Shown: one piece after another, positions 1-29,612 of the stretch
Layout of the letters: each line of letters opens with the position of its first letter
Numbering within the stretch: position 1 is the stretch's first letter
Source: a virus
IMG/VR virus record: IMGVR_UViG_3300048589_000281
Location: 1-29,612 of that record
Reading direction: 5' to 3' (one strand)
DNA: 29,612 nt
Position numbers and translations under genes: made by a program
Notes under the pieces: generated by a model
What the model was told of the DNA's origin: nothing
The model's input: only the letters and a program-made list of their open reading frames with translations
Database searches by the model: none

Positions 1-12
1 GCGTTTATGCCT
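1..12. repeat. Dispersed palindrome, copy 1 (cut by window edge)
   Basis: Only the right arm is inside the window (GCGTTTATGCCTC). It carries the T-for-C variant also seen in the copies at 7341 and 23758. It lies 28 bp beyond the stop codon of the 1122-aa gene, so another gene boundary is expected just left of the window. Confidence 0.8.
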
Positions 13-39
13 CTGAACACCCCTTTGTCTTCCTGGGAA

Positions 40-3000
40 TCAGCGGTTGCCGTTGAGCTTCTCCTGTGCCATCCGCTTGGTGTACTCGCGGCCCCGCCGC
101 TGCATCTCGTTGAGCATGCGAAGCTGCATGATTTCCTCAGCGGTGAGTTCGCCACGGCCCAGCGCCACCGGGTCGGCGAAGTAGTTCGTGAACGACCGCA
201 CGTGCGGCTGACGCTTGAGCATGTCCTCCAGGGCGTTGCGGGCCTCGATCGTGCGGGCCTTGTCGATGTCCACGTCGGTGGTCCGAACGCCCGTGCCCAG
301 GTTGAGCGCCTTGTAACCGATGCTCTTGCGCGGGTCGGACAGCTTGTCCACCGTCGTGACCATGCGGGCCAGCGGCGAGTTGGCCAACGCCTGTGCCAGG
401 AGTTGCGGGTTCTCCTCGCCGACGAGCGACCCGATCGCACTGGCGGTGCCCGTGGGGTGGAGGTCGCTCAGGCGGCGACCGGAGAAGAACTGGCGGTCGG
501 AGAGCTGCTCCAGCGGGGCCTTGATGATCGGGTTGAGCATCGAGGCGAAGCCAATCATCGTGCCGGTCGCGTCGAGCCCGCCGTTCAGGGTCTTGATCCG
601 CTCCAGCCCTTCCTCCTGCGGCAGGCCCAGCGACGACAGGAACCGCTGCTGCCCGGCTGGGGCACCTGAGAGCGGCATCGCCGCGTTGGCGCTGATCCAG
701 TCGGGCACATAGCCCTCGCGGTGCCGGTCCTGGCGCAGCGGCATCAAGGGCGCGGTGAACACGCGGGGCGTGCTGGCGATCGTGCTCATCTGGAGTGGCA
801 GATTGTTGCGAGCGAACGTGTAGAAGGGGACCAGCCGCCGCATCACGTTCTTCTCGAACGGCGTGACCGCGTTGTAGTCGAAATGGACCTTGAAAATCTC
901 CTTCGCCGCCATCTCGGGCGAGTAGCCTTGCCGCACCAGGGCGTTGTACTGAGCGCCTCGGGCGAAGTCCTCGACGTTCTGCCCGAGCGTGCGGCCCATC
1001 CTGACCGGGGCGAAGCGGTCCACCTCGCCACGGCCCAGCCCGAGCGAGGGCAGATCGACGCCCTTCATCTCCAGCGGGTTGGGGGCCGTCTTCGGGTGCC
1101 TGATCTTGCGGGCCACGTCACCGATCAAGCCGCCCAGGCCCTCGCCCACGGTGAGGCCCAGCGTGTCGCCCGCGAACGTGCCGGTGGTGCCACCCCGGTG
1201 CATGGTCGTGGGCGACGTGCCGGGCGAGTAGCCGATGTGCTGGCGTCCAAGCTGGTTCGGCGTGAGCGCGCCGCCCAGGATCTCCGTGTCGTGGCCCTGC
1301 GGCGTGAACAGCCCGGCGTGGGCGAACTGGTCGCGCATGAGCTTGAGCGACTCGGCCGGGTCGAGCTGGCCCCGCATCAGGCGGTACTGCCGCATGTAGT
1401 CCTGGAGGCCCGTGCCGTAGCGGGCGTTGTTGACGACGGCGGTGAACAGGTTCCGGACGTGGCTGGCGGGCCAGATCGGGTAGGTGAGCCCCTTGAACAG
1501 GTTCGCGGCCGAGTCCCAGAGCTTGAGCGGTTGGACCAGTTCCTCTGGCGCGCCCCACTTCGCGTAGTCGCGGGCGATCTCGTGGAAGGCGGTGCGCGGC
1601 ACGGCGAAGTCGCCAAGCTCCTTGGACAGGTCGCCCACCGTGGCGGGGATCGGCCCGCCGCTGGCACCCTTGGGCGCGAGCCGCTTGCGAAGCTCCAGCA
1701 GGGCACCTCGAATGGGCGTGCCGGATAGCTCATCGCCCTCCCGCGTGACGAGGTTCATGGCCTTCAGCGCGTCGGACGCGAGCAGGAACTCCTCGCCCAG
1801 CGTGCCACCAGGACCGGGTGGTACGACCTGGGCCGCGTCTGCGATGGCGGCGATGGCGGCGTTGGCGGATCGTCCGGTGCTGGCGTGTTCCTGGCCGCGC
1901 CTCAGGAAGGTGCCGGGCAGGTCGAGCGAGAACAGGCCCCTGCCCTCCTTGGCCCGTGCCGGGTCGAGGTGCATGAGCCGGTTGGCCAGCTCGTTGGAGT
2001 GGACCGGGATCTTCGCGAGCCGCGCGGCATCAGGCACGGTGCCCGGTGCGGTGCGGGCGGTGATCTCCATCAGGTCGGTCGTCATGTCCTTGGCGATGGC
2101 GTCCCGCACGGATGCCACGTCGCGATGCCCGGCGTACCTCGCCACCCACTGGTTGAGGCGGGCGGTGCCACCGGGGATGTTGCGGAACACGTCCTCGCGG
2201 TGCATGTTCGACGAAGCCCGCACCGGGAACACGCTGTCACCCTTGTTGTGCGCCGATCCGGGGATGTCGTTCACTTCGCGTGTCAGGTAGTCGGCGTAGT
2301 CGTCGCCCAGGTCGCGGAGTGGCCGACCATCGGCTTCGGCCTCAGCCATCATCCGTTTGTAGCCAGCGCCGATCTTGGAACCTGGCGATTTGGTGGACTG
2401 GATGAACGCCGGGTCGAGGAAGCCAGTGGCCGTGCCCTCGGCGTTGGCCATCGTGGCGGCGGCGATGTCGGCCTCGCGGCCAGGGTTGGCGCGGATCAGT
2501 TCGTCCAGCTCGCGGTGGAACCCGAATGCCTCACCGCGCACGGTGGCCATCGCGTCGTCGTAGGTCGGCTGGCCGACCGACTTCATGGCGCGAGCGCCGT
2601 GCTCGGAGAGTGCTCGGTTCTGGCTGTGGTCGAACAGGGAACCGACATGACGCCCCACTGACGTGCGGTTCCAGAATCGATCGCCAGCCCAATCCATTCC
2701 ACCCGCGAGCTTTTGCGAGAGTGGGCCGGAACCGAACGTGGCCCGCGTCTTGCCGAATGGCAGGCCCACGCCCACCATGCCCGAGAGGGCGCGGCCCGGC
2801 TCCAGGTCGCCGCCCGTGGCTGCGCGGAACACATCTTCATCTGCCGTGCGTGCCACCCGCGTGCCTTTGTTGATCGCGTGCTCGATGTCGCTCGCACCAA
2901 GGCCCCGGCGCAGCATGGCCGACTCGGTGTCCTCGAACCCCTGCATGAGCGACTTGCGGCCCCACTGTTTCAGGGCACCCGTCTTGGCGAGGGCCTGCCC

Positions 3001-3408
3001 GCCCTTGTTCATCGCGGCACCCGTGCCGAACGTCATGTACGAGAGCGGGTCGGTGGCCAGGTCGGCGGCGAGGCCCACGCCCCACGAGCCCCAGCCCTTG
3101 TCCCAGGTGGGGGTGAGGCCCCACGTGTCGGTGAGCTGGCGTCCGGTGGTGCGCGTGCCCGGCTGGCCCGCCAGGGCACCACGCACGTGGTCGCCCGCCC
3201 AGGACAGGCCCGACAGGGCCGACGTGAGGGCCGACCCGCCACGCCGCACCAGGGCGTCAGACATGGAGGAGAAGTCGCCCTCCTCCAGCGGCTCGCGGTG
3301 CTCGGGAACCTCGCGCTGGCTGCGTTTGCCGAACAGGCTGCGCTGGCCCGTCAGGCCACCACGGGGCTGGTCGTACAGGTTGTCGAGGCCCAGGTCGATG
3401 AGCGGCAC
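40..3408 (-). CDS. Very large virion protein, ejection/internal-virion type
   Basis: A protein of 1122 residues starting at GTG; AGGAG stands 7 bases upstream, right after a palindrome copy. The N-terminal part is Gly/Ala-rich with short hydrophobic patches. The middle is helical and charged. Residues around 640-700 (LWDSAANLFKGLTYPIWPA, then HVRNLF) and the following Asn/Pro-rich helices resemble segments I associate with large phage internal-virion and 'polyvalent' proteins. The C-terminal 100 residues are strongly helical and charged. Its place at the end of the structural block, beyond the tail genes, fits a protein that is packaged in the virion and ejected with DNA. No catalytic motif was recognised, so the functional call is an inference from size, composition and position. 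Confidence 0.6.
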   Translation of the reverse strand: MPLIDLGLDNLYDQPRGGLTGQRSLFGKRSQREVPEHREPLEEGDFSSMSDALVRRGGSALTSALSGLSWAGDHVRGALAGQPGTRTTGRQLTDTWGLTPTWDKGWGSWGVGLAADLATDPLSYMTFGTGAAMNKGGQALAKTGALKQWGRKSLMQGFEDTESAMLRRGLGASDIEHAINKGTRVARTADEDVFRAATGGDLEPGRALSGMVGVGLPFGKTRATFGSGPLSQKLAGGMDWAGDRFWNRTSVGRHVGSLFDHSQNRALSEHGARAMKSVGQPTYDDAMATVRGEAFGFHRELDELIRANPGREADIAAATMANAEGTATGFLDPAFIQSTKSPGSKIGAGYKRMMAEAEADGRPLRDLGDDYADYLTREVNDIPGSAHNKGDSVFPVRASSNMHREDVFRNIPGGTARLNQWVARYAGHRDVASVRDAIAKDMTTDLMEITARTAPGTVPDAARLAKIPVHSNELANRLMHLDPARAKEGRGLFSLDLPGTFLRRGQEHASTGRSANAAIAAIADAAQVVPPGPGGTLGEEFLLASDALKAMNLVTREGDELSGTPIRGALLELRKRLAPKGASGGPIPATVGDLSKELGDFAVPRTAFHEIARDYAKWGAPEELVQPLKLWDSAANLFKGLTYPIWPASHVRNLFTAVVNNARYGTGLQDYMRQYRLMRGQLDPAESLKLMRDQFAHAGLFTPQGHDTEILGGALTPNQLGRQHIGYSPGTSPTTMHRGGTTGTFAGDTLGLTVGEGLGGLIGDVARKIRHPKTAPNPLEMKGVDLPSLGLGRGEVDRFAPVRMGRTLGQNVEDFARGAQYNALVRQGYSPEMAAKEIFKVHFDYNAVTPFEKNVMRRLVPFYTFARNNLPLQMSTIASTPRVFTAPLMPLRQDRHREGYVPDWISANAAMPLSGAPAGQQRFLSSLGLPQEEGLERIKTLNGGLDATGTMIGFASMLNPIIKAPLEQLSDRQFFSGRRLSDLHPTGTASAIGSLVGEENPQLLAQALANSPLARMVTTVDKLSDPRKSIGYKALNLGTGVRTTDVDIDKARTIEARNALEDMLKRQPHVRSFTNYFADPVALGRGELTAEEIMQLRMLNEMQRRGREYTKRMAQEKLNGNR

Positions 3409-3425
3409 GGTGAATGGCTCCTGGA

Positions 3426-3453
3426 GGCATCAGTGCCATTTGGCACTGATGCC
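3426..3453. repeat. Dispersed palindrome, copy 2 (compensated variant)
   Basis: Arms read GGCATCAGTGCCA and its exact reverse complement around a TT centre. Compared with the usual arm GGCATGAACGCCA there are three substitutions, each matched on the other arm. It fills the gap between the metallopeptidase gene and the 1122-aa gene and ends two bases before the latter's ribosome binding site. Confidence 0.9.
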
Positions 3454-3463
3454 CCTCGGGTGG

Positions 3464-4816
3464 TCAGTATTGGATCGGGGTCCACGGGCCTTCGGGGTTC
3501 TTGAAGCTGTGGGGCCGCATGCCCTTCAACGGCCGTGCCAGGCCGGGGGCCAGGGACGCGCCCGCCGCCCCCAGGCCCAGGGCCACCGCCCAATCGTTCG
3601 ACGGGTCGTCATCGGTGGCCGCGATGCCCGCGCCACCCAGGCCCACGCCCGCGCCCATGAACTGTGTGGGGCTCACGCCACTCTGGCCCACCGGCATGGA
3701 CCCCTTGTCGCCACGCAGGAACCGGCCAAGCTGGTCGGTGAACGCCTTGTGGCGCTCGGTGCTTGGGCCTCCGAGCCCGGCGTACAACTGCTGCACGAAG
3801 CTGGGGTCAAGCTGGTCGGGGTCGGTCATCTGGCCCATCGCACGGTCCCTGGCCAGCTTGGACCAACCCTCGGCCACCATCTCGGCGGGCTGAGACGCGC
3901 CGTACCGCGACAGGTTCGCCGCGACCTCTGGGGAGACGATCTCGTCCCACCACCGGATCGCGTTTTCGTCCTGGTCCTCGATGCTGTTGCCAGCGCCGTA
4001 CACGCCCCGATCATGAAGCAGGCGGTCGAGGAGCTTCTCATCCGAGAGGGCACCGTACTGATACCTGCCGTCGATGTTGTCGTGGTGCAGGGCGTGGCCC
4101 ACCTCGTGCGTCCCCGCGTGCAGCGGCACGGGCATGTCGGTCGAGAACCAACCCCTGTTCGTCCTGTCCGGTCGTCCAGTGATGGCCTCGATCATCTCGG
4201 CGGCGTTCGGGTCGCCCGTCCAGATGTCGGGCCGAAACCGATTGATCCGCACCTCGTTGTCGAGCGGGAAAAACCCGGCGTAGGACGACGCGAGTTCGTT
4301 GTTGCCGCGACCGATCACGCCCGCGTGGCGCTCGACCCGCTCCACGTCGTCACCCAAACCGAACTTCACGCCCGCCGTGTCGGCCAGCCGCTTGAACTGG
4401 CCGATGGGCGTGGCCGTGTCGTTCATGTGCGACAGGAACTCGGCGTCATCGACGTAGGGCATCGCCGCCACAAGGCCCGAACTCTTTCCCAGGACCGACC
4501 GCGCCGCCTTAGACAGTCGGCCCGCGCCAAAGATCGCGGCGGCACCCGCGCCCAAATGGAACGGGTCCACCGCCTGCTCGACGCCCGCGCCCAGGATCGA
4601 GTCGGCCAGGCTGTCCTCTGGCCGGGCCAGGCCCCACTTGCGGGCGATCTCCAGGCCCGAGGTGTTGTCGTTCGGGTCGGTGAGCCCGAGCGAGTCGCTG
4701 AACGGCACCGCCGCGAGCGCCTCGCGGGGCTTGCCGCCCAGCACGCCACGCGCCGCGCGGAAGGGCTTGTCGATCGACGACAGGCCGTAGTCGAGAGCGC
4801 CCATGAACCCGGACAT
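3464..4816 (-). CDS. Virion-associated zinc metallopeptidase (HExxH)
   Basis: A protein of 450 residues. The zinc-binding motif HEVGHALHH is at residues 237-245. A downstream segment, SRYGASQPAEMVAEGW (about residue 325), supplies a probable third ligand Glu, the arrangement seen in phage- and toxin-associated zincin peptidases. The C-terminus has a Gly/Ala-rich hydrophobic stretch. The start chosen is the ATG with GGGAGA seven bases upstream; the frame stays open further upstream through the palindrome (MAFMPWF...), but those ATGs lack a good ribosome binding site. It lies between Pro-rich virion genes and the ejection-type protein, so it may process virion proteins or act on the host envelope during entry. 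The substrate is unknown. Confidence 0.7.
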   Translation of the reverse strand: MSGFMGALDYGLSSIDKPFRAARGVLGGKPREALAAVPFSDSLGLTDPNDNTSGLEIARKWGLARPEDSLADSILGAGVEQAVDPFHLGAGAAAIFGAGRLSKAARSVLGKSSGLVAAMPYVDDAEFLSHMNDTATPIGQFKRLADTAGVKFGLGDDVERVERHAGVIGRGNNELASSYAGFFPLDNEVRINRFRPDIWTGDPNAAEMIEAITGRPDRTNRGWFSTDMPVPLHAGTHEVGHALHHDNIDGRYQYGALSDEKLLDRLLHDRGVYGAGNSIEDQDENAIRWWDEIVSPEVAANLSRYGASQPAEMVAEGWSKLARDRAMGQMTDPDQLDPSFVQQLYAGLGGPSTERHKAFTDQLGRFLRGDKGSMPVGQSGVSPTQFMGAGVGLGGAGIAATDDDPSNDWAVALGLGAAGASLAPGLARPLKGMRPHSFKNPEGPWTPIQY

Positions 4817-4838
4817 CGCGGTGTCTCCCAAGAACCAG

Positions 4839-4866
4839 GGCATGAACGCCATTTGGCGTTCATGCC
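4839..4866. repeat. Dispersed palindrome, copy 3
   Basis: Perfect 13-bp arms with a TT centre on the plus strand. It sits between the stop codon of the Met/Pro-rich gene (seven bases away) and the start of the metallopeptidase gene. Confidence 0.95.
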
Positions 4867-4873
4867 TCAGCGA

Positions 4874-5434
4874 TCAGAACCCCATCATCCCGCCCATGCC
4901 CAGGTCGGGCATGAGCCCGGACGTGCCGGGCGTTGGGCTACCCGGCATGCCGGGGCCACCAGGCGAGCCACCCACGCCCATCTGGCCCAGGGCCAGCAGT
5001 TGCAGGAGCGCCTCCAGCCCCATGTTAGGGTCGGCGGTGCCCATGCCACCCAGGTCGGCCGAGCCCATCGGGCCAGCCGAGTAGGGGTCTTGGCCACCAC
5101 CCATCGACAGGTTGAGCGCCTGCATCAGGGCCGAGCCGTCCATGTCGGCGTTGAAGCCAGGGTCGGCCTCCATTGGCGACCCACCCGGTGGCAGGCCGGG
5201 AGGCCCCGGTGGCATGGCGGGCGCGGGCGGCGGGCCGAGCCCGTTGAGCATCGCCGCCATCGGGTCCATGCTGCGGCCGGGTCGCGGCATGGTGGGCGAC
5301 GGCATGAGCTGCGGCGGCATGGGTGGCATGCCGGGCGGCATTCCGGGTGGTCCCATGCCAGGGGGCATCTTGCCCTGCGGGGGCATGCCGGGGGGCATTC
5401 CGGGCGGTCCTTGCTGGCGGGGCGGCGGGAACAT
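4874..5434 (-). CDS. Pro/Gly/Met-rich low-complexity virion protein
   Basis: A protein of 186 residues. The first 60 are almost wholly Pro, Gly and Met in GMPPGMPP-like units; a short helical stretch (about 110-155, with ALMQALNLSMG and LEALLQLLALGQ) is followed by a second Gly/Pro/Met-rich tail. GGAG lies 8 bases before the ATG, only 12 bases after the TAA of the preceding gene, so the two are probably co-translated. I recognise no domain. The unusual composition suggests a disordered linker or assembly factor of the virion. The real extent of the coding region is supported by the ribosome binding site and tight packing. Confidence 0.6.
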   Translation of the reverse strand: MFPPPRQQGPPGMPPGMPPQGKMPPGMGPPGMPPGMPPMPPQLMPSPTMPRPGRSMDPMAAMLNGLGPPPAPAMPPGPPGLPPGGSPMEADPGFNADMDGSALMQALNLSMGGGQDPYSAGPMGSADLGGMGTADPNMGLEALLQLLALGQMGVGGSPGGPGMPGSPTPGTSGLMPDLGMGGMMGF

Positions 5435-5446
5435 GGGACAGGCTCC

Positions 5447-7321
5447 TTACTGTGCGGTGGCGGGGTTGAACATCTCGGGGAACAGTCGCTCCAGCAGACG
5501 CATGTTCGCGTCGGCGTCCTCGCGGCCCCACGGCGACAGACCGTGGCGTCCCATGAAACCGGGCTGCATCGACTCGTACTGCTCGCGCACCTGGCCGGGG
5601 AACCGCTCGTTCATGAAGTCGCGGACCTGGCCCATGCCTCCTTCGCCATCCATGAGCCCGCCCTGCTCGATCGCGCCGCGAACCTGCGAGAGCGATGCAT
5701 CGGGCGGGATGGAACCGAGCGCGCCGGGGGCCGCTGGCTTCGAGAGCGAGCCGGGGGCCAGGCCCCGGAGCCGCTCGATGATGCCGAGCTGTTCGGGCGG
5801 CATTCGCATGAGCGCCTCGATCTCGGCACCAGGCCCCATGCCTTGGCCGCGAACCTCTGCGGCCTTGATCTCGGCGGCATTGCGAGCGGCGTCCATGCGC
5901 TCCTTCGAGTCGAGTTCGGCCTTGAGCGCATCCGGCACGATGCCGCCGTTCATGTGCATCAGGTAGAGCTTGGCCGATTCGTTGTCTCCGTTCATGCCGC
6001 GAAAGCGAAGCTCGTTCAGGAACTTGTCGTTGTAATACTTGTCGAACCTGTCCGAGTCGCCGCCTGCCATCTCGACGCCGGTCCCTGGTGCCGCCTTGAT
6101 GCCCATGCGCTGGTACATCTGGGCCTGGTTCTCACCAGGAAGACGAGTGAATTCGTCCTGTGCCGCTGGCGCGAGCGGCTTGGCCTGGACGCCTGGGTTC
6201 GGCATGGCGGCGGGGCCAGCGATGCCGACGCTCGGCGATGGGGGTTGCGGCGGGGCCAGGCCAGGCCCCACGCCCGCCTTGTCCCAGAGGGCGTTGAGTT
6301 CGTCGGCGCTCATGGTGCCCGAGTTGCCCGACGAGAGGATCTCGTTCGCCTTGAGCATCGCCGGGGGCGGGCCAGGCGCGGCGGGCCTGGGCTGGACAGG
6401 GTCGCCCGCGCCGAGGTAGTTCTCGACGATCCGGTCGTAGCCGCGAGCCAGGTTGCCGCCGAGCTTGCCGTTGTACGCATCGGCCACCGTGTTGCCGATG
6501 TTCTGCGCGGCCTGGAACGGGAGCCCGACAACGCTATCCGCCATGTTGCTCCCGAAGTTTCCCCACGTCTCGCCATCGCCGTGCGCCATGCGGCGAAGCG
6601 CTTCCTTGGCGTTGCCCGATCGCAGGGCCTCCACCGGCTGAGTGATCATCCCCTTCGCCGTGTTGCCGAGCGACTCCATTGGATGGAGCACGGCCTCGGG
6701 CTGGGCCACCAGGCCAAGGCCCGCCATCGCGGCGGCACCTGGGGCGGCGGCGACGGCGCGGGGCCTGACGGCGGCACCAATGTTCCCAGCCGCAACACCA
6801 ACGCGGCCCGGAATGCCACGAATGCCCGGCACGGGCGCGGCGGCTGGGGCGGCGGTGGCCACGGGGGCGACCGGCGCAACCGGGGGCGTGATCGGGGCCG
6901 CTGCGGGCGGCGTTCGGATCAGGTGCTCCAGGCCCTTGCCCACGCCCGTGAACTTCGGCTTGGGGCTGGCCAGTTCCGGGAACGGCCCGGCCTCGGGCCG
7001 CACCGGGTAGGGCTCGGCGGTCGGGGTCGGCATGCCGATCGGCCTGCGGTCGAGCGGCACCGGGATGTCGCGTGGCCCGGCCGCAAGCGGAAGGCTCGGC
7101 ACGGGAGGCCCCACGAAGCCGGGGGCCACCGGCTGGAGCGGCTTGAGTCCCACCTGGGCCTTGGGTACGAGCTTCTCGCCGGGCGTGCCGGGCGGCTTAA
7201 TCACGGGCGGCTTCGGGCCAGCGGGTGGGTCGAAGCTAGGGTCGAGGAGTCGGCCCACATCAAAGTCGCTGGCCGGGGCCGGGCCTGGCGCGCCGGGCAC
7301 TCCAATCTTTTTCTTTGCCAT
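5447..7321 (-). CDS. Pro/Ala-rich hypothetical virion protein
   Basis: A protein of 624 residues starting at ATG with GAGG six bases upstream (GAGGTGTGCG-ATG, a leader shared almost exactly with the small membrane-protein gene at 23742). The first 200 residues are Pro/Ala/Val-rich and probably disordered. A helical central part (about 205-330) includes ALRRMAHGDGETWGNFG. A further Pro-rich linker leads to a charged helical C-terminal domain of about 230 residues. No family was recognised. Position among structural genes, and the large disordered and helical make-up shared with its neighbours, suggest a minor virion or ejected protein. Confidence 0.55.
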   Translation of the reverse strand: MAKKKIGVPGAPGPAPASDFDVGRLLDPSFDPPAGPKPPVIKPPGTPGEKLVPKAQVGLKPLQPVAPGFVGPPVPSLPLAAGPRDIPVPLDRRPIGMPTPTAEPYPVRPEAGPFPELASPKPKFTGVGKGLEHLIRTPPAAAPITPPVAPVAPVATAAPAAAPVPGIRGIPGRVGVAAGNIGAAVRPRAVAAAPGAAAMAGLGLVAQPEAVLHPMESLGNTAKGMITQPVEALRSGNAKEALRRMAHGDGETWGNFGSNMADSVVGLPFQAAQNIGNTVADAYNGKLGGNLARGYDRIVENYLGAGDPVQPRPAAPGPPPAMLKANEILSSGNSGTMSADELNALWDKAGVGPGLAPPQPPSPSVGIAGPAAMPNPGVQAKPLAPAAQDEFTRLPGENQAQMYQRMGIKAAPGTGVEMAGGDSDRFDKYYNDKFLNELRFRGMNGDNESAKLYLMHMNGGIVPDALKAELDSKERMDAARNAAEIKAAEVRGQGMGPGAEIEALMRMPPEQLGIIERLRGLAPGSLSKPAAPGALGSIPPDASLSQVRGAIEQGGLMDGEGGMGQVRDFMNERFPGQVREQYESMQPGFMGRHGLSPWGREDADANMRLLERLFPEMFNPATAQ

Positions 7322-7340
7322 CGCACACCTCGGGTTTTAG

Positions 7341-7368
7341 GGCATGAACGCCATTTGGCGTTTATGCC
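7341..7368. repeat. Dispersed palindrome, copy 4 (first of a close pair)
   Basis: TT centre on the plus strand. The right arm has one T-for-C change (TTTATGCC), which is a G-T wobble on the plus strand and an A-C mismatch on the minus strand. It lies 19 bp upstream of the Pro/Ala-rich gene's start. The flanking TCACAAGC is shared with the copy at 26238. Confidence 0.95.
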
Positions 7369-7384
7369 TCACAAGCGGGCCAAG

Positions 7385-7412
7385 GGCATGAACGCCAAAT
7401 GGCGTTCATGCC
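7385..7412. repeat. Dispersed palindrome, copy 5 (second of a close pair)
   Basis: Perfect arms with an AA centre on the plus strand, so it faces opposite to copy 4, 16 bp away. It ends two bases before the stop codon of the coiled-coil gene. Confidence 0.95.
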
Positions 7413-7414
7413 TC

Positions 7415-8644
7415 TCAAACGATCCCGGACAGAAGGTTCGCCGCACCGCTGAACAGCCCAACCCGAAGCTGGACCATGTCGCCATTGAGGTCGGTGTAGG
7501 CCGACATGAGCCGACCGTACTGCTCGTTCGCGGCCTCCTGCCCACGCAGAAGAAGCTCCGCGTTGGCCTGGGCCACCTTCGTGGTGAGGTCCACCTCGCC
7601 CTCCACCGCCTCGCGGCTCGCCGCCGCCTGCCGCGACTGACGCAGCATGGCAAGCACGGGCGACGACGACGCGAACCCACGCCCGGCCAGGTCTTGTTCG
7701 TCGCGGACGATGGCGCTGGACGCCCTGGCATCGGCCCGTGCGTACAGGGCGTTGACTTGCTGCCGCACCTGCTGGGGCGTCAGGGCTCCCATGACGGTGA
7801 TCGCGGGGGCAGGCCCCACGGCGGCGATGAGGCTGGCCCACGGCACGCCGCTGCCCCCGACCTGGCCGTCCCGCTCCAGCGCGTCCCGCACCAGCGGGAA
7901 GATTTCCGCCCACCGGGCGTTGGCCCACCCGAGCTTGATGTCGAGCCGCCGCGTCTCGGCGGTTTCGCGAACATTGACGCCGCTGAGTTGGGTGTCGGCC
8001 GAGTAGTTCGAGGCGTCCTTGTTGACCGCAGCCACCGTGGTCGAGGCCGTGCTCTGGATGCCCGCCACCTGCACGTCGGCGTTGGCCCTGGCGTTCGCCG
8101 CCGCCTCGGTGGCGCGGGCCTGGGCCTCGGCGGCTGTCACGCTCGCGTTGGCCTGGATCGTGTCGCCTTCGAGGTTCGTGTTGGCCACGTCGCGAGCGCC
8201 ATCGGCCTGCGTCTGGGCCACCTCCTTGTCGGCGTCGGCGCGGGCGATGGCCGCATCGACCTGGGCTTGCGCGGACTTGTCGGCCGAATCAACCTGGCCT
8301 TCCTTGTCCTGGTCGGCCCGGTAGTTCGAGGCTTCCCGGTTCTGCTCGGCCACGTACTTCTGGGCTTCGGCGGCGGTCGTGGCGATGCCCTGCTGGACGC
8401 CCATCCGCAAGCCTTCGACCGCGATCATCCCATCGACCTGGATCTGCGCGGACTCACACTGTGCGTCCTTGTTGATCTGGGCCGATTCCCGCACGGCGTC
8501 GGCGTGGTTGTCGGCCGCTTGCATCGTGGCGGCAGCCTGAGACGCGGCGGCGTCCCTGGTCGCGTTGGCCGCTTCCTTCGCCGCCTGATACGACGCATCG
8601 GCGTGGAGTACCGCCGTTCTCCATGCTGCTTCGCCGCTGTCCAT
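7415..8644 (-). CDS. Ala-rich coiled-coil virion protein
   Basis: A protein of 409 residues. Residues 5 to about 235 are an almost unbroken Ala/Gln/Asp/Glu-rich heptad region (for example TAAEAQKYVAEQNREASNYR) that predicts a very long coiled coil. The C-terminal 170 residues form a more globular helical part (LIAAVGPAPAITVMGALTPQQV) and end in a hydrophobic tip (GLFSGAANLLSGIV). This resembles phage tail-fibre shafts or DNA-pilot proteins in form only. The start codon is ATG; the only ribosome binding site candidate is GGGG eight bases upstream, inside a hairpin (see 8653-8700). No family was identified. Confidence 0.65.
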   Translation of the reverse strand: MDSGEAAWRTAVLHADASYQAAKEAANATRDAAASQAAATMQAADNHADAVRESAQINKDAQCESAQIQVDGMIAVEGLRMGVQQGIATTAAEAQKYVAEQNREASNYRADQDKEGQVDSADKSAQAQVDAAIARADADKEVAQTQADGARDVANTNLEGDTIQANASVTAAEAQARATEAAANARANADVQVAGIQSTASTTVAAVNKDASNYSADTQLSGVNVRETAETRRLDIKLGWANARWAEIFPLVRDALERDGQVGGSGVPWASLIAAVGPAPAITVMGALTPQQVRQQVNALYARADARASSAIVRDEQDLAGRGFASSSPVLAMLRQSRQAAASREAVEGEVDLTTKVAQANAELLLRGQEAANEQYGRLMSAYTDLNGDMVQLRVGLFSGAANLLSGIV

Positions 8645-8652
8645 GATGTGTG

Positions 8653-8700
8653 CCCCATTGGTTTTCCGTGGCTTTCGCTATGGAAAACCTACCGATGGGG
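8653..8700 (-). promoter_or_regulatory. Leader hairpin covering the coiled-coil gene's ribosome binding site
   Basis: GGTTTTCC and GGAAAACC (8660-8667 and 8682-8689) form an 8-bp stem. On the minus-strand RNA it is capped, after a small internal loop, by GC-GAAA-GC, a GNRA-type tetraloop. An outer pair CCCCAT/ATGGGG closes the structure and includes the GGGG that would serve as ribosome binding site of the gene starting at 8644. This is the only gap over 40 bp in the structural block that lacks the dispersed palindrome. There is no T tract, so it is not a simple terminator. Confidence 0.5.
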
Positions 8701-8704
8701 CGGC

Positions 8705-10453
8705 TCATGACGGCGGAAACCGATTCGACATGGGGTAGGCGCGGCTGGGGTCGTCCAGCTCCGTGGCGTGCCTGGGGTCGTGGTCGCGGTTGGGCAGGCC
8801 CGTGGGTGGCTGGTTGGCCAGATTGAAGTGGCCCACGATCAGCGCGTGAAGCGACCCGCTCGACACCGTGTCGGTGGTGCCGCCGATCTCGAACCCGAGT
8901 TCGTCCAGCTTGTGCCGGGTGATCATGGTTTCAAAGTACGCCCTGGTCTTTGGCTCGATCTGACTCAGGTGGTGCTTCATGGCGGCGAACCGCTCGGCGA
9001 GCCTGACGTTGTACTTGACCGCGTTGTCGGCGTCCGACTTGGCCGGGTCGGGCTCGTACCAGTCGTTGGGCGGCTCGCGGAAGTAGATGTTGTACGGGTG
9101 CGTCTCACCGCTCCACGTGGGCGAGTAGATGTCCTGGGCCGACTGAGCGCCGCCCTCGATCAGGCGGTCGAGCGTGGCCTGGAAGTGGTACGACTCGACC
9201 CAATCCTGATCGTCGTACTTGAGGTCATGGCGCGGGAACCGCGATGTCTCGCCGCCCGTGTTCAGGAAGCTCGGCTCGCCGGGGAACGCGAACCGGGCCG
9301 CGATCGGATGGATCACCGTGCGGTAGCCGTGGAAGCACTTGTGGCCCTCGCGGAGCTTGGCGAGCTTGCCGCGTGGGAAGCCGTACTGGTCCACCATTTC
9401 GATAGTCTCGCTGGTGTCGCCCATCCAGCCCGACCAGCTTGGTTCGTCCCACGGGCCTTCGCCAATCTTGGGGCAGTTCACCGACGTGCGCCCCGACTCC
9501 CAGGTCGCGGGGGACCAGATCGACTCGTTCAGGTCGTGGCCGATCATCGGCCCCCAGCAGAAATCGTGCATCAGCGCTTCGGCCGTGGTCCTGGGCGGTG
9601 CGTATTCGTAGCCGGTCGCGGGCATGCCCATGTAGACGTGCAGGAAATCGGTGCCCGCGAAGTGGTCGCAATGACCGCTGCCGCCGTAAGCGTCAGGCCC
9701 CAACATCCAGAGCGGGCCACGCGCCGCGTGGATCGGCTTGTTCGCGTCGTCGAGCGGGTTGAACACCACCTCGCCCCGGATCGGCTCGTAGGTCGCGCGG
9801 GTGATGTCGGCGGGGATGAACTGGCAGATTTGGACCCACACGAGCCCAGCGTAGGCCGTCTCGATGTCACGCTTGACCTGCTTGCACGCGGCGATCAGGC
9901 GGTCATACTCGGCGCGGATCGGGTTGTCGATCACGGCCCGCTTGCGGTACTTGCGTGGCCCCTCAACCTCGCCAATCTCGCGCTTGTGTTCGGGGTGCCA
10001 GCCGATCAGTTGGTGGCTGACGCCGAAGTGGGGGTCGGCCAGCCAGTCGATCAGCGAGTAGCCGCCGCCGTGGGAGAACATCAGCGACCCCTCGCTGTTC
10101 TCGCTTGTAATTCCTTGCCACGCCGCTGGCACGTCGTGGTGCCCGTACAGGCCCATGTCGCTGAACCGCGACACGAGCGTGAAGTTGTCGCAGTATAAGC
10201 GCGGCGGGACCAGCACCGACAGGAACACGACCATCGGCGGGCGGCAGAGCTGGCCCGCCTCGGGCCACCGCGTGGGCACGTCATGAAGCTGGTTCGGCGA
10301 GATCAGGCCCGACGCCTGGCCGGGCATGAACATCGCGGGCATCTTGCCGTCGAAGTAGCTCTCACGCACCGGGACCAGGCGATCACGGTTGTACGAACCG
10401 TGCGTGCCCTTGATCGTGAACGGATGGCCGGGCTGGTTGTGGGCGTTGCTCAT
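8705..10453 (-). CDS. Unrecognised virion protein, 582 aa
   Basis: A protein of 582 residues, starting in an ATGA overlap with the stop of the preceding gene, which implies coupled translation. It is rich in Trp, His, Tyr and Pro, unlike the Ala/Gly-rich neighbours, and looks like a compact globular protein: a beta-rich N-terminal 100 residues with RLVPVRESYF and PPMVVFLSVLVPPRLY, a helix around 175-200 (RAEYDRLIAACKQVKRDIE), and a helical C-terminal quarter. I could not place it in a family. Being large, globular and in the structural block, it is one of few candidates here for an abundant capsid or tail protein, but nothing in the sequence proves that. Confidence 0.6.
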   Translation of the reverse strand: MSNAHNQPGHPFTIKGTHGSYNRDRLVPVRESYFDGKMPAMFMPGQASGLISPNQLHDVPTRWPEAGQLCRPPMVVFLSVLVPPRLYCDNFTLVSRFSDMGLYGHHDVPAAWQGITSENSEGSLMFSHGGGYSLIDWLADPHFGVSHQLIGWHPEHKREIGEVEGPRKYRKRAVIDNPIRAEYDRLIAACKQVKRDIETAYAGLVWVQICQFIPADITRATYEPIRGEVVFNPLDDANKPIHAARGPLWMLGPDAYGGSGHCDHFAGTDFLHVYMGMPATGYEYAPPRTTAEALMHDFCWGPMIGHDLNESIWSPATWESGRTSVNCPKIGEGPWDEPSWSGWMGDTSETIEMVDQYGFPRGKLAKLREGHKCFHGYRTVIHPIAARFAFPGEPSFLNTGGETSRFPRHDLKYDDQDWVESYHFQATLDRLIEGGAQSAQDIYSPTWSGETHPYNIYFREPPNDWYEPDPAKSDADNAVKYNVRLAERFAAMKHHLSQIEPKTRAYFETMITRHKLDELGFEIGGTTDTVSSGSLHALIVGHFNLANQPPTGLPNRDHDPRHATELDDPSRAYPMSNRFPPS

Positions 10454-11535
10454 GTCGGCTCACCCTCGACGGGGCCTTGGCACCAAACCGGGGGCTGCGC
10501 GAAGTACAGGTCTTCGGGGTTGTCCGGGTCGGACGATGGATAAGTGACGATCCCCCAGACCCACATGCCCTTGACCAGTGAGTCATCGGGATGAAGTTGC
10601 GGCACGTGGAGCATGACCGGCTCGTCAGCGGGCGCACCCATCGGGCCGCTCGGGTACAGAACAATCGGCGTCTCGCGACCGTTCGTGCCGTCCTGGGTTG
10701 GCCCGGCCACTACGCCGCACAACGTGGTGGTGCCGCTGCCGCCGCCCGATGGCCAGATGAACGGCAACCGCAGCTCGGGGAGCATCCGCAGGAACGCGGC
10801 CAGCACGTCGGTGATGATCGTGTCGTGGTCGTTGGTGCCGGTGCTGCCCGGTTGGTTCGTCTTGTCGGCGTTGCCCATCCGCAGGCCGGTCGTGCGGTGG
10901 TCCTGGCTTGACGAGAGCACTTCGTCAATCTGGCCGGGCAAGCCGCTGTCTGTGCCAGCGACCGCGTGATGTGGCGTGCTGGGGTAGGTGTATCCCGGTC
11001 GATACGGTTCCTCGGGAGGTGGCGAGTACCCGGCCAGCTCGACATCGGCGGGGCCAATCGGGCGTGGCCTGGGCAAGCCCTGCCAAGGGGCGGGCGGCGG
11101 CGGTGTGGGCCGTCGCGGCATCCGGTGCTGCGCGGTTGTCGGCTCGTCGGGACGCCGTGGCTGGAACGTGGTGATCGGATCGTGAGGACGGCGCGGCGTC
11201 GGCTGGAACGGCGATTCGGTCGGGTCATCGTCTTCACGCCGGGCCGGAAACGTGGCGTCGGCTGGTCGCTGAGGCATGAACGCCATTTGGCGTTCATGCT
11301 CTGTACCCTGGCCTTTCGCCTTGTGGGAAGGCGGTTGCGGCGGTGCCTCCCACGATTCGCGGGCACGAACCTCGCGGTCGCGGGCCTCGGCCAGGCGGCG
11401 GTCGGCGGTGCTGGGCGGGGCGGGCGCTTCCCGCTCACGCTCCAGCTTGGTCCCTTCCAGGATCGCCACCAGCTCCTCGGCCAGCGCGGTCGGGGTGGAC
11501 CATGTTTCGCGGAGCAATCGCCGGATGTCGTTCAT
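10450..11535 (-). CDS. Pro-rich virion protein with an in-frame palindrome copy
   Basis: A protein of 361 residues starting at the ATG of an ATGA overlap with the stop of the 1356-aa gene. An N-terminal helix (1-35) is followed by a charged, Arg/Pro-rich disordered region to about 200, then a C-terminal globular domain (about 225-361) with beta strands such as RLPFIWPSGG, ETPIVLYPSG and LVKGMWVWGIVTYP. Residues 79-88 (EHERQMAFMP) are encoded by a copy of the dispersed palindrome. The frame is open much further upstream, but that part belongs to the neighbouring gene in another frame. No family was recognised. Confidence 0.6.
   Translation of the reverse strand: MNDIRRLLRETWSTPTALAEELVAILEGTKLEREREAPAPPSTADRRLAEARDREVRARESWEAPPQPPSHKAKGQGTEHERQMAFMPQRPADATFPARREDDDPTESPFQPTPRRPHDPITTFQPRRPDEPTTAQHRMPRRPTPPPPAPWQGLPRPRPIGPADVELAGYSPPPEEPYRPGYTYPSTPHHAVAGTDSGLPGQIDEVLSSSQDHRTTGLRMGNADKTNQPGSTGTNDHDTIITDVLAAFLRMLPELRLPFIWPSGGGSGTTTLCGVVAGPTQDGTNGRETPIVLYPSGPMGAPADEPVMLHVPQLHPDDSLVKGMWVWGIVTYPSSDPDNPEDLYFAQPPVWCQGPVEGEPT
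11273..11300. repeat. Dispersed palindrome, copy 6 (inside a gene)
   Basis: Perfect inner arms with a TT centre; only the outermost base is changed (GCT for GCC). It lies in the disordered region of the Pro-rich virion gene, in the reading frame that gives HERQMAFM, one of the two stop-free frames of the element on that strand. Confidence 0.95.
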
Positions 11536-14500
11536 TGCGTGCCACACCCGGACAGGGTGATCTGGAACACGCGGACCAGGGCTTGCCCCTGCACGCCCGC
11601 GAGTTCCACCGAGACGTACCGATCGCCCGATGCGTAGGGGTCGGAGTGGCCGGTGATGCGGTGGATCAGGTGGCCGCGTGGCGAGTCGAGGCGTGCCACC
11701 AGCCGCGACGAATCGGCGGTGATCGACGTGCCGTCCATCTCCCGCGATCGGGACCACGGCATCGGCGTGGGCGAGTGGTCGAGGTACACGAGCGTCGAGA
11801 GCGTCTGCGCGGTGGTGGTGGGCTGGAACACCAGCTCGATGTCGCGCGGGTTCTCGCTCTCATCGGGTGCGTACCGGAACCAGCCCGACCGCCACTGGAA
11901 CGGGATGCCGCCGACCTGAATGATGTCGCCGGGCGCGGGTGGTGGGTTGAAGGGCTCGACCACCTCCAGCGTCGAACTGGTCGAGTCGCAGATCACGCTC
12001 GACTGGCCCGCCGCGCTTCCCGTGACGACACACACAGGGACGCCACCGAGGTCAGGAGGAAGCCCTCCACCAGAAAGGACGAGGTGCGCCCCATCGGCCG
12101 CTGACTCGACCACTCCGGAGGTGACTCCAAGGCCATCGGCGAGGGCGTCCAGACGCCCCTCTCCCAGAACAATGACGCGGCGAGCCGTGGTTCCAGCAAG
12201 GGCACGGCGATGGCCCACGGCCCCAACACAACTGGCAGTAACCGGCTCGGTGTAGCGCTCGACCCACCACCGGCCCGAGCGGTACGAGAACGCGATGGCG
12301 TCGGCGTTGGGCGTGCCGCCTTCGAGGGCGACGAACCAGCGGATGACGCCGCGCACTTGATCGAGGACCGCATGCCACAACCCCCTGTCAGCCGACCAGT
12401 CAATCCGAAGCTCGGAGGACGGGTCGGACTGGAACATGGCCCGCACGGGATCGGACAGGTGCTCGGACGCATCGCCGTCGAAGGCGTGGATGCCCGACTC
12501 ATCGAGCATGTAGGCCACGCCGTCCGCGACCGCGATGCATCGGTGGTTGACGCACCCGCGCCCCGACTTCGGGAACACCATGCCGTCCCGCGCCGGGTCG
12601 GCCTTGAACGTGAGACGGTGAATGGCCCGGCGCTCGACGATGAACAGCGAACTCTTGAGCGCGACCAGGCCGACGATCTCGTCATTGGACTCGGGCACCG
12701 CGAAGGCGTTCCACGACGGCCAGCTCTCGGGCCGGTTCGGCTCCGAGTAGTAGACGAGCCGACGCTCGGCGGGCGCGGGCCGGATGGCGTAGGGGGCGAA
12801 CACCGAGCTTGGCCCGTCGTAGGGCCGGTTGAGCGTGAGGCTGGTGGCACTGGTGACGCTCGCGATCTCGAACGACTGGCCCGCCTCCGTGTGAGTGAAC
12901 AACCGCCCGGCCAGCGACGGCACCCACGCCGTGCCGATGCCATTGACCACGTTGGACCCGAGCGACACCACCGCGTGGCCTTCCGTGACCGCCACCTCGC
13001 CCGCCGCGAAGATGCGGCCCTGATGGGCGCAGATGGCGAGCTTGTGCGACGGCGGCAGGCCGTGATTGGACGCGAGCGGGAACCCATCCTCATCGGCCAG
13101 CGGGATGGGCTCGCGGGTGGACAGGTCGAGGTCGGTGCGGCTGGAGGTGAACGTGGTGGCGGTGAGGTCGGTGGTGTCCACGTCCACGTAGAACGTGCCG
13201 AAGTCACCGTCGAGGTTGCGGAGGATTTGGCGGCGGGCCACCTTGGGGTCGGTGGGAGGTGAAGCGTGATAGGTCAAGCTCGACGCGCCTATGGCCCAGG
13301 TGCCGCCGCCGTGATGTGTGCCTGACGTGGCCACGGCGTCAGAGAGCGTGAACGTGTCGGCCGTGACGGTGCCCACCGTGCGGTCGCCGTCGATCGGCAC
13401 CTCGGGCACGCCGCTGATCAGCACCACGTCGCCAGGCGACAATCCGTGGCCGGGAGACGTGACCGCGACCAGGCCCGCCGTGGTCGTGGTCACGCCCGCG
13501 ATCCAGCCGTCGCGGCCGACCGTGATGAGCACGCCGGGCGGCGACAGGTTCGACGGGTTGCCGCGTGCGTCCAGGAACCGCTGGAACGCCGCGAACTTGC
13601 CCATGATCGGGCCATCGGAGGCATAAACGCCATTTGGCGTTAATGCCTCGGCGGTGATCGTGGCCGGGGTGGTGGGCGCGGCCAGGCCCGCCGCCCATGC
13701 CTGGGAAGCGAGGGCGTCCCAGCCGATCATCGCGCCCACGCCGTTGGCCATGAGCACCGTGCCATCGGGCGACTCGGCGAACGACAGCGGATAGGCCGAC
13801 ACGCCATCCCAGAGCTTCGTCCGCAACCCGTGCCCGGAATCGCCACCGGGCACCACGGCACCACCCGGCAGGGCCACCAGCACGTCCGCACGGCTCGCCA
13901 GCGTGATCGTCGCGGCCCCACCGAGCAATTCCAGGTCTGCGGTCGCCAAGGCCCCCAGCGTGACCTGGGACGCACTCTCCGTCAGGGGCAGGTCATTCGA
14001 CTCGGATGGCCCCGTGAGGCTCATGCTGGTCGTCGCGGCCACGCTGATGACGCGGCCAGCGGCGGCGGTGCCAGCGAGGGCGACCGTGGTCGATGCCGTC
14101 ACGGAACCGACCGAGTGGTCCTGGGCGAGCGACGTGATCTCGACGGTCGTGGCCGCAACCCGGAGGAACGTGCGGGTGGCGTCCACAAGGGGTTCGAGAG
14201 ACAGTTCGACCGTGGAGGTCGCCCACGCTTCGACCGCGAGTTCCAGGCCGATCGTCGGGGCGCGAGGTCGGACCTGGACCCGCGACCGCGCCTCGACGTA
14301 CATGAACGTCTGGACCAGATCGTCCACTTCGCTTTCGGCCGTGACGAGTAGCTCATTGCTCGCGTCCACGAACACGTTGCTCAGCGCGCCGTCGCCGCCG
14401 TCGCTCAGGTTCACGAGGCTCGACGCGGTGCGCGTGAAGTTTTGCGCCACGCCCGCCATCGTGATCACGGGTGCGACCACGACCAACGATGAAGCGCTCT

Positions 14501-15602
14501 TGGCCTTGGCGGTGCCGCTCGCCCCCAGGCCCAGGCTGGTGACGAGCACGCTGCTCGACGCGGAGGCAAGGCGAAGGAACCCAGCGGTCGCGAAACTGGA
14601 CGCGGTCAGGACTGATCGGGCCGTGACCGGCCAGGCCGGGCCGGGGTGGGCGTAAGGCACGAGCGTGAGCGCGGACCCGGCCTCGGACGCGGTAATTCGG
14701 GCCGCGACGGGCGACGACAGCACGACCAGTGACGACTGCGCCTCAAGGCCGATCGCGTTGAGCTTGGTGGTCGTCGCGCTCGACTGCACGGCGATCGTGC
14801 TTGCCGCATCCCTTCTCACGGTGAGCGGGGGCCGGAACGAGAACACGGTGGCCGACGCGGTCGGGAGGGCGACGATCGGGTGATCGGCCCGCGTCGTGGA
14901 CAGGCCATCGAACAGGGGGGCGTACAGCGACGTGAACTCGGCCACGCGGGTCGGGTTGGCACCGCTGGCCAGGGCCGCGACCGACGCCGCGCTGATGACC
15001 TGTTTCGGGTAGATCGCGAACTCGGCGAACCCACCCAGCGCCGTGGGGAGAACACGCCACGGCGCTTCGGCGATCGTGGTGTAGACCGTGGGTTGCCCGA
15101 GCGTGCCAATGAGCTTGACCGAGACATCCGAGCCGAACCCGACAAGCCCCTGGTCTGGGAACGTCGTCGTGCCGATCAGCGACCCGTTCACGTACAGCTT
15201 GATCTGTTTGGCGTCGGCGTCACACGAGAAGGCGACGTGCTGCCAGGCGTCGAGCGAGATCAGGCCCGCCGCACTCGTGACGAGCTTGGGTGACGGACAG
15301 GTGCCGTGAGATTCATCGGCCGAGCCCGAGAGCACGCTCACGCCAGCGGTCAGCGCGAGGCTGCGGTCGGCCGCGAGCGCCAGCTTGGACAGGGTGAACG
15401 AGTAGGCCGCGTTGTAATACGAGAAATCTGAGGTCGAGACGCAATCCAGCAGCGTGCCCGCCGCCGTGGGCTTGATCCACGCCGACGCCGACCAGCTCCA
15501 GTTGCCGGGGCCAGTGAACCACCGTGGGTTGGACCAGCCGGGATGCCCCTTGGCGGGGACCGACCTGTATGCGGAGCCCGTGCTTGTGCGGAGAAAGGCC
15601 AC
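11532..15602 (-). CDS. Giant tail/nozzle-like protein with N-terminal LamG domain
   Basis: A protein of 1356 residues starting at GTG with AAGGAG nine bases upstream, inside the last codons of the preceding gene. Residues about 28-235 form a LamG/concanavalin-like domain (WSWSASAWIKP near the start; DAWQHVAFSCD and KLYVNGSLIGT). Residues about 240-580 are Ser/Thr/Ala/Val-rich beta repeats. The C-terminal part from about 600 has propeller-like strands, including SLFIVERRAIHRLTF, GCVNHRCIAVADGVAYML and GIHAFDG, a pattern seen in podoviral tail nozzle or DNA-stabilisation proteins. Residues near 652-662 come from a palindrome copy. It most likely forms part of the tail and carries a glycan-binding domain for host attachment. 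Confidence 0.65.
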   Translation of the reverse strand: MAFLRTSTGSAYRSVPAKGHPGWSNPRWFTGPGNWSWSASAWIKPTAAGTLLDCVSTSDFSYYNAAYSFTLSKLALAADRSLALTAGVSVLSGSADESHGTCPSPKLVTSAAGLISLDAWQHVAFSCDADAKQIKLYVNGSLIGTTTFPDQGLVGFGSDVSVKLIGTLGQPTVYTTIAEAPWRVLPTALGGFAEFAIYPKQVISAASVAALASGANPTRVAEFTSLYAPLFDGLSTTRADHPIVALPTASATVFSFRPPLTVRRDAASTIAVQSSATTTKLNAIGLEAQSSLVVLSSPVAARITASEAGSALTLVPYAHPGPAWPVTARSVLTASSFATAGFLRLASASSSVLVTSLGLGASGTAKAKSASSLVVVAPVITMAGVAQNFTRTASSLVNLSDGGDGALSNVFVDASNELLVTAESEVDDLVQTFMYVEARSRVQVRPRAPTIGLELAVEAWATSTVELSLEPLVDATRTFLRVAATTVEITSLAQDHSVGSVTASTTVALAGTAAAGRVISVAATTSMSLTGPSESNDLPLTESASQVTLGALATADLELLGGAATITLASRADVLVALPGGAVVPGGDSGHGLRTKLWDGVSAYPLSFAESPDGTVLMANGVGAMIGWDALASQAWAAGLAAPTTPATITAEALTPNGVYASDGPIMGKFAAFQRFLDARGNPSNLSPPGVLITVGRDGWIAGVTTTTAGLVAVTSPGHGLSPGDVVLISGVPEVPIDGDRTVGTVTADTFTLSDAVATSGTHHGGGTWAIGASSLTYHASPPTDPKVARRQILRNLDGDFGTFYVDVDTTDLTATTFTSSRTDLDLSTREPIPLADEDGFPLASNHGLPPSHKLAICAHQGRIFAAGEVAVTEGHAVVSLGSNVVNGIGTAWVPSLAGRLFTHTEAGQSFEIASVTSATSLTLNRPYDGPSSVFAPYAIRPAPAERRLVYYSEPNRPESWPSWNAFAVPESNDEIVGLVALKSSLFIVERRAIHRLTFKADPARDGMVFPKSGRGCVNHRCIAVADGVAYMLDESGIHAFDGDASEHLSDPVRAMFQSDPSSELRIDWSADRGLWHAVLDQVRGVIRWFVALEGGTPNADAIAFSYRSGRWWVERYTEPVTASCVGAVGHRRALAGTTARRVIVLGEGRLDALADGLGVTSGVVESAADGAHLVLSGGGLPPDLGGVPVCVVTGSAAGQSSVICDSTSSTLEVVEPFNPPPAPGDIIQVGGIPFQWRSGWFRYAPDESENPRDIELVFQPTTTAQTLSTLVYLDHSPTPMPWSRSREMDGTSITADSSRLVARLDSPRGHLIHRITGHSDPYASGDRYVSVELAGVQGQALVRVFQITLSGCGTQ
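13620..13647. repeat. Dispersed palindrome, copy 7 (inside a gene, stop codon removed)
   Basis: Arms GGCATAAACGCCA and TGGCGTTAATGCC around a TT centre, with one mismatch between arms. In the host gene's frame (minus strand) it reads GCA TTA ACG CCA AAT GGC GTT TAT GCC. The consensus would give GCA TGA ACG, a stop. The substitution that breaks the symmetry is the one that keeps the frame open. Confidence 0.95.
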
Positions 15603-15605
15603 GGG

Positions 15606-16085
15606 TCAGGACTCCTTGACGGACACGCCAGCGATCATCACGAGGCCGGGGAGGTTGCCGTCGATCGTGTTGTCGCGCACGACCTTGACGGCGAACAGGT
15701 CGCCTGCGGCAAGCTGGTCGGCCTGGTTCGAGGTGAGCACGAAGCTCGAATAGACGATCTTGCGCGTGGACGTGGGCGCGGTCGCCGTGACGGGCACGGC
15801 CGTGGCGAACGTGCTCGATGACAGGATCACCCCGTTGGCGAGGCGGTCGATGCTCACGGCCAGGCGAACGGAGGCGCTTGCCGCGTTGGCGTACCACGCC
15901 ACAATGACCGTGACGCCGCCGCCGCCGTACTGCCTGGGGGCCAGGCCCAGGAACCGGGCCGATGGGCTGGTGGCCGTGTCCGGGAGGGCGCACACGTCCA
16001 TCCCAATGTCGCGTGCATACGCGGCCCCGGCCTCCAGGACGGCCCCACCCACGTTGAACAGAGCAAGCGTGTCGCCCGATGCCAT
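15606..16085 (-). CDS. Conserved phage beta-sandwich structural protein
   Basis: A protein of 159 residues. Features that match a family often seen beside LamG proteins in phage tail regions are the opening MASGDTLALF, the PRQYGGGGVTVIVAWYA segment (about 50-66), SFVLTSNQADQLAAGDLFAVKVVRD (about 113-137) and an ending in V-K-E-S. It is predicted to be nearly all beta. The start chosen has AGGAG eight bases upstream, immediately after a palindrome copy; the frame is open through that copy, but upstream starts lack a ribosome binding site. The last codons (AAG GAG TCC TGA) carry the ribosome binding site of the 1356-aa gene. Likely a tail or capsid surface protein; the exact role is not known. 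Confidence 0.65.
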   Translation of the reverse strand: MASGDTLALFNVGGAVLEAGAAYARDIGMDVCALPDTATSPSARFLGLAPRQYGGGGVTVIVAWYANAASASVRLAVSIDRLANGVILSSSTFATAVPVTATAPTSTRKIVYSSFVLTSNQADQLAAGDLFAVKVVRDNTIDGNLPGLVMIAGVSVKES

Positions 16086-16101
16086 TGCCGTGACTCCTGG
16101 A

Positions 16102-16129
16102 GGCATGAACGCCAAATGGCGTTCATGCC
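16102..16129. repeat. Dispersed palindrome, copy 8 (best-preserved, 15-bp arms)
   Basis: Symmetry extends to GAGGC...GCCTC (16100-16131), giving 15-bp perfect arms with an AA centre. On the minus strand it is followed directly by TCCAGGAG, the ribosome binding site of the beta-sandwich gene. Confidence 0.95.
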
Positions 16130-16141
16130 TCTGGCCTGGTT

Positions 16142-16921
16142 TCAAATGCGGTTGCGGACCTCGACGCCGATGATCCCGACGCGGTCGTTTTCCGTTTCGG
16201 TCGTGCGCGGGTCGGTGATGCGAACGCCGAACAACTTGCCAGGGAGAACCCCCGAGTAGGCGACGACGGCGGTCACGCTCGACACCGCGCCAACCGCGCC
16301 CTCAGTGAATGAGATCGCGGTCGATGGGCCACCCCACGGGATGGGCGAGGCACCATCAGCGGAGACGCCCAGCGACAGTGTGGCCGCGATCGTCCCGAAC
16401 CCGGCGACAAGCGCGACGTAGTGGATCGTCACGATGAGCGTTGATCCAGGGTTGACGAACGAGATGGGTGCCGACCACGAGATCGGCGGCGACCCCAGCG
16501 CGGCCGTCCGAAGCTGGATCAACGACACGCCGCCCATCGACGTGAGTCGCGAGTACGTCCCGTCATAGGTCGAGTCATCGACCGCGTCGGCCGGGAGCCA
16601 GGCGAGCGTGGCCTGGGCCTCGGCGGCGGGGTCGCACGCCGCCGCGAGCCGAACCGAGCTGGCGGCGCTCGCCCACGCGAACCGCGACTCGCGCACCTCG
16701 GCCGTGGCGTCGGTGACGACCAGGAACGACGACGTGGCCGGAAAGCCAGGCATGATCACGGTGGCGTCGGCGGTGCTCGTGATCGTGAGCGACTGGCTCG
16801 TGACGCCCGAGTAGGCGGCGAGCGACCGGGCCACGGCCACGCGAAGCTGCGAGACGCGGACCTGGGCTGGCCCCGAGTCGGTCGCCACCTGAACACGAAG
16901 CTGAGTGACGCGAACGGCCAT
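16142..16921 (-). CDS. Beta-rich virion protein with duplicated VTQLRV start
   Basis: A protein of 259 residues. Its N-terminus holds two near-identical units, RVTQLRVQVA (4-13) and RVSQLRVAVA (22-31), a short repeat common at the start of phage tail-region proteins. The rest is Ala/Ser/Thr/Val-rich and predicted to be beta, with segments such as TLIVTIHYVALVAGFG and AISFTEGAVGAVSSVTAVVAYSG. It starts at ATG with GGAG ten bases upstream, provided by the final codons of the preceding LamG gene. It lies between the LamG and beta-sandwich proteins and probably belongs to the same surface or receptor module. The role is inferred from context. Confidence 0.6.
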   Translation of the reverse strand: MAVRVTQLRVQVATDSGPAQVRVSQLRVAVARSLAAYSGVTSQSLTITSTADATVIMPGFPATSSFLVVTDATAEVRESRFAWASAASSVRLAAACDPAAEAQATLAWLPADAVDDSTYDGTYSRLTSMGGVSLIQLRTAALGSPPISWSAPISFVNPGSTLIVTIHYVALVAGFGTIAATLSLGVSADGASPIPWGGPSTAISFTEGAVGAVSSVTAVVAYSGVLPGKLFGVRITDPRTTETENDRVGIIGVEVRNRI

Positions 16922-16925
16922 CGGG

Positions 16926-17972
16926 TCAGGACTCCAGCTTGAAACCGAACTCGGCCGCGTTCACCGATGCGGCGGTCCAGTTGGTCCCGGTGGCGGGGTC
17001 CATGAACCACGACGTGAGGAACGGGGCGTAGGTGTCCTGGACCGATTGCGCGGCCCCGTCGTAATCGGTGCCGCCGATCCGAATGCGGTGCTTGATCGTG
17101 TGCGCCGCCACGTCGTCCTTGCGCACGATGAGCGTGGTCTGGACCGCGAGCACGGCCGCTTCGGTGGCGGAAACAGCGTCCATGTCGTAGGTGTCGCCGT
17201 TCCCGGCCGTCCCCGTGGACACGTAGTCGGTGTCGTTGTTGGGCGTGTAGTCGTCGTCCACGCACTGGTAGTTGGCCCCGCCCGATGCGGTCCATTGCGA
17301 CTCGGCACCCGCGCCAGCCACCGTGAGGCCCTCGACCACGATCGGGCCGAAGTGTGACGTGGGCGCGTCGCCCGCCTCCGAGATCACATACACGTCGTCG
17401 AGCGAGAAGAACCCGAACGTCGAGCTGTTCGTGTTCAGGTTCGCGAACGCGACCCAGTCGATCGTGTTCGAGTCGGACGACGTGACGCCCGTGAAGTCCA
17501 TCACGGTCACGCCGTTGACGCGGATGATGCACCGGCCCGTGCTGCCCGTGTTGGGCGAATAGCTCACCTCGACATAGCGCCAGATGCCCATGCCGATGCC
17601 GACCGTGGCGGTTTCCTTGAGCGTGGTCCCGATCTTGAGCAGGATCGTGTCGGCTGAGGTCCAGGCCAGGTACGCCTTCTCGTTCGTCGTGACCCGGAAC
17701 GACAGGAACCGCGTGAACGATCCGGTCGGGGTTTCGGGGCGGAACGCGAACCCGACGTGGACCGTCGAGAGCGATGAGCCGAGGGAGCGCGAGATTGACC
17801 GGCCGTCGTCCTTGAACTGGAGCGCGGTGCCCCGGCTGAATCGCGGGCTGGCGGCGATCAGGAGGTTGTTGGTCGCCGTCCACCCGTCTGCCTGGACGGC
17901 GGTCTGGATCACGCTGGAGTTGGTGAGCGAGGGGTCCACGAAGTCGAACCCGTCCATGAAGATCAAGGCCAT
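16926..17972 (-). CDS. LamG-like phage virion protein
   Basis: A protein of 348 residues opening with MALIFMDGFD, typical of a widespread family of phage tail-region proteins. Residues about 10-200 form a LamG-like jelly roll (WRYVEVSYSPNTGSTGRCIIRVNG, then DDVYV). Residues about 205-348 form the second conserved part, with QWTASGGANYQCVDDDY, DTDYVSTGTAG, the DYDGAAQSV stretch and a final AASVNAAEFGFKLES. AGGGGG lies nine bases upstream of the ATG, directly after the T-rich tail of a predicted terminator. It probably sits on the virion surface and may bind host glycans. Its stop junction is nearly identical to that of the beta-sandwich gene. Confidence 0.7.
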   Translation of the reverse strand: MALIFMDGFDFVDPSLTNSSVIQTAVQADGWTATNNLLIAASPRFSRGTALQFKDDGRSISRSLGSSLSTVHVGFAFRPETPTGSFTRFLSFRVTTNEKAYLAWTSADTILLKIGTTLKETATVGIGMGIWRYVEVSYSPNTGSTGRCIIRVNGVTVMDFTGVTSSDSNTIDWVAFANLNTNSSTFGFFSLDDVYVISEAGDAPTSHFGPIVVEGLTVAGAGAESQWTASGGANYQCVDDDYTPNNDTDYVSTGTAGNGDTYDMDAVSATEAAVLAVQTTLIVRKDDVAAHTIKHRIRIGGTDYDGAAQSVQDTYAPFLTSWFMDPATGTNWTAASVNAAEFGFKLES

Positions 17973-17987
17973 GCGGGTGGTCCCCCT

Positions 17988-18038
17988 GAAACGAGAAAAG
18001 CCGGGTGCCCAGGGGAGTGCGTGCCCCTGAGCGCCCGG
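17988..18038 (-). terminator. Intrinsic terminator or attenuator before the LamG gene
   Basis: A 15-bp stem (18001-18015 with 18024-18038, two G-T pairs) and an 8-base loop are followed on the minus strand by CTTTTCTCGTTTC. The T-rich tract ends just before the ribosome binding site of the gene starting at 17972, so partial readthrough could set the ratio between head/adaptor genes and tail-surface genes. Confidence 0.65.
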
Positions 18039-18115
18039 CCCGCGTGGTCATGGCCACCATTCAGGCAACAAGCCCGTCTGGTTCGTGCGCTGGCCATGCC
18101 GTGCAGCCGATGGAG

Positions 18116-18143
18116 GGCATAAACGCCAAATGGCGTTCATGCC
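18116..18143. repeat. Dispersed palindrome, copy 9
   Basis: AA centre on the plus strand; the left arm has A for G (GGCATAAACGCCA), the right arm is consensus. It lies between the stop of the 188-aa gene and the predicted terminator. Confidence 0.95.
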
Positions 18144-18159
18144 TCAACTGTCTGTTGGA

Positions 18160-18726
18160 TCAACCGCTGGCGGCCGAAACCGTGTAAGTGACCTTGAGCG
18201 TGTCACCGTTGTTGACGGTCTGGTTGCCACCGGAGAAAGCGGCGGTTGCGAACAGGGTGCCCGTGGTGCCGCTTTTCGCGCTATCGGTGATGAGGAACAG
18301 CCCGCGCACGGTCTTCGAGGCGTTGATCGAGAAGTCCACCGTGGTGGCGTTGACGACCGACTGGCCGCTCGCGGCAGCGGCCGACCACTGAGGGCGGGTC
18401 GTTTCCGAGTAGGCCGTGACCTCGGCCCAGCCGCCGTGCGAGGCCATCGTGTCGGCGGCGGCAAGCGCGGTGTAGCCCGCGTTGTCGATCAGGCCCATGT
18501 ACCACGCGGTGGGCGTGGTCTGGGCTCGCAGGTACACGTCGAGCAGGTTGTTGAGCGCGACGTTGACGACGCCGTTCTTCGCCGTGGTGGTCCACCGCGT
18601 GGTGCCGTCCGGCGCGACACACTCGATCGTGAACGTGCCGCCGATCCGGAACCGATCGCGGCCCGGACGGAGCCGGTCGCAGATCGCGCGGGCACGGGCG
18701 GAAAAGCCAAAGAAGTTCTCGCTCAT
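18160..18726 (-). CDS. Conserved phage structural protein, 188 aa
   Basis: A protein of 188 residues with strong resemblance to a widespread phage family: GTFTIECVAPDGTTRW (30-45), NVALNNLLDVYLR, WYMGLIDNAGYTALAAADTM, then SHGGWAEVTAYSE, and a C-terminal beta region ending NGDTLKVTYTVSAASG. The family is known to me only as a structural or hypothetical protein found in tail regions. The start ATG has AGGAG eight bases upstream. It closes the group of small genes after the adaptor; a palindrome and a terminator follow. Placement suggests a tail or neck component. Confidence 0.65.
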   Translation of the reverse strand: MSENFFGFSARARAICDRLRPGRDRFRIGGTFTIECVAPDGTTRWTTTAKNGVVNVALNNLLDVYLRAQTTPTAWYMGLIDNAGYTALAAADTMASHGGWAEVTAYSETTRPQWSAAAASGQSVVNATTVDFSINASKTVRGLFLITDSAKSGTTGTLFATAAFSGGNQTVNNGDTLKVTYTVSAASG

Positions 18727-18742
18727 GCGTATCGCTCCTGAA

Positions 18743-19201
18743 TTAGATGTACGGGTTGCGGCCCACGGCCAAACGTCCTGATGCGAGCTGGGCGATCACG
18801 GTGCGGCCCTCGGGCCGGTCGGTCGCGTGCAGGGCCATCACGTGCCCGCCCGAGTCGCCGCCAGCCACCAGTTCGAACCGGCGATCGATGAGGCTGGCCA
18901 CACCCGAAACATAGAACCCGCAGTAGAGGCGGTGCTCGCCCAGGTCAGCCTCGGTGCCTGGCACGTAGGTGGCGCGGAACCGCGTGCGGGTCGGCCCGAA
19001 CATCGCCATGTCGAGCGATGAGATCACGTTCATGTCGGCATCAAACACGATCAGGAACGGGGCCTTGTCGGGCACGTCGGGCGATTCGATCGTGACGACG
19101 ATCGGGTCGCCGCGCCGGAAGCGGCCCAGGTGCGTGCCGGTCAGGCACGAGCTTGCGAACCCGAGCCCAATGAGCGTTGTCGCCGCGACATCGATGTCCA
19201 T
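18743..19201 (-). CDS. Hypothetical beta-rich virion protein, 152 aa
   Basis: A protein of 152 residues with an Ig-like alternation of strands: DPIVVTIESPD, APFLIVFDADMNVISSLDM, RFRATYVPG, EHRLYCGFYVSG, then a terminal region with VMALHATDRPEGRTVIAQLASGRLAVG. The start ATG follows GAGG by seven bases, and this ribosome binding site lies in the last codons of the 63-aa gene upstream. Family not recognised. Its tight position between the adaptor and the other tail genes suggests a small structural protein. Confidence 0.6.
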   Translation of the reverse strand: MDIDVAATTLIGLGFASSCLTGTHLGRFRRGDPIVVTIESPDVPDKAPFLIVFDADMNVISSLDMAMFGPTRTRFRATYVPGTEADLGEHRLYCGFYVSGVASLIDRRFELVAGGDSGGHVMALHATDRPEGRTVIAQLASGRLAVGRNPYI

Positions 19202-19203
19202 TC

Positions 19204-19395
19204 TCAGCCCTCGAACTTGAGCACGCGGAACCCGTCGCGGACGCGAAGCTCGCCCTGGAACGCGGCCGTGACGTTGACCTGAGTGGACGAGTGGCCCGGC
19301 TGCGCGTCGTGCGGGTCGGGCACGGGCGACAGGCCGGGGAAGTCGGCGATGACCACCCGGCCCTGGGGCCTCTTGATGTCTTCAGCCCTGGGCAT
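19204..19395 (-). CDS. Small hypothetical protein, 63 aa
   Basis: A protein of 63 residues. The ATG has GGAG nine bases upstream, and the gene is packed between neighbours six bases upstream and two bases downstream, which supports it despite its size. It is hydrophilic with a Pro/Asp/His segment (LSPVPDPHDAQPGH) and a beta-like C-terminus (QVNVTAAFQGELRVRDGFRVLKF). No family was recognised. Confidence 0.5.
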   Translation of the reverse strand: MPRAEDIKRPQGRVVIADFPGLSPVPDPHDAQPGHSSTQVNVTAAFQGELRVRDGFRVLKFEG

Positions 19396-19401
19396 GACGG
19401 G

Positions 19402-20556
19402 TCACTCCACGTTGGACGAGATTTGGCCCGCGAGCCGCGACGACAGCAGCACCACGCGGCCACCCGGCGACCGGCCCGTGAAGCACCGCGAGTCGGCGCT
19501 CCTGGCCCGGTCGAGCGCCTCGACGTACTGCACGCGAGCGCTTGGCTTGTCCTTGAGCACGCGGCTCATGCCCAGGTGCATCTCGGCGCACCGTAGGTAG
19601 GCGTTACTCATGGACCCCGGCTCGATGTCGATCGGGTCGGAGATCGTGAACCCGCGACCGACAAGCGTGGCCGGGGCACGGTCAGCCAGTCCGATGTGGG
19701 TCGCGTCGGTCCATGCGGCGATGACCGACTCCAGGGCGGGGGGCTTGGTCCCGGTGGCGGGCGTGGGCGGGCGGTCGGTGCTGGAGAGGCGGAACACCGA
19801 ACCAACGTGCGCGGTGGTCCAGCTTGTCGCGGTGCCGATCACGCCCACATCATCCACGAACGACGACGCCGTGCCCGTCTCCTCGAACAGCGCCAGCGGG
19901 CGCGGCGATCGGCGGTACAGGAAGTCGATCGGCTCGGCCAGGATCGGCACCGGGGCCACGCGAAGCACGAGACGGCCCGAGTAGCGATGGTCGCCCGTGA
20001 TCGTGTACACGGTGGGCTGGCCCACCTGATTGCGACGACCCACGCGGTCGAACCATTCGCGGGGGTGGACGTAGTCGAGCCCGGAGAAGTTGTTGGGGAT
20101 GTAGGTCGAGTCCTGCGCCGTGTAGTCGGCCGGGAGCAGGAACGTGTCGCACGTCAGCGAGAAGTAAACAGGGCTGGCGAGGTCGCCGTCTGGGCAGGAC
20201 TCTGCCTCCAGCGTGACCGTGGTGGCGTTGACGCGAGACTCGACGCGATACACGCCAAGGCCGATGCGCACGATGCCGTCCGCTGACCAGTCGGGCCAGA
20301 TCCCGCCCGAGAGCGTGAGCGTGCGGGGCAGCACGCCGGTGCCGCCGTCGTGGTCGTAAGTGACGGTGCCCGTCGAGTACGTAGCGTGCGTGTTGACGCG
20401 GCCGTAGGCGTAGAGGTAGGACCAGTTGTGCGCGGTGGCCAGCGTTCCCATCGCGGCGATGGCCGCTTCCTTGCAATCGGCCAGCACGGAGTCGGACGGG
20501 GAACCGCCCAGGTAGCGGATGAGCCGGTCCACCACGTCGGCGTAGGTCATGATCAT
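19402..20556 (-). CDS. Tail adaptor / head-to-tail connector-like protein
   Basis: A protein of 384 residues starting at the first of two near ATGs, in an ATGA overlap with the gene before, with GGAG six bases upstream. The N-terminus is a helix pair ending NWSYLYAYGRV (about 1-55), followed by a long beta-rich middle part (RTLTLSGGIW, VYRVESRVNATTVTLE, TFLLPADYTAQDS, REWFDRV, GRLVLRVAP) and a final helical stretch (NAYLRCAEMHLGMSRVLKDK). This layout and the position after the portal resemble the adaptor/gatekeeper proteins of podoviruses. An inserted segment of about 70 residues (around 230-310) has a second beta module. The call is by architecture rather than a diagnostic motif. Confidence 0.55.
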   Translation of the reverse strand: MIMTYADVVDRLIRYLGGSPSDSVLADCKEAAIAAMGTLATAHNWSYLYAYGRVNTHATYSTGTVTYDHDGGTGVLPRTLTLSGGIWPDWSADGIVRIGLGVYRVESRVNATTVTLEAESCPDGDLASPVYFSLTCDTFLLPADYTAQDSTYIPNNFSGLDYVHPREWFDRVGRRNQVGQPTVYTITGDHRYSGRLVLRVAPVPILAEPIDFLYRRSPRPLALFEETGTASSFVDDVGVIGTATSWTTAHVGSVFRLSSTDRPPTPATGTKPPALESVIAAWTDATHIGLADRAPATLVGRGFTISDPIDIEPGSMSNAYLRCAEMHLGMSRVLKDKPSARVQYVEALDRARSADSRCFTGRSPGGRVVLLSSRLAGQISSNVE

Positions 20557-21185
20557 GGGTCGCTCCAGTCGATGCCCGCCTCGGCGGGGACATCGCCGCT
20601 GACCAGGAGGGGGTTGTCATCAACGCACCCCGAGAGCCGCTGGGAAAGCCTATCCCGCACGTCGGCGGCTACGGCGGCAACGTCGGCGGCGGGCATGTCG
20701 CCCACCTCGGCGTGGAAGGCCCGGTCGAGGATGTCGACGGCCACGCGGTACTCGCCCTCGTTCGGGTCCGTGGACGGCTCGGGCGGCGTGTACTCGACGG
20801 CACCCGTGGACGACCAGCCGCGTTCCTGGAGGATGCGCAGCACGTCGGCCTTGCCCGCCACCCACGCCTCGGGGTCGCCGGGGAACCGGGCCAGGCCGTG
20901 CATGTACTTCCTGCCGCACACGCTCACGCCCTCGGCCTCGGCCATCGCGGCGAAGTGGCCGTACATGCCGGGGTTGGTCGCGAATTGCTCGCCCGACTTG
21001 CCGCCCTTCATGAACGTGTCGTCGGAGCTGAACCCCGGAAAGCTCTTGGTCGCCAGCATCGCGGCCAGCCTGGGCGTGCAGCCGTTCTCCAAGCACCTCA
21101 AGAAGTGCGGCCAGTGGTCGAACGGCACACCGTGTTCGTGGGCCAGGTCCACCACCTCTTGAGCGTTGTATTTCCAGTTCACCAT
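20553..21185 (-). CDS. Conserved small phage protein downstream of portal
   Basis: A protein of 210 residues. The central segment, with GRKYMHGLARFPGDPEAWV and then VLRILQERGWSSTGAVEY, is one I associate with a small phage protein found beside portal genes. The C-terminal part is acidic and helical (EYRVAVDILDRAFHAEVGD onwards). The start chosen is the ATG with GAGG six bases upstream; a longer open frame runs back through the palindrome into the portal gene but lacks a ribosome binding site. The position between portal and adaptor is where a scaffold or capsid gene often lies. Its sequence does not look like a capsid protein, so the function is unknown. Confidence 0.6.
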   Translation of the reverse strand: MVNWKYNAQEVVDLAHEHGVPFDHWPHFLRCLENGCTPRLAAMLATKSFPGFSSDDTFMKGGKSGEQFATNPGMYGHFAAMAEAEGVSVCGRKYMHGLARFPGDPEAWVAGKADVLRILQERGWSSTGAVEYTPPEPSTDPNEGEYRVAVDILDRAFHAEVGDMPAADVAAVAADVRDRLSQRLSGCVDDNPLLVSGDVPAEAGIDWSDP

Positions 21186-21210
21186 CGCTCGCCTCGGTTC
21201 AAGGAAGTGA

Positions 21211-21238
21211 GGCATGAACGCCATTTGGCGTTCATGCC
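21211..21238. repeat. Dispersed palindrome, copy 10
   Basis: Perfect arms with a TT centre on the plus strand. It lies six bases beyond the portal stop codon and 25 bases upstream of the next start. Confidence 0.95.
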
Positions 21239-21244
21239 CTCGGG

Positions 21245-23194
21245 TCACATCGGGGCACCGTCTCCGGGCTGGTTCTGCGACCCCTTGCCATCGGCAACCT
21301 CCTCGCCGGGGGCGACCGGCGCGGGCGGCGGCGGGATGGCGGCACGCAGCAGGTAGCGGCCGGGGTCGAGCGACCGGCTCTTGGCCATGTCGCTGATCAG
21401 GTTGTTCAGCGGCTCGATGTCGCCCGTGGCGGTCGAGTACGCCTGGATCACGGGGCCGATCGCGTTGAACATCTCGGTCATGGTCTGGCTCTCCCATTGC
21501 TTGTTCGGGCGCTGGGTGGAGCCGCTCTCGACCGAATACTCAAGCTGACGCGCGGCCATCACATAGTCGGTGGTGGCGACGAACTGGTCCCACGCCCACG
21601 AGCCCATCGAGCCAAGCAGGACCGCCACGTCAGCCCCGGTCAGGTGGTGCCGCGCGGCGAGCGCTTCCTTGGCGGCGACCTCGCTCATCCACGCCTCGAC
21701 CTGGCCCGCCATGTCGTCGGGGCGAATGCTCATGTTCTGATTGCGGAGACTCACCTCGGCGGCGCTGCGGATCTGCGTCGAGCCGCCCTGGCCGTACATC
21801 AGCTCGGTGAGGCCCACCCGCTTGTCGAAGTTGTTCTCGACCGCCTCGATCATGCGCCACACGTCGCCGTTGACCTCCGGGTGCTGGAGGAACTGCACCA
21901 GCTCCGAGATCGTGCCGTGCTCGGACTCCAGTTCCAGGAGCGACAGGTCGCGGCCTTCGAGGATGGTCGTCTTGATGTCTTCACCGAGTGACTTCTTCAG
22001 GGCGATGAAGTCGCGGCATGAGGTGCGGATGCGCCCCATCAGGAAGCTCATCACCCAATTCAGGAACTTCAACTCGCCCAGGCCCGCCTTCAGGTGCGGC
22101 ATCGGCCACGGGCAGTTGTGGACCTCGTGGAAGTCGAGCAGCGTGACCGGCCAGCCGTCGTCGGCCCAATACGGCGTCGGCCACGCCACCGACTGGAACA
22201 CGCGGGCCGGGTCGGACTGGAACGACGGATCGTTGGTCAGGTCGGGCGACAGGTTCAGCGGGAACGGATTGTCGGGTGACACCACCAGGAAGCAGTAGTC
22301 GCCGAACGGTTCGAGCGCGGCGCGGATGGACGGCCGCATGCCCGACAGGCGACCGCCCAGGCCCATCTTCGACCACACCTGATAGATGGTGATCAGGTCG
22401 TTGGTGTAGCCACGCTTGCGGTCGTACTGCACGTCCGAGGACACGTCGGCCATCGCCTGGATGCCCTGGCTCTCGCTGTTGCCCTTGAGACTGCCACGGC
22501 GCAGGTTGTAATCGCGCTCCACCTGCCAGACCGGGAGCACGCGGCGGCGGGCGATCCAGGCGGCGCGGGCGATGCTCGTGGCGTCCGGGTCCACCAGCAG
22601 ATCATCGACCGATTCCCAGCACGTGCGCACCGCCTTGAAGCTCGCGGCGGGCGGCGTGTACAGCTCGGTCCAGAGACACCCCCTGCCCTTGATCAGCGCC
22701 TCGTTGATCGCGGTCCTGGCCTCCTGGCTCAGGCCGAACTCGTTCGGCGTCCAGTTGAGGTAGCCCTCCAGCAAGACGCCACGGAGCCCGTCCGTGCGGA
22801 CGCGGGCGTCCTCCTGCATGATCATCGACTGATACGTGTACGGGTCGGGGAAGAACTCGGGTGGTATCTGGATGGGCATGCGCGGTCGCACGGTGCGCAC
22901 GGGGTTGGCGTGGTACATCGCCGGGCCGAAGATCGTGACGAACTCAAATGCCTTGTTGACCGACACCTTGAAGTCGGGCATCGGGAACCCGTCGCCGTCG
23001 CCCATCCCGGCGAGCGAGCCCATCAGTTCATCCCAATCGCGTGGCCCAGCGTAGAACTGGTTGCACTCGGCCGCAGCCGCCGTGAACACGCGCTCCTTGT
23101 GCTTCTTGGCCTGCTCAATGGCTGAGGCCCACTGACCGACGACGGCCCGCAGGACCGGGTCGATCTCGGACGGCGCGTAGTTTTCGACGGCCAC
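21245..23194 (-). CDS. Portal protein (podovirus type)
   Basis: A protein of 649 residues starting at GTG with AGGGAG eight bases upstream. It carries the features of a large phage portal: an N-terminal helical part (VLRAVVGQWASAIEQAKKH), the FKVSVNKAFEFVTIFGPAMY segment, a central region reporting on neighbours (DDLLVDPDATSIARAAWIARRR), the long helical stem (FLNWVMSFLMGRIRTSCRD), and the GLTELMYGQGGSTQIRSAAE stretch followed by a helical crown. A Pro-rich tail (RAAIPPPPAPVAPGEE) ends the protein. It forms the dodecameric ring through which the terminase packages DNA. Its order after the terminase is the usual one. Confidence 0.8.
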   Translation of the reverse strand: MAVENYAPSEIDPVLRAVVGQWASAIEQAKKHKERVFTAAAAECNQFYAGPRDWDELMGSLAGMGDGDGFPMPDFKVSVNKAFEFVTIFGPAMYHANPVRTVRPRMPIQIPPEFFPDPYTYQSMIMQEDARVRTDGLRGVLLEGYLNWTPNEFGLSQEARTAINEALIKGRGCLWTELYTPPAASFKAVRTCWESVDDLLVDPDATSIARAAWIARRRVLPVWQVERDYNLRRGSLKGNSESQGIQAMADVSSDVQYDRKRGYTNDLITIYQVWSKMGLGGRLSGMRPSIRAALEPFGDYCFLVVSPDNPFPLNLSPDLTNDPSFQSDPARVFQSVAWPTPYWADDGWPVTLLDFHEVHNCPWPMPHLKAGLGELKFLNWVMSFLMGRIRTSCRDFIALKKSLGEDIKTTILEGRDLSLLELESEHGTISELVQFLQHPEVNGDVWRMIEAVENNFDKRVGLTELMYGQGGSTQIRSAAEVSLRNQNMSIRPDDMAGQVEAWMSEVAAKEALAARHHLTGADVAVLLGSMGSWAWDQFVATTDYVMAARQLEYSVESGSTQRPNKQWESQTMTEMFNAIGPVIQAYSTATGDIEPLNNLISDMAKSRSLDPGRYLLRAAIPPPPAPVAPGEEVADGKGSQNQPGDGAPM

Positions 23195-23210
23195 GGCTGA
23201 GTCTCCCTGT

Positions 23211-23555
23211 TCAGGGTTGCTCCTCAGCGGTGAGCCCGAACGCCTGTTCGAGCTGGCTGAGTCGCTTCTGGTCGCTCGTGTAGTCCCAGCACCCGGCCTC
23301 ACCGGACGCGACGGTTCGGTTCAGGTCCGGGTCGCTGGCGTGCCGCACGCCGTCCTTGATGAACCCACCCCGCGTGTCAGCGGCGAACACGGTGAGGTTG
23401 AGCGTGCGCTTGCCGACCTGCGTGATCAGGGCTGGCGACGGCTCGCCGTAGGGCGTTGGCATCCACACGCAGGGGCCGATCGATGCGTGCGGCATCTCGT
23501 AGGAGATGTCAGGGGCGGTTGGCTTGGCTTCCGATTTTGGCACCTGTGGCTCCAT
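23211..23555 (-). CDS. SH3-like small conserved phage protein
   Basis: A protein of 114 residues from ATG. The segment from CVWMPTPYGEPSPALITQVG through LNLTVFAADTRGGF to GCWDYTSDQK matches a small family often found beside portal genes, in which a short beta barrel ends in a Trp-containing strand. The C-terminal 20 residues form a helix (KRLSQLEQAFGLTAEEQ). No good ribosome binding site precedes this ATG, and it overlaps the small membrane-protein gene by 47 bases, so translation is probably coupled. A longer form from TTG at 23606 is possible. Confidence 0.55.
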   Translation of the reverse strand: MEPQVPKSEAKPTAPDISYEMPHASIGPCVWMPTPYGEPSPALITQVGKRTLNLTVFAADTRGGFIKDGVRHASDPDLNRTVASGEAGCWDYTSDQKRLSQLEQAFGLTAEEQP

Positions 23556-23742
23556 TGGGCGGGTAGTAGGGATAGGACGGCGTCGGCTGACGCCGCTCGG
23601 GGACAACAGGCTCGACCTGGGCCTTCTGGGATTGGCCCACGATCGCGGCCACGACGAAGATCATGATGGCGGCGAACATCGCCCCGATGAGCACGCCCGC
23701 GAACAGGCTGACGACGTTCATCTGCGACTCATCGCTGGTCAT
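23509..23742 (-). CDS. Small single-helix membrane protein
   Basis: A protein of 77 residues. A short polar N-terminus is followed by one strongly hydrophobic helix (about residues 11-36, SLFAGVLIGAMFAAIMIFVV) and a polar Pro/Gln-rich tail. The start ATG has AGGAGG six to eight bases upstream, immediately after a palindrome copy. It lies between terminase and portal. The shape is compatible with a holin- or spanin-like lysis protein or a virion membrane protein, but no endolysin is visible nearby to support a lysis role. Confidence 0.6.
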   Translation of the reverse strand: MTSDESQMNVVSLFAGVLIGAMFAAIMIFVVAAIVGQSQKAQVEPVVPERRQPTPSYPYYPPNGATGAKIGSQANRP

Positions 23743-23757
23743 TGCACACCTCCTGGA

Positions 23758-23785
23758 GGCATGAACGCCAAATGGCGTTTATGCT
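23758..23785. repeat. Dispersed palindrome, copy 11
   Basis: AA centre on the plus strand; the right arm has the TTTATG variant. It abuts the terminase stop codon on one side and, on the minus strand, runs straight into TCCAGGAG, the ribosome binding site of the small membrane-protein gene. Confidence 0.95.
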
Positions 23786-25776
23786 CAGTAGAGCTGGATC
23801 GAACCCCCAACAGGGGACTGGTTCGCGGCCTTCTTCTTCTTGCTCTTGATGTAAGCCGCCGCCCCAACTTCTTTGCGCTTCCTAGGGCGCGGCTTCATGT
23901 ACCGCAAGTTCGCGATTGCAAGATAGCGCCAGGCATCCATCAAATGGTCGTTATGCTTTAATGGTTCGTCCGTGACCACCTGGCCGCGCGTGCCCTTCTT
24001 GTAGACATAGCGCTCGGCCTCCCACATCAGGTTCGGCAGCTTCTCCCACATGAACCCGAACCGTGATCGGCCGTCGCCATCGACGTGCATGGCCTTGCGC
24101 ACCGCCTCGATCCCGGCCTTGACATCGTCGTCGCCCCAGACGAAGCCAGGCCGCGAGAACTTCACGCCCGCCGCCACGAGCGCCTCGCGGTACTGCTCCT
24201 CGATCGTGCGCCCCGATCCCATCTCGGTGATGCGCCCCGCGTGATGGTCGATCCAGCACGCATAGACCTCGCGGTCGCCCATCTTGCCCTTGAACTTCTC
24301 CGCGAACAGCATGGCCGAGCACCGCTTGATGTACAGCTCATCGAACACGATCACGCGGCCCGCCCACTCATGCGACGGCGGCGGCAGCGCGGCGAACAGC
24401 ACGCCGCACACTTGACGGCCAGGGTCCACGGAAGCGACCACGCACCAGTCGTCGGGGATGGGCACCATCAAGGGAACGCGGTGCGCGCCCTTGGGGCTGA
24501 ACTCGGGATAGATCCGCATGCCCACCAGCGCGAACTCGCCGAGCACGCGGATGCGGTACTCGTCCTCGTTGGTGGCCACCTGCTTGATGAAGACCTGCTT
24601 CGATTCCTCGGACAACCGCGAGTTGTTCAAGAGTGAGACGAAGAACTCCTCGATCGCCGGGTTGGCGTCAGCCGCGCATTCGGCGGCGGCCTGGCTCAGG
24701 TCGTAGAGTTGCTGCGTGCCCACCTGTGGCGTTGCGCCCCAGATGAACTTGCCGCCGATCTGCTTGCCCGTGGTGGCGTCGATGCGGCGGCGGTCCACGA
24801 GACGGGCGCTCATCTCGGGATACCAGGCCGGGTGCTCGATTTCCTCATCGAACCAGATGAAGTCCACGTCCCACCCCTGTGGGGGCGCGCCGAGCGACGA
24901 GAAGAACGTGATCTCCCATCCGGTCTTGAGCCGCACCGTCTTGGGGATCTCCTCCCGCTTGTTCTCCCACGAGATGTCCTTCGCGGAGTAGAACCGCCGT
25001 GGGATCAGGGGCGGCGCTGGCTTGGCGAGGTGCTCGCGGCCCGCGTCCAGGATCGGGTCGAAGGCCCGTAGCTCGCCCGTCTCGGTGTCGATGATGACCT
25101 GGAACGCGCCAGGCTTGAACAGCTTGCGGTACATGACCTTCGAGCAATGCAGAAGGTCTTTGCCAACCGCGATCGCGCGACCGGCGTCGGTCGGGTACTT
25201 GCCGAACGGGTCTTGGCCGGTGAGTGCGCGGGCGACTTCGGCCGCTGAGGCGAGCGTCTTGCCGCCACGGTTGCCGCCGCGAATGATCCGCTCGGGTGCG
25301 TGGCTTGCATGGAACCGGGCCTGTTCTGGCATCGGCGTGTAGAGCCGCAGCGCCTCGCGGGACCGTCGCACGATCTCAGACAGCACGCCGCGCAGCTCAT
25401 CCGTCTCCATGTCGGTGAGGCGCGTGTCGGGAGGCAGGTCGGGCGTGGTCGGCGGCAGTTCCATCTCGTCGATGGAGGCGTACAGGAGACGCCGTTCGTC
25501 CTCGGCCTCCTGGAGCATGCGCTCCACGTCGGCTTCGGCCCGCTTGATGTCCTGGAAGATGCGCTCTTCGTGCGTAAGCCGGTCGAACGGCGACTTGCGC
25601 GTGGCACGCTCGCGATTGGTGGCGCGCTCTTTCTTGACGGTGGGGTTGGACGACCCGCGCCAGGTCGCGTTGGCCGCGTCGGGCGGCTCGTGCTCACTCG
25701 GGGTGGTCGGGGTCGAACCAGGAGAACTCGTTGTCTGGTTCCTTCGTCGGCCCCCCGGCCCCTTCCTGTGTGCCAT
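23785..25776 (-). CDS. terL: Terminase large subunit
   Basis: A protein of 663 residues, the DNA-packaging motor and nuclease. The ATPase half has Walker A GGNRGGKT (167-174) and Walker B VDFIWFDEE (304-312). The nuclease half has acidic residues in SVDPGR (Asp451), WIDHH (Asp510) and HNDHLMDAWRY (Asp610, Asp614). An N-terminal extension of about 145 residues, Pro/Thr-rich then a charged helix (ERIFQDIKRAEADVERMLQE), is longer than usual and may bind the small subunit. The start chosen is ATG with GAGGGA seven bases upstream; it overlaps the upstream gene by 83 bases. The tail is Lys-rich. Confidence 0.9.
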   Translation of the reverse strand: MAHRKGPGGRRRNQTTSSPGSTPTTPSEHEPPDAANATWRGSSNPTVKKERATNRERATRKSPFDRLTHEERIFQDIKRAEADVERMLQEAEDERRLLYASIDEMELPPTTPDLPPDTRLTDMETDELRGVLSEIVRRSREALRLYTPMPEQARFHASHAPERIIRGGNRGGKTLASAAEVARALTGQDPFGKYPTDAGRAIAVGKDLLHCSKVMYRKLFKPGAFQVIIDTETGELRAFDPILDAGREHLAKPAPPLIPRRFYSAKDISWENKREEIPKTVRLKTGWEITFFSSLGAPPQGWDVDFIWFDEEIEHPAWYPEMSARLVDRRRIDATTGKQIGGKFIWGATPQVGTQQLYDLSQAAAECAADANPAIEEFFVSLLNNSRLSEESKQVFIKQVATNEDEYRIRVLGEFALVGMRIYPEFSPKGAHRVPLMVPIPDDWCVVASVDPGRQVCGVLFAALPPPSHEWAGRVIVFDELYIKRCSAMLFAEKFKGKMGDREVYACWIDHHAGRITEMGSGRTIEEQYREALVAAGVKFSRPGFVWGDDDVKAGIEAVRKAMHVDGDGRSRFGFMWEKLPNLMWEAERYVYKKGTRGQVVTDEPLKHNDHLMDAWRYLAIANLRYMKPRPRKRKEVGAAAYIKSKKKKAANQSPVGGSIQLY

Positions 25777-26176
25777 CACGTGGTCCCTCGATGGCGGGAT
25801 GGAGTTCGTCACCGCGAATCCGGCCCAGGTAGTGCTCCGCGACCGTCGCCAAATCTCCGTCCGACAAGTCCTCGGGGTTCACCGGCCGCACGATGTCGTG
25901 GGTCGTGTTGGTGACGATCAAACGCATCACCATCTCTAGGTTTCTCTGACGCGCGACGGAGCCGTTGGGGGCCTTCGTGTACTCGCGAAAGATGTCCTCC
26001 GCGAGTCGTCTCGGCCCGCCCCAGACATCGAGCAGGTTTTTGGCAAGCTCTCCCGAGTCGATCAACTGGCCACGACCGGCCAGCGTCTTGCGGATCTCGA
26101 ACACCGCTTCGCCCGGCTTGCCGATCGGGAACGGCTCGGCCGCGTCGTCGAGCGGCCTGTGATTGCGGTCAGCCAC
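25694..26176 (-). CDS. Terminase small subunit candidate
   Basis: A protein of 160 residues starting at GTG with AAGGAGG six bases upstream. It is mainly helical (SGELAKNLLDVWGGPRRLAEDIFREYTKAP, then NLEMVMRLIVTNTTHDIV) with an acidic C-terminal tail (EFSWFDPDHPE). It is the first gene of the minus-strand block and overlaps the start of the large terminase, the usual place for the small subunit, which recognises the packaging site. No sequence signature proves it; the call is by position and helical make-up. Confidence 0.5.
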   Translation of the reverse strand: MADRNHRPLDDAAEPFPIGKPGEAVFEIRKTLAGRGQLIDSGELAKNLLDVWGGPRRLAEDIFREYTKAPNGSVARQRNLEMVMRLIVTNTTHDIVRPVNPEDLSDGDLATVAEHYLGRIRGDELHPAIEGPRDGTQEGAGGPTKEPDNEFSWFDPDHPE

Positions 26177-26198
26177 CGTGGTCCTCCTTCGAATGAGC

Positions 26199-26223
26199 GA
26201 AAAAGCCTACCAACGTGTGGTAG
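26199..26223 (-). terminator. Terminator-like hairpin in the late-operon leader
   Basis: CTACCA and TGGTAG (26207-26212, 26218-26223) form a 6-bp stem with a 5-base loop, followed on the minus strand by GCTTTTTCGC. It lies upstream of the small-terminase candidate and downstream of any promoter in the divergent region, where it could act as an attenuator or a target of antitermination. The inverted repeat could instead be an operator. Confidence 0.45.
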
Positions 26224-26237
26224 CGACACCGTCCAGG

Positions 26238-26265
26238 AGCATGAACGCCAAATGGCGTTCATGCC
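26238..26265. repeat. Dispersed palindrome, copy 12 (divergent region)
   Basis: AA centre on the plus strand and perfect inner arms (26239-26264). It lies between the divergently transcribed structural and recombination genes, the rightmost copy in the window. The right flank TCACAAGC matches that of copy 4. Confidence 0.95.
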
Positions 26266-26307
26266 TCACAAGCCACCTCGGCGCGATGTGCGCTCTGGTG
26301 TTACACG

Positions 26308-26332
26308 GCGTGGCCGACAGGTTTGGCCACGC
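26308..26332 (+). promoter_or_regulatory. Leader hairpin upstream of the annealing-protein gene
   Basis: GCGTGGCC and GGCCACGC form a perfect 8-bp stem with a 9-base loop, followed by TCACTCTTTCGTGAGG. The last GAGG is the ribosome binding site of the gene at 26357. It could be a weak terminator, an attenuator or an operator; the T tract is short. Confidence 0.45.
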
Positions 26333-26356
26333 TCACTCTTTCGTGAGGCACTCAGC

Positions 26357-27610
26357 ATGATGACGAACCGACAGCTCACGTTCTGGCGGCAACTGCTTCG
26401 GCCGTTCCCGCCGCAGCACTACTCGGTCGTCCCCGGCCGCAAGGGCAAGGACGGCCAGCCGCTCGTGTACCTCGACGCGCGGGTCATCAGGATCAGGCTC
26501 ATCGAGGAACTCGGGCTCTCGGGCTGGAAGCAGGAGTTCCGGCCGATCGAGTCGGGCCTGATCTGCCGGTTGTCGATCCTCGCCCCTGACCACTCCGACG
26601 CGGGCTGGGAGTGGGCCACGCAGGAGGACGGCGGCGGCGTCGAGAACATGGGCCGCAACGACCGCCAGAGCGGTGAGTGGATCGAGGACGACGACAACGC
26701 GGCGAAGGCCAGTTTCACCAACTCGTTCCGGCGCGCGGCGGCGGCGTTCGGCTTCGGGATCGAGCTGTACAAGGTCGGCGTCCCGGAGTGGATGTCTGAT
26801 ATGTTCAGCGGTCAGACCCACACCTATCGCCAGCCCCAGCAAGGCCCCCAGGGTGCCCCACAAGGCAACGGGGGCGGTGGTGGCTACGGAAACGGCACCA
26901 ACGGCAACGGAGGCGGCCAGCGGCCCCCTGGCCCCTCCACCAACGGCAACATGAACCCGCCCGGCGCGGCCCGAGCGGGCAGCAAGGCGGGCTACGCCTG
27001 GGCCATGAAAACCGGCGAGCACTTCGGCGTGAGCGTGCTCGACCGCATGAGCACGGTGGCCACAAAGCTCGGCTATCCGACCCGCACTGACCAGTGGGAC
27101 GGCGCTCAGATGGAGGAGGTGGTCAAGTACACCGTGGCGTGGATCAGGACGCTCGACAACTACAACGGCGAGTTCGATGCGTGGGCCGAGGCCAACGCGG
27201 GGCCTTACGGGTTGCCCGACCCGGCCGAGCTGGGCGATGGCCCCTCGCGGGTGGTGCAGGAACAGGCGGCACCGGCACCGCAGCAGGCACCGCCGCAGCA
27301 GGCGACACCGGCCCCCGACAGCGGCCTGGCAATGCAACGCCGGGCGATCATGGCAGCCGCCGAGGCGCTGGTGTTCAAGCAGGCCGGGCGCAAGGCAACC
27401 CGCGAGGAGCTGGTCGCCGTGATCTCCGAGGCGGCGTCGGCCAGCCGCAACGGCCAGGGCGTGATCGGCGAGGTGCTGGAGTCGCTCGGTCGCTGCACCG
27501 ACGCGCTCTGGATGCGGAACGTGGCCAAGTTCCTCACCGAGCAGATCGAGCGGACGGCGCAGGAGGCGACCGCCGACGCCACCGCTGGAGACGACGACAT
27601 CCCTTTCTGA
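26357..27610 (+). CDS. Rad52-type single-strand annealing protein with SSB-like tail
   Basis: A protein of 417 residues starting at ATG with GAGG eight bases upstream. Residues 1-148 are a Rad52/Rad22-type annealing domain: FPPQHYSVVPGRKG, YLDARVIRIRLIEELG, GWEWATQEDGGGVENMG, and the family hallmark DNAAKASFTNSFRRAAAAFG (114-132). A Gly/Asn/Pro/Gln-rich linker (about 157-207) leads to a helical region (207-285), then an Ala/Pro/Gln linker and a helical C-terminal part (326-407). The protein ends GDDDIPF, the acidic tip of bacterial SSB proteins. It probably anneals complementary strands in phage recombination and uses its tail to recruit SSB-binding host enzymes. It starts the plus-strand block. 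Confidence 0.8.
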   Translation: MMTNRQLTFWRQLLRPFPPQHYSVVPGRKGKDGQPLVYLDARVIRIRLIEELGLSGWKQEFRPIESGLICRLSILAPDHSDAGWEWATQEDGGGVENMGRNDRQSGEWIEDDDNAAKASFTNSFRRAAAAFGFGIELYKVGVPEWMSDMFSGQTHTYRQPQQGPQGAPQGNGGGGGYGNGTNGNGGGQRPPGPSTNGNMNPPGAARAGSKAGYAWAMKTGEHFGVSVLDRMSTVATKLGYPTRTDQWDGAQMEEVVKYTVAWIRTLDNYNGEFDAWAEANAGPYGLPDPAELGDGPSRVVQEQAAPAPQQAPPQQATPAPDSGLAMQRRAIMAAAEALVFKQAGRKATREELVAVISEAASASRNGQGVIGEVLESLGRCTDALWMRNVAKFLTEQIERTAQEATADATAGDDDIPF

Positions 27611-27795
27611 TGCTGCGAGGTTCGGAGTTCCGTCACAAGGAAGTGACGGACCCCTTCGTCCTCGCGGTCATGGACCTGTTCAACGCCAAACCCGTTCAGA
27701 TGGAGGTGATCACTCGTGAGCGAACCGATGGAAACACTCAGGTGGGCCGAGACGTACCGCGACCTGGGCCTCTCGCCGCTGCCGAGCGAGCGTGA
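27610..27795 (+). CDS. Small ORF coupled to annealing protein and primase
   Basis: A possible protein of 61 residues. Its ATG overlaps the TGA of the preceding gene (TGATG), suggesting coupled translation. The first 35 residues (for example VTDPFVLAVMDLFNAKPVQM) look like a small helical protein; the last 26 are Arg/Pro-rich, run in the second frame over the start of the primase gene and may be incidental. The stretch before 27716 would otherwise be 105 bases of untranslated sequence. Function unknown. Confidence 0.4.
   Translation: MLRGSEFRHKEVTDPFVLAVMDLFNAKPVQMEVITRERTDGNTQVGRDVPRPGPLAAAERA
27702..27711 (+). promoter_or_regulatory. Unusually strong ribosome binding site
   Basis: GGAGGTGATC is fully complementary to the typical bacterial 16S rRNA 3' end (GATCACCTCC). 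It lies four bases before the GTG at 27716 and fixes that start for the primase gene. Confidence 0.75.
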
Positions 27796-28744
27796 CGAAA
27801 AGAGGCCGCTCAGAAGCCTGGGGGCTTATGGGCGGTTCCGCACGGAGGGCATCCCCGGTTGGGTGTTCACGCCCGATCACTGGACCACGCCCAACATGCA
27901 ACTCCTGTGCGGCGCGAACACGCCTGGCACGTGCAAGATCATCGTGATCGACTGCGACGGCGAGCGGGCGCGCGAGGTGTGGCGGCTCATGTGCGAGCAC
28001 CACGCCTTCACGCCCGACACGTGGGTAGCGCTCACGCCCAGCGGTGGGCGTCACTTCTACTTCCAACTCCCCGACACTGTGGCCGCGTGCCCGAACAAGC
28101 TCTTGTGGGGCGAGTGGGACACGTGGGGCAACGACGGCCAAGGCGGTTGGAAGAAGCACAAAGAAGTGCGGTTGCTTGGGGACGGGTCGCTCGTCGTGGC
28201 CCCGCCGAGCACGCACGTCAAGGTCGGGACCGAGTACGTCTGGTCCATTGGGCGCAACCCACTCGCGCGACCAGCCCTCGAAGCGCCAGCCTGGCTCCTG
28301 GATTCGCCGGCGCTCACGCCGCCCGTCACGCGGCAGACTGTCACTGATCGGGGTCCGTGCGGCTCGCGGCCCCCAAGCAGGACGGGTGCGTGCCAACTGC
28401 CGGGTGGCGCGATCACCGACCTGCGGCAAGCGGTCGCGAGCAACATGGCCGAGGACGACAAGATCAGGCTGGCCCGCGAGTGGGGCTTGCGGTTCACCAG
28501 GGACACGCCCAACCACGACGGCTGGTGCGACTGCCGCGCGATCGACCGCACGGACAGGAACCGATCGGCTGGGTTCAACGCCAGGACTGGCGTCTATCGA
28601 GACGCGAGCACCGGGCAGGTTTTGAGCCTGTTCGACCTGGGCGTGGCCCTGGGCGCGTTCTCGAACTGGACCGAGGCGGTGGTCTGGTGCGCCGAGCATT
28701 TCAAGATCGGAGGGACGGGTGGTGCCAGGGCATCAGGGGCTTGA
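27716..28744 (+). CDS. Primase-polymerase with degenerate zinc-ribbon-like C-terminus
   Basis: A protein of 342 residues starting at GTG. Residues 1-185 match the bifunctional DNA primase/polymerase (PrimPol) fold: basic KRPL near 29-32, the metal-binding IIVIDCDG (75-82, Asp79 and Asp81), the SGGRHFYF motif (109-116) and LLGDGSLVVAPPSTH (153-167). After a linker, residues 260-330 (DGWCDCRAIDRTDRNRSAGF, TGVYRD, LSLFDLGVALG, WTEAVVWCAEHF) resemble a CHC2-like primase domain that has lost most metal ligands, a form I associate with planctomycete proteins. No helicase domain follows. It would start DNA synthesis in phage replication with the annealing protein upstream. Confidence 0.75.
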   Translation: MSEPMETLRWAETYRDLGLSPLPSERDEKRPLRSLGAYGRFRTEGIPGWVFTPDHWTTPNMQLLCGANTPGTCKIIVIDCDGERAREVWRLMCEHHAFTPDTWVALTPSGGRHFYFQLPDTVAACPNKLLWGEWDTWGNDGQGGWKKHKEVRLLGDGSLVVAPPSTHVKVGTEYVWSIGRNPLARPALEAPAWLLDSPALTPPVTRQTVTDRGPCGSRPPSRTGACQLPGGAITDLRQAVASNMAEDDKIRLAREWGLRFTRDTPNHDGWCDCRAIDRTDRNRSAGFNARTGVYRDASTGQVLSLFDLGVALGAFSNWTEAVVWCAEHFKIGGTGGARASGA

Positions 28745-28790
28745 AGACAGGAAGTTCGCCCATCGTCGCTTGAATTCGCCTGTCCTCAAG
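28740..28790 (+). terminator. Inverted repeat at the end of the primase gene
   Basis: CTTGAAGACAGG and CCTGTCCTCAAG form a 12-base stem with one mismatch around a 27-base loop; the left arm begins in the stop region of the primase gene. There is no T tract after it, so termination would need another factor. It may instead stabilise the mRNA end or mark a junction. Confidence 0.4.
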
Positions 28791-28957
28791 CGGTTGGCAA
28801 GGCCCTTGGGTGACTGATCTTCGTTCATGCCCATTCCATTGACCGGCCCCGGCCCCGGCCGTGTCAGCCTTGACTTCTTCCTTTGAAGATCAACGGCGGG
28901 TGGCCGCGTTGACCCGGACATCGGCGGGATCAGGCTTTCAGAAAAAATCGATCGCAT

Positions 28958-28991
28958 CGGGAGGTCGTACTTGTGGACGACCTCACTCCCG
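28958..28991. other. Hairpin GAGGTCGT/ACGACCTC
   Basis: An 8-bp perfect stem with an 8-base loop, lengthened by CGG/CCG after a 3-base bulge. Role unknown; it stands alone in the gene-poor stretch. Confidence 0.5.
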
Positions 28992-28995
28992 GTCA

Positions 28996-29078
28996 AGATA
29001 ACCCGAAGTGTTCCATACTGTACGTCCTCGTGGGCGTAAAGAAAGACGCCTGAGAGGGCGTCGAAACACTGGTTAGGC
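28996..29078. other. Folded element ending in GTTAGGC, attC-like
   Basis: The element closes with TAACC pairing GGTTA and AGTGTT pairing AACACT. Inside are two small hairpins, ACGTCC-TCGT-GGGCGT (29022-29037) and GACGCC-TGAGAG-GGCGTC (29045-29062). The right end GTTAGGC fits the integron core consensus GTTRRRY. The left end AGATAAC fits the partner consensus RYYYAAC only in part, and natural attC sites usually fold as one hairpin, so the identification is tentative. Confidence 0.3.
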
Positions 29079-29112
29079 GTCCGACCGACTGGCGTTGACA
29101 GTGGAGACCATC

Positions 29113-29556
29113 ATGGACAAGTCCACGCTCGACATCCTCACCGAACGGATAGATCGTCTGGAGCGGCAGAATCGCCGCCTCAGACAAGTCGGCGGCTGCG
29201 TCCTGATCGGCGTCACCGTGCTCGGAGCTGTCGCGGCAAAGCCCGCCGACACGGCGGGAATCGTCCGCGCAGTGCAGCTCTTCCTTGTCCACGAGGATGG
29301 AGGAGAGATCCCTTCGGAGCGGGCCGCCTTGACCACCACCCCGCACGATGGGACGATTCTCGTGCTCCGCCACAAGGGGCCGAACCCCTCTCCTCAGATC
29401 GCCCTGAACGCGGCTCCTGACGATCGATCGTTCATCAGCATTAATGGAGCGGACGGCAAGCTCCGGATCTACCTGGGTCTAGAGCCGGATGGTCAGCCGA
29501 AGCTCCTCCTCCAGGATGAGCACGGGAAGGAGCTTTTCAGGGCTCCGGCGAAGTGA
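29113..29556 (+). CDS. Planctomycete-type coiled-coil, one-helix protein with beta repeats
   Basis: A protein of 147 residues starting at the ATG with GGAG six bases upstream (a TTG 18 bases earlier is less likely). Residues 5-27 form a short coiled coil (TLDILTERIDRLERQNRRLR), residues 28-43 a hydrophobic helix (GGCVLIGVTVLGAVAA), and the rest a series of beta units such as VQLFLVHEDGGEIPSERAAL, KLRIYLGLEPDGQPKLLLQD and EHGKELFRA. This layout is common in planctomycete membrane-anchored proteins of unknown function, and the gene is therefore probably host or cargo rather than phage structural. It is bracketed by GGTTAGGCG (29071) and its reverse complement (29587). Confidence 0.65.
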   Translation: MDKSTLDILTERIDRLERQNRRLRQVGGCVLIGVTVLGAVAAKPADTAGIVRAVQLFLVHEDGGEIPSERAALTTTPHDGTILVLRHKGPNPSPQIALNAAPDDRSFISINGADGKLRIYLGLEPDGQPKLLLQDEHGKELFRAPAK

Positions 29557-29586
29557 GGTCGTGGAAGCTTCTGTCGGCGAACGTCG

Positions 29587-29595
29587 CGCCTAACC
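29587..29595. repeat. CGCCTAACC, inverted partner of 29071-29079
   Basis: A nine-base inverted match to GGTTAGGCG upstream of the last gene. The GCCTAAC within it fits the left-end consensus of an integron attC site (RYYYAAC), 32 bases after the stop codon. The window ends 17 bases later, so the rest cannot be examined. Confidence 0.35.
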
Positions 29596-29612
29596 TCTCT
29601 CATGACCTCCCC

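Follow-up and report, generated by a model that had tools for sequence, protein, structure and literature searches.

REP elements are palindromes of 20–40 bp that occur in many copies, mostly between genes and in some cases inside them (PMC3733652). Rickettsia palindromic elements (RPEs) are palindromic repeats that occur both between genes and, keeping the reading frame, within protein-coding genes; many are conserved phylogenetically (PMC2229807). The stoperators of the Cluster A mycobacteriophages (L5, Bxb1) are numerous and scattered over the phage genome, for the most part in short intergenic regions (PMC9262239). We analyzed a dispersed palindrome in a phage known from metagenome data alone, represented by an IMG/VR virus record of 29,612 nt that is a fragment (the window, 29.6 kb). 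One copy of this palindrome lies in frame inside the gene for a tail-nozzle protein.

The window, with a GC content of 67.6%, contains eleven copies of the 28-base palindrome, about one per 2.5 kb. The palindrome is built of 12-bp arms around an AAAT or ATTT centre; its central dinucleotide is AA or TT without exception, and both orientations occur. Ten copies match the consensus GGCATGAACGCCA[AA/TT]TGGCGTTCATGCC with three or fewer mismatches (0.00 expected, 100 shuffles), and no isolated half-site resembling the consensus was found within the window. With genes other than the nozzle gene called by a simple codon-usage gene finder written for this analysis, nine of the eleven copies are extragenic in a stretch of which just 6% is intergenic (P = 8 × 10−10). 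Most copies follow a gene's stop codon and precede the ribosome-binding site of the next gene, the junction copies falling mostly 0–16 nt past a stop and often 16–25 nt ahead of a start.

Gene junctions hold the copies at 3426–3453, 4839–4866, 7341–7368, 7385–7412, 16102–16129 (perfect over 16100–16131 and 16 nt ahead of the next start), 18116–18143 and 21211–21238. The copy at 23758–23785 lies immediately 3' of the stop codon of the terminase gene, and the copy at 26238–26265 lies in a divergent intergenic region. The copies at 7341 and 7385 form a doublet (7341–7412), 44 nt apart at the same junction and opposite in centre orientation, resembling a REP dimer. The arms of the 3426–3453 copy (CAGTGCC/GGCACTG) depart from those of all other copies in three places, each time with a compensating change on the opposite arm (GGCATCAGTGCC...GGCACTGATGCC). 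A 4.6-kb contig from another metagenome record (L010) corresponds to window positions 21545–26156 at 100% identity, the palindrome at 23758 included. Inside genes, one copy (11273–11300) lies in the minus-strand gene at 10450–11535, where it reads as the open frame HERQMAFM in a proline-rich protein region that is unconserved among relatives. The other (13620–13647) lies inside the nozzle gene and is the one copy assigned a strand (minus); given the 11273 copy, it is not the sole intragenic one.

The nozzle gene (11532–15602, minus strand) encodes 1356 residues in a single open frame, with an N-terminal laminin-G-like domain and a C-terminal tail-nozzle domain. The N-terminus matches laminin-G (PF13385), and the C-terminal part matches PHROG virion/tail proteins. 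The C-terminal 767 residues were modelled with AlphaFold from an 18-row alignment (mean pLDDT 84, pTM 0.67), and in Foldseek the model matched nozzle or portal-tail chains of cyanophage A4, SU10, T7 gp12, P22 and others (E = 10−14 to 10−7). From the predicted fold, the nozzle identity of the C-terminal domain is well supported, despite whole-chain TM-scores of just 0.2–0.4. The T7 gp12, SU10 and P22 gp10 nozzles have this fold in common with the C-terminal domain of the window protein, which differs from them in its fusion to an N-terminal laminin-G-like domain and in a nine-residue insert. On the minus strand of the window, the gene is part of a structural module of podovirus-like/SU10-like type, comprising terminase, weak portal and SU10-adaptor matches, and nozzle. 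A single window gene encodes both the laminin-G-like domain and the nozzle, which are two adjacent genes in the homologous locus L013 (9020–12265). At the right end of the window (28745–29612), a gap of about 370 nt in which no gene was called precedes a gene (29113–29556) whose product resembles planctomycete proteins; this gene had no relative in the genome contigs searched, which indicated no host, and the segment may be host flank or cargo.

A search with the fragment around the palindrome site gave two homologues, and their alignment in turn gave 19 loci. Each of the 16 homologues spanning the site (about 13 independent lineages, L021–L024 being near-copies of each other) lacks the residues ALTPNGVYA (653–661), and the flanks are conserved on both sides; L025 stops short of the site and is outside the 16. 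In L013, for example, TIAG---------SGNGAIVGT aligns with TITAE[ALTPNGVYA]SDGPIMGK of the window protein. The gap is nine residues in every homologue but L019, where it is eight (one residue more), and deleting the nine codons gives the spacing found in most homologues. Relatives had been predicted to show a gap of 9–11 residues at 652–662, and the inserted residues, which ancestral coding sequence would share with repeat-less homologues, are absent from all of them. Because 16 of 16 homologues are gapped exactly here with conserved flanks, we conclude that the element entered the coding region, as originally proposed. The most parsimonious reading of the aligned sequences is that the insert is the 27 nt GCATTAACGCCAAATGGCGTTTATGCC between GAG and TCC, net in frame; loop indels could shift its ends by one codon. 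A MITE would have terminal inverted repeats and a target-site duplication, for which a net gain of 27 nt would leave no space next to a 32-bp element. In the nozzle model the site, between fragment strands 59–62 and 79–81, is predicted with reduced confidence, as expected if the insert lies in an exposed surface loop.

The palindrome at the nozzle site, GGCATAAACGCCATTTGGCGTTAATGCC, occupies 13620–13647 and extends to GAG...CTC at 13618–13649. On the sense strand of the gene the site reads GAG GCA TTA ACG CCA AAT GGC GTT TAT GCC TCC, matching the consensus at 26 of 28 bases. Translated in the nozzle frame, the consensus would read A*TPNGVHA (GCA TGA), bringing the stop that had been predicted; its other two frames are open. 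Position 6 of the arm is G in 15, A in four and T in one of 20 arms, and the TTA in place of the consensus TGA/TAA is accordingly unique to this copy, as the prediction held. Its further statement that a single change distinguishes the copy is right in that one change removes the stop, but two changes are present, at position 6 of both arms, the second-arm change being CAT to TAT. A sequencing error at the TTA base is unlikely, because such an error would need to have hit the one stop codon in a 4-kb reading frame that is open everywhere else. TTA is rare in the window (3 of 9059 codons), and three of the nine third positions of the insert are G or C, against 88% for window genes (P = 1.8 × 10−4), so the insert looks foreign. 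These atypical codons also argue that it has not been remodelled to the codon usage of the gene and is either young or constrained as DNA. The unique T is consistent with later purging of the stop, but the inserting copy may already have carried TTA, or tolerable inserts alone may have survived; neither a relative with the insert nor an intermediate was found.

A second phage of the same nozzle family, in which the nine residues are absent (L029, part of the 67.5-kb record G017), has about 30 sites of GGTGGTGG[AAAT/ATTT]CCACCACC and close variants, with the window's centre, again in both orientations, and other arms. Extragenic copies, mainly at gene junctions, make up 25 of the 30 (P = 4 × 10−19). 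The outer stems of the G017 copies vary while complementarity is kept (P = 3 × 10−4), as in hairpin-forming elements; in the window they are complementary in only two copies. All five intragenic copies of G017 are in one frame, reading GGGNPPP or GGGNPTP (GGGNPxP) in the sense direction, for which the probability by chance (one particular frame, 5/5) is about 0.004, with two of the five resting on short or low-scoring predicted genes. The two phages are sisters in no bootstrap of the nozzle tree. A pattern search of 2.9 million viral contigs found no G017 palindrome outside G017, and exact and degenerate pattern scans of viral contigs and genomes, where near relatives are perhaps missing, found no other carrier of the window palindrome. 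Blastn of phage records with either palindrome gave weak, chance-level matches only, and no AAAT palindrome families were found in the other relatives examined.

Other palindromes were seen in these records. G017 (L034–L037) has a second dispersed palindrome, CTATTGCGGCGCACCAATAG (CTATTG...CAATAG), in 19 copies and both orientations; several adjoin AAAT palindromes or a ribosome-binding site, and some have outer stems that are variable yet complementary. The more distant L009/G001 (L054–L055) has a 14-bp palindrome, TGCAATYRATTGCA, of the form TGCAAT[CA/TG]ATTGCA, about every 2 kb, both within and between genes; it has a two-base asymmetric centre, weaker evenness of spacing (P = 0.03) and several copies beside TTGAC promoter-like boxes. 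G019 (L050–L053) has five copies of TTGCGCAGGNCCTGCGCAA across 52 kb, some with GTTCA/GAAC words on their flanks. An apparent repeated-gene array at 39.4–49.2 kb of G015 (L068–L069) mostly carries CTCGAAGATC..GATCTTCGAG in shared surrounding sequence; we rejected these palindromes as like elements, since they are mostly intragenic with shared surroundings, as in repeated genes.

The window family is best filed as a dispersed phage palindrome of REP/RPE-like type that lacks GTAG/CGTC tags and for which no RAYT gene was detected. It resembles REPs in size and copy number (eleven copies of 28–32 bp in the window, about 30 copies in G017) and in the mainly extragenic placement found in both phages. 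It differs from them in that the GTAG/CGTC tag is not constant (either word is present in the 8-nt flanks of only two of the eleven window copies), and in the even spacing and constant AAAT/ATTT centre of the window and G017 palindromes. A RAYT (Y1_Tnp) gene, to which GTAG REPs are linked, was not found in the 21 records (possibly fragments). The likeness to RPEs lies in an insert that, by comparison with homologues, entered a conserved protein gene in frame; RPEs, however, are bacterial and 105–146 bp long, whereas the window element is 28–32 bp (net 27 nt), evenly spaced and in a phage. RPEs and intragenic GTAG/CGTC REPs are the closest precedents, yet size and tags do not match, and no matching transposase was found. 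A literature search of incomplete coverage gave no publication describing repeats of this kind in phages.

We consider it likely that the window carries a phage-private, REP/RPE-like family of dispersed palindromes, one copy of which was inserted in frame into the nozzle loop with its stop replaced by TTA. Short palindromes of this family would disperse through the genome in the REP or RPE manner, the copies probably spreading through insertion of a hairpin-forming DNA element. One copy would have entered the nozzle surface loop in frame, adding ALTPNGVYA, and would persist there because the loop tolerates nine residues and the in-frame TGA/TAA is TTA, the stop having presumably been lost by selection. 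The nozzle site shows insertion of a copied, hairpin-forming palindrome, and for the remaining copies we infer it. No Y1/RAYT transposase was found in the 21 records, which may be fragments; a host enzyme could act in trans. Nor was a close relative found whose gene junctions show an occupied or an empty site.

The spacing of the copies bears on this reading. Counting the doublet once, the window sites are evenly spaced (cv 0.27; P = 10−4 versus uniform placement and P < 10−5 versus random gene junctions), and counting it as two sites P is 0.005. The 30 sites of G017 are likewise even (P = 5 × 10−5 under both nulls); all of these evenness tests were post hoc. Mobile DNA alone does not predict even spacing, which counts against purely random insertion and suggests that the copies may also serve as sites for a DNA-binding protein.

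Chiefly because the spacing is even in two lineages, we keep a site-based function as a strong rival, with a chance of being correct that falls somewhat short of even. The palindromes would then be binding sites of a phage DNA-binding protein, either elongation-blocking operators like the stoperators of mycobacteriophage L5 or partition/condensation sites, needed every ~2–2.5 kb, and a site would have been selected into the 4-kb nozzle gene, which offers no junction. The two evenly spaced phages are not sisters, and without copy 13620 the window would have a gap of 4.8 kb, its largest. The palindrome sequence is private to each phage, like immunity-specific sites, the divergent region holds a copy in both phages, and centre orientation is independent of transcription. 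The 14-bp sites of L009/G001, every ~2 kb and in several cases by TTGAC boxes, also favor such a function. The window sites resemble stoperators in being spread over a phage genome, most of them in short gaps between genes; stoperators, however, are asymmetric 13–14 bp sites in one orientation to transcription (PMC9262239), whereas the palindromes span 20–28 bp (28 bp in the window, with both centre orientations). Stoperators act through the phage repressor, on whose binding their transcription stop depends. Against a binding site, too, no repressor was identified here, the complementary outer stems of G017 are unnecessary for binding, and the ParB-like gene of G017 is also present in two phages without such a palindrome. 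The mobile-element and site readings are compatible, in that a palindrome that spreads may be retained wherever it is useful as a site. More speculatively, some phages of this nozzle family may have genome-wide, evenly spaced (~2–2.5 kb), private AAAT/ATTT sites read by a cognate phage protein, the need for spacing having driven sites into virion genes that lack nearby junctions.

It appears unlikely that the palindromes play the part of RNA hairpins at gene junctions, whether for termination, RNase cleavage or mRNA stabilisation, with the intragenic copies as by-products. Folded as RNA, four window copies form strong predicted hairpins of −28 to −32 kcal/mol (z about −5), and both the frequent placement shortly past a stop and ahead of a start and the complementary outer stems of G017 would suit this role. 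RNA-only roles are nevertheless less likely because the orientation of the AAAT/ATTT loop does not track transcription and because at 7341 and 23758 only one of the two arms has changed, which on the transcribed strand leaves A-C mismatches instead of wobble pairs; in addition, no U-tract was seen at the window copies. Rfam gave no match.

We regard a function as serine-recombinase crossover sites, with palindromic arms around a non-palindromic AA/TT as in hix/gix, as very improbable. The AA or TT centre in both orientations in both phages fits such sites, and G017 encodes a serine recombinase, but the window's 29.6 kb encodes none, eight other records have the enzyme and those examined lack such palindromes, and homologous structural genes persist across the sites in relatives, where inversions would probably be harmful. 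Serine recombinase and ParB-like genes were rejected as partners, their distribution not tracking the palindromes.

That the palindrome marks the old boundary of two genes fused on loss of a stop, as the position of junction copies after a stop, an in-frame ATG shortly downstream and the separate LamG and nozzle genes of L013 might suggest, has hardly any probability left and was rejected, since in homologues the nozzle protein continues through the site without a break and the gene boundary in L013 is ~50 residues upstream of it. A chance match or ancestral coding sequence, the least probable reading, is refuted by 26 matching bases of 28 where no match is expected and by the nine residues missing from all homologues.

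In-frame palindromic insertions were known already in conserved proteins of Rickettsia and of some REP-rich bacteria. The nozzle insertion, a clear-cut case in a virion protein of a phage for which 16 homologues have the empty site, extends the phenomenon to bacterial viruses. The recurrence in a second lineage of another palindrome with an identical centre and even spacing makes it testable whether such elements are selfish hairpins or phage-specific regulatory sites.

Follow-up and report, generated by a model that had tools for sequence, protein, structure and literature searches.

What might an annealing protein of a phage do with the acidic tip of bacterial single-stranded DNA-binding protein (SSB) at its own C-terminus? 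The question is raised by one gene in the window analysed here, a linear virus record of 29,612 bases taken whole and possibly a fragment. We conclude, with moderate confidence, that this gene encodes a Rad52-superfamily annealing protein (SSAP) of a planctomycete phage group with an SSB-type C-terminal docking peptide. A first-pass annotation had proposed that such a protein could replace or compete with host SSB and bring recombination partners to phage DNA, an interpretation that our analysis partly supports.

A predicted annealing protein that ends like SSB

The gene and the parts of its product are as follows:

26357-27610, plus strand: Rad52/Erf-type annealing protein (SSAP) gene, 417 aa, stop codon included in the span; PHROG and Pfam matches
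26357-26806, plus strand: annealing domain, Rad52 fold, residues 1-150 (model and structure alignment)
26807-26968, plus strand: linker 1 (residues 151-204), rich in Gly, Asn and Pro; pLDDT low over most of it
26969-27232, plus strand: helical domain 2 (residues about 205-292), shared with tip-less planctomycete-genome Rad52-like proteins
27233-27316, plus strand: linker 2 (residues 293-320), rich in Ala, Pro and Gln; the model shows most of it as disordered
27317-27586, plus strand: domain 3, residues 321-410, three-helix, with a conserved NGxGHxGEVxxSL-TDxxW motif; weak fold match to Sak CTD and lambda Orf/NinB
27587-27607, plus strand: GDDDIPF, an acidic tip of SSB type at the very C-terminus (residues 411-417)

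Translation of the gene ends in ATAGDDDIPF followed by TGA, and it is the sole frame with an SSB-type ending among the 379 stop-to-stop frames of at least 40 aa in the window. The tip shares with the C-terminal tip of bacterial SSB (SSB-Ct) a run of acidic residues and then I/C-P-F at the extreme end, but the SSAP, unlike SSB, has no match to PF00436, the OB-fold domain; replacement of host SSB as such, one of the roles first suggested, is therefore not supported.

Assignment to the annealing family, by contrast, was borne out together with the tip. Residues 15-140 match PHROG 1097 ('Erf-like ssDNA annealing protein') at E 9.7e-9, and Rad52_Rad22 (PF04098), the only Pfam match of the SSAP at E <= 1, scores 14.8 bits on the window protein alone against a cut-off of 20.3 and is matched at E <= 0.1 by all 10 group members (best 7.6e-10). 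In an AlphaFold2 model (mean pLDDT 82, from a 28-row alignment), residues 2-158 align with human RAD52 (8bjm; Z 11.3, rmsd 3.2, 125 residues aligned), and domain 1 also with yeast Mgm101 (Z 9.8) and phage 80alpha Sak (Z 9.3). The Rad52 fold and the conserved residues of the annealing domain are common to the SSAP and the Rad52/Erf/Sak superfamily (PF04098, PHROG 1097), on which grounds annealing activity may be presumed. A homologue search with the whole protein returned no relative in viral or genome contigs, but a broader alignment query did find relatives.

The model places disorder at residues 158-196 and 297-320, predicts domain 3 (about 321-410) confidently, and has the tip inside a low-confidence C-terminal end. 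Gly/Asn/Pro/Gln-rich linkers like those of SSB had been described as leading into the tip; the linkers are present in these two stretches, but domain 3 sits between linker 2 and the tip, so that neither linker adjoins it, and in relatives the tip is conserved while linker composition is not. Structure comparison did not clearly assign domain 2 to a known fold, and neither domain 2 nor domain 3 matched anything convincing in Pfam, even at E <= 10. The sole matches in a search of solved structures with the single protein were three antibody chains, which we judged to be chance hits through the glycine-rich linker.

The phage and its probable host

The neighbouring genes used to place the phage are these:

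21245-23302, minus strand: probable portal gene; weak PHROG match, 57-71% identity across the SSAP-bearing phage group
23785-25812, minus strand: terminase large subunit, through which the phage group was sampled blind to the tip
25694-26176, minus strand: small conserved phage gene upstream of the SSAP and divergent from it
27716-28744, plus strand: Prim-Pol primase gene directly downstream of the SSAP (PF09250, E 3.8e-18)

Portal, terminase and the small gene thus run leftward, and SSAP and Prim-Pol rightward. This gene order recurs in the Planctomycetales MAG contig L212 and in a 64-kb virus record whose sequence agrees with that of a prophage in the genome of Singulisphaera sp. GP187 (L292, L338 = L213). 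Between the window and these two, identity is 57-61% for portal, 51-54% for terminase and 37-40% for Prim-Pol, and the GP187 prophage is the nearest named relative of the window phage. Because these relatives are planctomycete, the host of the window phage is probably a planctomycete too, an assignment made through relatives only.

Two further observations concern the record itself. Near its right end, GGTTAGGCG at 29071-29079 and its exact reverse complement CGCCTAACC at 29587-29595 flank an ORF at 29095-29556, an arrangement that we take to be reminiscent of an integron cassette core site. An open frame of 2015 codons (2663-8710, plus strand) lies opposite several minus-strand ORFs and is probably a by-product of high G+C.

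Conservation of the tip within the phage group

To sample the phage group without regard to the tip, we queried viral contigs with an alignment of terminases, which gave 28 loci. A recognisable SSAP was present in eight of them, seven with a complete end, and none lay within the fetched stretch in the other 20. With the window and L212 added, the seven make nine distinct complete SSAPs; L328, which ends inside the SSAP, is not among them, and L213, L292, L295 and L338 are one prophage that was counted once. Eight of the nine end in D[IC]PF: AGDDDIPF in the window (P0001) and in L329, ESNDIPF in L212, DEEDIPF in L213, EDSDCPF in L330, EEEDCPF in L332, PVDDIPF in L337 and SHDDIPF in L335. Close homologues without the tip had been named as a finding that would refute the proposal, and there is one: L331, whose SSAP ends in APEFPW, has lost the canonical end but kept domain 3. 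Frameshift was considered as the cause of this end and rejected, there being no I/C-P-F end in the three frames around its stop. The tip-blind terminase sample rules out chance or artefact as the origin of the tip.

Among the eight full-length SSAPs of the group, mean pairwise identity is 0.72 over the last four residues and 0.19 over the preceding 14, compared with 0.47 for domain 1, 0.34 for domain 2 and 0.33 for domain 3. What stays constant in the tips is the terminal Pro-Phe with the free carboxylate, while acidity varies (SNDIPF, DSDCPF, VDDIPF). This pattern bears on whether the tail acts within the protein. Acidic tails of ssDNA-binding proteins often shield their own DNA-binding surface, as proposed for SSB, T7 gp2.5 and T4 gp32, and the window SSAP, whose tail (residues 400-417) has a net charge of -5 and a pI of 4.1, could tune its DNA binding in the same way by laying the tail on its own DNA-binding groove, no partner being involved. 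Electrostatic shielding does not need a fixed D-I-P-F terminus, however, and it is the acidity before the tip that varies and the Pro-Phe end that stays, so we consider self-shielding quite unlikely.

The combination of an SSB-type tip on an annealing protein and its conservation across a phage group makes partner recruitment the natural reading. Moreover, L335 has the tip but lacks domain 3, and its annealing domain groups with the tip-less planctomycete type; a tip present without domain 3 favours an external partner.

The tip elsewhere in the annealing family

A search of the Rad52 family for C-terminal tips, which the first-pass annotation had called for, set the group apart from the rest of the superfamily. 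Outside the group, 210 complete SSAP loci were compared, 179 of them distinct in length and tail, and only L290 has a tip: this Rad52-type protein of a Bacillota MAG (L290:3622-4467) ends in ITDEDVPF and lies far from the window's group in the tree. In addition, an ERF-family annealing protein (L060:8750-9643) ends in DDDIPF, and the tip is absent in all five of its relatives (L360-L364). L060 and L290 are thus annealing-family proteins with DDDIPF or TDEDVPF ends, like the window SSAP, but neither belongs to its group. L139:4529-5362 is a near miss, ending in DDGLPFE, one residue past the Phe.

The Rad52-like proteins of Isosphaeraceae and other planctomycete genomes (L297, L299-L325) stop after domains 1 and 2, and none of 28 complete frames of planctomycete-genome Rad52-like proteins has a tip at its end. 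The GP187 genome itself encodes one such tip-less protein (L297), about 1.9 Mb from the prophage. A second family-wide scan found the tip in none of 54 complete new frames, which were tip-less relatives only, with no further member of the group. On a tree of 73 annealing domains, obtained by a quick search without bootstrap and containing long branches, the tip state needs five changes, at least four of them forced by well-supported branches. The tip stands at three separate places in this tree (the window's group, L335 and L290), which may reflect repeated gain or recombination.

The layout had been thought undescribed, and indeed no report of a Rad52- or Erf-type protein with an SSB-type tip was found among the titles and abstracts listed by full-text searches of mainly open-access papers. 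It is not unique, however, given the tipped proteins of L060 and L290.

SSB genes and candidate partners on the host side

Whether phage or host encodes a separate SSB has a different answer on each side. No PF00436 SSB was found in the window, in any of eight SSAP-bearing virus records (7.4 to 75 kb, several of them fragments) or on the L212 contig; absence was scored by PF00436, and ssDNA-binding proteins of other folds could remain in these records. On the host side, the GP187 genome and the L212 MAG have one PF00436 SSB each, the former ending in ETDDEDIPF and the latter, on a contig other than L212's, in HEEDDIPF. Within the fetched stretch, an SSB lies near the SSAP in none of seven group loci versus 23 of 106 distinct tip-less viral loci (Fisher p 0.34). 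That the tip stands in for an SSB gene was accordingly dropped as a stand-alone argument, the difference not being significant and 83 of the 106 tip-less viral loci also being without SSB.

As to partners, both host-side genomes (GP187 and the L212 MAG) encode RecO and PriA but HolC (chi) was found in neither, which makes the chi subunit, among the SSB partners first listed, an unlikely one.

The partner could instead be encoded by the phage, in the same module as the SSAP. Prim-Pol lies close to the SSAP in eight of ten related SSAP-bearing loci (it was not detected in L328 and L331; L292 and L338 among the ten are one prophage, and L328 ends inside the SSAP), and the GP187 prophage has a ResIII/DEAD helicase further down from the SSAP. 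The SSAP of that prophage, however, ends in ETIDEEDIPF; its likeness to the tip of the host SSB suggests shared host readers, and no sign of a pocket was seen on a phage protein. We therefore regard binding to the adjoining Prim-Pol or to the helicase, rather than to a host protein, as very unlikely.

Docking to host proteins that read SSB tails is favoured because the Pro-Phe end is constant, because L335 has the tip without domain 3 and because the tip resembles that of the host SSB. We give about an even chance to the view that the window SSAP shows an SSB-like docking peptide to such proteins.

Domain 3 and known SSAP-SSB systems

The predicted structure of domain 3 suggests a further possibility, in which the reader of the tip is the annealing protein itself. 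The best structural match of this domain is the C-terminal domain (CTD) of phage 80alpha Sak (8qe9; Z 7.3, rmsd 2.5, 64 residues aligned), followed by lambda NinB/Orf (Z 6.3-6.5) and then DdrC. According to PMC11846896, the Sak CTD and the C-terminal tail of the phage SSB, down to its last residues, are both required for efficient annealing on SSB-coated DNA. PMC8303780 describes the Red-beta CTD as an SSB-binding three-helix bundle with an Orf-like fold, its interaction with SSB also being reported in PMC9870868, and PMC5499656 reports that phage SSBs interact and cooperate with Sak and Sak4.

By analogy, domain 3 could read SSB tails, the tip being the tail that is read, in the same or another subunit or in another ring; we think this rather unlikely. 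Its outcome, equally doubtful, would be a protein that stays inactive until host SSB tails compete, or rings that are linked to one another. An SSAP with an SSB-tail tip fused on after a Sak-CTD/Orf-like domain, itself a possible reader of such tails, would amount to an SSAP-SSB pair in one chain, showing as well as sensing SSB tails and needing no SSB gene of its own, a proposal that we put forward only tentatively and hold to be improbable. The Z values of domain 3 to Sak CTD and NinB are within the chance range for helical bundles, and sequence profiles connect it to neither Sak nor NinB: among the 60 matches listed of 124 in a profile search with domain 3, there was no NinB or Sak and almost all were calmodulins, judged to be chance. 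Furthermore, L335 has the tip without domain 3 and the tip-less L331 has domain 3, both of which speak against domain 3 as the reader of the tip.

Phage 80alpha Sak, according to PMC11846896, joins an annealing domain to a helical CTD that works with the SSB tail, and domain 3 of the window weakly resembles this CTD; but in 80alpha the tail belongs to a separate SSB protein, whereas the window SSAP has such a tip on its own chain, with no PF00436 gene detected. Likewise, lambda Red-beta is described (PMC8303780) as having a C-terminal three-helix domain linked to SSB that may be compared with domain 3, for which NinB is a weak fold match, but Red-beta and Orf bind SSB while the window SSAP displays an SSB-like tip.

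SSB-type tips on other phage proteins

A pattern scan of viral contigs, limited to DDDIPF followed by a TGA stop, gave at least 120 loci, of which 119 were kept (L029 had no frame) and 116 remained once the short open pieces L040, L045 and L101 were taken out. Among the matches listed for these 116 proteins, Pfam gave PF00436 SSB in 33, ResIII/DEAD helicase in five, ERF in one and DUF669 in one, and PHROGs gave SSB family 44 in 34 and the Gp2.5-like family in two. SSBs, helicases, ERF, DUF669 and Gp2.5-like proteins with this ending indicate that SSB-type tips occur on several kinds of phage DNA protein. The five DDDIPF-ending viral ResIII/DEAD-type helicases, assigned by reading the sequences to L028, L030, L053, L057 and L093, show that phage helicases also bear them.

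In a wider count of 1717 frames of at least 100 aa (L132-L211 and L327-L354), 31 have [DE][ILVC]PF ends: six are SSAPs of the window's group, and 25 are in loci with tip-less SSAPs, 24 of these being 100-156 aa long. By an SSB profile built for this analysis, an SSB with such a tip occurs in 17 of the 79 L132-L211 loci.

A docking model and its implications

We picture docking to host SSB-tail readers as follows. Phage ssDNA would be annealed by rings or filaments of the Rad52-fold domain, with one copy of the tip per subunit left free on a flexible end. The tip would then enter the pocket in which host proteins, RecO or PriA for example, receive the SSB tail; both the pocket interaction and these two proteins as partners are what we infer. 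Phage DNA that is annealed or bound as single strands would thereby obtain partners otherwise recruited by host SSB, and would do so in phages in which no SSB gene was found. One tip per ring subunit would mean high avidity, which would also suit a decoy that floods SSB-tail pockets and draws host repair proteins (e.g. RecQ or RecO) off host SSB as a counter-defence; the tip is on a DNA-annealing protein, however, and nothing points to inhibition over recruitment, so that a decoy seems highly improbable.

Under the docking model, an SSAP that ends in the same docking tag as the host SSB may by itself summon host repair proteins to viral DNA. This reverses the known direction of SSAP-SSB interaction, the annealing protein bearing the docking tag rather than reading it. 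With the tag on an SSAP, recruitment is separable from the coating of ssDNA, and the tag alone can be tested directly. More broadly, our data suggest that the SSB-type tip is a portable module, borne by phage proteins that handle DNA, and such tips might be of help in engineering recombineering proteins for hosts that are sensitive to SSB matching.
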